Shown here: one piece after another, positions 1 to 64,000 of the stretch | Numbering within the stretch: position 1 is the first letter of the stretch | How the letters are laid out: the number at the start of each line of letters is the position of its first letter | The notes under the pieces: generated by a model | What the model was told of the DNA's origin: nothing | Databases searched by the model: none | The model's input: the letters and a program-made list of their open reading frames with translations, nothing else | Assembly: GCA_903868145.1 (NCBI GenBank) | Contig: CAIPTY010000093.1 | Coordinates: 1 to 64,000 of the forward strand | From: an uncultured Desulfuromonadales bacterium | GTDB lineage: Bacteria; Desulfobacterota; Desulfuromonadia; Geobacterales; Pseudopelobacteraceae | Direction: 5' to 3' | Length of the DNA stretch: 64,000 nt | Made by a program: the position numbers and the translations under genes

Positions 1-1135
1 CTATCTTGGCGACTGTCCCTGTGGTCGTGAACTTGGCCGTCAAAGCCGTTACGTCTGTCCCGGACGGCAGGGTCACCGCTATGGTCTTTGCCAGTTCATT
101 TATGGTTCCCGGATACGCGGTAAACCCGACAAAAGAATATGAGGTTATGGTCTTGAGAGGGCTCGGGGCCAAGGTTACGGTTACGGTATACGTCGCCGTT
201 GACAGGTCTGCCGCAGTTACCGTATATGCCTTCGAAGTTGTGAAGTTATTCGTCGGGGCCGCCTCGCTCGTCTGAACAACCGCCCCTATCTTGACGCCTG
301 TCCCTGTGGTCGTGAATTTGGCCGTCAAGGCCGTTACGTCTGTCCCGAACGGCAGGGTCACCGCTATGCTCTTTGCCGCTTCATCCACCGTTCCAGGAAA
401 ACCGGTAAACCCTACAAACGAATATGCGGTTATGGTCTTGAGGGAGCTCGGTGCCAATGTTACGGTTACGGTTACAGTATACGTCGCCGTTGATTGGTCT
501 GCCGCAGTTACCGTGTATGCCTTCGGTGCTGAGAAGTTATTCGTCGGGGCCGCCTCGCTCGTCTGAACAACCGCGCCTATCTTGACGACTGTACCTGTGG
601 TCGTGAATTTTGCCGTCAAGGCCGTTACGTCTGTCCCGGACGGCAGGGTCACCGCTATGGTTTTTGCCGCTTCATCCACCGTTCCCGGAAACGCGGCAAA
701 GCCGACAAACGAGTAAGCGGTTATGGCTTTGGCAGAAATCGAGGCAACACTTACTGTCACTGTATATGTGGCTTCTTTGCCGCCGGCAGCAGTGACGGTG
801 TATGTCACCGAGCTTGTGAAATTATTGGCAGTTACCCCGCTCATCTGGGCCGTTGCTCCAATCTTCACTATTGTGCCGGTTGTCGTATAGGTAGCAATCA
901 GTGTCGTGAGGTCTGTACCGTACGGCACTGCTACCGCTATGGTCTTTGCCGGTTCATTTATCGTTCCCGCAATCCCTGAGAGTGAATATGCGGTTATAAC
1001 CGGCGCGACTTCTGAGCCTCCAGGCTCATTCCATGTCCCGCCGCCTCCGCCACCACATCCTGTCAGCATACTCATAACAACGCCTAAAATCGCCATACAG
1101 ACACAATACGTTTTCAGCTCTTTAAACTTTTTCAT
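1..1135 (-). CDS. Repeat-containing lipoprotein, C-terminus cut by window edge
   Basis: The minus frame is open from ATG at 1135 to the window start, so the 3' end is missing. The protein begins MKKFKELKTYC, has a hydrophobic stretch and a lipobox-like MLTGC followed by a poly-Gly run, so it is probably a surface lipoprotein. The rest is tandem units of about 95 residues containing motifs such as ITAYSFVGF, PGTVDEAAKTIAV, TDVTALTAKFTTTG and YTVTVT. These resemble the bacterial DUF5018/Ig-like beta-sandwich repeats, but the family assignment is from memory. An AAGGAAT-type ribosome site precedes the ATG. Plus-strand open frames here are shadows of the repeats. A sigma-54-like promoter lies upstream at 1311-1325. 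Confidence 0.8.
   Translation of the reverse strand, partial: MKKFKELKTYCVCMAILGVVMSMLTGCGGGGGGTWNEPGGSEVAPVITAYSLSGIAGTINEPAKTIAVAVPYGTDLTTLIATYTTTGTIVKIGATAQMSGVTANNFTSSVTYTVTAAGGKEATYTVTVSVASISAKAITAYSFVGFAAFPGTVDEAAKTIAVTLPSGTDVTALTAKFTTTGTVVKIGAVVQTSEAAPTNNFSAPKAYTVTAADQSTATYTVTVTVTLAPSSLKTITAYSFVGFTGFPGTVDEAAKSIAVTLPFGTDVTALTAKFTTTGTGVKIGAVVQTSEAAPTNNFTTSKAYTVTAADLSTATYTVTVTLAPSPLKTITSYSFVGFTAYPGTINELAKTIAVTLPSGTDVTALTAKFTTTGTVAKI
24..660 (-). repeat. Tandem coding repeats, 285-291 bp period
   Basis: The same ~60-bp block starting GTCGTGAA (plus-strand reading) recurs at 24, 309 and 600, spaced 285 and 291 bp (95 and 97 codons). The 6-bp difference comes from an extra GTTACG unit in a short GGTTAC run near 460-480. 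Copies are nearly identical at DNA level, which suggests recent duplication or gene conversion within the lipoprotein gene. Confidence 0.85.
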
Positions 1136-1310
1136 ACGATTCCTTTCCAGAATGTATTTAAATCACGAATGGTGAAGGCTCGGGCATTACGACAGAGCCC
1201 TCTCGTTTCACTGATTACCCGGGTGAATCTGCTGACTTTTTTCATAAGATCCATTCACAGCAAAAATCCAACTGTGCCTGGAATGATCACAAGCACAGGC
1301 AGGAAGTAAG

Positions 1311-1325
1311 GCAAGGAACCTGCCA
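1311..1325 (-). promoter_or_regulatory. Putative sigma-54 promoter for the repeat lipoprotein
   Basis: Minus strand reads TGGCAGGTTCCTTGC, with GG and GC separated by exactly 10 bp as in the -24/-12 consensus TGGCAC-N5-TTGC. It lies 176 bp upstream of the ATG at 1135 and is divergent from the promoter at 1570. No strong upstream element is seen for it; the 1426-1456 element could be shared. Confidence 0.5.
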
Positions 1326-1425
1326 ACAAGATGAGTGAGCAGCAGATGGATAGGATAACCATTAAATACAGGGCATTATGACGGCGGGAGGGAATTTTCT
1401 GGTATATTGATGCGATTCATAAAGC

Positions 1426-1456
1426 CACAATATGTGACGGAACCGCAACATGCTGC
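1426..1456 (+). promoter_or_regulatory. Possible enhancer element (weak copy) between divergent promoters
   Basis: This stretch matches the 31-bp consensus derived from the other elements in the window at about 15 positions, mainly the ATATGTGACGG core. It lies 144 bp upstream of the -24 GG at 1570 and about 100-130 bp from the divergent promoter at 1311-1325. It is weaker than the other copies and may be chance. Confidence 0.3.
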
Positions 1457-1569
1457 GGGCTGTCTTGGTGTGATCCTGCACCAGAAGCGGCGTGCCTGTT
1501 TGCTTATGTTAAGCCTCAGATCAAGCAACGGCCATTACCGGTCAGTATCCTGATTCCGCCGGATCCGTG

Positions 1570-1584
1570 AGGCACAGAGGTTGC
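1570..1584 (+). promoter_or_regulatory. Putative sigma-54 promoter of the CheBR-kinase-EBP operon
   Basis: AGGCACAGAGGTTGC has the -24 GGCAC and -12 TTGC elements at correct spacing; only the first T of the consensus is changed. It ends 66 bp before the ATG at 1650. If active, the operon encoding the sigma-54 activator would itself be sigma-54 dependent, allowing autoregulation. Confidence 0.55.
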
Positions 1585-1649
1585 AGTGTTCCCAATCGTG
1601 GCAAATTATACTTTTAGGACAATTAATGAAATGCTGATACCCTATTGAC

Positions 1650-4277
1650 ATGAAGAAACAGACAAAATCGGCTCTCAGTTGCAATGAACCTGCCCTTGAA
1701 GTGGAGAAATGTTCCCCGCCACGTAAGGGTTGCGCTCATTTCCCTATTGCGGGCATCGGCGCATCCGCCGGGGGACTGGAAGCGTTGGAATTGTTTCTCC
1801 GTCACGTCCCCGAACAAAGCGGGATTGCCTATATCATAGTTCAGCACCTTGATCCGTCCCACAAGGGAATCATGCCCGAACTGCTCCAGCGCGCCACAAA
1901 AATGGAGGTTTTCCAGGTAAGTGACCGGATGAAGGTTAAGCCGAACTGTGTCTATGTCATCCCCCCCAACAAGGACATGTCGATCCTGCACGATGTACTG
2001 TACCTGTTCGAACCGGCGTCGACCCGCGGTCTGCGTCTTCCGATAGATTTTTTTCTCCGCTCCCTGGCCGAAGACCGGGAGACCGGCAGCATCGGAATCA
2101 TCCTGTCCGGCATGGGTTCGGACGGTACGCTCGGTCTCAGGGCAATCAAGGAGAAGGGGGGCATGGCGCTGGTGCAGGAGCCTGCTTCAGCCAAATTTGA
2201 CAGCATGCCCACAAGCGCCATCAATGCGGGCCTGGCCGACCTGATCGCCCCGGCTGAGAACCTGGCGGTAAAACTGATCGACCTCCTCCAGCATCCTCCT
2301 GTCTTGACCAGAACCGATCCACCCCTGGATGAAAAGGATCAGAGCGCTCTGGAGAAAGTCCTGATTCTGCTGCGATCCAAGACCGGCAATGACTTCTCGT
2401 TGTACAAAAAACACACTATCTACCGCAGGATCGAGCGGCGCATGAGCGTCCACCAGATTACCCGGATCAGTGTCTATGTCCGCTATCTGCAGGAGAACCT
2501 TCAGGAAGTTGAGCTGCTCTTTAAAGAGCTGCTGATCGGCGTCACCAGCTTTTTTCGCGACCCGGAGATATGGAAACAGGTGCAGGATGAAGCCTTTCCG
2601 GCGTTACTGGATGGCTACCCGTCCGGCGGCTGCCTGCGAGCCTGGTCCACCGGCTGCTCAACCGGTGAAGAGGCCTATTCGCTGGCAATTACCTTTAAAG
2701 AGGCTCTGGAACAGCTTAATCCCAAAGGACTTTTCACACTGCAGATTTTTGCCACCGATCTGGACCAGGACGGGATTGACATAGCCCGCCGGGCGGTGTA
2801 TCCGGCCAAAATAGCCGCGGAAATGAGCCCCGAGCGGCTGCAGCGGTATTTTATCAAGGACGGCAGCGACTACCGGGTCTGCAAGGAGATCCGCGAGATG
2901 GTGACCTTCGCCACCCAGAACATCATCATGGATCCACCCTTTACCAGACTGGATATTCTGATCTGCCGCAACCTGCTGATCTATCTGGCACCGGAACTCC
3001 AGAAAAAGATCATGCCGCTCTTCCACTACAGCCTGAACCCGGAGGGCGTCCTGTTTTTGGGGAGTGCGGAGTCTGTCAGCACCTTCACCGATCTCTTTGT
3101 ACCGCTGAACCGCAAATCGAGGCTTTTCCGAAAGCGGGAATCGCTTCTGCCCGCCGAACCGCTATCGTTTCCGGCCACGATTGTCCCACTGCGGCCGGGA
3201 GTTGCCAAGGAGTCACCAATGATGAAACCATCTGTCAATCTCCAGTCGCTCGCAGATCAGCTGCTCCTGCAGCACTTCTCCCCCGCGGCCGTGTTGACCA
3301 ACGACAAGGGCGATATCATTTATATCAACGGGAAAACCGGCAGCTATCTTGAACCGGCTGCCGGGAAGGCCAACTGGAATATTTTCGCCATGGCCCGCGA
3401 GGGGCTCTGTTTTGATCTGGGGAGTGCCTTCCGGAGATCACTCCGGCAAAAAGAGCCCGTCACCGTCAACGGGCTAAAAACCGGAACCGGTGACCGTGAG
3501 CAGGTCGTCGATATAACGGTGCAGATGATTCAGGAACCTGAGGCGCTGCGGGGCATGGTCATAATCGTTTTCAGCGATGTGATCGGGGTGCCGGGTAAAA
3601 AAGTGTCGACGCGATCCAGGACAGCTCCAATCGACAGTTCCGTGGTGCAGGAACTCCAACAGGCTCGCGAGAACCTTCAAACAACCCGGGAAGAGATGCA
3701 AACTTCACAGGAGGAACTCACCTCCACCAATGAAGAGCTGCAATCGACAAATGAAGAGCTGCAGTCCGCCAATGAGGAGCTGACCACCTCCCGGGAAGAG
3801 ATGCAATCCTTAAACGAAGAACTGCAGACAGTGAACGCAGAACAGCAATCCAAAATGGATGAATTTGTCCGGGTAAACGACGACATGCGAAACCTGCTCA
3901 ACAGCACGGAAATTGTCACCGTTTTCCTTGATGATAAACTGCATATCCGGCGTTTCACGACCGGAGCGGATACAATCTTCAAGCTGCTTCCGGGCGATGT
4001 GGGACGGCCACTTTCAGACATTGTGACCGACCTGCACTACCCAGGTATGACCGAAGATGCATGGGAGGTGTTGCGGACGCTGGCCTTTTCGGAAAAACAG
4101 ATCACCGCCGGAAACGGGCGCTGGTATGCAGTGCGCATTATGCCTTACCGCACCGTAGAGAACCTGATCTCGGGATTGGTAATCACCTTTGCAAACATCA
4201 CTGAAACAAAAATAATGGAAACAGGACTGCGTGAGGAAATTGCGCGACTGAAGGGTCTGCTTGAGGACAAAGGGTAA
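1650..4277 (+). CDS. CheB-CheR-PAS fusion protein (chemotaxis methylesterase/methyltransferase type)
   Basis: An 875-residue cytoplasmic signalling protein. Residues ~31-210 are a CheB methylesterase domain with the expected triad: Ser39 in GASAGG, His66 in VQHLDPS and Asp158 in GMGSDG. Residues ~230-480 are CheR with the SAM-binding STGCSTGEEAYS near 333-344. A long Glu/Gln/Ser-rich coiled coil (EELQSTNEELQ-type heptads, ~670-735) leads to a PAS-like domain (~740-850). Many family members continue into a histidine kinase; this one stops after PAS, and a separate kinase gene follows six bases later. No obvious Shine-Dalgarno precedes the ATG. It may sense through PAS and modify a partner rather than act on chemoreceptors, since no MCP is nearby. 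Confidence 0.9.
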   Translation: MKKQTKSALSCNEPALEVEKCSPPRKGCAHFPIAGIGASAGGLEALELFLRHVPEQSGIAYIIVQHLDPSHKGIMPELLQRATKMEVFQVSDRMKVKPNCVYVIPPNKDMSILHDVLYLFEPASTRGLRLPIDFFLRSLAEDRETGSIGIILSGMGSDGTLGLRAIKEKGGMALVQEPASAKFDSMPTSAINAGLADLIAPAENLAVKLIDLLQHPPVLTRTDPPLDEKDQSALEKVLILLRSKTGNDFSLYKKHTIYRRIERRMSVHQITRISVYVRYLQENLQEVELLFKELLIGVTSFFRDPEIWKQVQDEAFPALLDGYPSGGCLRAWSTGCSTGEEAYSLAITFKEALEQLNPKGLFTLQIFATDLDQDGIDIARRAVYPAKIAAEMSPERLQRYFIKDGSDYRVCKEIREMVTFATQNIIMDPPFTRLDILICRNLLIYLAPELQKKIMPLFHYSLNPEGVLFLGSAESVSTFTDLFVPLNRKSRLFRKRESLLPAEPLSFPATIVPLRPGVAKESPMMKPSVNLQSLADQLLLQHFSPAAVLTNDKGDIIYINGKTGSYLEPAAGKANWNIFAMAREGLCFDLGSAFRRSLRQKEPVTVNGLKTGTGDREQVVDITVQMIQEPEALRGMVIIVFSDVIGVPGKKVSTRSRTAPIDSSVVQELQQARENLQTTREEMQTSQEELTSTNEELQSTNEELQSANEELTTSREEMQSLNEELQTVNAEQQSKMDEFVRVNDDMRNLLNSTEIVTVFLDDKLHIRRFTTGADTIFKLLPGDVGRPLSDIVTDLHYPGMTEDAWEVLRTLAFSEKQITAGNGRWYAVRIMPYRTVENLISGLVITFANITETKIMETGLREEIARLKGLLEDKG

Positions 4278-4283
4278 CGATCA

Positions 4284-6842
4284 ATGAAAAGCAGTTATAA
4301 GGTAATTGCATCACTCACGTTCCTGGTTCTCCTGGTTTCGTTGATGATGACGCTGAGCTTCAGAGCATTCCGGCAAATCGAAATAACTGCCGAAACACGC
4401 AAACAGGTCGAAAGTTTCAACGGACATGAAGCGAAACTGCTTGCGCAACACGAAGCAGTCTTTACATCAGGCATGCGCAGTCTGTTTATTATCATTGTCC
4501 TCTCCAACCTCGTGATGCTGATTTTGACAGCCGCATTTATTTATCTGATTTACCGGGAATCACAGCAGCAGCTCAAAAATGTTATTAATCTGGAAAATGA
4601 GCGTCTGCTGGCGGTTCAGGAGGCCACTAACACTCAGTTGCTGCAGACCAATGAAATCTTTCGGGTAAATGAGGAAACGACGAGAAAGCTGGTCAGCGAA
4701 CTTGAAGTGTTCCAGATCGAAATGGATACCCAGAATACCGAGTTGCGACGATCCCAGGAAGAGCTTCAAACCCAGCAGATAGAGCTTGAACTGCAAAATG
4801 ATGAACTGCAGCAGGCACGTGAGAGTCTTGAGGTCTCGCGTAATAAATATACCGAACTCTATGACTTCGCACCGGTCGGCTATTTCACTTTTGATGAACA
4901 CGGAGTGATCCGGGAGGTAAACCTTGCCGGCGCGCAGATGCTGGGAATCGAGAGAAGTCGGCTTACCGATACACCATTTGCCAGTTTAATTACCGATGAA
5001 GCTGAACAGGGGATTTTTTCCGGACACCTGTCAACAGTGGTGCAGGGCCTCGGTATTCAAAGATGTGAGTTCAAACTTAAGGGAAAAGATCACACCGAAA
5101 TGTATGCTCTGGTCCAGAGCGTCTGTATTGACACTATCGACGACAAGGGCAGATATATCCTCTCCTCCGTTATTGATAGCACCGCCAGCAAAAAATTGGA
5201 GGCGGAAATCCAGGACGCCCGGGAATATTCCGAAAATATTGTAGAAACCCTGCACAAACCACTGATAGTCATGAGTTCAGATCTGAAGATCCTCACTGCC
5301 AACCGCAACTTCTATGAAACTTTCAAGGTTACCCCCGAGGAAACCATCGGAAATTTCATCTACGACCTCGGCAACCGACAATGGGACATACCCAAGCTGC
5401 GGGTTCTTTTTGAGGACATCCTCCCCAATGACAGCGTATTCAACGGTTATGAAGTCGATCATCATTTTCCCGGCATCGGCCGCAAGATTTTTCTGCTGAA
5501 TGCCCGCCAGATCGTCCGGAAGAACATCGGCTCGCACATAATCCTTCTGGCCATGGAAGACCACACCGAGCGCAAGCTTATCGAAGCAGAACGTGTGCGC
5601 CTCGAACGGGTATTACAGGATAAGAACACCGAACTTGTGCACGCCACACTCATAGCGGAAAGGGCCAGCCGGGCTAAATCGGATTTCCTTTCCAGCATGA
5701 GTCATGAACTGCGCACCCCGCTCAGTGCCATCCTCGGCTTTGCCCAGCTCATTGAATCAGGCGAACCTGTACCGACTTCCAACCAAAAACGAAGTATCGA
5801 TCAGATTCTCAAAGCGGGCTGGTATCTGCTGGAGCTGATCAACGAGATACTTGATCTCGCGGTGATCGAATCAGGTAACCTTTTAATGTCGCTGGAAACG
5901 GTTGCCCTGTCTGAAATCATGCACGAATGTGAGGCCATGATTGAACCGCAAGCTGAAAAGCGCGGCATCAAGCTGCACTTTGCCCATATCGAAACTGACT
6001 GCTATGTCAAAGCAGATCGTACGCGGGCCAAGCAGGTTCTCATAAACCTGCTTTCTAACGCAATAAAGTACAACAGGGCTGATGGCCGGGTTACCGTGGA
6101 CGCAGTATTCAGAGGCGCGGATATTATCAGGATCAGTGTGAGAGATACCGGAGAAGGACTGGCTCCGGAACAGGTGGCCAAGCTGTTTCAACCATTCAAC
6201 CGGCTCGGGCAGGAAACCAGCACAGAGCAGGGTACCGGCATCGGCCTGGTAGTCTGCAAACGCCTGGTTGAATGGATGGGGGGAACCATCAATGCGGAAA
6301 GCACGGTCGGGGAAGGGAGTGTCTTCTGGTTTGAACTTAATCTCACAACTGAGCCGCCGTTGGCAAACCATACAGATAAAGCTGTATCAGCCTCACCGGA
6401 GCATCTCGAAGGGGAAGAGCCCTTGTACACCGTACTCTACGTCGAGGACAATCCTGCCAACCTGATGCTGGTCGAAGATATCATTGCGCGGAGACCCGAT
6501 ATCCGCCTGGTGAGTGCTGGAGACAGTAAAAGAGGAATAGAGCTTGCGCGCTCTGCCATGCCGGATGTCATCCTGATGGACATCCACCTGCCGGGTATGA
6601 GCGGTGTCGATGCCATGAAGATTCTGGTGGCAGACGCGGAAACGGGGCATATTCCGGTAATTGCGCTCAGTGCCAATGCGATACCCCGCGATATTGAAAA
6701 GGGTCTGAAAGCCGGATTTTTTCGTTACCTCACAAAACCGGTCAAAGTAATCGAATTTATGGATACAATTGATCTGGCATTGAAATTTGCAAAAATAAAG
6801 AAATCAGGTTATCGCACATCAATCAAAAAGGAACAAACATGA
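4284..6842 (+). CDS. Membrane hybrid histidine kinase, PAS-PAS-HisKA-HATPase-REC
   Basis: 852 residues. Two N-terminal membrane helices (~8-28 and ~66-90) bracket only ~40 residues, so the periplasmic sensor is minimal. A coiled coil with [13 protein letters not shown] heptads follows, then PAS (~190-300), a second PAS (~310-430) with the [14 protein letters not shown] signature, HisKA with phospho-acceptor His474 in SHELRTPL, HATPase_c with GTGIGL, and a C-terminal receiver with Asp766 in MDIHLPG. It starts 6 bp after the CheB-CheR fusion and overlaps the response regulator downstream by 4 bp (ATGA), so the three are cotranscribed. The second PAS is nearly the same as those at 11642 and 18149. 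It probably feeds phosphate to the sigma-54 regulator. Confidence 0.92.
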
Positions 6843-8389
6843 TACTTACGGAGTCTGAATTGCATAATTCCAGCATCCTGATAGTTGACGATCAGGAGCC
6901 CAATGTCATTCTGCTTGAGCAGATGCTTTGTGATGCCGGCTACACCTCCATATCCTCAACGATCAATCCGAAAGAGGTCTGCGCACTGCATCTGAAAAAC
7001 AACTACGATCTGATCCTGCTCGACCTTCAGATGCCGGGCATGGATGGGTTTCAGGTAATGGAACGCCTCAAGGCGGACAATGTGGACAGCTATCTCCCTG
7101 TCCTCGTGATCACCGCCCAACCGGAACTCAAACTGCGCGCACTGCAAGCCGGTGCAAAAGATTTTGTAGCCAAGCCATTTGATCTGGTCGAAGTCAAAAT
7201 GCGAATCCGAAACATGCTGGAAGTGCGACTGCTGTACAAAAAACTTGAAGGCCACAAAACCATCCTGGAAGAGAAAGTACGGGAACGGACAGAAGAACTG
7301 CAGAAGGCAAACATACAGCTTACACTGGAAGTCAGCGAACGCAAAAAGGTAGAAGGGTCACTCCAGAGTACCTATGCAGAAATAAAAGTGTTGAAAGACC
7401 GTCTCCAGGCCGAAAATATCTATCTGCAGCAGGAGGTCGACCAGCACTACAACTTCGGCGAGATTATCGGCCAAAGCACGATACTCTCATGCGTATTTTC
7501 CCAGGTTGAGCAGGTAGCCCCCATGAACGCAACCGTCCTGCTGCTGGGCGAAACCGGCACCGGAAAGGGTGTGGTGGCGCGTGCCATCCACAGCAAAAGC
7601 ACTCGCAAGAATCGACCGCTGATAACCGTCAACTGCACGACACTGCCGGCAACCCTGGTGGAAAGCGAGCTATTCGGCCGGGAACGGGGAGCGTTTACCG
7701 GTTCCGATGCCCGTCAGATCGGACGATTTGAACTGGCAGACGGCGGAACAATCTTCCTGGACGAAATCGGCGAAATGCCCCTGGAACTGCAATGCAAACT
7801 GCTGCGGGTCATCCAGGACGGCGAGTTTGAAAGACTGGGCAGTCCCCGCACTATCAAGACTGATGTTCGAATCATCGCAGCCACCAACCGCAATCTGGCC
7901 GAAGAGGTCAAAAACGGCACGTTCCGGGAAGATCTGTTCTATCGCCTTAATGTGTTTCCGATCACCATGCCGCCGCTCCGGCAGCGGAAGGAAGACATAC
8001 CGCTGCTGGTCAATCACTTTGTCAACAAATTCAACCACAAGATCGGCAAGAAGATAGTGACCGTATCAAAAGACACCCTGAACGTCCTTCAGGAATACTT
8101 CTGGCCCGGCAACGTGCGAGAGCTGGAAAGTGTCGTCGAGCGGGCGGTAATTATCAGCAAAGGGAGTGCGCTACAGGTATTGGACCGTTTTGACACATCA
8201 GTTAAACCTGAGGACGCCTCAGGACTGGAGATCAAAGCGCTCGTCGAACTGGAACACGACCACGTCCTCCAGGTACTCCAGAAAACCGGTTGGCGCATCG
8301 AGGGAAAAAGCGGTGCCGCGATACTGCTTGGTCTTAATCCCAGCACGCTTCGCGCCCGGATGCGTAAATACGGTATCAGCCGTCAATAA
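6839..8389 (+). CDS. Sigma-54 enhancer-binding response regulator (REC-AAA+-Fis HTH)
   Basis: 516 residues of NtrC type. The receiver spans ~12-130 with Asp62 in LLDLQMPG; a coiled coil (~140-205) leads to the AAA+ domain with Walker A GETGTGKG (~236-243), the sigma-54 contact loop GAFTGS (284-289) and Walker B LDEIGEMP. The C-terminus is a Fis-type helix-turn-helix ([16 protein letters not shown]). The loop is usually GAFTGA; here the last residue is Ser. It overlaps the kinase by 4 bp. It is the only sigma-54 activator in the window, which has up to ten sigma-54-like promoters, and so the best candidate for binding the shared upstream elements. That link is inferred. Confidence 0.93.
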
Positions 8390-8419
8390 AATCCTGTATC
8401 TTGCTGCCTCAATGTACTC

Positions 8420-8450
8420 TGTAGAATATGACAGTAATGTCAAATTAGAC
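8420..8450 (+). promoter_or_regulatory. Enhancer element, 130 bp upstream of sigma-54 promoter
   Basis: Contains ATATGACAGTAATGTCAAAT and matches the window consensus (left arm TGTCATATATGACA, right arm ATGTTAAATATGAC) at about 25 of 31 positions. It starts 130 bp before the -24 GG element at 8550, the same distance as the copies at 25363 and 34857. It is the presumed binding site of a sigma-54 activator. Confidence 0.65.
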
Positions 8451-8549
8451 GGATAATCTTGACGGCCTCCTCACCCACCCCATCCTTCACCTTCGTTATT
8501 ATCAAGCAAATCAAGCATGTTGCAGCTTCCATTCCCCCTTCACCCCTTC

Positions 8550-8564
8550 TGGCATATTAGTTGC
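8550..8564 (+). promoter_or_regulatory. Sigma-54 promoter for the SARP-like/stress operon
   Basis: TGGCATATTAGTTGC fits the -24/-12 consensus with correct spacing. It shares the TTAG spacer bases with the promoters at 34988 (ATAG), 39862 (TTAG) and 25493 (CTAG). It lies 79 bp before the chosen start at 8644. Confidence 0.75.
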
Positions 8565-8643
8565 GCTCTCTCCGTCAGGCTGAGCATTGGTAATACTGCG
8601 TTATCTGCTTAACCCTACGCGCAATCAGTTTACGGGGAGTCCC

Positions 8644-9258
8644 ATGAAAACACCTGACGCCGCACTGGATATCCGGACACTGGGAGATTTTCAAATCACG
8701 GTCAATGGAAAGCAGGTTGCCAAAGAGTGGCCAAACGAAACACTTAAAGTGCTTTTCTGTTCGCTGCTATCGCCGCTGGATCTTTCATTCAGCTGGGACA
8801 GGATCTGTCGGGCTCTGTGGGGTATGCCAGCGACCCGAACCAGCCGACGCAGACTGGATGAGAATCATATCAAACCGCTGAACAGTTTTCTGGTCAATGA
8901 ACTGGGTTTCAGCCCACTCATTTCCGACCGGGAAGGTATCAGAATCGACCAGCAGTGTCTCAATCTGGATGCGATCGACTTTCACAATGCCGTCGTAGAT
9001 GGTCTCAAACAGTTTTCGCTCGGCAACAAGCTTACTGCTCTCGAAAATATACATAAGGCTCGATTGCTCTATGCCGGTTCATTTCTGCCGGGTGTACCGG
9101 GTAAAATAGTGGCAAGCACCCGCAACGAGCTTGAATCCATGTACCGTACTGTCGTGTCACACGCCGTTCCGATCACGCAGAGATTCAGCACATCAGCACA
9201 TTCGGAGGCCAGCACATCAACCTGGACGGGTTCGTCACAACCGCCAACATCGGTTTAA
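8644..9258 (+). CDS. AfsR/SARP-like winged-helix regulator, short
   Basis: 204 residues from the ATG at 8644, chosen over upstream in-frame starts because ACGGGGAGTCCC provides a ribosome site. The N-terminus (TLGDFQITVNGKQV, WDRICRALWG, SRRRLDENHIKPLN) matches the OmpR/SARP-type winged helix, and ~105-180 resembles the start of a BTAD tetratricopeptide domain (EGIRIDQQCLNLDAIDFHNAV, ENIHKARLLYAGSFLPG). The last 30 residues are low-complexity Ser/Thr, so the BTAD part looks shortened. It has no receiver. It is first in a run of small stress genes behind a sigma-54 promoter and probably regulates transcription, though the target is unknown. Confidence 0.75.
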   Translation: MKTPDAALDIRTLGDFQITVNGKQVAKEWPNETLKVLFCSLLSPLDLSFSWDRICRALWGMPATRTSRRRLDENHIKPLNSFLVNELGFSPLISDREGIRIDQQCLNLDAIDFHNAVVDGLKQFSLGNKLTALENIHKARLLYAGSFLPGVPGKIVASTRNELESMYRTVVSHAVPITQRFSTSAHSEASTSTWTGSSQPPTSV

Positions 9259-9292
9259 GATTCTTATTTTCTTACAGACACGGGGAGGCACC

Positions 9293-9496
9293 ATGCAGAG
9301 ACACCTGGGTGAAGTCGAAGGAACATTTTTTAAACTGAAGAGCTCATTCAACGAGATCTTCAGGAATGCGAGTGACATGTCAGCCATGAATGCCGCAGGT
9401 ACCACAGAAGAGAACTACGGAACGTATCAGGAAAGAACAGGCCAGTCGGAACCGCACGATTGCCGAACAAATCCCACAGGAGGAAAGACCAGATGA
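9293..9496 (+). CDS. Small unknown protein (67 aa)
   Basis: I do not recognise this gene. The ATG at 9293 has a strong site (CGGGGAGGCACC) and the product begins MQRHLGEVEGTFFKLK, with no signal peptide or membrane segment and a polar, Thr/Gly/Glu-rich tail. Its stop overlaps the start of the next gene by ATGA (9493-9496), indicating translational coupling. It lies between the SARP-like regulator and the Lys/Ala-rich secreted protein. Confidence 0.6.
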   Translation: MQRHLGEVEGTFFKLKSSFNEIFRNASDMSAMNAAGTTEENYGTYQERTGQSEPHDCRTNPTGGKTR

Positions 9497-9828
9497 AAAA
9501 GATTGTATCCGCAGTAATCGCAACCCTCGTTGCAATGTCCTTTGCCACAGTAGTTTTCGCCGCAGAAGCTGCAAAGCCAATTGTAATCGCTGAACAGCCT
9601 GCCCCTGCTGCTGGCGCAGCAGAAGCCAAAAAAGACGTAAAAACAGCGAAGGCGGAAGAAAAAGCCGCAGAGGCAAAGGCTAAAGCAGAGGCCAAAAAAG
9701 CAAAAGCCAAAGCAAAGGCTGAGGCAAAGGAAGCAAAGGCGAAAACAAAAGCAGATGCAAAAGCAGCAAAAGAAAAAGCCAAGGCAGATGCCAAGGCAGT
9801 GAAAGAGGCCGTTCCTGCAGCCAAATAG
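9493..9828 (+). CDS. Secreted Lys/Ala/Glu-rich coiled-coil protein
   Basis: 111 residues from ATG 9493, preceded by CACAGGAGGAAAG. A clear signal peptide (MKKIVSAVIATLVAMSF, cleavage near VFAA) is followed by a Pro/Ala segment and then about 70 residues made almost only of Lys, Ala and Glu in AKAKAEAK-like heptads. This predicts a long, highly charged periplasmic helix. The composition recalls histone-H1-like or LEA-like proteins, but low-complexity sequence does not allow a family call. Being next to CsbD and BON genes suggests an envelope stress role. Confidence 0.75.
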   Translation: MKKIVSAVIATLVAMSFATVVFAAEAAKPIVIAEQPAPAAGAAEAKKDVKTAKAEEKAAEAKAKAEAKKAKAKAKAEAKEAKAKTKADAKAAKEKAKADAKAVKEAVPAAK

Positions 9829-9892
9829 ATTTTTTTTGGCACCGCAAAGAACATTTGGAACCTAACCGTTACCTGCATAAAAGGAGATTATC

Positions 9893-10072
9893 ATGAAATC
9901 AAGTATTAGAGACAAGGCAGAAGGAGCAGCACACGAAATCAAGGGTGCCCTCAAACAGGCCGCAGGAAAACTGTGCGATAATACAAAACTTCAGGTTGAA
10001 GGCGCTTGTGAAAAGGCCGCCGGCAAAGCCCAGGAAAAGGTCGGTGAGTTTAAGAAGGTATTGGGCAAGTAA
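9893..10072 (+). CDS. CsbD family small stress protein
   Basis: 59 residues beginning MKSSIRDKAEGAAHEIKG and containing KQAAGKL and EKAAGKAQEKVGEFKK, the hydrophilic repeated pattern of the CsbD family (general-stress proteins of unknown mechanism). A strong AAAGGAG site precedes the ATG at 9893. It has a Cys in each half, at C28 and C39, which is not typical of the short family members I know. It is followed by a terminator-like hairpin at 10087-10135. Confidence 0.85.
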   Translation: MKSSIRDKAEGAAHEIKGALKQAAGKLCDNTKLQVEGACEKAAGKAQEKVGEFKKVLGK

Positions 10073-10086
10073 CAGTAAGCTATGAC

Positions 10087-10135
10087 GGCGTGACATGCCT
10101 TGCGGAGTACAGACGGCTGTCACGCCTCATTTTTT
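10087..10135 (+). terminator. Rho-independent terminator after csbD-like gene
   Basis: GGCGTGACA (10087-10095) pairs with TGTCACGCC (10118-10126), followed by TCATTTTTTG. The loop is about 22 nt. It separates the CsbD-like gene from the Spy-like gene, so the latter may need its own promoter or readthrough. Confidence 0.75.
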
Positions 10136-10167
10136 GAACATACCCACTAAAATAAAAAGGACACACT

Positions 10168-10701
10168 ATGAAAGCACGATATTCAGTTTCGACACTCTTG
10201 CCAGCACTTGCTCTGGCAGTACTCAGCATACCGCTTCCCGCTTTTTCCGAGACAATGGACATGTCCATAAAAGAGCACCGCGAATCACATGGTCATATGA
10301 TGGGGGCAGGTCATCTGGACAAGATGGGCGACATGATGGGCATGTGTTCTGAACATGCAGGCATGATGGGGCTGAGCGATGAGCAGGTATCAAAAATGAA
10401 GCCGGCAGAGCGCGAGATCCAGAAGAAACAGGCCCGTTACAAGGCCGATGTCAAGATTGCTGAAATAGAACTGATTGAAATCATGGAAGTTAATGATTTT
10501 AATCTTGAGAAAGCCACTGTCGCCGTCAAGAAAATAGCCGACATTAAAACCGCGCATCATCTTGAAATGCTCAAAGCAATGAAAGAAATGCGTACCTTGA
10601 TTACAGATGAACAGTTCACAAAAATGAAAAAGATGATGACCATGAAGCCGGGCGACAATAAGCATCATGAAAAGATGATCAATAAAACACCAAAACAGTA
10701 A
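10168..10701 (+). CDS. Spy/CpxP-like periplasmic protein
   Basis: 177 residues with signal peptide (MKARYSVSTLLPALALAVLSIPLPAFSE). The mature part is very rich in Met and His (GHMMGAGHLDKMGDMMGMC, KMKKMMTMKPG) and predicted helical, with a long Lys/Glu helix (~75-150). This fits the Spy/CpxP/heavy-metal-sensor family of periplasmic chaperones; the Met/His clusters suggest metal (Cu/Ag) binding. The spacing MKPAEREIQKKQARYKADVKIAEIELIE is typical of the helical core. It sits 13 bp before the BON gene, and AAAAAGGAC precedes its ATG. Confidence 0.7.
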   Translation: MKARYSVSTLLPALALAVLSIPLPAFSETMDMSIKEHRESHGHMMGAGHLDKMGDMMGMCSEHAGMMGLSDEQVSKMKPAEREIQKKQARYKADVKIAEIELIEIMEVNDFNLEKATVAVKKIADIKTAHHLEMLKAMKEMRTLITDEQFTKMKKMMTMKPGDNKHHEKMINKTPKQ

Positions 10702-10714
10702 AAGGAGAAGCTAG

Positions 10715-11482
10715 ATGAAAGCACTCTATTCAATATCTATAATTGCTTCAGCTCTTGCTTTACTGGCTTTCAGCGTGCCGGTATATGCAGAGAAGCATGA
10801 CGCAAAAATGGACAGCCGCATCGAAGAGTCTGCAAAACAGTCCTACGTGTTCAAAACCTATCTTAAAGACGATGATATCAAAATCAAGTCAAAGCACGGT
10901 GAAGTCACATTGACCGGCTCTGTAAACGAGAACTTCCACAAATCACTGGCTCAGGAGACCGTGGCAGATCTCCCCGGCGTCAAGAGCGTCGACAACAAGC
11001 TTGAAACAATAAAAGTACAGCCCAGCGTCAATTCAGATGAGTGGCTTCGTGACAAGGTCAGGGTAACGCTGACATTTCATCGCAGCGTACGTGCCACATC
11101 AACAGAGGTAACTGTCAAAGACGGTGTTGTAACCCTTCGCGGTGAAGCTGCCAGTCAGGCACAAAAAGAGCTGACGACAGAATACGCCAAGGACCTGGAA
11201 GGGGTTAAAGACGTCAACAATGAGATGACCGTGGTTGAACCGACTAAGAAAACCCAAACAGTTGGCGAAAAAATTGATGATTCATCCATTACCGCACAGG
11301 TCAAGATGACGCTCCTTACTCACCGTTCAACCAGCGCACTCTACACCACGGTCAAGACAAAACATGGAGTTGTTACTCTTGAAGGCAAGGCCAAAAGTCA
11401 ATATGAAAAAATCCTGGCCACCAAACTTTCCAACGATGTTCATGGAGTAAAGAGTGTCAACAACCAGATGTCCGTTGAGTAG
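10715..11482 (+). CDS. Periplasmic triple-BON domain protein (OsmY-like)
   Basis: 255 residues with an N-terminal signal peptide ending near VPVYAE. Three BON domains are visible (~40-103, ~108-172, ~186-255), each with the D..I/V..V...L core and a GVVTLxGxA-type strand followed by a GVKSVxNxM/L end. OsmY-type proteins protect the periplasm and outer membrane during osmotic and other stress. It is last in its run; a strong terminator follows at 11544. The two-BON OsmY has one domain fewer. Confidence 0.88.
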   Translation: MKALYSISIIASALALLAFSVPVYAEKHDAKMDSRIEESAKQSYVFKTYLKDDDIKIKSKHGEVTLTGSVNENFHKSLAQETVADLPGVKSVDNKLETIKVQPSVNSDEWLRDKVRVTLTFHRSVRATSTEVTVKDGVVTLRGEAASQAQKELTTEYAKDLEGVKDVNNEMTVVEPTKKTQTVGEKIDDSSITAQVKMTLLTHRSTSALYTTVKTKHGVVTLEGKAKSQYEKILATKLSNDVHGVKSVNNQMSVE

Positions 11483-11543
11483 TCAAAGATACCATCCAGT
11501 TTCCGACAGCAGCTGGTTCGTATCAAACCAAGCCAGATACGCG

Positions 11544-11573
11544 AAAAAGGGTGCATCGCGGTGCACCCTTTTT
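11544..11573 (+). terminator. Rho-independent terminator after BON gene
   Basis: AAAAAGGGTGCA (11544-11555) and TGCACCCTTTTT (11562-11573) form a perfect 12-bp stem with a short loop and a T run. Confidence 0.9.
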
Positions 11574-11641
11574 CAACGAAGCAGTCTGAACAGATTTTCA
11601 GGGATATCTGACCATAACATCAGCACTAAAGAGAGTTGGCA

Positions 11642-13414
11642 ATGGTAGACAACCATCACAGAGGCATGTCAGCAGAAGCTGAATTACGACTGCTTGCAGA
11701 GGAAAGACTGAGATCTGGAACTGCTGAAACCAGTCCCTCACCTGCGGACGGCGACACTCTGCGACTGTATCATGAACTACAGGTGCACCAGGTCGAACTG
11801 GAGTTGCAGAATGCCGAGCTCCGCCAGTCCAAAGATGATCTGGAGAGCGCCCTGGAAAAGTACACTGATCTCTACGACTTTGCTCCGGTCGGCTTCTTTA
11901 CCCTGGACTGCAATGCAATTATCAAATCCGTCAACCTCGTTGGTGCCAGCCTGATCGGAGGCGTGCGTACCAAACTGATCGGCCAGCGGTTCGGTCTGCT
12001 GGTTGCTTCTTCCGATCGTCCAACCTTCATCGAATTCCTCAGCAAGGTACTGGCATGCAAGATAAAGGAAGCCTGCGAAGTAGAACTGCTTAACAAAAAA
12101 AAACAGCCCATCATCGTCCAGATCGAAGCAACGGCAAGTGCTTCCGGTCATGAGTTTCGCCTCGCCCTTATCAACATTACCGGGCGCAAACAGCTGGAAA
12201 CTGAAGTCCAGGATGCCCGGGAATATGCGGAGAACATTGTGGAAACCGTGCGGGAACCGCTCGTAGTTCTTAATGCCAACCTGAAGATTCTGACCGCCAA
12301 CCTCAGTTTTTACGAAACATTCAAGGTGACACCTGAGGAAACGATCGGCAATTTCATCTACGATCTCGGAAACCGGCAGTGGGACATACCCAAGCTACGG
12401 GTGCTGTTAGAGGAGATTCTGCACTACCAATCCGTGTTCAATGGCTATGAAGTCGAGCATGATTTTATCGAAATAGGTCGCAAGGTCATTCTGCTCAATG
12501 CCCGGCAGATTTTCCGTAAGAACATAGGTTCACACATCATCCTTCTGGCCATGGAGGACATCACCGAACGCAAGCAGTTGACTGAGGAACTACAGAAGGC
12601 ACACGACAAGCTTGAGCACATCCTGGATGAGCGGACAAAAGAGCTGACCAGCGCAAATGTCCAGCAACAGGAAACCTCCGCGAGTAATCGTCGGCTGGAA
12701 GAAGTATCACAGATTAAATCTGATTTCCTGGCCAACATGAGCCACGAGCTGCGTACACCGCTCAACTCGGTAATCGGCTTTTCCGAGGTGCTGAAGGACC
12801 AGATGTTCGGACCGATCAACGATAAACAGCAGGAGTATATAACCAACATCCTCACCAGCGGGAAATATCTGCTCTCGCTGATCAACGATATCCTCGACCT
12901 CTCCAAGGTGGAGTCCGGCAAAATGGAGCTTGAGCTGAGTGCCTTTTCACTCCGGGAAACAATAGAAACTTCTCTGATGATGCTCAAGGAAAAGGCTCAC
13001 CAAGGCGGGATAGAACTTAAAATGGAACTTGGCGAAGAGGTGGATGAGCGCATTGTTGCAGACCAGAGGAAACTGAAACAGATCCTTTTCAACCTGGTAT
13101 CCAATGCAGTCAAATTTACCCCGCCGGGTGGCACTGTCGATGTACGTGCCGTTAAAAGTAACGAATTTATCGAAGTAACCGTTGCTGACAGCGGCATCGG
13201 CATCCGGGCGGAAGACATCCCGAAGATCTTCCAGGCCTTCACCCAATTGGAACCGGCTTTCACAAAAAAATACGAAGGCACCGGCCTGGGACTGGCACTG
13301 ACAAGTCAGTTGGTGCAGTTGCACGGCGGTACGATCAAGGTCGAAAGCGAATTCGGATCAGGAAGCACATTCAGCTTCACCATACCGCTGAGGAATACTA
13401 CGGGAATAACCTGA
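11642..13414 (+). CDS. Sensor histidine kinase, coiled coil-PAS-PAS-HisKA-HATPase
   Basis: 590 residues from ATG 11642 (AAAGAGAG 6 nt upstream); an in-frame TTG six bases earlier has no spacing for a ribosome site. There is no membrane segment. An N-terminal helix (LYHELQVHQVELELQNAEL) leads to PAS (~75-185), PAS (~195-310, [14 protein letters not shown]), a coiled coil, HisKA with His368 in [16 protein letters not shown] and HATPase_c with GTGLGLAL. It has no receiver, so it must phosphorylate another protein, for example the lone receiver at 17772. The second PAS is almost that of the 4284 and 18149 kinases; the kinase core is almost that of 13438 and 15987. Confidence 0.92.
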   Translation: MVDNHHRGMSAEAELRLLAEERLRSGTAETSPSPADGDTLRLYHELQVHQVELELQNAELRQSKDDLESALEKYTDLYDFAPVGFFTLDCNAIIKSVNLVGASLIGGVRTKLIGQRFGLLVASSDRPTFIEFLSKVLACKIKEACEVELLNKKKQPIIVQIEATASASGHEFRLALINITGRKQLETEVQDAREYAENIVETVREPLVVLNANLKILTANLSFYETFKVTPEETIGNFIYDLGNRQWDIPKLRVLLEEILHYQSVFNGYEVEHDFIEIGRKVILLNARQIFRKNIGSHIILLAMEDITERKQLTEELQKAHDKLEHILDERTKELTSANVQQQETSASNRRLEEVSQIKSDFLANMSHELRTPLNSVIGFSEVLKDQMFGPINDKQQEYITNILTSGKYLLSLINDILDLSKVESGKMELELSAFSLRETIETSLMMLKEKAHQGGIELKMELGEEVDERIVADQRKLKQILFNLVSNAVKFTPPGGTVDVRAVKSNEFIEVTVADSGIGIRAEDIPKIFQAFTQLEPAFTKKYEGTGLGLALTSQLVQLHGGTIKVESEFGSGSTFSFTIPLRNTTGIT

Positions 13415-13437
13415 TTACTTCCTGAAAGGTTTGTGAA

Positions 13438-15900
13438 ATGAAAAAACTCAGCGTCGAATCAATAATAGTCATCAGTTTTATTTCAGCCATGGTTCTGCTG
13501 CTGCTGGCCGGCGGACAGATGTATCGCTCGATCATGGAATACAGAAACAGCTCACGTCTGGTTGCTCACACCCACCTGGTGCTTGAGGCAATCGAAGAGG
13601 TGAGATATGTCGTAAATTCGCTCATAAGCAGTCAGCGCACCTATATCATAACCGGCAAGGAACAGTACCTCGCCGAGAACAAACGTGAAGAACTCGGCGC
13701 CAGATCAGTGATTCTCCGGATTAAAAACCTGACCGCCGACAACACCACCCAACAGGCGCGTGTCACCGTATTGTCGCAACTGCTGGAGGATCGCCTGAAA
13801 CTGATGAACAGCAACATCGCACTGTATCGTGCCCAGGGTTTCGAAGCAGCACGTGATCGTATCTATAACGGTGTCGCTGACATCACCATGGAGGGGCTTG
13901 AGAAAGAGTGCGATATGATGAGGGCAGAAGAACTGACTCTGCTGAAGCAACGCAGCGATAAGGCCGAACACAAGAGCAGCCAGGCTCTGATGGTGGGTGC
14001 TCTTCTGGTGCTGGTTACCCTGATAGCTCTACCGCTGATGTGGTGGCGGGTGAGACGCACGGCCCAGGAGCGCCTGGCCAGTGATTCGCTGGCAGAAGAA
14101 AGTCTGCTTATGAAGCAGGTTACAGATAATCTCATGCATGAGGACAAGATCAACAAGGCCTATGGAGATATTCTCACTCTTATCAACCAGGACTGGTTCA
14201 ATGTTGGAGACATGACAAGAGCGGCTCTGATTCAGTTTAACGAGCATGTATCCATTATGGCAGGTATCAGTTATCTCGTGCAGAAGGAAAGTATCACTCC
14301 TATTTCCTGCATGGGAATCACGATCCCCGTGACAAGTGGAGATATAGTCAAGGAGGCCGTAATACGAAACGAAATCGTCACGCTGCACGATATTCCAGCC
14401 AATTCAATGCTGAGTATTGCAACCGGTCTTGGAAGTGTTGTTCCTTCTGAAATCATTGCCGTGCCTCTTTCAGTAAAAAATGAAATTGTGGCCGTTGTGG
14501 AACTTGCCTCACTGCACGGTTTTAAAGAAAATGATCTGCAGATCATCAACCGGATTGCCCCCCAGCTTGGATTCGGCATAAAGCAGCGGATGCTTGAACA
14601 GGATATCAAGGATCGCTCTTCTCAGCTTGAAACGGCCAATTTTGAGCTTGTAACCATGAATGAGCAGTCCAGATGCCTGAACGAATCCCTCGAGTGTTCA
14701 AATGAACAACTCCAGACTACGCAGACTGAAATTAACGAAAGTAACCGGAAGCTTGAGAGTATTTCACGAAGCAAGTCCGATTTCCTGGCAAACATGAGTC
14801 ACGAACTGCGCACTCCGCTCAATTCGGTCATCGGTTTTTCCGAGGTGCTGCAGGATCAGATATTCGGCCCCATCAATGAGAAGCAGCAGGAATATGTGGT
14901 CAACATCATTTCCAGCGGCAGGCATCTGCTTTCCCTGATCAACGATATTCTCGACCTGTCCAAGGTGGAGTCAGGAAAGATGAACCTTGAACTCACCGAG
15001 TTTTCACTGCGGAAAACCCTGGAGGATTCGCTGATGATGCTGAAGGAAAGGGCTCAGAAAAGCGGCATCAGTCTTATTCTTGATCTTGAGCCGCAGGCCG
15101 ATGTCCAGATTTCGGCAGATCAGAGAAAGCTGAAGCAGATCCTGTTCAACCTGCTCACCAACGCAGTCAAATTCACCCCTGAAAACGGATCCGTGAATGT
15201 GAGTGCGGTTCAGGAAGCTGATTTTATGGAGGTAACCGTTGCAGACAACGGAGTGGGCATAATGGCGGAAGACATTCCGAAACTTTTTCAGGCATTCACT
15301 CAACTGGAATCGGTCTATACAAAAAAGCATGACGGAACAGGCCTGGGACTGGCCTTGACCAGGCAACTGGTAGAACTTCACGGCGGCAGAATTTGGGTTA
15401 AAAGCGAGTTCGGTACGGGAAGCAGGTTCATCTTTACTCTCCCGTTACTACGGGGAGCGACCATAATCCCTGTCATCCCGGCAACTCAAATCAGTAACAG
15501 AGACAAAAGCATCCTGCTGATCGATGATGACCCACTGACACTGACCGCCCAGCTGAATGCACTTAAGATCAGTGGGTACACAACACTGGTGGCGCATGAC
15601 GGGGAAGAGGGTCTCAAACTGGCGCGCAACTGTTCACCTGATCTCATAATCCTCGACCTGTTGATGCCTGGCATGTCCGGCTTCGATGTCATTAAACGCT
15701 TGTGGGCGGATAAGGCTGTCGCACGAATACCGATCCTGGTGTTGACTGCAATGGATCTTTCGGATGCCGACCGGGCAAGACTTGCTGGCAGGGTCTGGCG
15801 GATAGCGGAAAAAGGAAGTCTTTCTTCGCAGGAATTGAATCAGCTGGTTGAAAAAGCCGTTGAGCACCTTAATAATAACGTTTTCGAAAATAGACCATGA
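13438..15900 (+). CDS. Membrane hybrid kinase, CHASE3-like-GAF-HisKA-HATPase-REC
   Basis: 820 residues. TM1 (~8-28) and TM2 (~181-200) flank a periplasmic helical region with NSLISSQRTYIITGKEQYL, typical of CHASE3. A GAF-like domain (~235-385) and coiled coil lead to HisKA with His455 in [16 protein letters not shown], HATPase_c (GTGLGLAL) and a C-terminal receiver with LILDLLMPGMSG. The receiver end carries RLAGRVWRIAEKGSLS, seen in hybrid kinases with degenerate C-termini. It starts 23 bp after the preceding kinase. Its core matches those of the flanking kinases, so this part of the cluster arose by duplication with sensor swapping. Confidence 0.92.
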   Translation: MKKLSVESIIVISFISAMVLLLLAGGQMYRSIMEYRNSSRLVAHTHLVLEAIEEVRYVVNSLISSQRTYIITGKEQYLAENKREELGARSVILRIKNLTADNTTQQARVTVLSQLLEDRLKLMNSNIALYRAQGFEAARDRIYNGVADITMEGLEKECDMMRAEELTLLKQRSDKAEHKSSQALMVGALLVLVTLIALPLMWWRVRRTAQERLASDSLAEESLLMKQVTDNLMHEDKINKAYGDILTLINQDWFNVGDMTRAALIQFNEHVSIMAGISYLVQKESITPISCMGITIPVTSGDIVKEAVIRNEIVTLHDIPANSMLSIATGLGSVVPSEIIAVPLSVKNEIVAVVELASLHGFKENDLQIINRIAPQLGFGIKQRMLEQDIKDRSSQLETANFELVTMNEQSRCLNESLECSNEQLQTTQTEINESNRKLESISRSKSDFLANMSHELRTPLNSVIGFSEVLQDQIFGPINEKQQEYVVNIISSGRHLLSLINDILDLSKVESGKMNLELTEFSLRKTLEDSLMMLKERAQKSGISLILDLEPQADVQISADQRKLKQILFNLLTNAVKFTPENGSVNVSAVQEADFMEVTVADNGVGIMAEDIPKLFQAFTQLESVYTKKHDGTGLGLALTRQLVELHGGRIWVKSEFGTGSRFIFTLPLLRGATIIPVIPATQISNRDKSILLIDDDPLTLTAQLNALKISGYTTLVAHDGEEGLKLARNCSPDLIILDLLMPGMSGFDVIKRLWADKAVARIPILVLTAMDLSDADRARLAGRVWRIAEKGSLSSQELNQLVEKAVEHLNNNVFENRP

Positions 15901-15986
15901 AATCACCATGTGAACGACCTGACTGAGGCGCACCTGGTATGACGGACAAGCAGCGAGTGACTGCCTGATTTGATGTTGGAGGTACC

Positions 15987-17744
15987 ATGAGAATCGACAA
16001 AGATAAACATATCAAAGCGTCAGGTCGAGCTTCACAGCATCATCCCGCAGATGAGCGACTGAAAGCAGCGTCAGTTGAAACACCTGCTTCCTCAACGGGC
16101 ACGCATGAAGAGATAACCATGAGCAAGCCCTCGGAAGAGGCACTTCTTAAAACCGGGGCTCTGCAGAATGCTATTTTCAACAGCGCCAATTTTTCAAGTA
16201 TCGCCACCGATGCCAAGGGGGTCATACAGATTTTCAATGTGGGTGCGGAAAGGATGCTCGGCTACACGGCGGCGGAAGTCATGAACAAGATCACGCCGGC
16301 TGATATTTCCGATCCCCAGGAAGTTATCATCCGTGCCAAAGCATTGAGTGCCGAGCTCGAAACCACGATTACTCCAGGCTTCGAGGCGCTGGTGTTCAAG
16401 GCATCACGCGGCATAGAGGATATCTACGAACTGACCTACATTCGCAAGGATGGCAGCCGCTTTCCGGCAGTCGTATCAGTTACGGCCCTGCGTGACGCAC
16501 AGGACACCATCATCGGGTATCTGCTGATCGGTACCGACAATACGGCGCGAAAACAGATCGAGGCAGAGCAGATGCAACTCAGTCAACGTCTGAGGGATCA
16601 TCAATTTTACACCCGTTCCCTGTTCGAATCCAACATAGACGCCATTATGACTACTGATCCGACCTGCATCATCACCGATGTAAACAAGCAGATGGAAGTC
16701 TTGACCGGCTGCACACGTGATGAGCTGATCGGTGCGCCATTCAAAAATTACTTCACCGATCCCGACCGTGCCGAGACAAGCATCAAACGGGTACTGATAG
16801 AAAAGAAGGTCACCAACTACGAACTCACCGCACGCGCCAGGGACGGCAAGGAAACGGTGGTTTCTTTCAACGCGACCACGTTCTATGACCGGGACAGGAA
16901 GCTGCAGGGCGTGTTTGCGGCCGCTCGCGACGTTACGGAGCGCAAGCGCCTCGATCAGGCTCTACAGGAAAAGAACATCGAACTGGAGAGCGCCAGATCA
17001 GTTGCTGAAAAGACCAATCTGGCAAAATCCGACTTTCTGGCCAATATGAGCCACGAGCTGCGAACCCCGCTCAACTCGATAATCGGCTTTTCCGAAGTAC
17101 TGCAGGACCAGATGTTCGGCCAACTTAATGACAAGCAGCGCGAATATCTTAACCATATTCTTACCAGCGGCAGACACCTGCTTTCCCTTATAAACGACAT
17201 CCTCGACCTATCGAAGGTTGAGTCGGGCAAGATGAAACTTGAACTGAGCACTTTTCTCCTTCGGGAAACGGTGGAGGCCTCGTTAATGATGCTCAGGGAA
17301 AAGGCGCAGAAAGGCGGGATCGATCTCGTCATGGATCTTGCCGGACAGGCAGACGTTCATATTGAAGCAGATCAGAGGAAGCTGAAGCAAATTCTGTTTA
17401 ATCTGCTCTCAAATGCGGTCAAGTTTACTCTGACCGGCGGAACAGTCAAAGTGAGTGCTGTGAAAGCCCAGAATTACATCGAAATAGCCGTGGAGGACAG
17501 CGGCATCGGGATCAAGGAGGAAGATATCCATAAACTCTTCCATCCGTTTACACAGCTGGAATCTGTCTATACCAAGGAATACGAGGGCACCGGCCTCGGA
17601 CTGGCACTGAACAGGCAACTGGTGGAGCTTCATGGCGGCCGGGTCTGGGTAAGCAGTGAGTTTGGCAAGGGGAGCAGGTTCAGCTTCACCATTCCGATAT
17701 CACAGGCAAATGCCAATGTTATCCCGCCAGACGACTCACTCTAG
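15987..17744 (+). CDS. Cytoplasmic PAS-PAS sensor histidine kinase
   Basis: 585 residues, starting after TTGGAGGTACC. A charged, poorly conserved N-terminus (~1-50) precedes PAS 1 (~58-185, [17 protein letters not shown]), PAS 2 (~200-315, [13 protein letters not shown]), HisKA with His356 in [16 protein letters not shown], and HATPase_c with GTGLGLAL. It has no membrane segment and no receiver. It ends 27 bp before the stand-alone receiver at 17772, its likely partner. Confidence 0.9.
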
Positions 17745-17771
17745 GAGATGCGATCACAGGAGGCTATGACG

Positions 17772-18152
17772 ATGCCATACAAGATTCTGATAGTTGAAGA
17801 TAACGATAACAATCGTACCCTTTTTCGCGACATTTTGATGTTTCAAGGCTATGAGGTGCTGGTCGCTTCTGACGGCCAGGAGGGGGTGACTGTCGCCAGC
17901 CAACACATGCCTGACCTGATCCTGATGGATATACAGATGCCAGGCATGGACGGCATGACCGCTGCCCGGTATCTCAAGGCTGCGCCCGAAACCAGCGAAC
18001 TGAAGATCATTGCGCTGACCTCATTTGCCATGCAGGGCGACAGGGAAAAGTTCATTGCGGCCGGATTTGACGGTTATATTTCCAAACCGGTCAATACCCG
18101 TGAGTTGCCTCTTCTGGTAAAGCAGTGGCTGGCTGAGAAGGCGCAGCCATGA
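17772..18152 (+). CDS. Single-domain response regulator (CheY/DivK-like)
   Basis: 126 residues of receiver only: acidic pocket VEDNDNN, phospho-acceptor in LILMDIQMPGMDG, Thr/Ser switch in ALTSFAM and Lys in YISKPVN. ACAGGAGG lies 8 nt before ATG 17772, preferred over the closer ATG at 17766. With no output domain it likely carries phosphate between the kinases of this cluster or acts by protein contact. Its end overlaps the next gene by ATGA. Confidence 0.9.
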   Translation: MPYKILIVEDNDNNRTLFRDILMFQGYEVLVASDGQEGVTVASQHMPDLILMDIQMPGMDGMTAARYLKAAPETSELKIIALTSFAMQGDREKFIAAGFDGYISKPVNTRELPLLVKQWLAEKAQP

Positions 18153-19600
18153 GTAAGTGCATGCCGAAAATTCTTTGCGTTGATGACGAGCCTCTGAATC
18201 TAACTCTTCTGGAAGTCATCTTGCTCCCCAGGGGATATGATGTGGTGATGGCGGAGAATGGCCTTGAGGCATTGGAGAAGTTAAAAACAGAGAGGATTGA
18301 CCTCTGTATTCTGGACGTTTCCATGCCTGGGATCGATGGTTTTGAAGTCTGCCGCCGTATAAAGGCCGATAAAGAACATCGCGTTATCCCGGTCGTAATG
18401 GTCACCGCGCATACCGACAGTGAAAACCGTATCCGGGGGATCGAGGCCGGAGCCGATGATTATATTTCCAAGCCGTTTAATACTGCGGAGGTGCTTGCCA
18501 GGCTCAAGATGCTTTTGCATGTCAAGTCACTTCAGGACAGCCTCAGGGACGCAGGGGAATATGCCGAGAATATTGTAGAAACCGTTCGCCAGCCTCTTCT
18601 CGTGCTTGATTCCGATTTAAAGATCCTTTCCGCAAACCTCTGTTTTTACGAAACCTTTAAAGTAGCCCCTGAAGAAACGATCGGAAATTTCATCTATGAT
18701 CTTGGTAACCGGCAATGGGATATCGCCACGCTGCGTACCCTCCTTGAGGAAATTCTTCCCCACGAAACCCTGTTCAACGGATATGAAGTTGCGCACGATT
18801 TCAAGGGGATTGGCCGCAAGGTTTTTATGCTCAATGCACGGCAGATTTACCGTAAAAAAATCGGCTCAGAGATTATCCTTCTGGCTATGGAAGACATAAC
18901 TGATCGCAAGCAGGCAGAAATGCTACGCGAGGATATTGAGCGCATAACCTCTCATGATCTTAAAACCCCGCTCAATCCGATCATAGGCCTTCCTGAGATT
19001 ATGCTCATGGATTCAAACCTGACCCCGGAACAAATCGAATGTCTTCAACTCATAAAAACCAGCGGACACCGAATGCTCACTATCATCGACTCATCCCTGT
19101 CTCTCTATAAAATAGAACAGGGAACTTATGAAATTTCGCCGGTCTTATTTAATCTGCTCCCCTTGGTAGCAGATATTGCCAAAGAGTCTGCCCTGGAGCT
19201 TGCCAGGAAACGCATAAAGCTGCTGCTAAGTTCTCATGGCTGCTCTGTTGAAGCAGGCGACGTTTTCATTGTGAATGCTGAATTGATGCTGTGCTACACC
19301 ATGCTGGCAAATTTAATAAAAAATGCTCTGGAAGCATCACCGCCGGACGCAGTGATTACGGTCTCGTTCGAGCAGGATGAACTGTGGAGTTTTATCGGGA
19401 TTCATAATATGGGGGCGATACCTGAAGAGATCCGTTCCAGATTTTTCGATAAATATGTCACCAGTGGGAAAAAAATGGGGACAGGCCTGGGCACCTATTC
19501 TGCTCTGCTGGCCGCCCGGACCCATCATGGTGATATTTCAATGCAAACCTCAGAAGACACGGGAACCTTGATTACAATACGTTTGCCGAAAACTTTTTGA
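18149..19600 (+). CDS. REC-PAS-histidine kinase (receiver at N-terminus)
   Basis: 483 residues. The N-terminal receiver has Asp56 in CILDVSMPGIDG; a PAS domain (~130-250) carries the [14 protein letters not shown] signature; the dimerisation helix has His269 in SHDLKTPLNPIIGLPE, a variant of the usual SHELRTPL; HATPase_c ends with GTGLGTYSA. The inverted order puts the kinase under control of a phosphorylated receiver, a common phosphorelay design. It overlaps the single receiver by 4 bp. Confidence 0.9.
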   Translation: MSKCMPKILCVDDEPLNLTLLEVILLPRGYDVVMAENGLEALEKLKTERIDLCILDVSMPGIDGFEVCRRIKADKEHRVIPVVMVTAHTDSENRIRGIEAGADDYISKPFNTAEVLARLKMLLHVKSLQDSLRDAGEYAENIVETVRQPLLVLDSDLKILSANLCFYETFKVAPEETIGNFIYDLGNRQWDIATLRTLLEEILPHETLFNGYEVAHDFKGIGRKVFMLNARQIYRKKIGSEIILLAMEDITDRKQAEMLREDIERITSHDLKTPLNPIIGLPEIMLMDSNLTPEQIECLQLIKTSGHRMLTIIDSSLSLYKIEQGTYEISPVLFNLLPLVADIAKESALELARKRIKLLLSSHGCSVEAGDVFIVNAELMLCYTMLANLIKNALEASPPDAVITVSFEQDELWSFIGIHNMGAIPEEIRSRFFDKYVTSGKKMGTGLGTYSALLAARTHHGDISMQTSEDTGTLITIRLPKTF

Positions 19601-19720
19601 CCTGACAATCGAGGGGAAGGCATGAGCCTGCATAAGACGATGTTGAGGCTCTTACAGTAACTGCTGATCACAGGATAAAATCACAATGCGAAAAATACTG
19701 CTGAAAAGAAAAATACTGTC

Positions 19721-21238
19721 ATGAATCATCAAATGCCGAGAATCCTCTGCGTGGATGACGAACCCCTCAATATCAGTCTGCTGCAGGCCATTTTGCTCCC
19801 CCGGAGATACGAAGTCATACCTGCATCCAATGGACTGGAGGCGCTGGAAAAGATCAGGACTGAACATATTGACATTTGCCTTCTGGATGTAATGATGCCC
19901 GGAATAGACGGTTTTGAGGTCTGTCGCCGGATCAAGTCCGAAGAAGAGTTCGGCAACATCCCGGTTATCATGATCACCGCCCTGTTTGACAAGGAAAATC
20001 GTATCAGGGGAATCGAGTCCGGTGCCGAGGATTTTATCTCCAAGCCGGTCGACGCTGCGGAGCTGCTGGCCAGGGTAAAGATGCTTCTGCATGTCAAGGA
20101 ACTGAATGACCGGCTCAAATCCGCCTACCACAACATTGCCAAACTGAGTGTATTCGGCGAACAGATTATCAGCAATTTTGATCCTGCCACGTTCGACTTT
20201 TCGGAAAAGATCGACAGCATTGTGCACCAGATCATCAGGAGTAAACTCGATATTTCAGACAGCCCGCAGATCGTTGTTATCGGCATGCTCGATCAGACCG
20301 GTGGCTCACAGTGGGTACGCTATGACTCTACCGATAAAGATATCGACAGAAGCACCATCAGAACCAATCTTAACCAGAAATTGGCCTTCTCTGACAACAA
20401 CGCTCCGATAGTGGTTTTTTACAATGAAGATGACCCGGATATGACCGCGTCAACATTCGTTGAAGAGTTGAAGAATCAGCAGATACCGGTTACGAATATC
20501 GTGAGGTATTCCAACGACAGTTTCAGCCTGATTGCCCTCAATTACGGCAGGAAAGTGACCACTCATGATGCAACGGTATTAAACAGTGTTGTGATGCAGA
20601 GTCTCTTTCTGAGATCTCTGGCAGCGCAGATCAGGGATACGGAATCGGCCTTTGAATACACCGTCCTGGCACTGGCCCGCGCATCAGAGGCTAATGATGA
20701 GGATACCGGAGATCATATCCTGCGGGTTGGCAATTATTGTGCCCTGCTTGCCAGACAGCTAAAACTTCCTGATGAACTCGTGAAGACCATTCGCATTCAG
20801 GCGACGTTGCACGATGTGGGAAAAATTCATATCTCACCGGCCATCCTCAAAAAACCGGATAAACTGACTGATGACGAATGGCGTGAGATGAAACTGCACA
20901 CAATACATGGCTCAAAAATCATAGGTGAACATAGTCGCATGACCACGGCAGACAGGATAGCCATCAGTCACCACGAACGTTACGACGGCAGCGGCTACCC
21001 TTATGGCCTCTCAGGTGAGCAGATCCCGATCGAGGGGCGCATCCTCAATCTGGCCGACCAGTACGATGCGCTGCGTAATGCGCGATGCTACAAACCTGCC
21101 TTCGACCATGAAACCACCTGTCGCATAATTCTTGAAGGAGATGGCCGCACTCTCCCGCAGCACTTCGATCCAGAGGTATTGGCAGCCTTCAAGGAAATAC
21201 ACAGGAGCTTTGCAGATGTATTTGAGGGCCAATTTTAG
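19721..21238 (+). CDS. REC-HD-GYP c-di-GMP phosphodiesterase
   Basis: 505 residues. The receiver (~4-125) has Asp56 in LLDVMMPGIDG. A middle domain (~140-310) of unknown fold is followed by HD-GYP with His364-Asp365 in HDVGKIH and the intact GYP motif in HHERYDGSGYPYGL (from His417). Intact motifs predict hydrolysis of c-di-GMP controlled by receiver phosphorylation. The receiver closely resembles that of the 18149 gene (CVDDEPLN...LLQAILLPR). The ATG has only a weak ribosome site. Confidence 0.92.
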   Translation: MNHQMPRILCVDDEPLNISLLQAILLPRRYEVIPASNGLEALEKIRTEHIDICLLDVMMPGIDGFEVCRRIKSEEEFGNIPVIMITALFDKENRIRGIESGAEDFISKPVDAAELLARVKMLLHVKELNDRLKSAYHNIAKLSVFGEQIISNFDPATFDFSEKIDSIVHQIIRSKLDISDSPQIVVIGMLDQTGGSQWVRYDSTDKDIDRSTIRTNLNQKLAFSDNNAPIVVFYNEDDPDMTASTFVEELKNQQIPVTNIVRYSNDSFSLIALNYGRKVTTHDATVLNSVVMQSLFLRSLAAQIRDTESAFEYTVLALARASEANDEDTGDHILRVGNYCALLARQLKLPDELVKTIRIQATLHDVGKIHISPAILKKPDKLTDDEWREMKLHTIHGSKIIGEHSRMTTADRIAISHHERYDGSGYPYGLSGEQIPIEGRILNLADQYDALRNARCYKPAFDHETTCRIILEGDGRTLPQHFDPEVLAAFKEIHRSFADVFEGQF

Positions 21239-21287
21239 GCTTGGGTACGAAGCAGTACGCTGGAGCAGCAATTAACTGGAGAAGAAA

Positions 21288-22571
21288 ATGACAGAAAGAT
21301 CAGAAAAAATTAAAACCGTTCTGATTGTAGACGACACCCCTGAAAATGTCTCTTTGCTTGAGGCTATTCTCTCTGCAGATTACGTCACCAAAACTGCTAC
21401 CCGCGGAGAAGATGCACTGAAAATTGCCCAGGAAACGCCTCCGGATCTTATCCTGCTTGATATCATGATGCCGGAAATGAATGGTTATGAAGTCTGCAAA
21501 GCTCTTAAACATAACGATGCCACGAAAAGAATTCCGGTCATATTTGTGACGGCACTGCTTGATTCCGGGGATGAAACAAGAGGATTTGAGGCAGGAGGAG
21601 TGGACTACATCACAAAACCGGTCGTCGGTGCTATCGTACGCTCGCGCATCAAGGCGCATCTGGCATTGAAAGAAGTACAGGATGATCTGGAGGATTGGAA
21701 CCGTAACTTAAAAAAACGCCTTTTGAACAGCATCTCGACCATACGCAAAAATACCGAGGCGCTCATGACTGCTGATGAAAGGGCCTTTGGACTGGAAGGG
21801 CGCACCCAGAGTGTAGAGCTTCTGTCCGGGGTCTTTGAACTGATGGAAGACCGTTTTGGCGTAAGCTCTCGTGCCGTTAGCGAGTTGGCAGGTGATGCCG
21901 CTCGAAAAATGAAGATACCTGCCGAAGGTATAGCTAAAATCCGGCTGGCAGGGCTTCTGCACAACGCCGGAACTCTAGGAGCCAAACGGGCTCAGTCGAT
22001 AAAGCATGAAAGCGAGATGTCGTCAAATGAACTTTCTGAATATCTGGCTCATCCAGCGCGGGGACAGGAACTTTTCAATCCTCTTGTAGAGCTTCATGAT
22101 GTCGGATTGATGGTTCGCGGTCATCATGAGGCCTACAACGGGAATGGGTTCCCAGACGGGTTAAAAGGAGATGACATCCCGATTGGTGCACGATTGATAG
22201 CCATCGCAGATGTCATTGAAAACGCTGCAAATTCTGTCTCGGGAGAACGCGACGACTATGCGCTCATGATTGCCCGTCGTCAGGCCGGTACCCTGCTTGA
22301 TCCCCGGCTGGTGCCGCTTTTTTCGATGATTACCCGGATACTGTATGTATCGAATGAAAAGTCTCTTACACCAGGAGAGGTTGAGGTTCTACCCAATGAC
22401 TTGATCACTGGAATGATGCTATCCAGGAATTACTCTACCGAATCCGGGGTACTGCTCCTTCAGAAGGGTGATACGCTTGATGCTGCCGGTATTACGATCA
22501 TTCGCCGCAACAGCGGTAATGCCCAGGCGCAGAAGAATGGTGTCTGGATGTATGTCAATATTCAGTCATAA
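21288..22571 (+). CDS. Receiver with degenerate HD-GYP domain
   Basis: 427 residues. The N-terminal receiver (~8-125) has LLDIMMPEMNG. The second half has an HD-GYP fold, but the catalytic pair is His225-Asn226 in LLHNAGTLG where active enzymes have HDxGK, and the GYP motif reads GFP in HHEAYNGNGFPDGLKG. Loss of the metal-binding Asp and the Lys predicts no phosphodiesterase activity; it could be a c-di-GMP effector or partner of the intact enzyme encoded just upstream. A further ~80-residue C-terminal domain (GEVEVLPNDLITGM, MYVNI) follows. AGAAGAAA precedes the ATG. Confidence 0.85.
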   Translation: MTERSEKIKTVLIVDDTPENVSLLEAILSADYVTKTATRGEDALKIAQETPPDLILLDIMMPEMNGYEVCKALKHNDATKRIPVIFVTALLDSGDETRGFEAGGVDYITKPVVGAIVRSRIKAHLALKEVQDDLEDWNRNLKKRLLNSISTIRKNTEALMTADERAFGLEGRTQSVELLSGVFELMEDRFGVSSRAVSELAGDAARKMKIPAEGIAKIRLAGLLHNAGTLGAKRAQSIKHESEMSSNELSEYLAHPARGQELFNPLVELHDVGLMVRGHHEAYNGNGFPDGLKGDDIPIGARLIAIADVIENAANSVSGERDDYALMIARRQAGTLLDPRLVPLFSMITRILYVSNEKSLTPGEVEVLPNDLITGMMLSRNYSTESGVLLLQKGDTLDAAGITIIRRNSGNAQAQKNGVWMYVNIQS

Positions 22572-22651
22572 CACAAAACCGCTCACGCCATGAAAATCAT
22601 AACGTTCAAGATTAATCATGGGAGGAGAGCATTCAAGAAAAGGAGTATCCC

Positions 22652-23326
22652 GTGAAAATTCTGATGGTTCTGACTTCGCACGATGAGCTTGGGTGTACGG
22701 GTAAAAAAACAGGTTTCTGGCTGGAGGAGTTAGCAGCACCTTACTATGTGTTTAAGGACTCCGGTGCTGAAATAATTCTGGCATCTCCGAAAGGCGGGCA
22801 ACCGCCTCTTGATCCGAGGAGTGAAGAGACAGTTTTTCAAACCGCCGCAACAAAGAGGTTTGAAGCAGACACCGATGCACAGGAAGCCTTGGCACATACT
22901 CTCACACTATCCGAAGTATTTCCCGCCGGCTTCGATGCACTGTTTTACCCCGGTGGTCAAGGATCTCTGTGGGACCTTGCAGAGGACACACATTCCATAG
23001 CCCTGATCGAGGCCATATATGCAGAGGGTAAACCTGTTGCAGCAGTCTGCCATGCAACCGGGGTATTTCTTCATGCGAAGGCTCCCGATGGATCTCCGCT
23101 GGTGCAGGGAAAAACAGTCACCGGATATTCAAACTCTGAAGAAGCTGCTGTTGGCATGATCAATATCGTCCCGTTTCTTGTTGAAGATGAACTGCAGAAA
23201 AACGGCGGTTATTATTCCAAGTGCTCCAACTGGCAATCATACTGTGTCCAGGACTGCAACCTTATCACCGGCCAGAATCCAGCATCTGGAGAAGCTGTGG
23301 CAAAAGCGGTACTGGAATTACTGTGA
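22652..23326 (+). CDS. DJ-1/PfpI-family (Hsp31-like) protein
   Basis: 224 residues from GTG 22652, preceded by AAAAGGAGTATCCC. The start MVLTSHDELGCTGKKTGFW, PGGQGSLWDL and nucleophile elbow AVCHATGVF (Cys133) match the class I glutamine-amidotransferase-like DJ-1/Hsp31 group. Members are glyoxalase III, protein deglycase or chaperone-like stress proteins. The gene overlaps the diguanylate cyclase downstream by GTGA, an unusual partner. Confidence 0.88.
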   Translation: MKILMVLTSHDELGCTGKKTGFWLEELAAPYYVFKDSGAEIILASPKGGQPPLDPRSEETVFQTAATKRFEADTDAQEALAHTLTLSEVFPAGFDALFYPGGQGSLWDLAEDTHSIALIEAIYAEGKPVAAVCHATGVFLHAKAPDGSPLVQGKTVTGYSNSEEAAVGMINIVPFLVEDELQKNGGYYSKCSNWQSYCVQDCNLITGQNPASGEAVAKAVLELL

Positions 23327-24207
23327 CGACGCAAAACTACAATTCATTGAATGCTGAAGAATCCGATGCTGATCGCAGGCGCCGGATGCTTACCGATGGT
23401 GCGCTCTCTTTGGATCTTGTGTCAGCTCTTGCCGGAGACCGACCGCTCACAGAAGCCGAGAAGGAACGTCTCAATGAACACAAGAATAAATGTGGCCACA
23501 GATTCTATTCCGATCTGCTTTACTCAATAACGCATCAGTTTTTTCCGCCTGAAGTTGCTGAAAATCTCTGGAACCAGATACTTAACCATAAAACCATTCT
23601 GTCAGTAGCTTTAGAGAGAAATGTCAGAATTGCTGTTTCTGCACTGGATTACCTTTCGAACATAACATCCAATATGGGCTCCGCTACGCTGGTTGGCGAA
23701 GCGAATATTGAAGAAATCATCGGCCTGTCGTTGCGTGACGGCCTGACTGGTCTTTTTAACCATACCTACTTTTATCAGCAGATCGATTTTGAAGTAAGGC
23801 GATATATTCGCTACGGCACTCTCGTTTCGCTTGTGTTGATCGACATCGATGACTTTAAAGAGGTCAATGACACGTACGGACACCGCGAAGGGGACAGGGT
23901 TCTGGCCGAGATAGGAAGAACCATGATGCGCATAGAACGTGATTCAGATATCTGCTGCCGCTATGGCGGAGAGGAATTCGCGGTAATCCTGCCTTTGACA
24001 GACGTCCACGAAGCTGGGGTAATAGCCTGCAGACTGAATATGGAGCTTAAAACACATCTGCCCGATGGACGGGTTGTAACTGTCAGCATCGGTGTAGCGT
24101 CGAGCGGGAACAGCACCAAGACCTATCGGGACCTTGTTGAGAGAGCTGATGCGGCACTCTATCAGGTCAAGCGAAGCGGAAAGAACCGGGTGGAAGTAGC
24201 GGCGTGA
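23323..24207 (+). CDS. Diguanylate cyclase (GGDEF) with helical N-terminus
   Basis: 294 residues if translation starts at GTG 23323, which overlaps the previous stop (GTGA); the frame stays open further upstream inside the PfpI-like gene. The N-terminal ~150 residues are helical and unassigned. The GGDEF domain has SLRDGLTGLFNHTYF, IDIDDFKEVNDTYGH and the active motif RYGGEEF; RDSD five residues before it is the product-binding I-site. It should make c-di-GMP with feedback inhibition. Together with the intact HD-GYP gene it gives the cluster both synthesis and breakdown. Confidence 0.88.
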   Translation: MTTQNYNSLNAEESDADRRRRMLTDGALSLDLVSALAGDRPLTEAEKERLNEHKNKCGHRFYSDLLYSITHQFFPPEVAENLWNQILNHKTILSVALERNVRIAVSALDYLSNITSNMGSATLVGEANIEEIIGLSLRDGLTGLFNHTYFYQQIDFEVRRYIRYGTLVSLVLIDIDDFKEVNDTYGHREGDRVLAEIGRTMMRIERDSDICCRYGGEEFAVILPLTDVHEAGVIACRLNMELKTHLPDGRVVTVSIGVASSGNSTKTYRDLVERADAALYQVKRSGKNRVEVAA

Positions 24208-24231
24208 CCAGACAGAGGTCCTTAAAAAAAC

Positions 24232-25095
24232 ATGATTGATCGAGTGAATCGGATTCCCGGTTTCCTGCTGAGGGTGCTACGGGGATTCATGCGCAATCAG
24301 GGTCTGCTTCTGGCCGGCGCAGTTGCCTATTACACGCTGTTGTCCATCATACCGCTGTCAATCATCGCGCTCATCGTTCTGACGCAGTTCATAGAAGAAC
24401 ATAAATTGATCCTGACCCTGTCAACCTACCTCGAAATGCTGATTCCCGGTTATTCGGCAACGTTGACCGAGCAGGCACTGGTTTTTCTCGAACACCGCAC
24501 GGTAGTCGGCTTCATCGGTTTTATCTGCATGCTGTTTTTCAGTTCCACAGCCTTTTCCATGCTGGGAAATGCCCTGTCGGTAATCTTTTATCAACGCGTC
24601 AGGATTCGCCGCAGGAACTTCTTCGTATCCGCCGTCATTCCCTATCTGTACATTTTAGTGATCGTATCAGGAATATTTCTGGTGTCATGCATTGTAGGCG
24701 GAATTGAGAAACTGGAGAGCAGCCAGATTACGCTGTTCGGCTGGAGTCTGGATCCGGGAAGTGCTACCTGGGTGGCACTGTATATTCTCGGTATTGTCGG
24801 AGAGGTGCTGATGCTCACATCCATCTACCTGGTGATGCCGGAAGTGCGGGTCCGCTTCCGTCATGCCCTCATCGGCGGCATCACCGCTGCATTTCTATGG
24901 GAGATCACGCGCAGGCTGCTGATCTGGTATTATGCAACAATATCAACAGTAAATGTCATTTACGGCTCCATCACTATTACGGTAGTGGCCCTCCTAAGCA
25001 TAGAGGTTGTCGCGATAATCCTGCTGCTGGGTGCCCAGGTAATCGCTGAACTTGAACAAAACAGAGATGAACGGGCCGTTCAGGAATCATCTTGA
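24232..25095 (+). CDS. YihY/BrkB family inner-membrane protein
   Basis: 287 residues, about six membrane helices. The motif FMRNQGLLLAGAVAYYTLLSIIPL at the N-terminus and the FLWEITRRLLIWYYA segment are typical of YihY (formerly called RNase BN). Transport or envelope function is unproven in this family. It follows the cyclase by 24 bp and is probably cotranscribed. A hairpin lies after it at 25164-25187. Confidence 0.88.
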   Translation: MIDRVNRIPGFLLRVLRGFMRNQGLLLAGAVAYYTLLSIIPLSIIALIVLTQFIEEHKLILTLSTYLEMLIPGYSATLTEQALVFLEHRTVVGFIGFICMLFFSSTAFSMLGNALSVIFYQRVRIRRRNFFVSAVIPYLYILVIVSGIFLVSCIVGGIEKLESSQITLFGWSLDPGSATWVALYILGIVGEVLMLTSIYLVMPEVRVRFRHALIGGITAAFLWEITRRLLIWYYATISTVNVIYGSITITVVALLSIEVVAIILLLGAQVIAELEQNRDERAVQESS

Positions 25096-25200
25096 TTATC
25101 CACACGGGGTTTGCTGATACGCTAATGAGTATGCTTCCCTGTTTGGACTCTGCACAATAAAAGTGCCGGATGGATAACCACCCGGCAATAGCAAGGAGGA

Positions 25201-25245
25201 GGCACGTGTTAGTACCCGTATGGGTGGAATTACAACTAACGTGCC
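25201..25245. repeat. Imperfect inverted repeat resembling a sigma-54 core
   Basis: GGCACGT-g-TTAGT at 25201-25213 and ACTAACGTGCC at 25235-25245 form an 11-bp stem with one bulge. The right arm read on the minus strand is TGGCACGTTAGTTGT, differing from the promoter at 39862 only in the final base. It may be a terminator-like structure or a decayed promoter copy. Confidence 0.5.
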
Positions 25246-25362
25246 AAGCGATACCTGTGTGGTCTTGGTAATATAACAACCTGAATATGATCAACTATTT
25301 ATAATCACTGCTTCAAAAACAATTGAGATTCCGGCTTGGGAGTCTGTTGCATGTAACAAAAC

Positions 25363-25393
25363 TGTCATATACGATGGTTATGTTAAACATGAC
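25363..25393 (+). promoter_or_regulatory. Enhancer element, 130 bp upstream of sigma-54 promoter
   Basis: Left half TGTCATATACGATGG and right half ATGTTAAACATGAC match the window consensus at about 25 of 31 positions. It begins 130 bp before the -24 element at 25493. Confidence 0.7.
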
Positions 25394-25492
25394 GGATTCG
25401 ATTGACAGTTTGTCTTCCGGTTCAGTTGCGTTATTCCTGATTTGTCTCGGACAATCAGAGCGTTGCACACACAACATCAACATACATTCCTC

Positions 25493-25507
25493 TGGCACAC
25501 TAGTTGC
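25493..25507 (+). promoter_or_regulatory. Sigma-54 promoter for small membrane-protein operon
   Basis: TGGCACACTAGTTGC is a near-perfect -24/-12 element. It lies 81 bp before the ATG at 25589 and shares the TAG-TTGC end with the copies at 8550, 34988 and 39862. Confidence 0.8.
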
Positions 25508-25588
25508 CAATTACCCATCGGATCAGGAATCTGAAGGATTATAGTGAGTTTTCAGCGGCGCTCCTGCTACTTAGACCCAGGGTGACAC

Positions 25589-26104
25589 ATGGACAGGGTA
25601 CAGATAGGCTGCAACTACCAGAATCAACCTCTCTGGAAAATCATGCTCGGGGTACCGCTTATTTATCTACCAATTATTTCAACCGTGCCATTTGTGATTA
25701 TCGGTTTTTTTCTGGTTAAAACACATCTGAGATATGTCGGTGGAATGGACATCAAATCATACTGGGACTTTGTTCCTGACACACTGTCCCATCGCTTTGC
25801 AAACAGCGAACAGCCAGCCATTAACATATCCCGGTTTCACCCGGCTCACTACCGGTTCTTCTGGATCTTTAACTGCAAGAACTATTGCCCGCTGAGTGTC
25901 GCACTCTTCAGATATGCCGTGTATCTGGTAATGATTGTGGAAAACTGGTGGTGCCCTTTTGCCCATGACAAGAAACAGCAATACGCAGAAGCGGCCATTG
26001 ACAAGTCATTCTGGCATGTAGACCCCGATGAACTCATAAAACTGCATGCAGATGACAGAAACAATCCCATCTGGAATACGAAAGCGAAAGATCAGCATGT
26101 TTGA
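25589..26104 (+). CDS. Unknown membrane-associated protein (171 aa)
   Basis: I do not recognise this family. A strong hydrophobic segment at ~18-43 (PLIYLPIISTVPFVIIGFFL) and a weaker one at ~103-122 suggest membrane attachment. The rest is rich in Trp, His, Phe and Tyr (ISRFHPAHYRFFW, NCKNYCPLS, MIVENWWCPFAHDKKQ), with Cys residues in a CKNYC pair. AGGGTGAC precedes the ATG. It is first behind the sigma-54 promoter at 25493 and overlaps the next small gene by 8 bp. Confidence 0.7.
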   Translation: MDRVQIGCNYQNQPLWKIMLGVPLIYLPIISTVPFVIIGFFLVKTHLRYVGGMDIKSYWDFVPDTLSHRFANSEQPAINISRFHPAHYRFFWIFNCKNYCPLSVALFRYAVYLVMIVENWWCPFAHDKKQQYAEAAIDKSFWHVDPDELIKLHADDRNNPIWNTKAKDQHV

Positions 26105-26300
26105 TATCACCCAGGAAAACAGAATGATAATCGCATCAAATCTGACAGTGGCAGCGGTTATCAGAGATGCCGCAATGGCAATGAAAAGTGGTCCGAATAC
26201 TTCGGATTCAAAAGATATAGTCATTGAGATATTCACTGCCATTTTGTCTAATCTGGAAATACAGTCAGATATGACTTTACAGAGTACACAAAGAGAATAG
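26097..26300 (+). CDS. Small unknown protein (67 aa)
   Basis: Start chosen at ATG 26097, overlapping the upstream gene by 8 bp; an earlier in-frame ATG (26046) lies well inside that gene. Product begins MFDITQENRMIIASNLTVAA, no signal peptide, mostly helical, soluble. No family recognised. Overlap suggests translational coupling with the membrane protein. Confidence 0.55.
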   Translation: MFDITQENRMIIASNLTVAAVIRDAAMAMKSGPNTSDSKDIVIEIFTAILSNLEIQSDMTLQSTQRE

Positions 26301-26353
26301 TTAAGTATGTACAAATCGATTCTGCTCTTTACGCTCAGGAAGGTTGGCACTGC

Positions 26354-27445
26354 ATGGACAAGAAAATCTACCTGAGCGTTCTGGCAGCCGTCGTAACGGC
26401 TGCCGCAATCTGTCTGATAGCATTACTGGCAGCCCCTATCGCCAAGCCGTTTGCATGGGCACTCATCATAGGAATTTCTACCCTCCCCCACCACAATCGG
26501 CTGGCCAGGCGGTTTCCTGACAATCCGAACCGTTCCGCCGGATTAATGGTTCTCGCAATCACCGTTTGCTTCATCCTGCCGGTTGCCGCACTGATCACAA
26601 TGGTTATTCAAAATACAGCGGACTGGTACATGGAAGCAGAACGGCTGGTCCTTGCATTTACATCATCCGGGGCAGGCGCTCTCAGCCGTTTTCCATTCGC
26701 AGACAAAATAATTGCTCTGGGAGAGCATTTCGGCATCGAACTTTCCGGTATCGGGGCCAGACTGGCTGCAGGCACTTCGGGCTATCTCTTTAATCTGGCA
26801 ACCAATACTGCATTAAACATTGGAGAACTCCTTTTTACTCTTACAGTGGCGCTGTTCATGCTCTTTTTCGTCTACCGCGACGGTGAAAGGATTGTGTCAG
26901 TTGCAATTACCAGGTTCACGACTGATCATGAAAAAGCTATCCATTATTTTTCCGAGATTCGCTCAACCACAACAGCAGTTACGGTCGGCACCATCTTCAC
27001 CTGCCTTGTGCAGGGTGTAACCGCCGGACTCGGGTATTTTGTTGCCGGCGTCCCTGCTCCGGTTCTCTGTGGTGCACTGACGGCCCTGGCTGCAATCGTA
27101 CCGGTTGTCGGTACCGGCATTGTCTGGGTACCCATTACCGTTCTTGTCGCTCTCAATGGCGCCTTTTTCAAAGCCGGTATGCTGTCACTCTGGTGTATTA
27201 TTTTTGTGGGACTGGCCGACAACGCCATCCGCCCGCTGGCAATAGGCGCGAAAAGCCATATCCCCGTTCCGGCTGTTGTTCTCGGTGCGATCTGCGGAGT
27301 CTTTGCCCTGGGGGTTCTCGGCCTTATTCTGGGGCCAGTGCTCTTCGCAATCCTTGTCACGATCTGGCATGATACAACCGGTGACATTCAGTCAACTGAT
27401 TCTGACCCTCATAACGCCGAACCTTGCGGGCTTAAGTCAGAATAG
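26354..27445 (+). CDS. AI-2E family (PerM/YdiK) membrane transporter
   Basis: 363 residues with about seven to eight membrane helices. The pattern fits the AI-2E/PerM superfamily: N-terminal IALLAAPIAKPFAWALIIG, central LPVAALITMVIQNT, and the C-terminal block GALTALAAIVPVVGTGIVWVP plus VLGLILGPVLFAILVT that carries the family's PxxG glycine-rich helices. Members export small molecules, Na+ or AI-2; substrate here is unknown. The C-terminal tail is short and polar. CAGGAAGG lies 11 nt before the ATG. Confidence 0.88.
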   Translation: MDKKIYLSVLAAVVTAAAICLIALLAAPIAKPFAWALIIGISTLPHHNRLARRFPDNPNRSAGLMVLAITVCFILPVAALITMVIQNTADWYMEAERLVLAFTSSGAGALSRFPFADKIIALGEHFGIELSGIGARLAAGTSGYLFNLATNTALNIGELLFTLTVALFMLFFVYRDGERIVSVAITRFTTDHEKAIHYFSEIRSTTTAVTVGTIFTCLVQGVTAGLGYFVAGVPAPVLCGALTALAAIVPVVGTGIVWVPITVLVALNGAFFKAGMLSLWCIIFVGLADNAIRPLAIGAKSHIPVPAVVLGAICGVFALGVLGLILGPVLFAILVTIWHDTTGDIQSTDSDPHNAEPCGLKSE

Positions 27446-27536
27446 ACATGCGGAATTTATATCCCTCATCTAACCTGCGCTGAACACGCTCCGCACTGTA
27501 TGACAGATATGCAGCTCATTACGGTTAGAATAGATT

Positions 27537-28952
27537 ATGGAGAGTTCACTTATTAGGCTGATGAATACGGTAATGCCATACATGCATCTACTTCTACTGA
27601 CAGCTTACATATGTTTCATATCTGGATGTGCAAGCCTGCCAAACGTCACAGAACTGATCGAAGATGCACCTACGGATCAAAAACACCGTCAGATTGTTTC
27701 ATCGAAAGGAATGATGTCGCCAAAGAAAAGCAAGACTTTAATTGACCGTTTGAAAGGGAGCGTCGATCCGACGGACATTCTGGAACGTCATACGATTGTT
27801 GTAGAATCGGTCACCGAAAGCCCCTTGACAAAGGGGAACAGGATTGCTCTGCTTGCTGATGGACAGGATGCGTATGCCGCTATGTTCAGGGCGATCAAGT
27901 CTGCCAGGCACCATATCAATCTCGAAAGCTATATCATTGAAGATGATGAGACGGGACGCCTATTTGCCGAACTGCTCCTTGCAAAGCAGGCACAGGGAGT
28001 TCGGGTGCATATCATCTATGACAGCCTGGGCTGCCTGAATACTCCAGAGGCATTTTTTCAACGGCTCCGCGCAGGTGGCATTCAGGTTGTCGGATTTAAT
28101 CCGGTCAATCCTCTAAATGACAGAGAAAGCTGGGAACTGACACATCGTGATCACCGTAAAATATTAATTGTCGACGGAAAAATAGCAATTATCGGCGGCA
28201 TCAATATCAGCAGGGTCTATTCCAGCAGCCCCCTCAAGCGAAAAAATAACGAGAAACCTCCCATACATTGGCGTGATACCGATATTCAAATAGAAGGCCC
28301 CGCTGTTGCAGAATTTCAGAAGCTTTTTCTGGATACCTGGATGAAGCAGACTGGATCGGCACTCCCTGACCGCGCCTTTTTTCCGGATCCGAGCGAAAAG
28401 GGTTCTGCCCTGGTCCGGGTAATCGGCAGCACTCCGGGAGTGACCAACAGGATACCGTTTATTGTTTACGTGTCGGCAATCTCTTTTGCAGAGCATTCAA
28501 TTCACCTGACAAATTCATATTTCGTGCCGGACGGACAGATAGTGAAAGCCCTTTCCGATGCAGCCGGGCGAGGTGTTGATGTTAAGATCATTCTGCCCGG
28601 GACGACAGATTCCCTCCTGACGCTGCACGCTCAGAGGTATCATTATTCCAGGCTTTTGAAATCAGGCGTGAAGATTTATGAACACGGTACGTCGCTCCTG
28701 CACGCCAAGACTGCGGTTATCGATAACGTCTGGTCGACGGTCGGTTCGACCAACATGGACTTTTTGAGCCTGCTTCACAATGACGAGGTCAATGCGATCA
28801 TATTGAATAAGGAGTTTGCCAGAGAAATGGAGCTGATGTTTGCCATGGACCTGGCCGAATCCAGGCAGATTCACTGGGAAGAGTGGCAGAAGAGGCCGAT
28901 GCTGCCAAGGATCAGAGAGTGGTTTGTTAATTTATTCGTCCGGTGGCTGTGA
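27537..28952 (+). CDS. Phospholipase D-type cardiolipin synthase-like lipoprotein
   Basis: 471 residues. An N-terminal hydrophobic segment with lipobox FISGC suggests lipid anchoring. Two HKD motifs are present: HRDHRKILIVDGKIAIIGGINIS and HAKTAVIDNVWSTVGSTNMD, the active sites of PLD-superfamily phosphatidyltransferases. The length is close to cardiolipin synthase (~480), but a lipoprotein signal replaces the usual two membrane helices, so it may act in the periplasm or at the outer membrane. An alternative start is ATG 27561, nearer to the hydrophobic region. It overlaps the next gene's possible GTG starts. Confidence 0.85.
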   Translation: MESSLIRLMNTVMPYMHLLLLTAYICFISGCASLPNVTELIEDAPTDQKHRQIVSSKGMMSPKKSKTLIDRLKGSVDPTDILERHTIVVESVTESPLTKGNRIALLADGQDAYAAMFRAIKSARHHINLESYIIEDDETGRLFAELLLAKQAQGVRVHIIYDSLGCLNTPEAFFQRLRAGGIQVVGFNPVNPLNDRESWELTHRDHRKILIVDGKIAIIGGINISRVYSSSPLKRKNNEKPPIHWRDTDIQIEGPAVAEFQKLFLDTWMKQTGSALPDRAFFPDPSEKGSALVRVIGSTPGVTNRIPFIVYVSAISFAEHSIHLTNSYFVPDGQIVKALSDAAGRGVDVKIILPGTTDSLLTLHAQRYHYSRLLKSGVKIYEHGTSLLHAKTAVIDNVWSTVGSTNMDFLSLLHNDEVNAIILNKEFAREMELMFAMDLAESRQIHWEEWQKRPMLPRIREWFVNLFVRWL

Positions 28953-28960
28953 CATATTTC

Positions 28961-29920
28961 ATGAAAATTACTCACACACATAAACTCAGCTATTTTATGA
29001 CATTCATTCTGCTCATGCTGGCACTCCTGATTCTTATGAAGCCGCATTCTGCCTCAGCTGCTGTAAAGATAGGGTCGGCTGAAGACATTCTTCTTGAGAC
29101 CTATCACAGAAACGGTGCCGGGCTTGAGATAAACAGCTTTGGCCTGCCGCTTGTGGTGGAGTCCCGTGAAAAGGATGAGCGAGTACATGTGGATGTGTAC
29201 GGTATTTTCAGTTATCCCTTCAACAATGTGGTCAGCGCACTCAAGGTCCCGGCAAACTGGTGTGATATCGTAGCGCTCCATCCAAATATAAAGGCGTGCA
29301 CCTACAGGCAGCTGCCGGGTGACTGGCAACTGACCTTTTACCCCGGCAGCAAAGAGTATCAGCCTCCGGAGGACACACATCCTGTCATGTATACTTTCCG
29401 GATCGTAGCGCAGCGACAGGGCTACCTCGACATCACCCTCAACGCCGAATCAGGTCCATTCCGCACTACGGACCACCGGATGAGGTTTGAAGCACTGCCC
29501 ATTGATGCCGGGAGGACATATATTCGCATCAGCTATACCTACAGTGACAGTATTGCTCTCCGCCTCGCAGCAAAGATCTACTTTGCTACAATCGCCCGCA
29601 GCAAGGTGGGATTCAGCATCACCGGGACAAACAAAAACGGCACACCCGTCTATATCGGCGGGCCGCGCGGGGCACTCGAACGGAGTGCGGTTCGTTATTA
29701 CTGCGCGATTCAGACATTTATGAATACGCTGAGCTATCCCGAAGAAAAACAATTTACCATCAGAACTGGACAATGGCATGATCTTACCACCCGCTTCAGA
29801 AGGCAGCTCTTTGATCTGACAAAGCGGGACTATCTCACTACCAAGACCCGCGAGCACGATAATCAGGTACTACTCCAGCAACGGATCGGAACCGGTATGA
29901 TTTCAAGGGAAACCAAATGA
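28961..29920 (+). CDS. Secreted protein of unknown function, START-like fold possible
   Basis: 319 residues from ATG 28961; GTG codons at 28943 and 28949 overlapping the previous stop are alternatives. The signal peptide/anchor (LSYFMTFILLMLALLILMK, AASA-type cleavage) leads to a soluble domain. VDVYGIFSYPFNNVVSAL followed by NWCDIVALHPNIKAC and YIRISYTYS resembles START/polyketide-cyclase lipid-binding proteins, an impression only. Its place between a PLD-like enzyme and a c-di-GMP protein suggests lipid or envelope work. It overlaps the next gene by ATGA. Confidence 0.65.
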   Translation: MKITHTHKLSYFMTFILLMLALLILMKPHSASAAVKIGSAEDILLETYHRNGAGLEINSFGLPLVVESREKDERVHVDVYGIFSYPFNNVVSALKVPANWCDIVALHPNIKACTYRQLPGDWQLTFYPGSKEYQPPEDTHPVMYTFRIVAQRQGYLDITLNAESGPFRTTDHRMRFEALPIDAGRTYIRISYTYSDSIALRLAAKIYFATIARSKVGFSITGTNKNGTPVYIGGPRGALERSAVRYYCAIQTFMNTLSYPEEKQFTIRTGQWHDLTTRFRRQLFDLTKRDYLTTKTREHDNQVLLQQRIGTGMISRETK

Positions 29921-31248
29921 CTGCAGAACGTGACAATACCGGCACTATCTTAATCGTTGACGACACTCCCGAGAATGTATCACTGCTTGAGACGGTTCTC
30001 TCTGCGGATTACACCATCATCACCGCCACCAGCGGAAACAAGGCACTCGAAATAGCGCGTAAAATGCCGCCTGATCTTATTCTGCTTGATATCATGATGC
30101 CTGAAATGAATGGCTACGAGTTTTGCGAACGATTGAAAGAAAGTCCTGACTTACATGGTATACCAGTGATCTTTCTGAGTATGCTGGATACCACGGAAGT
30201 CAAACTGCATGCATTCAAATCAGGTGGTGTTGACTATATTACCAAGCCGTTTCATGCAAGCGAGGTGCAAGTCAGGGTCAAAACACACCTGATGATCAGG
30301 AAGCTTCGGCTTCGACTTGAAGCTCAGAACCTTTTGCTTCAGCAGGCCAATGCCGAACAGACACGACTGGCAATGATTGTGGATTCCTCTAACGATGCAA
30401 TTTTCAGTGTATCTCCGGATAATGTCATTATTAGCTGGAACGGGGGAGCAGAAGATGTTTTCGGATATTCTGTCAGAGAAATCATAGGCAACACGGTTTT
30501 AAGCATTATGCCGGGTGAAACCTACTCTGAAAAATCCCATAACTGGCAGACAATCCTGAGTGGCGATGACATCCGGTATTTCGAAACATCTCGTGGCAAA
30601 AAAGATGGCAGCAGGAGGTATGTATCGATCACAACATCTCCGCTGCTGAATTCAGAATGGGTGATTATCGGTAATTCTGTCATCGCCCGCGACGTCACAG
30701 AGCGCAGGAATATGGAAGAGACAATCAAACATCAGGCTCACCACGACACTCTGACCACATTGCCCAACCGGCAGTTTTTCATGGATTTACTGACAATGGG
30801 ATTAGCTCAGGCATCCAACAACGGTAAAAAATTGGCCCTGCTGTTTTTGGATCTTAATGGATTCAAACAGGTAAATGACACCTATGGGCACAACTGTGGA
30901 GACCATCTGCTGCAGGAAGTGGCCAGGCGGCTCAAAGTCAGCATCCGAGAGTCAGACATTGCTGCACGTCTTGGTGGAGATGAATTCACCGTTATACTGC
31001 CGGATATCAGCCAGATAGATGATGTAGACATCGTACTGAAAAATATTCTTTGTTCCTTCGAAAGTCCGTTTTTACTTGATGGGATTATAGTCAGCTCTAC
31101 TGCCAGTATCGGCGTCTGTATGTTTCCTGATGATGGCAAGAGTAGCGAGGAACTGGTAAAAAAAGCGGACATAGCCATGTACAAGGCAAAAGAATCCAGC
31201 GGCAATTCTTATCGGTTCTATACAGACAATATCGAGATGCAAACCTGA
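29917..31248 (+). CDS. REC-PAS-GGDEF diguanylate cyclase
   Basis: 443 residues. Receiver (~8-125) with LLDIMMPEMNG and Lys in YITKPF; PAS (~145-265, IFSVSPDNVIISWNGGAEDVFGY); GGDEF with LPNRQFF, DLNGFKQVNDTYGH and active RLGGDEF, preceded by RESD, the I-site. It should synthesise c-di-GMP in response to phosphorylation. The receiver is close to that of the degenerate HD-GYP protein at 21288 (TVLIVDDTPENVSLLE). ATGA overlap with the upstream gene; terminator follows. Confidence 0.92.
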   Translation: MTAERDNTGTILIVDDTPENVSLLETVLSADYTIITATSGNKALEIARKMPPDLILLDIMMPEMNGYEFCERLKESPDLHGIPVIFLSMLDTTEVKLHAFKSGGVDYITKPFHASEVQVRVKTHLMIRKLRLRLEAQNLLLQQANAEQTRLAMIVDSSNDAIFSVSPDNVIISWNGGAEDVFGYSVREIIGNTVLSIMPGETYSEKSHNWQTILSGDDIRYFETSRGKKDGSRRYVSITTSPLLNSEWVIIGNSVIARDVTERRNMEETIKHQAHHDTLTTLPNRQFFMDLLTMGLAQASNNGKKLALLFLDLNGFKQVNDTYGHNCGDHLLQEVARRLKVSIRESDIAARLGGDEFTVILPDISQIDDVDIVLKNILCSFESPFLLDGIIVSSTASIGVCMFPDDGKSSEELVKKADIAMYKAKESSGNSYRFYTDNIEMQT

Positions 31249-31314
31249 TAATCCGAAATCCCTCTCAGCAACTATTTATTCTGTGGAGACTCGGCAACAT
31301 TCTTTACGAATCAG

Positions 31315-31354
31315 AGTAAGCTCCCGCAGGCGATCCCTCTGGCGGGAGCTTACT
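31315..31354. terminator. Bidirectional terminator between convergent genes
   Basis: AGTAAGCTCCCGC and GCGGGAGCTTACT form a perfect 13-bp stem with a 14-nt loop, between the GGDEF gene and the minus-strand lipoprotein. A T run is not obvious. Confidence 0.8.
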
Positions 31355-31370
31355 CCATATTCTGCGTTTC

Positions 31371-34300
31371 TCACGGTGCAGGCACGTTAACAGTTGTGTT
31401 GTCCAAAGCAGTTGCACCGGCAGTGGTTGCTCCCGATAAGATTCTGCCATTGATAACCGCTCCAGCCTGCCCAGTCGCACTTACACCGACAATGATGTTC
31501 CCGTTAAAAATGGTTCCCGCCCCGATAGTTGCGCTCGCAGTAGAAACCCAATATACATTCTTGGCCTGAGCACCATTTGCCAAAAAAACATTATTTGTCG
31601 TAGTAAACGATGAGCCAACCTGAAAAACCCAAGAGGCATTGATATTACCTTTAGCATCAAGAGTCACAGGTGTCGTAACCAGCATCGTACTGCCGGATGT
31701 ATAGGTTCCCGGCGGGAGAACACCCGCAGCTCCTCCGTTTACAAATCCGCCCAGATCCGTACCGGCGACTACGGTTACTCCGGCCGGCAGGGCCTTGGCT
31801 GCGGCATACGCTGCAGCTAGATCAGTTGCAGCCTGCGCAGTCGCGGCGTCATTTATGTGAATTGTTCCGCTGACCTGTCCCGCAACCAATCCACAGGCGG
31901 TACCTGGACTCAGCGCAACATCACCGTAGATTATGGAAGCACCACTGTTGGCAATAGCGGAGCGCGCCATGACTCCGAAAGAAGCGGCTGAACCAAGGGA
32001 TATCAACGGTGGGAATACTGCAGTGGTAAAATTCCAGACAGAGTTGATCTCCAGCGCATTTCCAGCCAGGTCCGTGGCTTCAGTCGTGATTGTGGCGGTA
32101 TAGGTGGTTCCGTTTGTAAAATTGGCTGTTGGTGTAAAAATTGCGATTCTGTTAATGGCATCATATGCGACCAGTCCCGTTACACCTGCGACCTTGAAGG
32201 TTGCCGTGCTGATCGTTAACGGGTCCATCGCCTTGCTGAACGTTGCGGTAACAGGACTGTTTATTGCCACCTTTAATGCAAGATTTAAAGGATTTATCAG
32301 AATAATTGCGGGTGCGATAAGGTCTGAAGCAGCACCGGTGGTCCAACTCCATACATAGTCACTTGCCAGCGGATTGCCTGTCAAATCTTTTGCTCCATTG
32401 ACCCCACCTCTGACGGTGACGGTGTAGCCAGTGTTGTAGGATAGTGTGGTCGTCGGTGCAAATACCACATTCAAGCCGGAGCAGTTTGTAGTGCCAGTAA
32501 CAGCGTTGCCGGAGACCGTTTCATTCATACTGATAACAGCGTTGGTAATCGTCAAGGGATCCATCGCTTCGCTGAATGTTAAACCAACTTTGGTGTTGAC
32601 GGCTACGTTTGTCGCACCGTTGGCATTAACAGTCCCTGTTATAGTGGGTGCGGCAGTATCTGTGGCGACGCCGGTTGTCCAGCCCCAGACATAGTTTGAT
32701 GCCATTGGATTGCCTGCCAGGTCCCTGACGCCACTGCTTCCGCCTTTGACGGTGACTGTGTAACGGGTCATGCTGGACAGGTTTTTAGATGGCATAAACG
32801 TCGCACTGACTCCTGAGTGACTTACCGTACCTGCGACAGCAATGCCGGAGACTGTTTCTTTCAGAGTAAAATTCAGGTTTGTAAGTGTCTGATGATCCAT
32901 CCACTTGTTGAATGTTACACCAGCCTTGGTATTAATGGCTACGCCTGTTGCGCCGTTGACGTTGGCTGTTCCGGTTATTGTTGGCGCGGTTGTGTCAACA
33001 GCGGAGCCGGTAGTCCAACTCAAGACATAGTCAGTTTTCATCGGATTGCCAGCCAGATCTTTAACTCCGGTTGATCCACCTTTAATAGTGGCGGTGTAGT
33101 TTTTACCGGTAACAAGATTGGATAATGGTGAAAATATTGCACTTACACCTGAGTAACTTACGGTGCCTGCTACGGGCAACCCTGAGACGGTTTCCTTCAG
33201 CGTGAAGTTTACATTGGTAATAGACAATGGATCCATCGGCTTGCTGAATATTGCACCGCCTTTGGCATTGACGGCTACATTTGTCGCACCGTTCGCATGG
33301 ATCGTTCCCGTAACAGTGGGTGCAGTCACATCAGCGTCTGCGCTGGTGATAAAACTCCACACATAATCAGTGTCAAGGGGATTGCCGGCAAGGTCATTGG
33401 CCTTGGTTGTTACAGTTGCGGTATAGACGGTGTTAGGATCAAGACCGATTGTCGGAATAAAAGTTGCCGTCGTGCCATGATTGGATACAGTCCCCACGAC
33501 AGAATTTACGGTCAAAGGAATCAAGCCTGGACTTGTCAACTTAAAGGTAAGCACGGTGACTGTTAACGGGTCCATCGCTTTACTGAACGTTGCACTGACA
33601 TTTGTATTGCAAGCCACGCCAATGGCGCCACTGACAGGGGAAGTAAAACTGACCGTCGGCTGAACCAAATCAACCGTTCCACCGGTTGTAAAGGTAAATT
33701 CAAAATTCGCCGCCATGGCATTGTCTGCCAGGTCTTTGACCGTGTTGGTAATTACAGCGGTGTAGTTTGTGTTGAAAGCAAGGTTGCTTGTGGGTACAAA
33801 AACTGCCGATGTTCCAACAGGGATTACTGCTCCCGGCACATTGACACCGCTGGCTGTTACCTTCAAGGAGAAGGATGACGTGGTGATTGTTCCCGGATCC
33901 ATCGCTTCACTGAAGCCTATTGAAATTTTTCTGTTGACGGGAACATCTACAGCGTTGGTTGGCGGTGATGTGACACTCACAGTCGGGGCGGTCGTATCAA
34001 GGGAATCACCGGTGGTGAAACTCCACACATAGTCGGTTGACATAGCACTGCCATCCACATCCCTGGCCCCAGTAGTAATTGTTGCAATGTACTCGGTATT
34101 GCTCATCAGATTAGTTGAAGGTGCAAAAACAGCCATCAAACCTGTGCAGGTCACACTACCTGAAACTGGTGTTGATCCCTGTTTTACAGTAAATGTTGAC
34201 GTTGTAAGCGTTGAAGGATCCATTGCCTTCGTAAAGGTCGTGGAGATTTTTGTGTTGATTGGAACACCTGTGGCGGCCTTATTTATGGTAACACCGCTTA

Positions 34301-34493
34301 AAAGACTCAAAGCTCTCCTTGCGGCAACACCACCCGAAATGCCACCATTTACAGGAGTGGTATAGTTCACAGCTGGTTTGGTTGTATTGGATACTGTTTG
34401 ATTTCCCTGCGAGTTACTTCCACAACCGGCCATAAACGCAACAACAAGTAAAAGCAGACACTGCATCTTTGAGTATATTTTGTATGTATTCAT
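31371..34493 (-). CDS. Large lipoprotein, seven Ig-like repeats plus DUF3494 domain
   Basis: 1040 residues from ATG 34493, with AAGGAGGT 7 nt upstream (an upstream in-frame start at 34523 is not needed). Lipobox FMAGC. About seven Big_5-type Ig-like repeats of ~100 residues follow, each with a TAPTV start, NVAVNTK..FSKAMDPLTIT, GTVSYSGVSAIF and DLAGNPM. The last ~200 residues (LGSAASFGVMARSAI, YGDVALSPGTACGL, LPPGTYTSGSTM, NASWVFQVGSS, VYWVSTASATIGAGT) match the DUF3494 ice-binding-like beta-helix. It is probably a surface adhesin; that fold does not prove ice binding. A sigma-54-like promoter lies at 34569-34583, divergent from the pilus operon. Confidence 0.9.
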   Translation of the reverse strand: MNTYKIYSKMQCLLLLVVAFMAGCGSNSQGNQTVSNTTKPAVNYTTPVNGGISGGVAARRALSLLSGVTINKAATGVPINTKISTTFTKAMDPSTLTTSTFTVKQGSTPVSGSVTCTGLMAVFAPSTNLMSNTEYIATITTGARDVDGSAMSTDYVWSFTTGDSLDTTAPTVSVTSPPTNAVDVPVNRKISIGFSEAMDPGTITTSSFSLKVTASGVNVPGAVIPVGTSAVFVPTSNLAFNTNYTAVITNTVKDLADNAMAANFEFTFTTGGTVDLVQPTVSFTSPVSGAIGVACNTNVSATFSKAMDPLTVTVLTFKLTSPGLIPLTVNSVVGTVSNHGTTATFIPTIGLDPNTVYTATVTTKANDLAGNPLDTDYVWSFITSADADVTAPTVTGTIHANGATNVAVNAKGGAIFSKPMDPLSITNVNFTLKETVSGLPVAGTVSYSGVSAIFSPLSNLVTGKNYTATIKGGSTGVKDLAGNPMKTDYVLSWTTGSAVDTTAPTITGTANVNGATGVAINTKAGVTFNKWMDHQTLTNLNFTLKETVSGIAVAGTVSHSGVSATFMPSKNLSSMTRYTVTVKGGSSGVRDLAGNPMASNYVWGWTTGVATDTAAPTITGTVNANGATNVAVNTKVGLTFSEAMDPLTITNAVISMNETVSGNAVTGTTNCSGLNVVFAPTTTLSYNTGYTVTVRGGVNGAKDLTGNPLASDYVWSWTTGAASDLIAPAIILINPLNLALKVAINSPVTATFSKAMDPLTISTATFKVAGVTGLVAYDAINRIAIFTPTANFTNGTTYTATITTEATDLAGNALEINSVWNFTTAVFPPLISLGSAASFGVMARSAIANSGASIIYGDVALSPGTACGLVAGQVSGTIHINDAATAQAATDLAAAYAAAKALPAGVTVVAGTDLGGFVNGGAAGVLPPGTYTSGSTMLVTTPVTLDAKGNINASWVFQVGSSFTTTNNVFLANGAQAKNVYWVSTASATIGAGTIFNGNIIVGVSATGQAGAVINGRILSGATTAGATALDNTTVNVPAP

Positions 34494-34568
34494 ATTGACT
34501 ACCTCCTTAGGGGCACATAACACTTTGAAATATTAAAACGAATGAGCAGAATAATAGGCAGTGACAAC

Positions 34569-34583
34569 GCAATTAGCCTGCCA
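34569..34583 (-). promoter_or_regulatory. Putative sigma-54 promoter for Ig-like lipoprotein
   Basis: Minus strand TGGCAGGCTAATTGC has GG-N10-GC spacing and lies 76 bp before ATG 34493. No enhancer-like element is found 130 bp upstream of it; the 34857 element might serve both directions. Confidence 0.5.
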
Positions 34584-34856
34584 ACTGCTTAAGAGGCTGT
34601 ATAACTGATATTTATCTAGCAATAACAGGGTATTAAAAAGATAGCGAGGAGATGCTATCTGGCCACCTGGCCTCAGCATTTGATGGAAGTTATGCTTGGT
34701 GGTGGATTAATTGAGGCGGCAGGTTTGATTCAAATATGCACTTAAATCTGTAACTACATATCTTCAAGGATGCTCTTTAAGGAGCGCACTATTATATGGA
34801 AATTTGTTAATTTTACAAAAATATCATTTCTAATTAACAGCACTCACAGAACCATC

Positions 34857-34887
34857 TGTCATATATGACAGTAATGTTATATATACC
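34857..34887 (+). promoter_or_regulatory. Best copy of the enhancer element, pilus operon
   Basis: Perfect palindrome TGTCATATATGACA (34857-34870), then right arm ATGTTATATATACC; about 28 of 31 match to the consensus. Starts 131 bp before the -24 element at 34988. Palindromic arm fits a Fis-type HTH dimer. Confidence 0.75.
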
Positions 34888-34987
34888 GGCTTTCGCCAAA
34901 CAATCATCTTTCCCTCCACGCGCGCGCCGTTTTATTTTTATTATTAAAACGAGATGTTGTGCACCACCATACCTCTCAAACCCTATC

Positions 34988-35002
34988 TGGCACGATAGTT
35001 GC
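34988..35002 (+). promoter_or_regulatory. Sigma-54 promoter of the pilus operon
   Basis: TGGCACGATAGTTGC matches the consensus at all conserved positions. It ends 33 bp before the ATG of the pilin gene, so the transcript leader is only about 20 nt. Confidence 0.85.
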
Positions 35003-35035
35003 CCCTGCCTGTTGAAAATATAAAAAGGAGAAACT

Positions 35036-35572
35036 ATGAAAAAACAGATTGTAACCCTTTTGGTACCGCTTTCCCTGCTATCACTTCCTGCCATGTCATT
35101 GGCAGCTGTGACCGGCACCGGCAGCGGTGGTGGCACTGCGACCTCGTCCGCAACAGGGACACTGATCGCTACCGCAACCGTCAGTGCAAAGTGCGTTGTT
35201 GACAGCACAACAAACGTTGTGTTTGGTTCCGTTGACCCGACCAGCAACGGAAACTATGACGGCGTGGGAACCATTGTTACTCACTGCTCAAAAGGTACTC
35301 TTGAGTTCCTTTTTGTAGCTCCAAGCATGGGGGGGAGTTCACTCAGGATGACGAGTCCGACAACCACCGACACCATCACCTATGCACTCTTCCGTGACGC
35401 CTCACGCACCACAGCTTTTCCCAGCGTAACCGGCGGCACCAAAACTTCTCAGCCCGGCACTGCGGTGACAACTACCATTTACGGTCGGGTGGTTGTGGCT
35501 AAAGGGGTAAACGACACAGTCGCATCCGGCAGTGACTATACCCAGTCCCTGACTGCAACTATTGAGTGGTAA
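35036..35572 (+). CDS. Spore coat U domain pilin (CsuA/B-like)
   Basis: 178 residues with signal peptide (MKKQIVTLLVPLSLLSLPAMS, cleavage after LAA). After a Gly/Thr-rich linker the SCPU domain begins: ATVSAKCVVDSTTNVVFGSVDP, TGT..VTHCSKGT, TITYALFRDASRT, TVYGRV-like TTIYGRVVV and a final TATIEW beta strand. The two Cys (VSAKC, THC) form the usual pilin disulphide. It is the first gene of a chaperone-usher operon; AAAAGGAGAAACT precedes the ATG. Confidence 0.9.
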   Translation: MKKQIVTLLVPLSLLSLPAMSLAAVTGTGSGGGTATSSATGTLIATATVSAKCVVDSTTNVVFGSVDPTSNGNYDGVGTIVTHCSKGTLEFLFVAPSMGGSSLRMTSPTTTDTITYALFRDASRTTAFPSVTGGTKTSQPGTAVTTTIYGRVVVAKGVNDTVASGSDYTQSLTATIEW

Positions 35573-35597
35573 TAAATACGTTAATAAAGGAGATTGT

Positions 35598-36362
35598 ATG
35601 AATGTTAAAACTCGGTTGGTATTATTAGCAGCTTCCGCTTTTTTTACGCTTGGAATCGTTCAGTCCGGATGGGCTGCAAGCTTTTCGGTAGAACCAGTCA
35701 GGGTCATACTTGATGTTCAACACAAGACCGAACGGATGGTCATAAAAAACGAGTCCGACAAACCGTTGACAGTTCTAATCAAAGCGTATTACTGGACTCA
35801 GACATATGAAGGCAAAGATCGGTATGAGGAAACAGAGGATTTAATCATTTTCCCGCGGGCGGTGACAATGGCTGCCGGAGAGGAGCGATTTGTTCGCCTG
35901 GGGATGTCAATTCCACCCGGAATACAGGAGAAAGCATTCCGCATTTATTTGCAGGAACAACCTATGAAGGATGAGTTTTCGCCTAAAGGAGCGAGTGCTC
36001 GCGTATTAATGAGAGTGGGTATTCCGGTTTTCGCACAACCGCTTAAACCTGAATCAGCATTGATGACAAAAGAATTGCAAATAATTAAAGGAAAGATTCA
36101 TCATACAATTACGAATGTTGGAAACTCCTTTATCACAGCAGAACAAATTACAGTTAACGCATTGGACAGCAAGGGTGCCGCGTTGTTAGCAATGGATTTA
36201 GGTGGAACGTATTTGCTGGCTGGAAGCACCCGTATATATGAAGTAGAAATTCCCAGGGACCAATGCAGTCGGGTGTCGCAGATTTCAGTCACAACCAGGA
36301 GCGAAGGCAAAGATCAGCACAATAAGCTGAACATGACTTCATCCGGCTGTGAAGGCAAGTAA
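35598..36362 (+). CDS. Periplasmic pilus chaperone (PapD-like)
   Basis: 254 residues from ATG 35598, preceded by AAAGGAGATTGT; the frame is open further upstream but without a site. Signal peptide ends near SGWAA. The N-terminal Ig domain has FSVEPVRVILDVQHKTERMVIKNES and the FPRAVTMAAGEERFVRLG strand, the donor-strand region of Csu/PapD-type chaperones. It delivers pilin subunits to the usher, whose GTG start lies inside its last codons. Confidence 0.9.
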   Translation: MNVKTRLVLLAASAFFTLGIVQSGWAASFSVEPVRVILDVQHKTERMVIKNESDKPLTVLIKAYYWTQTYEGKDRYEETEDLIIFPRAVTMAAGEERFVRLGMSIPPGIQEKAFRIYLQEQPMKDEFSPKGASARVLMRVGIPVFAQPLKPESALMTKELQIIKGKIHHTITNVGNSFITAEQITVNALDSKGAALLAMDLGGTYLLAGSTRIYEVEIPRDQCSRVSQISVTTRSEGKDQHNKLNMTSSGCEGK

Positions 36363-38802
36363 GGCAAATCGCCGGTTTATCAGCTACTGGCTAACCGCCA
36401 TGTGCCTGTTTACTGCCGTATCTGTTTCAAACTCAAGGATCGCATCTGCAGCGGAGACGGTCATCCTGACCGTCTCCCTCAACACCATTTCTCGCGGGGA
36501 ATTTTTTCTCAAACGGAGCACCGATGGCGGCCTGCTGATGCGCAGTAAAGACCTGCGTCAGATCGGCATTAAAATTGCGAATCTTCCCGAAAGAAACGTA
36601 GACTCCGTAGCATATATATCCCTTACCGATCTATCAGGGGTGACTGTAGTCCTGGATGCAAAGAAACTGCTGCTTGACCTGCAGGCCGGACCTGCCTGGG
36701 TCGACCTCCCCCATGTAGTTCAGAATTTTTCCCCTGACTCCGGCACCTATGTACCCACATCCGGAACTAGCGCCTTTATTAATTACCGGCTGGACTACGG
36801 CAACGGTATCGATGTCCAGGCGGGCACATGGAGTGCAACCGGGCAGACCGGACTGCGCCGCGGCAACCTGCTGCTGCTGGGGGACGGTTATTATCAGGGC
36901 AATCAGAAGACACAACAGGCGGTGCGTCTAATGAGCAATCTGTCCTGGGATCGGCCCAAGAGCATGTCCCGGTGGGTTGCCGGCGACATTAACGCCACGG
37001 CCGGAGAGCCCTCGGGGCAGATCCTGATGGGTGGCCTCGGTTACTCCAGTACATACTCAATGAACCCCGGGCTGATCACCTATCCAATGGGTGAGTTTGG
37101 AGGTGTAGCCACACTCCCCTCTGAAGCCGATATTTATGTCAATGGAATCCTGGTACGCCGGGAGCGGCTTGCGCCGGGGGATTATCGATTCCGGAATCTT
37201 CCGGTCTCCAATGGTGCAAATAACGTAGAGATCCTCCTGCGCGACTCTTTTGGAAATGAACGTTGGAGTACTACCCGCTTCTATCTTTCCGAGCAACTGC
37301 TCAAACCCGGTCTTCATGACTATTCCTACAATATGGGTTTCATGCGACGTGATTTCGGCAGTGCCAGCAACCACTACGGCCATCCACTGCTGGTTGCTCG
37401 GCACATGTTTGGCCTAAACAATGTCATTACCATGGGTGCCGGTGCCGAGGCCGGCAATAATCTGGTCAATCTGGTCCCGCGAGCTGTTATCAGTCTGGGG
37501 CAGGTCGGTGTGCTTAACCTGCTGGCTGGCGAAAGCAGCGATCGCGAGCGTGGCCTGGGAACCACGATGGGGGTTGGCTACCAGTTTCAATCGCTCCATG
37601 TAAACTACCGGTTGAATCTGTCACATAATACCCGAGGATACCGTACACTTGCAAACCAGCAGGCCAATGACACGGCCCGTCTGGACGGCGCAACAGGGAT
37701 CAGTTTGGGCAGCTTTTTCTTAGGCACGGTCAGCCTGAACGCTTCTTACATCGAAACCTACGCCGGTCAATTAAAACGCTCCATGGGTGTCTCGTATTCC
37801 CGCTCACTCGCCAAATCAGTCCAGTTCACTGCCTCTTGGAATACTACGTGGGGCACAACAACCTCGGTCAACTTTTTTACCGGGCTGACCTTCTTTCCCA
37901 AGCACGATCTGACAGCTTCTGCAACACTTCAGACATCTCAAGGAAGCAACAAGGAGACGCTATCCGTGCAAAAAAGCCTGCCGGCCGGGGAGGGCATTGG
38001 CTATCGGGGGACTCTGGAGCGTGAACAGACCCAGACCCAGACACTGCTGCGAGCAAATCCGTATCTTCAGGTCAACGGTTCCCATGGAACCTACACTGCA
38101 GACCTGCAGGGACAGTTCAATCAGCAGGATGAAAAAACGACGGGCAGTTACCTGGTCTCGGCAGCCGGGGCGGTGGTATATGCTGGTGGCCACGTCGGAC
38201 TGAGCAGGCCGGTCAGCAGCAGCTTTGCCGTTGTGCAGGTGGAGGGCTTGGCTGATGTCGTGGTACTGCTGAATAATCAGGAGGTGGCACGCACCAATGC
38301 CAACGGAATGGCATATATTTCAGGTCTTCAGTCATATCAGGAGAACAAAATAGCCTTTAAGGACAATCAGGTTGGGGCCAACTATTTGATAAAACGCTAC
38401 ACCGCCAACACAACCCCGGGATTATTCGGAGGGGAGTGCATCTATTTTCCGGTTGCCAAAATTCAGGCTTATGGTGGACGCCTGCTGGCTAAGGATGGAA
38501 CTCCGCTGGAATTTTTAAAGGTTACGCTGCGTGGCTCAGGCCATGAGTTATCTTTCACGACACTCAGTGACGGAGTGTTCTATTTTGAAAATCTGACTGA
38601 AGACCCACATGATACGGGCATTGGGCCGGCTGTCTGCGGTGATCTATCACCATATAGACTGGCAGTGGTGCCCGGGATGTATGCAGCAACTGTTATAATT
38701 GACGGTTCAGAGCGCCATTTCAATATGCTTATACCGGATTCTGATGCCATGTATTTGCCATTAGGCGAGTTCAGGCTACCAGATGCAATTGCTTTAAAAT
38801 AA
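36349..38802 (+). CDS. Outer-membrane fimbrial usher
   Basis: 817 residues, GTG start overlapping the chaperone by 14 bp; no better start upstream. Signal region (SYWLTAMCLFTAVSVSN) then usher N domain, a ~500-residue beta-barrel with repeated NxxR patterns, plug and C-terminal domains. RRERLAPGDYRFRNLPVSNGANNVEI is the usher plug signature, and ITYP..VATLPSEADIYVNG precedes it. The length matches FimD/PapC/CsuD (~800). It secretes and assembles the SCPU pilins. Confidence 0.93.
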   Translation: MKASKANRRFISYWLTAMCLFTAVSVSNSRIASAAETVILTVSLNTISRGEFFLKRSTDGGLLMRSKDLRQIGIKIANLPERNVDSVAYISLTDLSGVTVVLDAKKLLLDLQAGPAWVDLPHVVQNFSPDSGTYVPTSGTSAFINYRLDYGNGIDVQAGTWSATGQTGLRRGNLLLLGDGYYQGNQKTQQAVRLMSNLSWDRPKSMSRWVAGDINATAGEPSGQILMGGLGYSSTYSMNPGLITYPMGEFGGVATLPSEADIYVNGILVRRERLAPGDYRFRNLPVSNGANNVEILLRDSFGNERWSTTRFYLSEQLLKPGLHDYSYNMGFMRRDFGSASNHYGHPLLVARHMFGLNNVITMGAGAEAGNNLVNLVPRAVISLGQVGVLNLLAGESSDRERGLGTTMGVGYQFQSLHVNYRLNLSHNTRGYRTLANQQANDTARLDGATGISLGSFFLGTVSLNASYIETYAGQLKRSMGVSYSRSLAKSVQFTASWNTTWGTTTSVNFFTGLTFFPKHDLTASATLQTSQGSNKETLSVQKSLPAGEGIGYRGTLEREQTQTQTLLRANPYLQVNGSHGTYTADLQGQFNQQDEKTTGSYLVSAAGAVVYAGGHVGLSRPVSSSFAVVQVEGLADVVVLLNNQEVARTNANGMAYISGLQSYQENKIAFKDNQVGANYLIKRYTANTTPGLFGGECIYFPVAKIQAYGGRLLAKDGTPLEFLKVTLRGSGHELSFTTLSDGVFYFENLTEDPHDTGIGPAVCGDLSPYRLAVVPGMYAATVIIDGSERHFNMLIPDSDAMYLPLGEFRLPDAIALK

Positions 38803-38823
38803 AACCATTCGAGGAATTTAGCA

Positions 38824-39294
38824 ATGAGACCCAATAAAAATGTACTGTACCAATTGACTGCAGGTGTAATCATGTGCTTTCTCTGGAGTTCGGAGGTACA
38901 TGCCGTATGCAGAGTAAGCACCACGTCGATAAATTTTGGCAGTTATGATGTATTTTCATCGATTGCCAGTACCAGTACAGGCACTATAACTCTCTCATGC
39001 AGCCCACAAGCTGACGTTACCATTGGCATCAGCAACAGTTCAGACTCAGGTACATATTTCCCACGCAGAATGCAACACAACAGCCTTTCTGACACTCTGG
39101 AGTACAATCTCTATACCAGCGCAAACAGGACTCAGGTTTGGGGTGACGGTAATCATGGCACCTCAGATACCCACTTTTTAAATGTAAGAAACAATAACAA
39201 TACACCCATAATTATATATGGATTGATTCCCGCGTTGCAGAATATATCGACCGGTGTTTACAGTGATCAACTGGTTGTTACCATCACATATTGA
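38824..39294 (+). CDS. Spore coat U domain pilin, second subunit
   Basis: 156 residues, signal peptide ending near EVHA, then CRVSTTSINFGSYDVF, TGTITLSCS, TLEYNLYTSANRTQVWGDG and a closing QLVVTITY strand, the SCPU pattern. GAGGAATTTAGCA precedes the ATG. Its place after the usher suggests a tip or minor pilin. Confidence 0.88.
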   Translation: MRPNKNVLYQLTAGVIMCFLWSSEVHAVCRVSTTSINFGSYDVFSSIASTSTGTITLSCSPQADVTIGISNSSDSGTYFPRRMQHNSLSDTLEYNLYTSANRTQVWGDGNHGTSDTHFLNVRNNNNTPIIIYGLIPALQNISTGVYSDQLVVTITY

Positions 39295-39311
39295 GAATGC
39301 ACAGGTGTAAA

Positions 39312-39701
39312 ATGACTAACCTATTGGCAGCAGCTCTAACTCTTGCTTCTCTGGCGCTCCCTGTCCTGATTCAAGAATGCGAGCTGTATATTACCGTTCA
39401 GCAGCGCTGTTTTCCGGGTTTGTGCCTGCCAGGCGCTACCATATCAGCTTCAGACCGGCAGAAAAAGCAGGTATTCACTGATGTGACGAATATTCAGGGA
39501 AGCCGGAGAATCGTATTGTCCGGCAATGAAGAATACTCCATCCGGGTCTCTGCTGATGGATACAGCCCTGAGACAGTAATTGTCAGAAACCTCTGCCAGC
39601 AGATGGAGCCGCTCCTTTTATTTTTTCTCTTTCCTGCCGATACCACCGCCTGCCCTCCAATGGTGCTGCCACAACGTCATCCGGCTGATCCAAACAGCTG
39701 A
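39312..39701 (+). CDS. Small secreted protein with carboxypeptidase-regulatory-like fold
   Basis: 129 residues if started at ATG 39312, with AGGTGT upstream; ATG 39297 is an alternative. N-terminal hydrophobic segment (NLLAAALTLASLALPVLI) is a signal peptide or anchor. The rest, CLPGATISASDRQKKQVFTDVTNIQGSRRIVLSGNEEYSIRVSADGY, resembles the Cna-B/carboxypeptidase-regulatory beta-sandwich. A hydrophobic stretch (MEPLLLFFLF) near the end could span the membrane. Last gene of the pilus operon; role unknown. Confidence 0.6.
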   Translation: MTNLLAAALTLASLALPVLIQECELYITVQQRCFPGLCLPGATISASDRQKKQVFTDVTNIQGSRRIVLSGNEEYSIRVSADGYSPETVIVRNLCQQMEPLLLFFLFPADTTACPPMVLPQRHPADPNS

Positions 39702-39743
39702 TTGCTATTCCAGTGAAAACTGTACATCTGTCGGCAATGCCGC

Positions 39744-39774
39744 CACAAGATATGACAGCTTTGTTAGATATGAC
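39744..39774 (+). promoter_or_regulatory. Enhancer element, 118 bp upstream of sigma-54 promoter
   Basis: Contains GATATGACAG twice (39749-39758 and 39767-39776) with TTTGTTA between; right arm TGTTAGATATGAC is a near-perfect match. Its distance to the -24 element (118 bp) is about one helical turn shorter than in the other copies. Confidence 0.7.
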
Positions 39775-39861
39775 AGAAGTCGCAGCCCCCTCCCCGCAGA
39801 CAACATATTTTTTGCCTTGTAAAACAAGTTAATTACCTTTTAAGGATCGCCAAAATTTACG

Positions 39862-39876
39862 TGGCACGTTAGTTGC
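39862..39876 (+). promoter_or_regulatory. Sigma-54 promoter for hydrolase/branching-enzyme genes
   Basis: TGGCACGTTAGTTGC matches the consensus fully and the group pattern (TAG spacer). It ends 85 bp before ATG 39962. Confidence 0.85.
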
Positions 39877-39961
39877 GATTTACTTCTCTCCAGCTCCCTC
39901 TGAGGTCGTATATTCGGATTACGCAACGGGAGACATCTCTAAATACCGGGAAGGAAAGTCT

Positions 39962-40918
39962 ATGAGCATTTACAGCAACAACATCGAATACATAGAAACA
40001 GAGGACAATGTGTTACTTCACATTCGTGATTGGGGGGTGGGCAACGCTATCGTGTTTATCCCTGGTCTGCTATTAGGTCATGAAATGTTTGAGTATCAAT
40101 TTAACCAGTTACCTCAGCAGGGTTACCGCTGTATAGGAATCAGCATGCGCGGGTTCGGAAAATCCTCAAAACCCTGGGGAGAGTACTCCTATGATGTCTT
40201 TGCTGATGATCTTCACACTGTTTTGCTGGCACTTGATCTGCACAACGTCACGCTTGTCGGTTTTTCCATGGGCGGTGCCATAGCACTTCGCTATATAGCT
40301 CGTTATCAGGGAGACAGAATAGCCAACCTTGTCCTCTGTGCTGCAGCTGCACCACGTTTCACCGCACAATCCGATTTCCCATTCGGACTCGAACCAGGCG
40401 CCGTGGATAGACTTATCAAGCTGTCCTATTCAGACAGGGCCGCCCTTAATGCCGAATTGGGAACATTATTCTTCAAAGACAGCAGTGCTGTAACACCTCA
40501 GCTGTTGGACTGGTTCCAGCATCTCGGAATGGAAGCATCTCCGCACGCCACGGTTGCCTGCCTTGAACGCCTCCGGGATTCAGACCTGCGGGCAGACATG
40601 CAATCAGTAAAAATCCCTACCATACTTTTTCATGGTGTGCATGACCGGATCTGCCCGTTTGAACTGGCAGAGACCATGACAGCACCGGCTGAAGCAATGC
40701 CGGCTGGTGGAGAAGCAATGTCGGTCGGAGACGATGCTGTGTCTGCAGGTGATGAGCCCACTGCCGGCGGAATACAAGGCGCAACGTTAGTTCGTTTTGA
40801 GAACAGTGGGCATGCACTGTTTTATGAGGAACGTGAGAAATTTAATGGAGAATTGATAAATTTCATTGAAAAGAAATCCTCCAAAGAAGAAAAATATTTC
40901 GGACCGGCAACGAGATAA
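39962..40918 (+). CDS. Alpha/beta hydrolase with repeat insertion
   Basis: 318 residues. Oxyanion-hole region VFIPGLLLGHEMFEYQ, nucleophile Ser102 in GFSMGGAI, acid Asp in HGVHDRICPFE, and His in NSGHALFYEE. No signal peptide. A block of four imperfect 7-residue units (EAMPAGG, EAMSVGD, DAVSAGD, EPTAGG) lies between acid and His, where the family has a short loop; it is encoded by a 21-bp tandem repeat. AAGGAAAGTCT precedes the ATG. The substrate is unknown. It starts the transcript from the sigma-54 promoter at 39862. Confidence 0.88.
   Translation: MSIYSNNIEYIETEDNVLLHIRDWGVGNAIVFIPGLLLGHEMFEYQFNQLPQQGYRCIGISMRGFGKSSKPWGEYSYDVFADDLHTVLLALDLHNVTLVGFSMGGAIALRYIARYQGDRIANLVLCAAAAPRFTAQSDFPFGLEPGAVDRLIKLSYSDRAALNAELGTLFFKDSSAVTPQLLDWFQHLGMEASPHATVACLERLRDSDLRADMQSVKIPTILFHGVHDRICPFELAETMTAPAEAMPAGGEAMSVGDDAVSAGDEPTAGGIQGATLVRFENSGHALFYEEREKFNGELINFIEKKSSKEEKYFGPATR
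40691..40771 (+). repeat. 21-bp minisatellite inside hydrolase gene
   Basis: Four tandem units at 40691, 40712, 40733 and 40754 (last shortened to 18 bp), imperfect but in frame, starting GAAGCAATGCCGGCTGGTGG. Slippage could change the protein's loop length. Confidence 0.8.
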
Positions 40919-40986
40919 CCAGCTAACCCGGCAATGATTATTTTACAGGTTTGTGACTTCTATAATCCAAATGGGAGGCTATCGCA

Positions 40987-42774
40987 ATGAACGCTGAATC
41001 AAAAGTCAAGGTCATGGGAGCAAGTCCTCACGCTGGTGGTGTTACTTTCCGTGTCTGGGCACCCCATGCAGAACGTGTTTCAGTTATCGGAACATTCAAC
41101 GGATGGGATGGCGCTACGCATCCCCTGCAGGCCGAGGAGAACGGTTGCTGGTACGCGGATGTGACAGAGGCTGCTGTCGGAGACCAGTACAAGTTTCTGC
41201 TGAACACAGAGAAGGGTGAGCTCAAACGGATCGACCCTTATGCTCGAGAGGTAACCAATTCAACCGGCAACGCAGTCGTCCATGACCCGGACTTCGACTG
41301 GGGCGGGGACGACTTCGCTATCGAACCCTGGAACGAACTCGTCATCTACGAACTTCATGTCGGCACGTTCAATGACCAGGACGACCTCAACCATCCGGGC
41401 AAATTCGCCTCGGTATCTGCGCGCTTGGGACATTTGAAAAAACTGGGCGTCAATGCGATCCAGATCATGCCGGTGAGTGAGTTTGCGGGGGAGCGGTCGT
41501 GGGGTTACAACCCAGCCCATATTTTCTCGGTTGAGATCGACTATGGCGGTCCTGTGGCGTTCAAAAAGTTCGTCAAGCGCGCTCACCAGGAGGGAATCGC
41601 TGTGATCCTTGATGTTGTCTACAACCACCTTGGACCCGGCGACCTCGACCTGTGGCAGTTCGATGGCTGGAGCGAGAACAATCGAGGCGGTATTTACTTC
41701 TACAATGATGATCGTGGCAGCACACCGTGGGGTGAAACCCGGCCCGATTACGGACGCGGCGAAGTACGTCAGTTTCTGCTTGATAACGTTATGATGTGGC
41801 TGGAAGAATACCGCGTTGACGGCATCCGTTTTGACTGCACCCAATTCATTCGTACCATCAATGGCGCCGGCACACAGGACCTGCCTGACGGGTGGAGCCT
41901 TCTCCAATGGATCAACAGTCAGGTCGCGCTGAAATACCCAGGCCGAATCACCATTGCCGAGGATCTTCAACACAACAAGTGGATCACAAAGGATGTTGGT
42001 GCCGGTGGAGCCGGATTCAGCTCACAATGGGACGCCATGTTCGTCCATCCCATCCGTCAGGCGGTGATCACGCCGATGGATGAGAGTCGATCTCTCGCTG
42101 CCATTCGCGATGCCATCTGCTATCGCTACAACGATGACGCCTTCGACCGGGTTATCTACAGCGAATCACACGACGAAGTGGCTAACGGGAAGAAGCGGGT
42201 ACCGCAAGAGATCAGCCCGAGCGACCCCAAGGGGTGGTACGCACGAAAACGGTCCACTCTGGCTGCAGCGATGGTCTTTACAGCACCCGGCATCCCCCTG
42301 CTCTTCCAGGGTCAGGAATTCCTCGAAGGTGGGTGGTTCCGCGATACAGTCCCCGTAGACTGGGATCTCAAAGACGAATTCCACGGCATTGTCCGTTTGT
42401 ACCGCGACCTCATTCGACTGCGACTCAACCAGGGCGCCTTTACGCGCGGCCTCTGCGGACAATTCACCCAGGTCTACCACGAGAACGAACAGAGCAAGGT
42501 CATCGCCTTCCACCGATGGGATAAAGGAGGCCCGGCGGACGACGTTGTGGTCGTTGCCAACTTTCATCACGAACCTCATGACACCTACCGCATCGGCTTC
42601 CCCGCAGCAGGTTCCTGGAAACTGCGCTTCAACAGCGACTGGCACGGCTACAGCGACGATTTTCAAAACCATCCAAGCGGTGATGTTGTCGCCGAAGCGC
42701 CTGAAAACGACGCCTTACCCTTCCATGCAGTACTTTCTATCGGTGCCTACAGCGTGCTGATTTATTCGCAATGA
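40987..42774 (+). CDS. GH13 glycosidase, glycogen-branching-enzyme-like
   Basis: 595 residues. N-terminal CBM48 (GVTFRVWAPHAERVSVIGTFNGWDG) and a GH13 (beta/alpha)8 barrel: ELHVGTFN, Asp283 in DGIRFD (nucleophile), Glu325 in TIAEDLQ (acid/base), Asp396 in SESHDEV. C-terminal beta domain. Branching enzymes and malto-oligosyltrehalose trehalohydrolase share this layout; the length is close to MTHase, while the substrate-binding context looks more like GlgB. It follows the hydrolase by 68 bp with GGGAGG before the ATG, and a glucan phosphorylase is nearby, suggesting glycogen metabolism. Confidence 0.8.
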   Translation: MNAESKVKVMGASPHAGGVTFRVWAPHAERVSVIGTFNGWDGATHPLQAEENGCWYADVTEAAVGDQYKFLLNTEKGELKRIDPYAREVTNSTGNAVVHDPDFDWGGDDFAIEPWNELVIYELHVGTFNDQDDLNHPGKFASVSARLGHLKKLGVNAIQIMPVSEFAGERSWGYNPAHIFSVEIDYGGPVAFKKFVKRAHQEGIAVILDVVYNHLGPGDLDLWQFDGWSENNRGGIYFYNDDRGSTPWGETRPDYGRGEVRQFLLDNVMMWLEEYRVDGIRFDCTQFIRTINGAGTQDLPDGWSLLQWINSQVALKYPGRITIAEDLQHNKWITKDVGAGGAGFSSQWDAMFVHPIRQAVITPMDESRSLAAIRDAICYRYNDDAFDRVIYSESHDEVANGKKRVPQEISPSDPKGWYARKRSTLAAAMVFTAPGIPLLFQGQEFLEGGWFRDTVPVDWDLKDEFHGIVRLYRDLIRLRLNQGAFTRGLCGQFTQVYHENEQSKVIAFHRWDKGGPADDVVVVANFHHEPHDTYRIGFPAAGSWKLRFNSDWHGYSDDFQNHPSGDVVAEAPENDALPFHAVLSIGAYSVLIYSQ

Positions 42775-42806
42775 TCAGTGCATATAACAGGCAGCCAAGG
42801 AGTTTA

Positions 42807-42860
42807 ATGAAGACTATTCCTGAACATACCCACACGCACAAGGGGAATATTCCATGCTAA
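42807..42860 (+). CDS. Possible leader peptide (17 aa)
   Basis: AAGGAGTTTA precedes an ATG-initiated 17-codon frame whose TAA overlaps the ATG of the next gene (CATGCTAA). The product is rich in His and Thr (EHTHTHKG). The overlap suggests coupled translation. Too short to confirm. Confidence 0.35.
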   Translation: MKTIPEHTHTHKGNIPC

Positions 42861-43411
42861 CCATACCAGCTACCTCTGCTGTCAATGCAAAGTATCAGCC
42901 AGCCGTAAGAAAAGCGGCTTTTTCTGATAAAACGGCAGCTATTCCGACGAGGCAGCCATACCATGTCATTCTTTCAGCTTCGGCACGGGCCAAGTCAATG
43001 AAACTGGAGGGTTATTCTCTCTACAGCATTTCATTGAAGCTGGGGCTGGATATAAAAACAGTTTCACAGTTTCTGGATATATCAGCAACTACTACGGCAT
43101 ATAAAACTACATCAAACGCACCAAAAACTGTCACATTTTCCATCCCGGCTAAATCAACATACACTGCACCAAAGTCTATGGCATTTTCTGTCGCACCTAA
43201 AGCAGCGTACATCGCCCAAAAAGCCACATACACTGCACCAAAGGAAGCATACAAAGAACCCAGGGCAACAACTCAGAGCAGAGAGCAACTGGTCAGTGCG
43301 TTACAACTGCAAAATTTTGAAACAATTCAACCACAACCCGGTGATGAGAATACTCACCTGATCGTTCCACTTCAATCAATAACCCAGGATACTTCTGCGG
43401 CTGCTAAATAG
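42854..43411 (+). CDS. Unknown low-complexity protein with HTH-like segment
   Basis: 185 residues; I do not recognise the family. Residues ~44-75 (ARAKSMKLEGYSLYSISLKLGLDIKTVSQFL) look like a helix-turn-helix. The middle is Ala/Lys/Thr-rich with repeated TYTAPK. Near the C-terminus QPQPGDENTHLI is shared with the convergent gene at 43404. No membrane segment. AAGGGGAATATTCC precedes the ATG. A DNA-binding role is possible but unproven. Confidence 0.6.
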   Translation: MLTIPATSAVNAKYQPAVRKAAFSDKTAAIPTRQPYHVILSASARAKSMKLEGYSLYSISLKLGLDIKTVSQFLDISATTTAYKTTSNAPKTVTFSIPAKSTYTAPKSMAFSVAPKAAYIAQKATYTAPKEAYKEPRATTQSREQLVSALQLQNFETIQPQPGDENTHLIVPLQSITQDTSAAAK

Positions 43412-43601
43412 CCGTATTTTTAACGACAGATGAGATCTGCGGTATTTCCTCCTGATCCTCCATCGTATCGGACATGACAACTCCCGGTACAAACGGTTTT
43501 TCAACAGGTAGCGGAGTCGGATTCGCTGGCCCGCCTGAAACCTCTGGCTGTGCCTGGGCAACAAGTGCAGCGGCAATCAGGTGAGTATTTTCATCTCCCG
43601 G
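43337..43601. repeat. Inverted repeat encoding the shared PGDENTHLI motif
   Basis: Bases 43337-43363 and the complement of 43575-43601 agree at about 23 of 27 positions, and both encode PGDENTHLI on opposite strands. The two arms are 211 bp apart and sit in convergent genes. Confidence 0.7.
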
Positions 43602-43829
43602 TTCAGGCTCCACCATTACAGGTTCAGCACCAGAGTGGTTGTGCTCAACAGACGTCTTTCCCTGAACGGATGCAGCCGGCATAAAGGATATGCGCCAGCC
43701 TTCTTCTTGTGCCGCGCGCATAACAACCCTGTTAATCATCCGGTTGACATCAATATTCTTTTTCTGAAGAAATGCCAGTGCTTCCTGCGCATCCTCTGAT
43801 AATTGTGCTGAAATTACATTATTCATCAT
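43404..43829 (-). CDS. Unknown protein with ribbon-helix-helix-like N-terminus
   Basis: 141 residues, start ATG 43829 or 43826, preceded by ACAGGAGAGAC. Residues ~5-45 (ISAQLSEDAQEALAFLQKKNIDVNRMINRVVMRAA) resemble small ribbon-helix-helix or coiled proteins. The tail is Pro/Glu/Val-rich, with EPEPGDENTHLIAAAL in the middle. It is convergent with 42854 and the 3' ends overlap by 8 bp. The shared motif suggests a common origin. Confidence 0.6.
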   Translation of the reverse strand: MMNNVISAQLSEDAQEALAFLQKKNIDVNRMINRVVMRAAQEEGWRISFMPAASVQGKTSVEHNHSGAEPVMVEPEPGDENTHLIAAALVAQAQPEVSGGPANPTPLPVEKPFVPGVVMSDTMEDQEEIPQISSVVKNTAI

Positions 43830-43887
43830 GTCTCTCCTGTGGACTCACATCTGAACCGACATTACTGGGAAGCATGTCTTTATCTGT

Positions 43888-44493
43888 TCAGCTCTCCCGA
43901 TTTGCCTCTGGCTTACCGTGTACAATTCGTACAATCTCTTTCGCAATCTCCTCAGGTGAAAGAATATAGTCTATACACCCGCTCGCAATTGCACTCTCTG
44001 GCATATCGGGTTGCGCAGCAGTCTCAGGCTTCTGAGCAATGGTAATGCCGCCAACTTCTTTAATTCCGCACAGTGCATCCGCCCCGTCACCGTCATAACC
44101 GGAGACAATCACAGCGACAAGCTTACCGTCCCAGTTTTCTGTAAGGGAACGCATAAACACCGTAATCACATCAGGCCATCCCCTTGGTTTTGATATCGGC
44201 TTGAGCCGGAACTCCCCATCAAGAACGTGCAAATCCCGCTTTTCAGGGATGATGAACACATGGTTGGGTTGTATAAGTAATCGTTCCGTGATCAGTTCAA
44301 CCGGCATTTTTGTGTAGTTCGGGAGAATCTGGTGCAGCATGGTAGCTACGGTTCTCAGGTGATTCACAATGACAATGGCGACACCCATATCCGACGGCAG
44401 ATGTCGCAACAACCGGATGTAGGCGTCGAGACCACCGGCCGAACCGCCCACACAAACAACGGGGAAATCTTTTGCGGTATTTATGGTATTCAT
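43888..44493 (-). CDS. Stand-alone CheB methylesterase domain
   Basis: 201 residues from ATG 44493 (GGAG 8 nt upstream; a GTG at 44502 is the alternative). The triad is visible: Ser in GGSAGGLDA, His in NHLRTVAT, Asp in SGYDGDGAD. There is no receiver domain, and no CheR or chemoreceptor is in the immediate neighbourhood, so the substrate is unclear. It follows the unknown 43404 gene's upstream region by 58 bp on the same strand. Such lone CheB proteins occur with CheBR-type kinases in Geobacter-like genomes. Confidence 0.85.
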   Translation of the reverse strand: MNTINTAKDFPVVCVGGSAGGLDAYIRLLRHLPSDMGVAIVIVNHLRTVATMLHQILPNYTKMPVELITERLLIQPNHVFIIPEKRDLHVLDGEFRLKPISKPRGWPDVITVFMRSLTENWDGKLVAVIVSGYDGDGADALCGIKEVGGITIAQKPETAAQPDMPESAIASGCIDYILSPEEIAKEIVRIVHGKPEANRES

Positions 44494-44584
44494 TTCAATC
44501 ACTCCGTTTCAGATATATTTTTCACAAACCTCGCAGCCTTCCCCGCCGGCCTTACGAACATCTGAAGAACAAAGACCGAATGCC

Positions 44585-45775
44585 CTACCGACTGGAGCGG
44601 ACCGGCCAGACAAATTGGCTATAGGTCTTATTGTCGCCATCAATGTCGCCGTCGCCCATATCGACTCCCCATGCATCCGACGGACTGTCTGCACTGGTGG
44701 ATGCGGACCAATAATAGACAGCCTGAACATTGGTAAAACCAAGACCGGCGAGCCATGTGGCCTGATTCAACTGCGCATGATCGACGAGCGAACTCAGCTC
44801 GATCCTATTTGGGAGGCGCCAGTCGGCAAAACCAAGATAGATGTTTGTATTCAGGCACTTAACATAGTCGAGTGATGCCTGCCAATTCTTCGTAGTCGCC
44901 GGAGTACAGGCTGTGGGACCGGGAGCATTGGCGTCTTTCGACCAGATAAGGCCGGTGAGATTGTCCCGAATGCTTCCATTTGTCACGTCGGTGAAGCGGA
45001 GTTTCGGCCAAATTGCTCCCTTGAGCGTGTCGCCGTCCTGACCGGTGCCGGTACAAGCTAGTATCGCACCAGTTGAGTCGTAACAGTGTGTTTGGCCGGT
45101 ACGTGGCAATAGATAAGCAAATGTTCCTGACTGTGCGGAGCGAACCGCCCAGGCATAGCCGTAGTCGGACTTATCATTGCCATCGACATCTCCCACGACC
45201 ATGCCGACCCCCCACGCACTCGAAGGTCCGTCGGCAGCGGACGACGAGGACCAATACCAGGCTTCGGCCTGAACGCCGCTGAACCCCTGCCCGATGAGCC
45301 ACAGGCTGGTATCCGATTGTGACGTATTGACAAGGCTCCGGAGTTCCAGCACATTCGGGAGACGCCAGTCAGTGAAGCCAAGGAAGCCGGAGGTGTTGAG
45401 ACACGTTACGTAGTCAAGAGCCGCCTGCCAGTTTTTTATCGTTGCGGGGGTACAGGCTGCGGGTCCGGGGGCATTGGCGTCCCAGGTCCAGATGAGGCCG
45501 GTATTATTGTCGAGCAGGGTGCCGTTGCTCTGGCCGGTAAATCTTGGGGTTGCCCATGCTCCGCCTTTGTGCAGTTCACCATCCTGGCCGGTACCGGCAC
45601 AGGAGATGATCGCCCCTGCGGCGTCATAACAGAGGGTCTGGCCGGTCTTCTGGAAATTGATGACAGCAGGTTGCTCAGTCGGCGTAACCGTCGGGGTTAC
45701 CGTTGCTGCCTGCTCGCCACAGGCATTGAATAGCAAGAGTATCAGAGCAAACAGGACGATATGTTTTGATGTCAT
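44585..45775 (-). CDS. DUF1566 double-domain lipoprotein
   Basis: 396 residues from ATG 45775, GGAAGG upstream; an in-frame extension to 45823 lacks a site. Lipobox LLFNAC. Two tandem ~170-residue halves, each starting TGQTxCYDxxGAI and containing LTGLIWxxDANAPGP, TPATxKNWQAxLDYV, FxDWRLPNxxEL and YYWSxSxxAD, are DUF1566 (Lcl C-terminal) modules. The halves are about half identical. Surface-exposed, function unknown. Confidence 0.9.
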   Translation of the reverse strand: MTSKHIVLFALILLLFNACGEQAATVTPTVTPTEQPAVINFQKTGQTLCYDAAGAIISCAGTGQDGELHKGGAWATPRFTGQSNGTLLDNNTGLIWTWDANAPGPAACTPATIKNWQAALDYVTCLNTSGFLGFTDWRLPNVLELRSLVNTSQSDTSLWLIGQGFSGVQAEAWYWSSSSAADGPSSAWGVGMVVGDVDGNDKSDYGYAWAVRSAQSGTFAYLLPRTGQTHCYDSTGAILACTGTGQDGDTLKGAIWPKLRFTDVTNGSIRDNLTGLIWSKDANAPGPTACTPATTKNWQASLDYVKCLNTNIYLGFADWRLPNRIELSSLVDHAQLNQATWLAGLGFTNVQAVYYWSASTSADSPSDAWGVDMGDGDIDGDNKTYSQFVWPVRSSR

Positions 45776-45892
45776 TATATTCAACCTTCCGGTGTCTTTC
45801 TGAACAATTAAAAGCGATTGCACTGAGGGTGAATGCCATACGCCGTTACGCTAAAACGCTATAAATGTAATTTCCGAAGCCTCAAAATAGAA

Positions 45893-48439
45893 CTAACGCT
45901 GCCAAAGAATATGTCTCTCTTCAAGAGGAATGGCCACTCCCAGACAATATGGAATGACGCGCGCAGTGAAATCCCCGGCAGGACGAGTCGCCGGTGCCTG
46001 AACGTTATACACATATCCATGCTCTGCACCTACCAACTGACGGTCGAGGACCATCTCCAGCCGGACTGGATTTCCGCCGTCAGTCTCCTCGGCATACAAC
46101 TCGACACGCACCGCATCAGGGTCAATCCCATTGAGATATACCTGAGCTTCAAACAGGTGCCACTGATTGGGAGTTTCCACTGCCATGTCGCCAAAACGCA
46201 CATGCACCCAATTGTCACGTACCATGTGGTGCCACCGAACCATCCGCACACCCGCCTCCCCATGCAGGGCGGCACGCTCGCCATATGCCGTGGCAGCCGG
46301 GATATAATAGCGTTCGGCATACTCACGCACCGTGCGGCTGGCGGAGTAGATCGGGGTCAGCCGCGCCATGCTTTCCCGCATGCGGGCCACCCAGGCTGTC
46401 GGAACGCCATCCGGGTTCCGGTTGTAAAATTCGGGGATAACCTCTTGTTCGAGTCGCTCGTACAGCGTCTCAGCCTCGGCTGCATCCCAGGCCGGATCAT
46501 CGCCGTGTTCCGCACCATCCCCCAACGCCCATCCCACCTCCGGGGTATAGGCCTCGGCCCACCAGCCATCCAGTTCAGAAAGATTAATACCTCCATTGAC
46601 AAGCACTTTCATACCGCTCGTGCCACATGCTTCCCAGGGCCGTCGGGGAGTGTTGATCCACACATCTACCCCCTGCACCAGATGCTCGCTCAAGTGCATG
46701 TTGTAATCACTGAGGAAGATCACATGGCGACGGACCTCGGGACGTTGGATGAAGCGCATCCACTGCTGAATCATGGCCTGCCCGGCACGGTCCGCCGGAT
46801 GGGCCTTGCCGGCGAGCACAAGTTGTACCGGGCGCTGGGGATCAGTCAACAGGCGCAGCAGTCGCTCAGGATCATGCAGCAGCATGTTGGGCCGCTTGTA
46901 GGCGGCAAAACGCCGCGCAAAGCCCAGTGTCAATGCGTTGGGATCTAAGATATGGCGTGCCCCTTCAACGGTGCCGGGCGATGCGCCGGAGGCGGCCAGT
47001 TGTTCGGGTAAGCGCTCGCGGGCGTATTCCACAAAAGACTTGCTGGCGGCGATTCGAAATTGCCAGAGGGTGCTGTCAGGTACACTGCGAATGTCCTGCT
47101 CCAGGCATTCCGTTGTCCCCAGCCAGCGCTCTTTGCCACAGGCCCTTGTCCATAGTTCGTCGGCTGCTGCCGAATCCCAGGTCGGCATGTGGACACCATT
47201 TGTCACATGTCCAACCGGAATTTCATCATGGGGCCAGCCTGGGAAGAGCGGCTCAAACAGGTGCCGACTGACCTTCCCATGCAAGCGGCTAACCCCATTC
47301 ACCGCCCCGCTACCACGAATTGCCAGATACGCCATGTTGAAACACTCCGACTCGTCGTTCGGATTTTGGCGCCCCAGGGCCAGCAACTCGTGAAGTGTCA
47401 GGCCAAGACGCTTTTCCGCATACCGCCCCAAATATTGCTCCATGAGGGCTGGCTGGAAATGATCAAAACCGGCGGCCACCGCCGTATGAGTGGTAAAGAG
47501 GTTTCCTGCCCGCGTGACAGACAGGGCAACTGCGAAGGGCTGCCCGGTTTCTTCCATATAACAACAGGCTCGTTCCAACACGGCAAAGGCCGCATGTCCT
47601 TCATTCAGGTGACAGATTTCCGGCTGGAGGCCGAGTGCCCGGAGCAGCCTCCACCCCCCCATCCCGAGCACCAGCTCCTGTTTCAGCCGCAATTCGGGCC
47701 CACCCCCATACAACTCGCTGGTGATCCCCCGATGGGCTGGAAAGTTAGCTGCGTCGTTGGTGTCAAGCAAATACAGCTTTACTCGACCAACCTGAACCTG
47801 CCAGGTGCGCAGCCAGACCGAGTAACCGGGCAGAGCTATCTCCAGACGCAACCACTCGCCGTTCGGGTGGCGTAGCGGCGTGATCGGCAACTGTCCGGGG
47901 TCATTATAGGGAAAGAGGGCCTGTTGTTGGCCATCCTTGTCAATCACCTGACGAAAATAGCCTTGCTGGTAGAGCAGACCGACACCTATGACCGGCAGGC
48001 CCAGGTCGCTGGCGGCTTTAAGCTGATCACCGGCCACATTGCCGAGCCCACCCGAGTAAATGGGCAATGCCTCGCTCAACATGAATTCCATGCTGAAATA
48101 CGCAACACAGGTCAGGGGAGCCAGAGGATAATTAAGCTGGAACCACGCGGGAGCCTCATCCGCCTGGGCCTTTGATTGTATAATGGCATCTATTTTCCTG
48201 CGGAAGACTGGATCGGCGAGCGCGCTCCTGATTTTCTCCCGGGAGACCGTCTGCAGGACATCGCATGGATGATGCGTCAGGTCCCACAGTACCGGGTCCA
48301 GATGCCGCCAAAGCTCGTCGGCGCCGTGGTTCCACGACCAGCGCATATCCAGTGCCAGCTCGACCAGGGAATTGAATCCCTCGACATCCTCTGGGAAGAG
48401 GCTGCAAATGGGGTGGCTGAGTAGGTTTTGTTCGCTCAT
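45893..48439 (-). CDS. glgP: Alpha-glucan phosphorylase (GlgP family)
   Basis: 848 residues from ATG 48439 (AAGGAA 5 nt upstream); the frame runs further upstream with no site. Cytoplasmic. YFSMEFMLSEALPIYSGGLGNVAGD, HLNEGHAAFAVLE, and the PLP-binding EACGTSGMKVLVNGG with its catalytic Lys mark the short-type alpha-glucan phosphorylase (TIGR02094-like). It releases glucose-1-phosphate from glycogen or starch. With the GH13 enzyme at 40987 this gives a glycogen pathway. A 371-codon plus-strand frame (45833-46948) inside is antisense. Confidence 0.95.
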   Translation of the reverse strand: MSEQNLLSHPICSLFPEDVEGFNSLVELALDMRWSWNHGADELWRHLDPVLWDLTHHPCDVLQTVSREKIRSALADPVFRRKIDAIIQSKAQADEAPAWFQLNYPLAPLTCVAYFSMEFMLSEALPIYSGGLGNVAGDQLKAASDLGLPVIGVGLLYQQGYFRQVIDKDGQQQALFPYNDPGQLPITPLRHPNGEWLRLEIALPGYSVWLRTWQVQVGRVKLYLLDTNDAANFPAHRGITSELYGGGPELRLKQELVLGMGGWRLLRALGLQPEICHLNEGHAAFAVLERACCYMEETGQPFAVALSVTRAGNLFTTHTAVAAGFDHFQPALMEQYLGRYAEKRLGLTLHELLALGRQNPNDESECFNMAYLAIRGSGAVNGVSRLHGKVSRHLFEPLFPGWPHDEIPVGHVTNGVHMPTWDSAAADELWTRACGKERWLGTTECLEQDIRSVPDSTLWQFRIAASKSFVEYARERLPEQLAASGASPGTVEGARHILDPNALTLGFARRFAAYKRPNMLLHDPERLLRLLTDPQRPVQLVLAGKAHPADRAGQAMIQQWMRFIQRPEVRRHVIFLSDYNMHLSEHLVQGVDVWINTPRRPWEACGTSGMKVLVNGGINLSELDGWWAEAYTPEVGWALGDGAEHGDDPAWDAAEAETLYERLEQEVIPEFYNRNPDGVPTAWVARMRESMARLTPIYSASRTVREYAERYYIPAATAYGERAALHGEAGVRMVRWHHMVRDNWVHVRFGDMAVETPNQWHLFEAQVYLNGIDPDAVRVELYAEETDGGNPVRLEMVLDRQLVGAEHGYVYNVQAPATRPAGDFTARVIPYCLGVAIPLEERHILWQR

Positions 48440-48528
48440 GGATGTTCCTTCGGATGCAGGCAAACCATCTTTGGTTAGCTCAAAAATGCCAATAATCGCA
48501 CCTACTCCAGCGGACGTAGGTCCTACGG

Positions 48529-49227
48529 CTACAAAACTGCGGCACCGAAGAGTTTGCCGACGCCAGCCGTGATCCCCATTGCCAGCGCTCCCCAGAAGAC
48601 GACACGCACGGCGCCCTTGATAATAGAGGCACCGCCAGCGTATGCGGCGGTTCCACCAAGTATGACTAAAGCTACAAGAGTTGTTGCGTACGAGACTTGA
48701 ACAATCAGGGTCTTGGGCGCCAGCCACGCAGTTGCAAGCGGTATAATCGCCCCTGCAACAAAGGAACTCGCGGAAGACAATGCAGCCTGGATCGGCCGTG
48801 CCCGCAGAGTTTCCGTAATGCCAAGTTCATCGCGGGCATGTGCTCCAAGGGCGTCACTGGACATCAACTTTTCTGCTACAAGCCGTGCCAGCGCTTGATC
48901 AAGCCCACGGTTAACATAAATTGCGGTCAGCTCGGTAAGTTCGCTTTCCGGTTCAATTTCCAACTCGCGTTTTTCCCTTTCGAGATCTGCCGCTTCAGTG
49001 TCGGCTTGCGACTGAACCGATACATACTCTCCGGCCGCCATTGACATGGCTCCGGCAACCAGACCGGCCACACCTGTCAACAGAATATTGTGGTGAGCGG
49101 CTCCGGAAGCTGCTACGCCAACGACGAGACTTGCTACCGATATGGTTCCATCATTCGCACCGAGCACGGCAGCACGAAGCCAGTTGATTCGGCTTGTATT
49201 GTGGAACTCCCTCTGTATGTGTACCAT
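48529..49227 (-). CDS. VIT1/CCC1-family membrane transporter
   Basis: 232 residues, five membrane segments. RAAVLGANDGTISVASLVVGVAAS at the N-terminus and AAGEYVSVQSQADTE after helix 2 are the VIT1/CCC1 signature for Fe/Mn transport; the Glu-rich cytoplasmic segment (~95-145) carries metal-binding residues. ATG 49227 has AAGGAGA upstream; TTG 49233 lacks spacing. It may sequester or export iron or manganese. Confidence 0.92.
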   Translation of the reverse strand: MVHIQREFHNTSRINWLRAAVLGANDGTISVASLVVGVAASGAAHHNILLTGVAGLVAGAMSMAAGEYVSVQSQADTEAADLEREKRELEIEPESELTELTAIYVNRGLDQALARLVAEKLMSSDALGAHARDELGITETLRARPIQAALSSASSFVAGAIIPLATAWLAPKTLIVQVSYATTLVALVILGGTAAYAGGASIIKGAVRVVFWGALAMGITAGVGKLFGAAVL

Positions 49228-49365
49228 CGACAAAATCTCCTTTATGCTGACCTTTTCAATGCTGACGCAGGAAGCATAACTCGGTGCGGAGATGATCTAC
49301 TTCTTCTATCAGGTTGAATAAATTAAAATTACCGAGTGCACAGGGTCTTTTCAGAAATTCATATC

Positions 49366-50145
49366 TCAGGTTTTCGGTTTTTCCCCGAGTCTTTCAAAGA
49401 CCTTCATCAGTTCAATGGGAAGCGGGAAAAGAATAGTGCTGTTCTTTTCCACAGCAATCTCAGTAAGCGTTTGCAGGTAGCGCATTTGCATAGCAGCAGG
49501 GTTCTGGCTTAGGGTGTTGGCGGCTTCCAGTAGCTGTTGACTGGCAAGGAGTTCGCCTTCGGCGGCAATAACCTTGGCACGTTTTTCCCGTTCGGCCTCG
49601 GCCTGCTTTCCCATGGCGCGCTGAATCTGTTCAGGAAGGTCAACACTCTTAAGTTCAACTGCAGAGACCTGGATGCCCCATGGTTCGGTAGAGGAATCAA
49701 TAATCTCTCGGAGTCTCAGGCTGAGTTTTTCACGATCCGCCAGCAGTTCGTCCAGTGTTACCTCACCGAGAATGGATCTCAGAGTGGTTTGCGCAATCTG
49801 GCTGGTTGCATAGTTGTAGTCCTCCACGCCGAGGATAGCCTGTTTGGCGTCCATTACCTTGAAGTAAACAACAGCGCTAACCTTCAGACTCACATTATCG
49901 CGAGTGATGATATCCTGGCTCGGCACATCCAGAACTACGGTACGAAGGCTGATACACACGGCTGTCTGAAATGGGCGGAAGACGAAGACGAGACCAGGGC
50001 CCTTGGGTTCCTTGTTCACCTTGCCGAGTGTGAACACCACCAAGCGTTCATACTCATTCACCACCTTGAGGCAGCTCGCAAGCCAGGCGAATGGGATAAG
50101 AATGAATGGTGCGATGCTGAATATTGTGTTGTAAAGTGCAGACAT
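49366..50145 (-). CDS. Slipin (SPFH/Band 7, stomatin-like) membrane protein
   Basis: 259 residues. One N-terminal membrane segment (~5-28) followed by the Band 7 domain: NEYERLVVFTLGKV, GPGLVFVFRPF, TRDNVSLKVSAVVYFKV, IQRAMGKQAEAEREKRAKVIAAEGE. It is probably a membrane-microdomain scaffold. The NfeD-type protease often paired with it is absent here. ACCGGAGGCAAGC precedes the ATG. Confidence 0.92.
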   Translation of the reverse strand: MSALYNTIFSIAPFILIPFAWLASCLKVVNEYERLVVFTLGKVNKEPKGPGLVFVFRPFQTAVCISLRTVVLDVPSQDIITRDNVSLKVSAVVYFKVMDAKQAILGVEDYNYATSQIAQTTLRSILGEVTLDELLADREKLSLRLREIIDSSTEPWGIQVSAVELKSVDLPEQIQRAMGKQAEAEREKRAKVIAAEGELLASQQLLEAANTLSQNPAAMQMRYLQTLTEIAVEKNSTILFPLPIELMKVFERLGEKPKT

Positions 50146-50202
50146 GCTTGCCTCCGGAAAGATTGAAAGATTGATTCTAATTGCAGTGTGATGACTATTA
50201 TA

Positions 50203-50237
50203 AATTTAGCCTCTGAAATGGGTTCAGAGGCTAAATT
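50203..50237 (-). terminator. Terminator after 47-residue gene
   Basis: AATTTAGCCTCTGA (50203-50216) pairs perfectly with TCAGAGGCTAAATT (50224-50237), loop AATGGGT. T-rich tail on the minus side. It ends the transcript of the small gene at 50261. Confidence 0.85.
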
Positions 50238-50260
50238 GTGATCCAATTTCGGGGATATTC

Positions 50261-50404
50261 TTATTTACGCCGGTCAGCACCGGAAGCACTGACTTTCGGT
50301 TTGTCTGAACATGGTGCCTTGTCTTTGCAAGCACACAGAGATTTATCTTTCTCTGCTCCTGTAACAGGCGCTTTCGGTTTGTGCTCGTCTTTGTCGTGGC
50401 TCAT
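50261..50404 (-). CDS. 47-residue Lys/Cys-rich protein
   Basis: MSHDKDEHKPKAPVTGAEKD continues with a CAC pair and a lone Cys and ends SGADRRK. Highly charged, no signal or membrane segment. AAAAGGAGAATAAATT precedes the ATG at 50404. Bounded by a sigma-54 promoter 52 bp upstream and a perfect terminator, so it forms its own short transcription unit. No family recognised; Cys and His content could bind metal. Confidence 0.75.
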   Translation of the reverse strand: MSHDKDEHKPKAPVTGAEKDKSLCACKDKAPCSDKPKVSASGADRRK

Positions 50405-50455
50405 AATTTATTCTCCTTTTTTGGCATCCCCTCTTTCTATCTGGTTGTTTGAAAA

Positions 50456-50470
50456 GCATCTATCGAGCCA
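50456..50470 (-). promoter_or_regulatory. Sigma-54-type promoter of the 47-residue gene
   Basis: Minus strand TGGCTCGATAGATGC: correct GG-N10-GC spacing, CGATAG identical to the pilus promoter spacer. It differs from consensus at the fifth base and first base of TTGC. Confidence 0.65.
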
Positions 50471-50568
50471 GAAAAGGACCACCGGCAATATAAGTGTAAC
50501 TTGCTATTTATAAAGGCAAATATAAATAATTTTTTGGTGGTATTTAAAACAATATTTCAATAAATCCT

Positions 50569-50599
50569 GCAAAGTCTAACAGAAGCACCAAATACGACA
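50569..50599 (-). promoter_or_regulatory. Enhancer element on minus strand, 129 bp upstream
   Basis: Minus-strand left part TGTCGTATTTGG and right part CTGTTAGAC match the consensus at about 18 of 31 positions. The distance to the -24 element (50599 to 50470, 129 bp) equals that of the plus-strand copies. Confidence 0.55.
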
Positions 50600-50695
50600 G
50601 ATTCCATTACTCATTGGTGGCCTGCCTTCATCTCTTTCTTTTCATGCATGCTCCCAGATCAATCAACGGACAGTGCCATGCCTCGTTTTAATAAT

Positions 50696-51514
50696 TTAAT
50701 TTAGGCATTTAACACTCTTTTTAGAGTGTAGTGAGCGCTTTACACGCTCTGCCGGGTCCTGGCGGTAGTAGTTGCTAAGAATGTGGTAAAGCTCATGGGC
50801 GTTTTCATGTAGAGTTACTGGTCTGTCAAAGAATTCCTCGGTGGCAACTGCAAAAAACTCGGCCGCGTTTCGAGCACCATAAGCATCCACAAAACTTTTG
50901 TGCCCTTGTGAAGCTGTCCGTTGTAAATGCACGAATTCATGGGTGCATACAGATATCCAGTCGGCTAACTGCTCACGATCAGCAAGCGGCGGCGTACCGT
51001 CGGCAGCTCCGTCGAGCATGTCAAGTTTGTGCGCAAATTCGTGGTAGACAACGTTGTGTCCCTGTTCGGGGTGTCGCGCACCTCGGAGGACAGCATCCCA
51101 CACCAGTATTACCGAGCCGTGCGTGAAGGCCTGGCCGACAATTGGCCGGCTAGGCTCTACCGGGGCGACCACATGTTCAAAGACACCTGTCTGACGCTCG
51201 GGGATCATTATGGTGGTTGGGTAGACAAGGATTGACTCCACGTTGCGATAGTAATCGTGCGGGAGACCCAATTGTAGCAGACAGGCCTGGGCCGCTATGG
51301 TTACACGGATTTCGTCAGTAAGTTCAAGACCGCCGCACCCCTCCCACAATTTCTCATCCAAAAACACCTGCACCATAGCACGCAACTCTTCACGTTCGCC
51401 CTCATCCAGTACCCTGAAGTGGACCACATTAGCGTACAGGAAGGCATCCCACTCTGGTGGGAATCGTCGCTTGCGCACTTCTGCCCGACGATAGTCACGT
51501 AGCCAGTGAAACAT
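50696..51514 (-). CDS. mtfA: M90-family zinc metallopeptidase (MtfA-like)
   Basis: 272 residues, close to E. coli MtfA. Zn motif HEFAHKLDMLDG with downstream Glu (AAEFFAVATEEFFD), plus PEQGHNVVYHEFAHK. N-terminal WLRDYRRAEVRKRRFPPEWDAFL is typical. Cytoplasmic; in E. coli it releases Mlc inhibition of glucose transport, but no Mlc target is visible here. AAGGAG is 11 nt before the ATG. Confidence 0.93.
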   Translation of the reverse strand: MFHWLRDYRRAEVRKRRFPPEWDAFLYANVVHFRVLDEGEREELRAMVQVFLDEKLWEGCGGLELTDEIRVTIAAQACLLQLGLPHDYYRNVESILVYPTTIMIPERQTGVFEHVVAPVEPSRPIVGQAFTHGSVILVWDAVLRGARHPEQGHNVVYHEFAHKLDMLDGAADGTPPLADREQLADWISVCTHEFVHLQRTASQGHKSFVDAYGARNAAEFFAVATEEFFDRPVTLHENAHELYHILSNYYRQDPAERVKRSLHSKKSVKCLN

Positions 51515-51725
51515 GCTTGAGACACTCCTTGATACAGATCCAGTTTAGCATTGCCCCATAATCAGCAATTGAAACAGGGATACATGAGAATTCTTGACTT
51601 GATGAAAACCTGGGAATGGAACCGTATGAGTTCAAATTATCCGCAGAATTATGCATCATACAAGACTGACAATCGACTATCCTTTGCAGCATTCAGGAAA
51701 TGCAGTATCATATAAATTAGGGAAA

Positions 51726-51751
51726 AAAGGGCGCATTGCAGTGCGCCCTTT
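51726..51751 (-). terminator. Terminator after lmo0937-type gene
   Basis: AAAGGGCGCA (51726-51735) pairs with TGCGCCCTTT (51742-51751), with six A on the plus strand just before, giving a T run on the minus transcript. Confidence 0.85.
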
Positions 51752-51784
51752 CTGTACAGGATATTGAGTCATGTTCTTTGAACT

Positions 51785-51934
51785 TTACAGAACTTTGCGT
51801 CCCTGAATAACTCGTAGCAGCACTACGATAATTGCAATTACGAGCAGGACATGGATCAGCCCTCCCATCGTATAGGCAGTTACCATTCCCAAAAGCCAGA
51901 GTATTATCAGGACTATACAGATTGTCCACAGCAT
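51785..51934 (-). CDS. lmo0937-type small membrane protein (49 aa)
   Basis: MLWTICIVLIILWLLGMVTA followed by TMGGLIHVLLVIAIIVVLLRVIQG and RKVL: two hydrophobic helices with the family's TMGGxIHxLLVIAxIxVL core (DUF5670, lmo0937 family). GGAGGGAAGTT precedes the ATG. Function unknown; often induced by envelope stress in other bacteria. Followed by a clean terminator. Confidence 0.88.
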   Translation of the reverse strand: MLWTICIVLIILWLLGMVTAYTMGGLIHVLLVIAIIVVLLRVIQGRKVL

Positions 51935-52010
51935 AACTTCCCTCCACATCTATCGTTTTGGCAGGGGTAAACCTCTGCCTAATCAGCATCGTAATAAACC
52001 GTCATCAAAA

Positions 52011-52040
52011 AATTAAAACCCGCCGGAACGGGTTTTAATT
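52011..52040 (-). terminator. Terminator after BON lipoprotein
   Basis: AATTAAAACCCG pairs with CGGGTTTTAATT around a CCGGAA loop, just past the BON gene's stop. Confidence 0.85.
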
Positions 52041-52057
52041 TAGCGTGGGGTTTACCG

Positions 52058-52372
52058 CTATTTTATGACCAGATCGTTTTCAACCCTGATAACACCGACG
52101 ACACCTCTGGCAACTTCACCAGCCATTGAAACACTCTGGGCTGAATCGACAAAACCACTTAATTGAACAACCTGCTGGTAGGTTTTAACACTGATCTGAA
52201 GCATTTTAAGTGTTGTTTCTTTGAAGATGGCAGCTTTTACTTTTGTTGTGATAACGGAGTCATCTACATACTCACCAGTACTTTCATGCTTTGGGGTTGC
52301 AGCACATGCCGACAGTAGCGTAATCAATCCGATGCAGAGCATTAACTGTTTGATACGATGAAGTTTAGACAT
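52058..52372 (-). CDS. Single-BON lipoprotein
   Basis: 104 residues. Lipobox LLSAC; mature part YVDDSVITTKVKAAIFKE, VKTYQQVVQLSGFVDSA and VIRVENDLVIK is one BON domain. It probably binds the outer membrane. AAAAGGAGAAG precedes the ATG. It follows the DUF2959 gene by 21 bp in the same operon. Confidence 0.88.
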   Translation of the reverse strand: MSKLHRIKQLMLCIGLITLLSACAATPKHESTGEYVDDSVITTKVKAAIFKETTLKMLQISVKTYQQVVQLSGFVDSAQSVSMAGEVARGVVGVIRVENDLVIK

Positions 52373-52393
52373 TAGTTCTTCTCCTTTTATATT

Positions 52394-53041
52394 CTATTTT
52401 TTCCCTTTGTATAATTCGGCCTTGATATCATCAAGTGCTTCGATTACCGGCCTAAGAGACGCTTTGAGAGCAACCAGATTTTTGACTGATTTCTTCGCAA
52501 CGGGAACAATTGCTTCAACACCTTTAGGTGTCAAGTCGGTAGAGAGATACTTCTGAATTTCCTTAAGGTCCGTCAGATAATCATGGTAAGTTGCTTTGAT
52601 TCCAGCCGATGCAGCAGGTACGCGAGCATAGATATCAGCCAGTTTGTTGCGGCGTTCTGAGCTGAGTTCTCGAATTTCTTCATTACTAAAGGCATCGCCC
52701 TGTTTTTCCCATTCCGAAAAATACTCCTTACTTTGCGCCTTCATTTCATCTGTCCGCTTAATCACACGTTTACCTTCGCTATCAAGCCTGGTGACATTAT
52801 CTGTGTAACTGTCGAATGAATTTTTCAGATCAGGATTTCCTGCAACAACAAGTGCATCAAGTGATGCAGAAGTTGCATCAATTTGAATAATCATTTTCCT
52901 GATCTCGCTGTCTACGTCTTTGATTGAGTTGGATGTATTTACGGACCGGTCCATACCGGTAGTAGCACAACCGCCCAGAAACGTTAAAGCACTGAACAGA
53001 AGTAAGCTGAGTAAAGCCAGTGAATGTTTTTCAAATTTCAT
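52394..53041 (-). CDS. DUF2959-like lipoprotein
   Basis: 215 residues. Lipobox LGGC in a strong signal; mature protein is helical (DVDSEIRKMIIQIDATSASLDALV, AKKSVKNLVALKASLRPVIEALDDIKAELYKG), as in DUF2959. Periplasmic or outer-membrane anchored, role unknown. AAAGGAGAACATC precedes the ATG. First gene of a two-gene operon with a sigma-54-like promoter 111 bp upstream. Confidence 0.8.
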   Translation of the reverse strand: MKFEKHSLALLSLLLFSALTFLGGCATTGMDRSVNTSNSIKDVDSEIRKMIIQIDATSASLDALVVAGNPDLKNSFDSYTDNVTRLDSEGKRVIKRTDEMKAQSKEYFSEWEKQGDAFSNEEIRELSSERRNKLADIYARVPAASAGIKATYHDYLTDLKEIQKYLSTDLTPKGVEAIVPVAKKSVKNLVALKASLRPVIEALDDIKAELYKGKK

Positions 53042-53151
53042 GATGTTCTCCTTTGTTATTCGTGAGTGGTTAATAAACAGTCATTGCATCCCTCTAGTCA
53101 GAACCTTCAAGAACGACTAATCGCGATAGTCATCAGATGAATCCTGATATC

Positions 53152-53166
53152 GCAATAAGCCGGCCA
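53152..53166 (-). promoter_or_regulatory. Putative sigma-54 promoter for DUF2959/BON operon
   Basis: Minus strand TGGCCGGCTTATTGC has -24 TGGC and -12 TTGC at correct spacing. A very weak enhancer-like stretch (CCGTATTTTGAGGTTC, minus) begins near 53298, 132 bp upstream. Confidence 0.5.
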
Positions 53167-53372
53167 AGATCAGATGCCTGCACTGTTTGTTAGACTTGCT
53201 TTTTAATACAGGATGTTGGGTTGTCTGATGGGAGCAATCAAGGTGTGGTGAAAGGGTATGTATGACCTCAATATTTGGTGGAACCTCAAAATACGGAGGG
53301 AATTGATTTACTGTTTTTACAACCTTACAACCAAGTAAAATTTGTTTATATTAATATTTTAGCAATTCCACT

Positions 53373-53403
53373 CGTCATATATGGCAAAAATGCTAAATAC
53401 AAC
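53373..53403 (+). promoter_or_regulatory. Enhancer element upstream of TonB-receptor promoter
   Basis: CGTCATATATGGCA and ATGCTAAATACAAC match the consensus at about 24 of 31 positions. It starts 126 bp before the -24 element at 53499. Confidence 0.65.
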
Positions 53404-53498
53404 AGATCTTGTGTACGGAATTATGTGCCTCTGCCTATATATTCCATTTAACATCAATCACATCAGGCAATTACAATAAAGTATTTATCAGTATTATT

Positions 53499-53513
53499 TG
53501 GCACATTGGTTGC
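53499..53513 (+). promoter_or_regulatory. Sigma-54 promoter for TonB/YfiR/GGDEF-EAL operon
   Basis: TGGCACATTGGTTGC matches the -24/-12 consensus. It lies 326 bp upstream of ATG 53840, which would give a long leader. Confidence 0.75.
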
Positions 53514-53839
53514 TCACCTATGCTTCATCCCCGAAAGATATGATCTCAATACATGACAGGAACCCTTCGTGATAACTCAGACTACTGACCATAAACACGA
53601 ATTGACTGTCCAAGAAAACCGGGGCCGCTATAACCAAACCAATAAGCTGCAGTAGACATACCTATTCGGTATAATTTTATTTTACGCTCTTTGAAAAAGT
53701 TTATTGGCACGGTTTTCAGGTGATTTATTGAAAATCCGGAGCACCTGTAAAGCCGCATCCATTTTGCCACACTGTAGTCGCTACTTCCAGGGTATGGGGC
53801 AGGAGGAGTCCAGATCGCTGGAGTAATAAAGAGGATCAC

Positions 53840-55849
53840 ATGCCAAACTTAATTCGTATGAGCGTTGCTATGTCTTTACTTTTCCTAAGTATGTTCGCCG
53901 TGTCGGCAACGGCCCAGGATGAAAAAGGCTCTCTTGATTCATTTAAACAACTCATAAACACCGAAATCACCACTGTGATCGGAGCCAGCAAGTACCAGCA
54001 GGACGTGACCGACGCTCCTGCTTCCGTTTCCATTATCACCTCTGATGATATTCGTAAGGGTGGGTACCGTACCCTATCTGAAATTCTGAACTCGGTGCGC
54101 GGTTTTTATACTACCTACAATCGCGGATACAGCTTTGTCGGATTGAGGGGCTTCAGCCCATTGGGGGACTATGGTACACGCCTGTTGGTGCTGATTGATG
54201 GTCACCGATTGAACGACGCTGTTTATGAACAAGCCCCCATCGGCAGCGACTTTCCGGTTGACATCGATCTCATCGACCGTATTGAAGTCATCCGCGGGCC
54301 GGGATCGTCTCTCTACGGCACCAACGCCTTTCTGGCAGTCATTAACGTTATTACCATCAGTGGCAAGGATCTCAAAGGCGGCGAACTCTCTTCATCCGGT
54401 GGCAGCTTCAATACATGGACCGGTCGCGCCACCGGTGGCGGCAAATTGTCGAACGGCGCTGACTTTTTGTTCTCGGGCAGCTACCGGGACAGCGCCGGAC
54501 GGCAACGTCTGTCGTTCCCGGAATACGCTGCTACCAACAACGGAGTCGCTCAAGGCCTGGATGGTGAAAACTCATGGGATATCTTAACCAAGATCGCCTG
54601 GAAGGACTTCTCACTGTTGCTGTTGCACCAGAACAGAGACAAAACCCTCCCCACAGCCTCCTTCTACTCCATCTTTAACGATCCTGGAGAAAAAACCAGT
54701 GACCGTCACACTCTGGCCGGTCTCAACTTCAGCCGGAATGGAGACTGGGCCACTCTGAACGCCCGCCTGACCTACAATCGTTACGAGTATAGAGGCGACT
54801 ATCCATTGGATAACTCAGGCGTGCGAACTCTGAACCGGGATATCACTGTAGCCGAATGGATCGGTAGCGATCTGTATGCATCCAAAACGTTCGGCAAGCA
54901 CCTGCTGACGATCGGGATGGAACACCGTTGGCAGTTCAGCGAGCAGCAGAGGAACTTCAACGTTATGCCAACCTCCAACACGGTGCTTAACGACAACCAC
55001 CAGAACATAATCCAGGGTTACTATCTTCAGGACGAATACCATATTCTGAATAACTTGATTCTGAACGCCGGTCTGCGCTACGACTACTATGACAATTTCG
55101 GCGGCACGATCAACCCACGGGCAGCCCTGATCTGGAAGCCTCAGAAGAGTAGCGTGCTGCGTCTTTCCTACGGCGAAGCCTTTCGGGCACCCAATGCCTA
55201 TGAACGGTACTATTCTGACCAGGTCGGCATTAAAGGAAACTCGGGCCTGAAACCGGAAAAGATTCGCACCATGGAGCTTGGCTGGGATCAGTTCATAGGT
55301 AACAATTTCAAAACTACCGTTACCGCTTACTATTCACGCATCGAGGATATGCTGGATCAGACAATTGATGGTTCTGACGGTCTGGCGGTCTTCAAGAATC
55401 AGAGTCAAATTGAGTTAAAAGGGATTGAGCTGCAAGCGGAAGGGAAATGGGAAAGCGGTTTCAGCGGACGTGTGAGCTACGGTTATCAGGAGAGTAAAAA
55501 ACAGGGAAGCGCTCAAGCCCCCGCCAATTCCCCTGGCAGCTTGGCAAAGGCATCCCTGACCGCTCCCCTCCCTCTTAAAAAAAGCTTCGCCACCATTGAA
55601 ACGCTCTACAGCAGTTCTCGTCTTAATGCGGCAGGCGACAAGATTGCCGGTGCCGCCATCGTTAACCTGACGTTGCTGAGCCGTGATCTGGTGAAGGGGC
55701 TGGATCTCTCTGCTTCGATCTATAACCTATTTGATACCCGGTATGCAATGCCAGTCGGGCCCGAACAGACCAACAGTCTTTCGGAAACCCTCCGGAGCAT
55801 CCAGCAGGACGGTATCACCTTCCGTATAAAAGCCACATACCGGTTCTGA
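53840..55849 (+). CDS. TonB-dependent outer-membrane receptor
   Basis: 669 residues with signal peptide ending near VSATA. Plug: VTDAPASVSIITSDDIRKGGYRTL, RLLVLIDGHRLND, IDRIEVIRGPGSSLYGTNAFLAVIN. Then a beta-barrel with LRLSYGEAFRAPNAYERYY and GLKPEKIRTMELGW, ending in a terminal aromatic FRIKATYRF for assembly. Ligand unknown. It heads an operon with YfiR-like and GGDEF-EAL genes, suggesting a receptor coupled to c-di-GMP output. AAAGAGGATCAC precedes the ATG. Confidence 0.93.
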   Translation: MPNLIRMSVAMSLLFLSMFAVSATAQDEKGSLDSFKQLINTEITTVIGASKYQQDVTDAPASVSIITSDDIRKGGYRTLSEILNSVRGFYTTYNRGYSFVGLRGFSPLGDYGTRLLVLIDGHRLNDAVYEQAPIGSDFPVDIDLIDRIEVIRGPGSSLYGTNAFLAVINVITISGKDLKGGELSSSGGSFNTWTGRATGGGKLSNGADFLFSGSYRDSAGRQRLSFPEYAATNNGVAQGLDGENSWDILTKIAWKDFSLLLLHQNRDKTLPTASFYSIFNDPGEKTSDRHTLAGLNFSRNGDWATLNARLTYNRYEYRGDYPLDNSGVRTLNRDITVAEWIGSDLYASKTFGKHLLTIGMEHRWQFSEQQRNFNVMPTSNTVLNDNHQNIIQGYYLQDEYHILNNLILNAGLRYDYYDNFGGTINPRAALIWKPQKSSVLRLSYGEAFRAPNAYERYYSDQVGIKGNSGLKPEKIRTMELGWDQFIGNNFKTTVTAYYSRIEDMLDQTIDGSDGLAVFKNQSQIELKGIELQAEGKWESGFSGRVSYGYQESKKQGSAQAPANSPGSLAKASLTAPLPLKKSFATIETLYSSSRLNAAGDKIAGAAIVNLTLLSRDLVKGLDLSASIYNLFDTRYAMPVGPEQTNSLSETLRSIQQDGITFRIKATYRF

Positions 55850-55857
55850 CCGTGGTT

Positions 55858-56382
55858 ATGAAATGGTTTGTCATACTGATGATGGTTATGCTCCCTACAG
55901 CACTTTCATATGGGCAAGACCAGGATATTCCTAATGAATATCTGATCAAGGTCAAGTATCTGCTCAATATACCGCTTTTTTCCGAGGCAAATTCAAAGAT
56001 AAGCAGCACTACATCTTACGCCATCTGCCTGGTCGGCGACACTCCTCTGGAGAGCATCCTTGCGTCATCGAAGGGAATAGTTATCAAGAAGCTTCCTCTG
56101 GCTGTCTACAAAGTGGAGGAGCTCCGTCAGATAGACAGTTGCCAGATGCTGTTTGTTGCCTCATCAGAACGTTACCGTTTGCAAATACTGCTGTCGGAGG
56201 CCCATCGACACGGGATTATGACCATCAGTGACATGCGCGACTTCGCCCGTCTGGGTGGCATGATAGGGCTGTTGACTATAGACAACCGGATCGCCTTCGA
56301 CCTTAACCTGTCCGCCGCCGGCAAGGCCTCCATCTCTTTCAGTTCGCATCTACTGAAATTAGCCCACGATATAATTAAGTGA
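55858..56382 (+). CDS. YfiR-like periplasmic protein (DUF4154)
   Basis: 174 residues from ATG 55858; GTG 55852 is the alternative. Signal peptide (MKWFVILMMVMLPTALSYG). EYLIKVKYLLNIPLF, YAICLVGDTPLESIL, CQMLFVASSERYRLQILL, GIMTISDMRDFARLGGMIGLL and NRIAFDLNLSAAGKASISFSS match the YfiR family. In Pseudomonas YfiR binds and represses the cyclase YfiN; the neighbour here has the matching periplasmic sensor layout, so a similar inhibition is inferred. Confidence 0.9.
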   Translation: MKWFVILMMVMLPTALSYGQDQDIPNEYLIKVKYLLNIPLFSEANSKISSTTSYAICLVGDTPLESILASSKGIVIKKLPLAVYKVEELRQIDSCQMLFVASSERYRLQILLSEAHRHGIMTISDMRDFARLGGMIGLLTIDNRIAFDLNLSAAGKASISFSSHLLKLAHDIIK

Positions 56383-56386
56383 GACC

Positions 56387-58555
56387 ATGAACTTAATCGA
56401 ACGCAGATTCAGGTCACTTTCAAGTTTTCGCAGCAAGCAGAGACTGATTATCATGCTCTCCTGTTCCATCGTGCTGTTGACCACCATGATCAGCTTTCTG
56501 GTCTATAGTTTTTTCGCTTTCAATCAGGACAGTCGTGAGCGACTGGGCATGCTGAGCGACATCATTGCCGCAGATGTTGGAGCCGCTCTGGCATTTGCCG
56601 ATGATCAGGCTGTAAGCAAATCACTCGCTGCTTTCAAGGCTGACGAATCAATCAATCAAATCATCGTACTGAATGAACAAAATCAGGTCAGCGCCTTTTA
56701 TCATCAGAAAATGGATAAAATGCCGGGAAACCTTCAGCAATACCTGAGGGAACTGCGTTCCAAGGCCGGAAAATATCTTTTTGTACTGAACCCCGTACTG
56801 GAAAGCCCTGTCAGCAGAGACGGCATCCATCTTGGAAGCGTTATCATCGAGCAGGGCGAACACGTCATTTCCAGAAAACTGGCCGCCACCACCGGTATCA
56901 GCGCCCTGATTCTGTTGTTTTCTCTCCTGTTCAGCTATCTGCTGGCCGAGCGTTTCCAGCGGCTAATCACCGAACCGGTGACCGCTATGGCTACCACCAT
57001 GCAAGAGGTTAGTTACACCAAGGATTATTCAAAGCGAGTGGTAACCGGTGACCTTGACGAGATTGGGCATTTAGCGAAGCACTTCAATGAGATGCTGGCA
57101 GAAATAGAACGGCGGGACATTTCTCTTATTGAGCGTCATGAAGAACTTTACAAGCTTGCAAATTTTGACACATTGACCGGTCTGCCGAATCGCGCCCTTT
57201 TCAGCGACCGACTGGAGCAGGCTCTGCGTCGGGCTAGCAGAACCGGAGAATGCCTGGCTGTGCTTTTCATCGATCTGGATAATTTCAAGATGATTAACGA
57301 TACCCATGGGCACCTGATCGGTGACAAGTTTCTACAGGAAACAGCCGCCAGGCTTGCGGCCGGTACCCGTGCAGAAGACACTCTGGCACGCCTGGGGGGG
57401 GATGAGTTCTCAGTTTTTCTACAGGATGTCAAGACAACGGAAAATGCCATGATGATAGCCCGCAAACATGTTGAAAACCTGTTTCCTCACTTTCAGGTTG
57501 ACGATAAAAGTCTGTTCGCGTCCGCCAGCATTGGAGTAGCGATTTTCCCCAAACATGGTATCACAGCGGAAGTTTTAGTCAAAAATGCCGATTCCGCTAT
57601 GTACCTGGCAAAAGAAAAAGGAAAAAATAACGTCGATCTCTTCACAGACTCACTGGACATAAAGCTTTCGGAAAAATTAACCCTCAGCACCGATCTGCGC
57701 AAGGCGCTGGAACTGGACGAATTTGAGTTGTATTACCAGCCCAGAATAAACCTGGAGAAAAATACCTGGGCCAGCGCCGAGGCTTTGATTCGCTGGAACC
57801 ACCCGGATCTGGGAATAGTTTCCCCAGATAAATTCATACCCCTGGCCGTACAAACCGGCCTGATTCTTCCGATTGGTGAATGGGTGCTCCGTGAAGCGTG
57901 TCGCCAACTTCATGAATGGCATTGCCAGGGTTTCCAACTCCCGAGAATATCCGTAAACGTATCGCCACTTCAGTTGCAGCGACAGGACCTGCTTGGTATT
58001 GTAAAGGATGTACTTACAGCAAACAGCCTCTGCACTCAGTCTCTGGAACTGGAAATCGTGGAAAGTGCCCTGATGGAAGATATGGGGCGTTCCATAACGG
58101 TTCTGAAGGAATTGCGGAACATTGGCGTGAAAATCAGTATCGACGATTTTGGAACCGGATATTCATCGCTTAGTTATCTGCATGCTCTGCCGATCGATAT
58201 TTTGAAAATTGACCGGTCATTTCTGTGGCAAGTACACGAATCCAAAGAAGATGAGCAGATCTTTGCCGCAATCGTAGCCATTTCATTAAGCCTTGGCCTT
58301 GAAGTGGTTACCGAAGGCGTCGAGAACATAGAACATGAACAGATACTAAAAAAATATAGCTGTCATGAAGCTCAGGGGTATTTTTACGCTAGGCCATTGC
58401 CTGCTGCTGATCTTTTTCAGCGCTTCATGACGACAAAGATGGGCCTCAATGACGTTCGGTTGCAATCTTTTGAAAACTCCAAACCCTGCTGCTGCATGCT
58501 TGCAAATGGTCCAGCCAGCCGCTGTGGAGATGGGCCAAAACTGTTATGTGCGTGA
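56387..58555 (+). CDS. Membrane GGDEF-EAL protein with CHASE8-like sensor (YfiN-like)
   Basis: 722 residues. TM1 (~22-42) and TM2 (~165-185) flank a ~120-residue periplasmic region with the SDIIAADVGAALAFADDQAVSKSL motif of CHASE8/YfiN. HAMP (~188-240), GGDEF with active RLGGDEF and RAED I-site, and EAL with EALIRWNHP, NVSPLQLQR and DDFGTGYSS. Both catalytic motifs look intact, unlike YfiN which lacks EAL. It could make or degrade c-di-GMP under YfiR and receptor control. Starts 5 bp after the YfiR-like gene. Confidence 0.92.
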   Translation: MNLIERRFRSLSSFRSKQRLIIMLSCSIVLLTTMISFLVYSFFAFNQDSRERLGMLSDIIAADVGAALAFADDQAVSKSLAAFKADESINQIIVLNEQNQVSAFYHQKMDKMPGNLQQYLRELRSKAGKYLFVLNPVLESPVSRDGIHLGSVIIEQGEHVISRKLAATTGISALILLFSLLFSYLLAERFQRLITEPVTAMATTMQEVSYTKDYSKRVVTGDLDEIGHLAKHFNEMLAEIERRDISLIERHEELYKLANFDTLTGLPNRALFSDRLEQALRRASRTGECLAVLFIDLDNFKMINDTHGHLIGDKFLQETAARLAAGTRAEDTLARLGGDEFSVFLQDVKTTENAMMIARKHVENLFPHFQVDDKSLFASASIGVAIFPKHGITAEVLVKNADSAMYLAKEKGKNNVDLFTDSLDIKLSEKLTLSTDLRKALELDEFELYYQPRINLEKNTWASAEALIRWNHPDLGIVSPDKFIPLAVQTGLILPIGEWVLREACRQLHEWHCQGFQLPRISVNVSPLQLQRQDLLGIVKDVLTANSLCTQSLELEIVESALMEDMGRSITVLKELRNIGVKISIDDFGTGYSSLSYLHALPIDILKIDRSFLWQVHESKEDEQIFAAIVAISLSLGLEVVTEGVENIEHEQILKKYSCHEAQGYFYARPLPAADLFQRFMTTKMGLNDVRLQSFENSKPCCCMLANGPASRCGDGPKLLCA

Positions 58556-58782
58556 TGTTTTAACACTCCTGCAATCTCATATATGAAGGCCTTTACACTC
58601 GTTGCGACAATTATGCTGAAGAGAAAAATCAACCATCTATGCAACCTACAACCGTGCTAAAAATAGCCATTTTATAGCATGTTGTAAATATTTATCTGAT
58701 CAGGTGCAACCTATGGAGGGCAAATGGCTGACAAGATCAGCTAACAAAAGACAAGGTCACATGCTCTTTTTCTTTGTCATAC
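58556..58782. other. Intergenic stretch without detectable gene
   Basis: AT-rich; no ribosome-site-backed frame, promoter or hairpin with a T run is seen. It separates the GGDEF-EAL gene from the permease remnant. Confidence 0.5.
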
Positions 58783-58965
58783 TTATTCTTGTTGTAGGTG
58801 CGGATTGCTTCTTTCCCGATTTTGATCTCCCTGTTGTTCTTCTTTAGGTATGCGGCGCACTGTCTGCGGCAGAACGATGTTGAGGAATGTGGTGACCCTG
58901 GTAAATCCCAGGGAGATGCCAGCCTCAGCTTGCCCTTTACTCCCAGGTTGGGCGGATTGGTGGGC
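58783..58965 (-). pseudogene. Remnant of amino-acid ABC transporter permease
   Basis: The minus frame ending at TAA 58783-58785 reads GSKGQAEAGISLGFTRVTTF, then LNIVLPQTVRRIPKE. This matches the cytoplasmic EAA loop of polar amino-acid permeases (usual form: SVPKGQxEAAxALG...F..VxLPQAxRxxLP). There is no start, no membrane helices before it, and the frame after PKE is unrelated. It lies just downstream of the Tat-type cysteine-synthase-like gene, on the same strand, so an amino-acid uptake gene may have been lost. Confidence 0.55.
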
Positions 58966-59019
58966 GGAGCGTTGTTTTCATCCAGGCTCCAGGTAACAGG
59001 ATTTATAACAAGCCTGCTT

Positions 59020-60342
59020 CTAAGTCACAGACGGCTCCCGCCATTGCCCCGTCTCCCAGAAACGCTTCAGGGCAGCCCGCCACGGTTCAGGATTCAGCCC
59101 CGCTTCTGCAAGCCATGCCGGCCGGTAGTATTTGTCCCGGTAACGGGCACCCTCGTCACAGATGATGCTGACAACAGAACCACCACGCCCTTCACTGTTC
59201 ATCTTGTCCATTTGACGCAGAACGCCGTAGAAGTTTGTCCCGGTTGAAGGGCCAACCTCAAATCCGACCAGATCTGAAACAAACTGCATTGCGGCTACGG
59301 AGGCGCTGTCAGGTACTTTGATCATCTGTGAGACTCCTTCCCGCAGAAGGCTGAAGGTTTGCCCGAACACAACCGGCCCTCCGGATCCGATCCCTTCAAT
59401 TCTTGAGCTGGTGGTAATACTTAATTTCTCATCTCCACTCTGATACCAGTCATAGAGAACGGAATCCTCAGGATCTACCACCGCCAGCCGGGAGGGACAG
59501 TTACGGCCGTTGAAGTCAGCCCATTTGCGCAGGTATCTGGCGATGCTGGTTGCAGTGCCCCCGGAACCGGCCCCGGCGACGAACCAGTCTGGACAGTGGA
59601 ATGATTCCATCTCCATCTGACGATAGACCTCAGCCGCAATATTCATGCTCCGGTCTGCGTCGGCGTCAAAGTAGTCAAGCACTTTTTCTGTATTGGCAAA
59701 CTGGTTTAAATTGTAGCCCTGCGGGTCGCTTTTAAGGATTTCTACCAGATACGCGCCAGGGCTCTGACCGGGGGGTGCAATGGCAACCTTGCCCCCATAC
59801 TGCTTGATAGCGCTGATTTTAAGTTCACTGATGCCGGGGCGCATGACCGCCGTAAACGACAGACCGAGCAATCCGGCAAAATATGCCTCCCCGATGGCTG
59901 TGTTTCCGCTCGTAGTCTCATACAGATTCGACTTCGGGCCAATGGTGCCATTGACCAGAGCCGCCATGATAAGCCCCCACGCAACCCGGTGCTTGAGGCT
60001 GCCGGTGGGAGATTTTGCCTCGTTTTTCAGATAGATGTGCAGATCCTTCCTGAAAGGCGCCTTCAGATGCAGGAGCGGTGTTATCCCGGAACGTTTTCGC
60101 TCTGACCACATCAACTTGATGGCATCCCTGCTCCAGGCAGGATCCGTCACGATTCGTGATGTCTCCCGCGCCGAACGGTTGAGCGGTGCAGTTGAACAGA
60201 GAGAAACTGCAGGACAAGCCAACAGAGTCAGGCCAATTGCGGTTTCTTTAAGAAATGTCCTGCGGTTGCAGGTACGCCCATGAGAACTCTCTCCCATCTC
60301 GACGGTTTTACTAAAAACCGCTTCATCTGTTGCGTTTTTCAT
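59020..60342 (-). CDS. Exported PLP-dependent cysteine-synthase-like enzyme
   Basis: 440 residues. Residues ~25-50 (CNRRTFLKETAIGLTLLACPA) form a twin-arginine signal, with LLAC a possible lipobox. The rest is a fold-type II PLP enzyme: Lys117 in SPTGSLKHR (Schiff base), TSGNT (substrate carboxylate loop) and GAGSGGTATS (phosphate loop). It resembles cysteine synthase/cystathionine beta-synthase but is ~100 residues longer. Tat export of a cofactor-loaded beta-lyase makes sense, since PLP would be inserted before transport, but such enzymes are normally cytoplasmic. AGGAGGTTCACT precedes the ATG. Confidence 0.88.
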   Translation of the reverse strand: MKNATDEAVFSKTVEMGESSHGRTCNRRTFLKETAIGLTLLACPAVSLCSTAPLNRSARETSRIVTDPAWSRDAIKLMWSERKRSGITPLLHLKAPFRKDLHIYLKNEAKSPTGSLKHRVAWGLIMAALVNGTIGPKSNLYETTSGNTAIGEAYFAGLLGLSFTAVMRPGISELKISAIKQYGGKVAIAPPGQSPGAYLVEILKSDPQGYNLNQFANTEKVLDYFDADADRSMNIAAEVYRQMEMESFHCPDWFVAGAGSGGTATSIARYLRKWADFNGRNCPSRLAVVDPEDSVLYDWYQSGDEKLSITTSSRIEGIGSGGPVVFGQTFSLLREGVSQMIKVPDSASVAAMQFVSDLVGFEVGPSTGTNFYGVLRQMDKMNSEGRGGSVVSIICDEGARYRDKYYRPAWLAEAGLNPEPWRAALKRFWETGQWREPSVT

Positions 60343-60472
60343 AGTGAACCTCCTGATTTTGATCTGACCTGTCAGAAAATTTCAATAAGGTATGTCAGAC
60401 AACTCGATTGTACTGTAGAAAAATAGCCAAATACGTTGAAGTGCTTTCCAGTATTCCACGGCCAAGATCAAC

Positions 60473-60503
60473 AGAAGGCTCCTCATGCATCGGGGAGCCT
60501 TCT
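60473..60503. terminator. Terminator hairpin between metallophosphoesterase and lyase genes
   Basis: AGAAGGCTCC (60473-60482) pairs with GGAGCCTTCT (60494-60503). It lies downstream of the minus gene at 60577. The T run is weak. Confidence 0.7.
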
Positions 60504-60576
60504 TATGTGAATCACAGGTTCCCGTTCGGAATAATCTCGATGATCTTGTTATTAACGCACGTGAGAAACGATAGTC

Positions 60577-62388
60577 TTAATACGACCATGTCTGGGTATC
60601 CACGATCCCTCCATCAGCTATAGCCCCTCCCGTGCCGGTGTGTGCACCTATGATTTCAGCCGTTATTGTCCTGGCTTTGTAGTCAACACTGAACTTCCCG
60701 TAGGCAAAATCCGCAAGTGGTGTCGGAAGACCCGATGAAAATGGCAGCATCCAGCTTGCAAACGTATTTTCCATATCTTTGGCTCCCCCTGTTCCAAGGA
60801 CGTAATAGTTAACATTATTTTGCAGGGTGCGTGCGGTTCTGTGTGTGTGACCTGAAATGACGATCACATTCTTTCTGCCGTTTATCAGCGGCTGAATATC
60901 TGCATTGAGCTTCGTCATATTATCCCAGTAGTCACCTATTTCCGAACTGTCGCTGCCGTACGGTGCCGGATGCAATAGCAGGATAATGGGACCGCCTGAG
61001 TAGGCGCCAGCAATCCAGGTTTGAATTTTTGCCTTGATAGTTGCAGCATCAGTAACCGAATAACAGTTGTAGGTATTCAGCACGATAACCCTGATCCCAC
61101 CATAGTCAGCCATATAGGTGTACGAGTCATAAGAAGTTGTGCCATCTTTCAGCGTAACATTATCATCGGAGCTCCTGTAGATCCCCGCCATTAAGGAACC
61201 ATACTCCTCAAAACTTCCACGTTTGTAACTTGTCTGCCCAAAACTGTCCTTTCCCTCATGATTTCCAGCGCTCATATAGGTAGGAACTGATGCTCTCATC
61301 CATGTATGGTATCTCAAGTCATTTGTTGTAAATTTAGAATCAAAGCCGTTGGCTGATCTGAGCCATTCGTGCGCCCAGCCATAATGGCGGTAGCCAGTAA
61401 TGAGGTTCATTACATCGATATGCTGTCCCATTTCCGTGGCATCACCGTTGTGAGCCAAGAAAGTCTGAACGTTGGGATCAGTTGCCAACCCACTGGATTT
61501 AATTAGACTCTCTTCGACTTGTGGAAGGTTGTCAGTGTCACTGTCATACAGTCTCCGGTTATCACCAAAACTGAAAAAGACCTGATTGGAAACCACTCCG
61601 CTTTGAATGTCTGCCCAACTGGGAGCCGTGCGGAAGGAGGCATCGACGGCAGAGACACCACCGCTATTTGTTACAGTTACTGTGTAGCTGAATAATCTGT
61701 TTGAGGGAAGTCCACTGAAAGTATACTGGCGTATATCCTGATCCCCTATCTGTGAGGAGCCTAAGGTGGTTGTTTTAACCATGGCAAAAGGGCCATATGG
61801 CGTATTATTTGTTGTGTCGGTTACTTTAACCGTAGCGGTAGCTTTCGGTGATAAACCGATTCGTACCGTCATATTGCTCGTATTGGTAGCGTTGTCCTGA
61901 GTATAGAGAAGCCATGGCCCCATGCTGATAGTTGACGGAACTGTGAGGAACTTTATAAGTCCAAAAGAGCCATTTGGTGCCATAGCTCTAGCCCGAACTG
62001 TTGATGGACCCGCGTTTGAACGGGTAAACGTGCCGTTCATTCTTCCGGCACTATATGTTCCATTATACTTGATGGTCGATGTTGGGCTGGTGAGAGTCAT
62101 CTGTATGATGTTGTTCTCTAGTGAGCCGACCGCATGAAAAAGTTCTTCGTCAATTGATATGGAACCGCTGAAATCCTTTGAATCTTTAGCATGAACAATG
62201 TCTACCTTGATATTGGGATTTCCAGATGAGACCGCTTCGGAATGAACCCCACCCCAGGGGCCGTGCAGTATCCCTACTTCATAAGAGACTGGTACCGAGT
62301 TGTCACCATCACTGCATCCGGCAGAAAGAAATAAAACTCCAAGCAACAGAATGCAGAAGCATCTTTTAAGAATCCAGAACAGTTTCAC
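60577..62388 (-). CDS. Calcineurin-like metallophosphoesterase lipoprotein
   Basis: 603 residues from GTG 62388, preceded by AAAGGAGAAATATC. Lipobox LSAGC. The N-terminal ~150 residues are beta-rich and unassigned; a fibronectin-like domain (~160-265) precedes the phosphoesterase core with FGDNR, HNGDATE, AGNHEG, LLLHPAPYG and SGHTHR, the metal ligands of purple acid phosphatase-like enzymes. It may release phosphate outside the cytoplasm; substrate unknown. Confidence 0.9.
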   Translation of the reverse strand: MKLFWILKRCFCILLLGVLFLSAGCSDGDNSVPVSYEVGILHGPWGGVHSEAVSSGNPNIKVDIVHAKDSKDFSGSISIDEELFHAVGSLENNIIQMTLTSPTSTIKYNGTYSAGRMNGTFTRSNAGPSTVRARAMAPNGSFGLIKFLTVPSTISMGPWLLYTQDNATNTSNMTVRIGLSPKATATVKVTDTTNNTPYGPFAMVKTTTLGSSQIGDQDIRQYTFSGLPSNRLFSYTVTVTNSGGVSAVDASFRTAPSWADIQSGVVSNQVFFSFGDNRRLYDSDTDNLPQVEESLIKSSGLATDPNVQTFLAHNGDATEMGQHIDVMNLITGYRHYGWAHEWLRSANGFDSKFTTNDLRYHTWMRASVPTYMSAGNHEGKDSFGQTSYKRGSFEEYGSLMAGIYRSSDDNVTLKDGTTSYDSYTYMADYGGIRVIVLNTYNCYSVTDAATIKAKIQTWIAGAYSGGPIILLLHPAPYGSDSSEIGDYWDNMTKLNADIQPLINGRKNVIVISGHTHRTARTLQNNVNYYVLGTGGAKDMENTFASWMLPFSSGLPTPLADFAYGKFSVDYKARTITAEIIGAHTGTGGAIADGGIVDTQTWSY

Positions 62389-62466
62389 GATATTTCTCCT
62401 TTGGTAATCATAGATTCGTGGGGTTAACCACGATAAGAGCTTCGATAAGGTTGCGGGGTGAGAATT

Positions 62467-62592
62467 TCATGTAATTGAAATCAAACCAGTTTGAATCGAC
62501 GGCGATATTCGGAAACTGAATCCTGTCACATGCCAAAACCGCTCATCGGTGATCAGTCGTCCCAGTACCCTCTCAACTGCGTCTTGCAACAT
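62467..62592 (-). CDS. Small frame resembling Os1348/Franean-type leader, possibly truncated
   Basis: 41 residues: MLQDAVERVLGRLITDERFW then an unrelated tail. The first 20 residues fit the start of small NHLP/Os1348-type RiPP precursor-like proteins (xxxAVERVIGRLxTDExFR), as I recall them. GGGAGAGGTT precedes the ATG. The usual continuation (FRxxFxxDP) is missing, so this is either a remnant or a different peptide. Confidence 0.3.
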   Translation of the reverse strand: MLQDAVERVLGRLITDERFWHVTGFSFRISPSIQTGLISIT

Positions 62593-62644
62593 AACCTCTC
62601 CCGGCAACCTTCTGATTGTCCAATACAGGACAGTTTTGGCATGT
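62528..62644. repeat. 12-bp perfect inverted repeat
   Basis: ACATGCCAAAAC (62528-62539) and GTTTTGGCATGT (62633-62644), 93 bp apart. One arm lies in the small minus frame, the other just beside the first TGTCC-N6-GGACA site. Confidence 0.8.
62617..62632. promoter_or_regulatory. Palindromic operator TGTCC-N6-GGACA, copy 1
   Basis: TGTCC AATACA GGACA at 62617-62632, about 25 bp upstream of the small minus ATG and upstream of the TATAAT-like box at 62665 on the plus strand. Confidence 0.6.
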
Positions 62645-62738
62645 TGCATGTTGGTATAGGGGTATATAATGCGAAATCAGTGCCACATGAGTGTATTACC
62701 TAATATCAGCAGGTTGCGTTAATAATGAAAAAGCATGT

Positions 62739-62754
62739 TGTCCGGAACAGGACA
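62739..62754. promoter_or_regulatory. Palindromic operator TGTCC-N6-GGACA, copy 2
   Basis: TGTCC GGAACA GGACA, same arms and spacing as copy 1; 19 bp from copy 3. Confidence 0.65.
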
Positions 62755-62757
62755 GTT

Positions 62758-62773
62758 TGTCCTAATCAGGACA
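62758..62773. promoter_or_regulatory. Palindromic operator TGTCC-N6-GGACA, copy 3
   Basis: TGTCC TAATCA GGACA. It pairs with copy 2 as tandem sites, start to start 19 bp, about 155 bp upstream of the Tpx-like gene. Confidence 0.65.
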
Positions 62774-62929
62774 TGTGCGGAGGAGAATAGACTGCTGAGC
62801 TAGGAGAACAGTTGCGGCATGCCCCACAGATTCAGTGAGCGAAAAGTCTGGCAACTACTGCTCAAAAGAGAGTAGAATGAGATACCGAAGATGACTCATT
62901 TACATTTGAAGAAATGAGGGTGGTTTTCT

Positions 62930-63559
62930 ATGCGAAGATCAGCAATTGTCACATTACTCACGGGATGTTTGTTATCTCTTTTATGTGGATGCGCTTCCTC
63001 AGGTGTCTTAAAGGTTCCCGTCGATTCAGCGTCATCAGTACCAGGGACATCCGTAACGCTAAGAGGACAATCACATAAACTGACTGGGACGGCTCTGGAA
63101 GTTGGAAACCACCTGCCAGCAATATCTTTGACAGATGCCCAGACCATGAAAAAGGTGGATATCTCACAGTTCAAAGGTAAGGTGCTGCTCATAAGTCTGG
63201 TTCCATCAATAGACACCAAGGTATGTGAAGAACAGACTCATTATCTCGGAGAACAGGGAACAAAGCTTTCTACCGAAGTTGAACGCATAACAATCAGTCG
63301 CGATACTCCTTTTGCCCAGAAGCGGTTTTCGGAAGAGGCCAAATTACACAATATAACTTTTTTATCCGACTATCGAGACGCTTCCTTCGGCAAAGCAACC
63401 GGGCTCTTGATTGCTGACAGCATGCTGCTCGCTCGGTCGGTGCTCGTCGTAGATAAAAAAGGGATCGTTCGATATATCCAGGTTGTTCCGGAACTGTCAC
63501 ACCTTCCCGACCTGGAAGCCGCATTTCTAAAAGCAGAATCACTCCTGAGCGAAAAATGA
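62930..63559 (+). CDS. Tpx-like peroxiredoxin lipoprotein, one-cysteine form
   Basis: 209 residues. Lipobox LLCGC (Cys21). The peroxiredoxin domain (~45-205) has VPSIDTKVC with peroxidatic Cys99, then TISRDTPFAQKRFS, where Tpx normally has the resolving Cys; here Ser134. DYRDASFGKATGLLI and SVLVVDKKGIVRYIQVV complete the Tpx pattern. It is predicted to reduce peroxides at the outer surface or periplasm with an outside reductant. GAGGGTGG precedes the ATG. It overlaps the cytochrome c gene by ATGA, suggesting an electron link. Confidence 0.9.
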   Translation: MRRSAIVTLLTGCLLSLLCGCASSGVLKVPVDSASSVPGTSVTLRGQSHKLTGTALEVGNHLPAISLTDAQTMKKVDISQFKGKVLLISLVPSIDTKVCEEQTHYLGEQGTKLSTEVERITISRDTPFAQKRFSEEAKLHNITFLSDYRDASFGKATGLLIADSMLLARSVLVVDKKGIVRYIQVVPELSHLPDLEAAFLKAESLLSEK

Positions 63560-63897
63560 ATATTCCGAGAAAGTTTACTGCACGGTGGAAGGAAGTAGTA
63601 TTCTGTTTGCTGGCTCTCTTTACTGCCGGAGCAACAGGCTTGTACGCCGGCCAGGTCAGGGGAGAGGCAGAATTCAAGGAGCACTGCTCTGAGTGTCATT
63701 TTGCTGGTGGAAACATTGTCAAAGCGACGAAAACTCTATCAGAAAGAGATCGAGTCAGAAACGGAGTGGTGAGTGCAAATGACATACTGAAAATCATGAG
63801 GGCTCCTGGAGAGGGGATGACCAGATTTGACGAGAAGACCGTTCCAGAAGAGGAAGCCAGAAAGATCGCAGACTACATAATCGCTACGTTCAAGTAA
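63556..63897 (+). CDS. Monohaem c-type cytochrome
   Basis: 113 residues with signal peptide (VVFCLLALFTAGATGLYAG). Haem motif Cys44-Cys47-His48 (CSECH), and Met in GEGMTRF as the likely axial ligand; KIADYIIATFK is the C-terminal helix of small class I cytochromes. Overlaps the peroxiredoxin gene by 4 bp. Confidence 0.9.
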   Translation: MNIPRKFTARWKEVVFCLLALFTAGATGLYAGQVRGEAEFKEHCSECHFAGGNIVKATKTLSERDRVRNGVVSANDILKIMRAPGEGMTRFDEKTVPEEEARKIADYIIATFK

Positions 63898-63978
63898 TAC
63901 ATTGACAGAACACAGCATTCACCTACTATCAATTAATCCTCAACAATCACGCCAAACCATTTGAAAGGAGTACACACC

Positions 63979-64000
63979 ATGGATAGACGGACTTTTCTGA
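63979..64000 (+). CDS. Start of a probable Tat substrate, cut by window end
   Basis: AAAGGAGTACACACC precedes ATG 63979; only MDRRTFL is visible. The RRTFL pattern is a twin-arginine motif, as in many exported oxidoreductases, and the previous gene is a cytochrome. Nothing more can be said. Confidence 0.55.

Follow-up and report, generated by a model that had tools for sequence, protein, structure and literature searches.

The stretch of DNA analysed here (the window, 64,000 nucleotides from an uncultured Desulfuromonadales bacterium) carries on its forward strand a run of small genes that opens with a SARP-like regulator. A first-pass annotation had described six genes at this locus, encoding the SARP-like regulator, a 67-residue protein, a Lys/Ala protein, CsbD, a Spy-like protein and a BON protein, and all six were recovered in place, together with two hairpins:

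8644–9258, + strand: SARP-like regulator, a winged helix followed by a truncated BTAD (AlphaFold model, Foldseek)
9293–9496, + strand: 67-residue CsbD-like mini-protein of the 'KLKSSFNEIFG' family (profile–profile match to CsbD; relatives)
9493–9828, + strand: secreted Lys/Ala-rich helical protein with a signal peptide, also found behind an activator site (UAS, see below) in loci L050 and L133
9893–10072, + strand: CsbD, 59 residues (Pfam PF05532, 56.3 bits, cut-off 40)
10087–10135, + strand: hairpin with a T-run behind csbD, a terminator or attenuator (z -3.1, 1 of 200 shuffles as stable)
10168–10701, + strand: Spy/CpxP-like periplasmic protein, rich in Met and His (profile match to CpxP 3itf)
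10715–11482, + strand: triple-BON, OsmY-like protein (Pfam BON, three stretches, 156.8 bits)
11543–11574, + strand: intrinsic terminator behind the BON gene (z -4.4)

Relatives of the SARP-like protein occur in 28 of 97 related genomes (its own genome counted), with close copies in 17 genomes at 49–59% identity to the window protein (its own copy aside) and distant copies in 11 at 22–32%. The AlphaFold model (pLDDT 81) has the OmpR-type winged helix of SARPs at its N terminus, with AfsR (8hvr, E 4e-7) as the best Foldseek match and EmbR also matched; a search of solved structures with the SARP alignment returned chance matches only. A full SARP was excluded by the BTAD test, the Pfam BTAD match reaching 12.9 bits against a cut-off of 22.1 over 61 of 146 positions, and conservation among the close relatives ends near residue 175–177 with an unconserved tail beyond. 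Like AfsR and EmbR the protein has a winged-helix fold and the start of a BTAD, but unlike them it has only about 175 conserved residues with the BTAD truncated, is found in Geobacterales and itself lies under sigma-54.

The 67-residue protein, previously listed as an unknown, is a CsbD-like mini-protein by profile–profile comparison (95.4%, E 1.9e-8), the likeness being strongest in the N-terminal half. The protein itself gave no Pfam match and stayed below the CsbD cut-off; a spurious reading frame is excluded by its relatives, which share the KLKSSFNEIFG signature and occur in L041, L050, L126, L164 and L167. The end of its gene overlaps the start of the Lys/Ala gene (ATGA). The Spy-like family gave a weak profile match to CpxP (3itf, E 0.0014) and Pfam LTXXQ was matched in five of six members (E up to 0.5, best 4.8e-5), with the window copy matching Metal_resist alone at 0.079, below the cut-off. 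Its model is poor (pLDDT 66), with CpxP as the best Foldseek match, itself weak (E 0.11), and CnrX among the weak fold matches. The BON protein has an N-terminal signal peptide as judged by eye and scored 96.9 bits against the OsmY model, below the cut-off of 174.

Upstream of the run lie three genes likely to be involved in signalling, with the 254 bases between the last of these and the SARP-like gene holding the control region:

1650–4277, + strand: CheB-CheR-PAS-type protein, a likely upstream signalling partner (NCBIfam CheB and CheR matches)
4284–6842, + strand: hybrid histidine kinase, the likely sensor for the adjoining response regulator (kinase family matches)
6839–8389, + strand: NtrC-family response regulator, the proposed activator (Pfam Response_reg, Sigma54_activat, HTH_8)
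8425–8460, + strand: putative activator site (UAS), palindromic, with the core TGACAGTAATGTCA at 8429–8442 (profile score 38.6)
8509–8522, + strand: IHF-like site AATCAAGCATGTTG, an imperfect copy of the IHF consensus with one extra spacer base
8549–8565, + strand: sigma-54 promoter CTGGCATATTAGTTGCG, with the -24 GG and -12 GC elements at fixed spacing (conserved)

The product of 6839–8389 has the receiver, sigma-54 AAA+ and Fis-type HTH domains of the NtrC family (Pfam) and is about 69–81% identical over the full or nearly full length to its counterparts in relatives, where in most close loci the gene lies directly 5′ of the SARP UAS. In relatives the C-terminal part of the hybrid kinase is also retained beside the regulator gene at about 65–72% identity, with a full-length relative of the CheB-CheR-PAS protein close to the regulator gene in several of them. 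No UAS was found before position 1650 (best profile score -5).

The UAS is a 36-base element with the consensus TATATGGCAGTTATGTTAAACATGACGGATTCCATT, built from the 18 close SARP loci with upstream sequence read (window included), the same loci being used for the UAS and promoter counts. In the window it lies about 124 bp upstream of the sigma-54 promoter. In 17 of these 18 loci a sigma-54 site lies 81–122 bases 5′ of the SARP start codon with the UAS 113–124 bases before it, mostly 122–124, and L045 has neither element. All 11 distant SARP-like loci read upstream lack the UAS, whereas L168, from the record IMCC39146, carries it. An independent test came from the scan of another collection, in which an alignment-based search gave 30 SARP loci and a single-protein search none; with 17 duplicates and two loci with too little upstream sequence set aside, 11 loci unused for the motif were left and every one carries a UAS and a sigma-54 site, 112–113 or 122–124 bp apart. 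A chance sigma-54 match is excluded by this conservation, and the constant distance and phase of the UAS relative to the sigma-54 site are those of an enhancer. An IHF-like site with at most one mismatch lies between UAS and promoter at 58 of 103 sites, against 4.0 expected in shuffles, with 53 of the 58 beginning 37–39 bases before the -24 box. Both the IHF consensus and the distance of 100–140 bp agree with the part of PMC7962754 drawn on here.

The same arrangement recurs beyond the SARP-like gene, five further promoters in the window having a UAS and contigs C97 and C5, from the window's own genome, carrying additional ones:

25336–25371, - strand: UAS of the leftward sigma-54 promoter 25231–25247 (profile match with promoter)
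25368–25403, + strand: UAS of the rightward sigma-54 promoter 25492–25508, which precedes a 171-residue gene, an AI-2E-like gene and PLD genes
34862–34897, + strand: UAS of the sigma-54 promoter 34987–35003 (profile match with promoter), before what we take to be spore-coat-U/usher pilus-like genes
39749–39784, + strand: UAS of the sigma-54 promoter 39861–39877 (profile match with promoter), before genes presumably for a hydrolase and GlgB/trehalose-type proteins
53378–53413, + strand: weaker UAS of the sigma-54 promoter 53498–53514 (profile match with promoter), before an assumed TonB receptor-like gene

A further UAS match at 50573 was rejected as a regulon site, being without a sigma-54 site on its strand. 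Among the fetched loci 115 UAS matches scored above 14, of which 105 have a sigma-54 site 80–150 bp downstream, with 98 at 119–125 bp, six at 112–114 and one at 88; many of the non-SARP loci had been picked by a search that allowed only a set range of spacings, so that in these figures only the loci found through SARP are free of spacing bias. The 119–125 and 112–114 bp classes are one helix turn apart.

Across the 97 genomes the UAS core pattern gave 212 matches compared to 10 for the reversed control. At least two UASs were found in 30 of the 42 genomes with an ortholog of the regulator's DNA-binding region versus 3 of the 55 without, with a P of 3e-12 that overstates independence as the genomes are related, the direction being unaffected. 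Six genomes hold the activator with no UAS match at three mismatches, three without it hold 2–5 UAS matches, and among genomes with the activator its copy number does not clearly track the number of UASs (Spearman 0.26, P 0.10). Binding of the regulator to the UAS and activation of the promoter are predicted from this co-occurrence.

The gene most often found behind the UAS is csbD. A UAS is found no more than 1 kb upstream of 21 of 47 csbD genes (above the Pfam cut-off, in genomes with full UAS site lists; 0.08 expected) and no more than 4 kb upstream of 30 (0.34 expected); no such UAS precedes any of the 10 csbD genes of the f2 and f3 genomes. Within the same family, 28 of 30 genomes that have the activator also carry csbD, versus 6 of 30 that lack it. 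Counting looked-for families in the 103 UAS operons, 90 of which have at least 1.5 kb of sequence, gave CsbD in 21, SARP in 20, BON and PAS-kinase in 12 each, OmpA-like lipoprotein in 11, STAS in 8, and Spy and PLD in 7 each. The order csbD then spy is found behind a UAS in L139, L140 and L100, Lys/Ala and BON genes are joined in L133, csbD and BON in L134, and the mini-CsbD lies beside Lys/Ala in L050. As csbD, spy, BON and Lys/Ala genes stand behind their own UAS in relatives, the window cluster appears to gather members of the regulon behind the SARP promoter. Directly 3′ of the run, positions 11642–22571 hold a dense series of PAS histidine kinases and response regulators, and PAS kinases of that kind are those that recur in 12 of the 103 operons.

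On the sites, their spacing, their co-occurrence and the gene content, all read directly from the sequence, the cluster is taken to be one operon of a sigma-54-dependent general or envelope stress regulon under two-component control with a SARP-like relay, a reading to which we give a probability of about three in four. The hybrid kinase (4284–6842) would phosphorylate the NtrC-type response regulator (6839–8389), which would then bind the UAS at 8425–8460 and, with IHF bending the DNA between UAS and promoter, open the sigma-54 promoter at 8549. From there the SARP-like protein, the CsbD-like mini-protein, CsbD and the secreted Lys/Ala protein would be expressed, and transcription continuing beyond the hairpin, here a presumed partial terminator, would add the Spy-like periplasmic chaperone and the OsmY-like BON protein. 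The SARP-like winged-helix protein may serve as a second-tier regulator acting on ordinary promoters. Other operons of the genome would be switched on by the same UAS and sigma-54 promoter, presumably under stress.

The first-pass annotation was confirmed in what it observed and partly supported in how it interpreted this. The sigma-54 promoter it had placed before the SARP-like gene is the one conserved in 17 of 18 close loci, its proposal of a stress-protein set under shared control is supported by the recurrence of UAS and promoter before such genes, and the envelope character it had suggested is borne out by the Spy/CpxP-like and OsmY-like BON proteins. Separate sigma-70 promoters for the downstream genes would have spoken against shared control, and a simple scan of the + strand of the run found a single sigma-70-like match, at 10715–10743 inside the BON gene, with the intergenic gaps empty. 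The system is larger than had been seen, since the activator gene, the UAS, the IHF-like site and the further operons had all been missed.

The strong hairpin with its T-run at 10087–10135, lying between csbD and spy, means that the run may not be a single even operon but two units joined by read-through. That the sigma-54 unit stops there altogether, with spy and BON expressed separately, is nevertheless rather unlikely, as the csbD–spy gap has no sigma-70-like site and in L139, L140 and L100 a UAS precedes csbD and spy in that order; in the first two the gap holds a strong hairpin without a T-run and in L100 none. Neither csbD nor spy has a UAS of its own in the window (no profile match above 6), the gaps of 64 and 95 bases before them being too short for one. 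Two to four proteins with the activator's DNA-binding region are found in several genomes, which would allow a paralogous NtrC-type activator to read the UAS instead of the product of 6839–8389. This we hold to be the least probable of the alternatives, given that only one protein of the window's genome matches that region at E <= 1e-35 and that the regulator gene adjoins the SARP UAS in most close loci. In G042:C141 and G030:C33 the same DNA-binding region lies in open frames of about 850 residues and hence behind other or longer front ends, and several inputs may share one UAS through activators of this kind.

As to what the regulon does, a role in general or envelope stress is favored, since elsewhere CsbD and OsmY-like proteins belong to the general stress response and the periplasm is protected by Spy/CpxP proteins. 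The exact role of CsbD is called unknown in the part of PMC10294668 drawn on here. The main competing view, prompted by the pilus-like genes, the STAS proteins and, at two loci, the c-di-GMP-type riboswitches in the regulon, is that it serves surface attachment or biofilm formation and that CsbD, Spy and BON proteins support the envelope of cells living in this way. UAS operons with usher/spore-coat-U pilus-like genes, STAS, PLD and OmpA-like lipoproteins are in keeping with this, as are three riboswitches of the c-di-GMP-I and c-di-GMP-I-GGC types in SARP-containing loci (L046:6564–6640, L046:9974–10052 and L041:8941–9017), two of which separate a UAS promoter from the gene of a secreted protein. 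Against it, no target is as common as csbD (21 of 103), which in other bacteria belongs to the general stress genes, and two further Rfam searches over 40 loci gave no riboswitch. Even with sigma-54 tied to the cell exterior in the part of PMC3162934 drawn on here, we regard attachment as the main function as doubtful. A metal- or desiccation-specific set, as the first-pass annotation had it, is improbable: the Met/His-rich composition of the Spy-like protein, its weak Metal_resist match and CnrX among its weak fold matches would suit it, but the target genes listed showed no conspicuous metal sensor or efflux gene, the families counted included none, and the best sequence match of the Spy-like protein is CpxP, a general envelope-stress protein.

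The known general stress regulons are built on RpoS, SigB or EcfG. The stress regulon proposed here resembles those of RpoS and SigB (YjbJ/CsbD, OsmY) in its payload of CsbD and OsmY-like BON proteins but in place of an alternative sigma-70-type factor it would use sigma-54 together with an enhancer-binding response regulator. Replacement of RpoS by the regulon is not supported, an RpoS-like sigma factor being present in the genome (its match lies below the RpoS cut-off). In the ZraSR–ZraP system of Enterobacteriaceae an NtrC-type two-component regulator and sigma-54 drive a periplasmic chaperone of the Spy/CpxP family under envelope stress, and the view that such a set is not usual for sigma-54 has to be qualified by this case of ZraR/sigma-54 control of ZraP. 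The likeness, a response regulator, sigma-54 and a Spy-family chaperone, is one of working only; here the regulon comprises many operons, with csbD, BON, SARP-like and mini-CsbD genes foremost, and has another UAS and another kinase type. Searches of the literature on CsbD, BON, OsmY, sigma-54 and Desulfuromonadales, mostly at listing level, found no description of the UAS or of csbD under sigma-54, nor any work joining CsbD with the BON domain and sigma-54 or with an upstream activating sequence, or Desulfuromonadales with OsmY and stress. The principle is already known from ZraSR–ZraP and, as far as searched, what is new is the UAS and the sigma-54 wiring of csbD-type stress genes. ZraSR is named in the part of PMC12316311 drawn on here.

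In the related Geobacter sulfurreducens many sigma-54 promoters make up the RpoN regulon (PMC2725144); by word search its main text has no CsbD, BON or SARP, and the stress genes in the part drawn on here are without RpoN elements. Genus g11, with three genomes in our set, has no UAS match and no activator, which may explain why the regulon was missed in model Geobacter, if g11 is indeed, as it possibly is, that genus. Placing the csbD/osmY/spy set under an enhancer-dependent promoter would keep it off until the phosphorylated activator arrives and wire it to specific sensors. The analysis yields an exact UAS, predicts the regulon for dozens of genomes in a group that matters environmentally, and places an unknown small protein in a family. 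More tentatively, and with slightly less than even confidence, part of the Geobacterales may run a general stress response via sigma-54, in which kinase-fed NtrC-type activators (several, with differing front ends, in some genomes) converge on one UAS to drive csbD, BON, Spy, mini-CsbD and envelope genes; a truncated SARP would relay the signal to ordinary promoters, and a sigma-54-driven small RNA would possibly take part.

The candidate for such an RNA is a stretch of about 70 nt at 25155–25230 (- strand), which has no clear gene and lies behind the leftward UAS and sigma-54 promoter. It contains an unpaired CCUCC-type segment, and the strong terminator at its end (z -4.4) was equalled in stability by none of 200 shuffles. 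Among the fetched loci it was found in the window itself and an overlapping locus only. At L044:3075–3161 (- strand) a short leader with a strong terminator 60–80 bases behind a UAS promoter precedes a lipoprotein gene and csbD, and is possibly an attenuator or a small RNA.

Follow-up and report, generated by a model that had tools for sequence, protein, structure and literature searches.

A gene in the 64,000-nucleotide stretch of DNA analysed here (the window) encodes a fold-type II pyridoxal phosphate (PLP) enzyme with a Tat-like export signal. We consider it an even chance that this single gene specifies a Tat-exported β-eliminating lyase, which would act outside the cytoplasm on L-cysteine or on a close β-substituted alanine; such chemistry would agree with the best family match, the L-cysteine desulfhydrase Cds1. 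More tentatively, and at somewhat less than an even chance, the enzyme may represent a new subfamily of exported fold-type II PLP lyases, which would be sister to the cytosolic Cds1/CdsH, moved to the periplasm by Tat and reshaped at its active site. By handling cysteine or metal–thiol species outside the cytoplasm, it would keep the formation of sulfide and of the damaging intermediate 2-aminoacrylate away from the cytosolic PLP enzymes.

The gene is one open frame, whose coordinates in Table 1 include the stop codon, and its product has 440 residues. The protein contains a PALP domain (Pfam PF00291, E = 2.5e-45) with both hallmarks of the superfamily, the Schiff-base lysine and the glycine-rich phosphate loop. 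A GPSTGTN motif is also present and, like SPTGSLKHR, TSGNT and GSGGT, is invariant in the alignment of the enzyme with its orthologues; the catalytic frame therefore looks intact. An AlphaFold model built from three sequences had a mean pLDDT of 41.5, which is too poor for use.

Table 1. Coordinates in the window of the enzyme gene, its motifs and the features around it.
Feature	Position	Strand	Basis
Predicted exported PALP (fold-type II PLP) enzyme, related to Cds1/CdsH	59020..60342	-	Profile searches and orthologues
Shine-Dalgarno-like AGGAGG, 6 nt ahead of the enzyme ATG	60349..60354	-	Sequence
N-terminal extension that carries the Tat-like signal, with RR as residues 27-28 and RRTFLK followed by ETAIGLTLLACPAVSL	60178..60342	-	Sequence; end of signal approximate
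Presumed PLP-binding lysine K117 in SPTGSLKHR	59992..59994	-	Alignments
Substrate-carboxylate (asparagine) loop TSGNT, residues 144-148	59899..59913	-	Alignments; SSGST in CdsH/Cds1-type enzymes
PLP phosphate loop GSGGT, residues 259-263	59554..59568	-	Alignments
Terminator-like hairpin separating the enzyme gene from the upstream metallophosphoesterase gene	60476..60507	.	Read by eye; absent from terminator-scan output
EAA-loop fragment of a fused SBP-permease gene, 89 bp, about 30 codons; a scar, not a partner gene	58850..58938	-	Profile and protein/DNA matches
3'-end fragment of a tyrosine (phage-type) integrase gene, with 83% identity over 52 bp	58764..58815	-	DNA match

The first 68 residues lie outside the Cds1 profile and contain a near-consensus Tat motif, N-RRTFLK, followed by a hydrophobic stretch, which on inspection fits the S/T-RRxFLK-like pattern of Tat substrates. 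In the two orthologues, the corresponding segments read NRRAFL or TRRAFL and continue into a hydrophobic run longer than that of the window protein, whose own h-region is short (about 9–15 residues after RRTFLKE) and contains a non-conserved LLAC. Among the three proteins, only 17 columns are invariant over approximately residues 1–62, and R27, R28, F30 and L31 are included in these. The retention of RRxFL, although the rest of the N-terminus has mostly diverged, makes a Tat export signal well supported by the sequence; as the two orthologues are closely alike, this conservation counts as about two independent lineages. A lipoprotein reading of LLAC (residues 40–43) was rejected, the cysteine being absent from the orthologues. 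Furthermore, TatC is encoded in the same genome (203 bits), and although 4 of the 96 open frames of at least 100 residues in the window carry a loose RRx motif near the start, we found a signal-like context only in the enzyme by inspection. Thus, the Tat-signal-bearing fold-type II PLP enzyme described in an earlier note on this DNA is borne out at the sequence level. All 18 CdsH/Cds1-like homologues from plasmid records start near the enzyme domain, and none shows a Tat signal at its N-terminus; the Caballeronia, Nonomuraea and Polaromonas sequences were read without an annotated start. Loose RRxx matches occur in or upstream of the Azospirillum, Rhodococcus and Nonomuraea homologues, and on inspection no signal-like hydrophobic stretch follows them.

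The same note called the enzyme cysteine-synthase-like, which misplaces its nearest family. The best model was Cds1 (NCBIfam NF052478; 312 bits, 5.9e-93), whose whole 354-position profile aligned to residues 69–435, whereas the best cysteine synthase model reached 147 bits; the cysteine synthase and cystathionine β-synthase (CBS) models all gave under half of the Cds1 score. One orthologue (L006) scored 318 bits with the Cds1 model; among true relatives, Salmonella CdsH scored 563 bits and an Azospirillum homologue 538. The enzyme falls short of the curated Cds1 cut-off of 600 bits, which Salmonella CdsH itself does not reach, and also of the CysK/CysM family cut-offs (about 344–413 bits), where it scores 147 bits or less. 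Both sequence marks of the Cds1/CdsH group are replaced. The asparagine loop is the TSGNT of CysK/CysM in the enzyme and its orthologues but SSGST in 18 of 18 plasmid homologues, and IEGIGS(G/S)GPVVFG stands in place of the IEGIGR(P/Q)RVE.SF found in most cytosolic homologues. The alignments also show insertions peculiar to the enzyme clade near KWADFNGRN and FDADxDRSMN. In the tree, the enzyme and its two orthologues form one group (support 92/88), which long branches separate from 15 cytosolic homologues; the root was a midpoint with one very distant outgroup, so that only the separation of the groups is reliable.

The lack of a Tat signal and the SSGST loop in the 18 homologues, against TSGNT and the other changes here, indicate that the enzyme and its orthologues are a sister clade separate from cytosolic Cds1/CdsH and, as predicted from their N-termini, exported. 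The TSGNT loop and the altered IEGIG segment mean that the substrate or the reaction may differ from those of Cds1/CdsH. In CysK, the TSGNT loop closes on the substrate carboxylate (PMC9547175), and plant desulfhydrases are said in a paper on wheat DES1 to differ from cysteine synthases in the TSGNT stretch, although one sentence there reads the opposite (PMC12235670). The canonical loop in our enzyme therefore calls for caution in assuming desulfhydrase activity.

Both orthologues, at 74–75% identity, come from Geobacteraceae metagenome-assembled genomes. At strict thresholds, the enzyme was present in 3 of 76 genomes of its own family, Geobacteraceae, in 3 of 277 of its class and, in a phylum sample of 395 genomes, only in its own genome. 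Exported homologues beyond the phylum were sought in plasmid records and in one single-protein scan of genome contigs, which detects close relatives only; viral contigs held no relative of the enzyme. Our literature search found no paper on a periplasmic or secreted cysteine synthase or desulfhydrase, nor one on Tat substrates together with a Geobacter cysteine synthase. Among the plasmid homologues, those of Agrobacterium and Azospirillum belong to gene runs that also encode L-2-amino-thiazoline-4-carboxylate hydrolase, M20 aminoacylase and ABC transporters, which suggests organic-sulfur catabolism operons.

At both orthologue loci, the enzyme gene stands between an upstream MFS gene and a downstream cobalamin riboswitch–cobU–cobT–thiC run; cobU, cobT and thiC were named by reading their translations. 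In the window, the gene upstream of the enzyme is a metallophosphoesterase with a lipoprotein-like start. As no adjoining neighbour is shared with the orthologues, and as the hairpin upstream also suggests a gene standing alone, the enzyme gene is probably a single-gene unit. An operon with the neighbours was rejected on the same two grounds, the differing neighbours and the hairpin, which was read by eye.

Several other features of the window were recorded. The metallophosphoesterase gene (60577–62388, -) had one other match in the 29 genomes searched, at 57% identity and from a different family in the same order. A row of genes that converges on the enzyme gene (53840–58555, +) encodes a TonB-dependent receptor, a YfiR/HmsC-like (DUF4154) protein and a CHASE8-HAMP-GGDEF-EAL protein, likely a c-di-GMP signalling set, and a run at 1650–24207 (+), read from translations, holds sensor kinase, response-regulator, HD-domain-like and GGDEF genes with repeated domains. 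An SPFH/Band-7 (slipin-like) gene (49366–50145, -) lies ~9 kb from the enzyme; a very similar one at L006 (3543–4316, +) is two genes upstream of the enzyme there, in an order that differs from the window, and this may be chance.

How might such an enzyme work outside the cytoplasm? Cds1 converts cysteine to H2S and pyruvate (PMC8389258), and the products of CdsH are pyruvate, sulfide and ammonia (PMC7767077). We propose that, as has been reported for PvdN and PtaA, the protein would fold and take up its PLP in the cytoplasm and only then be exported by Tat. By analogy with Cds1/CdsH, it would then form 2-aminoacrylate from cysteine or a relative, freeing sulfide or another leaving group, and the 2-aminoacrylate would be hydrolysed to pyruvate and ammonia. 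It is plausible that its physiological role is the removal or salvage of cysteine leaked or exported into the periplasm; alternatively, local formation of sulfide might serve to titrate metals. In G. sulfurreducens, cysteine is excreted, and sulfide arises when much cysteine is added (PMC9874932). Such behaviour would make a substrate outside the cytoplasm plausible. Several cytosolic homologues adjoin Rid genes. Rid proteins clear 2-aminoacrylate; within the family, RutC is a 3-aminoacrylate deaminase and RidA an imine deaminase. If the intermediate forms outside the cytoplasm, the exported enzyme would not need a Rid neighbour.

The earlier note also took an EAA-loop remnant of a broken amino-acid permease beside the enzyme as a hint of a former uptake partner. 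Some 80 bp downstream, the same strand does carry an EAA-like stretch of ~30 residues (NCBIfam ArtQ 8.3e-5, EhuC 2.8e-4). Over 31 residues, this stretch shares 81% identity with fused SBP-permeases in two genomes of another Geobacteraceae genus, and its DNA is 73–74% identical over 89–90 bp to the intact genes; it had no Pfam match and, by DNA, no plasmid match. What does not stand is the broken permease gene, as only ~30 codons match: no substrate-binding or further permease segments remain around them, and thus the body by which a polar amino-acid ABC permease gene could be recognised is missing. At the thresholds used, neither this fragment nor the integrase fragment, 34 bp away, has a second copy in the genome, and the two make up a small stretch of gene debris that a mobile element probably left behind. 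The enzyme gene lies between two copies of a 15-nt near-direct repeat (TCCYGATTTTGATCT, one mismatch), at 58814–58828, the edge of the integrase fragment, and at 60351–60365; with about 0.1 such pairs expected by chance on our own estimate, this is no more than a lead for acquisition through a mobile element.

Could the enzyme and the permease once have formed a transport–catabolism pair? The position and strand of the EAA-like stretch, and the fact that some cytosolic homologues adjoin ABC transporter genes, would fit such a history, but the scar-sized fragment beside integrase debris, the different context of the orthologues and the distribution of the intact genes make it scarcely credible. 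The intact homologues are fused SBP-permeases in genomes from which the enzyme is absent, no permease lies near the enzyme at either orthologue locus, and where the type of an ABC transporter next to a cytosolic homologue is named, it is branched-chain or iron-chelate rather than polar-amino-acid. In our proposal, the adjoining fragment would play no part. It is also very unlikely that the N-terminal segment fails to work as a signal and leaves the enzyme in the cytoplasm as an ordinary, divergent desulfhydrase. The short h-region and the poorly conserved N-terminus of the window protein point that way, but all orthologues keep RRxFL despite this divergence, the 18 cytosolic relatives have no such extension, the start site is good and Tat is present.

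With export accepted, the reaction and the substrate might still be others. An exported β-replacement enzyme of the cysteine synthase/CBS type would join the aminoacrylate of an activated serine or cysteine to sulfide or another nucleophile, and would consume sulfide rather than produce it. Its canonical TSGNT loop, as in CysK and unlike Cds1/CdsH, and PLP motifs that belong to the general CysK/CBS superfamily are consistent with this; we nevertheless regard it as unlikely, given the low cysteine synthase and CBS scores, an ordinary cytosolic CysK already encoded in the genome (438 bits) and the formation of O-acetylserine in the cytoplasm, with no periplasmic source of acetylserine known to us. 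Equally, the clade-specific insertions, the changed segment and the long separating branches in the tree could reflect a lyase or deaminase for another periplasmic substrate, such as S-substituted cysteines, D-amino acids, β-haloalanine or metal–thiol complexes, in place of free L-cysteine. The overall closeness of the enzyme to Cds1 argues against this, as does the absence of any genomic neighbour suggestive of such a substrate, and we consider it rather improbable.

If the β-lyase proposal is correct, this Geobacteraceae enzyme would be a possible periplasmic source of sulfide in a family known for metal reduction, which would bear on thiol turnover and on the chemistry of metals and mercury at the cell surface. 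It would also join the small set of known Tat-exported PLP enzymes as a fold-type II member. Of the cytosolic CdsH-group members examined here, none carries an export signal.

Compared with known systems, the enzyme shares with Cds1 (Rv3684), by far its best curated match, the PALP fold, a full-length profile alignment and the PTGSLKHR lysine motif, but it scores half as many bits as true relatives, has TSGNT where they have SSGST, and differs further by an altered IEGIG segment, insertions and an additional N-terminal Tat-like signal. CdsH homologues in plasmid records are 35–43% identical to it over ~365 residues (37% for the Salmonella CdsH copies), and the PTGSLKHR and STGTN motifs are common to the enzyme, CdsH of Salmonella and the homologues of Proteobacteria and Actinobacteria. 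These CdsH-type proteins have no signal sequence and are often encoded beside decR/Lrp-type regulators or Rid genes, both of which are absent near the enzyme. CysK/CysM and CBS have in common with it the fold type, the TSGNT loop and the glycine-rich phosphate loop, but they are cytosolic and their family scores are much weaker; after the lysine, moreover, the enzyme reads KHR, whereas the CysK of the same genome reads KCR. The closest parallels to its proposed route are PvdN and PtaA of Pseudomonas, which are of fold type I, are not homologous to it and serve in pyoverdine tailoring. Like the enzyme in our proposal, both are PLP enzymes exported folded by Tat to the periplasm, and in PvdN, PLP must be bound in the cytoplasm for transport (PMC6206403).
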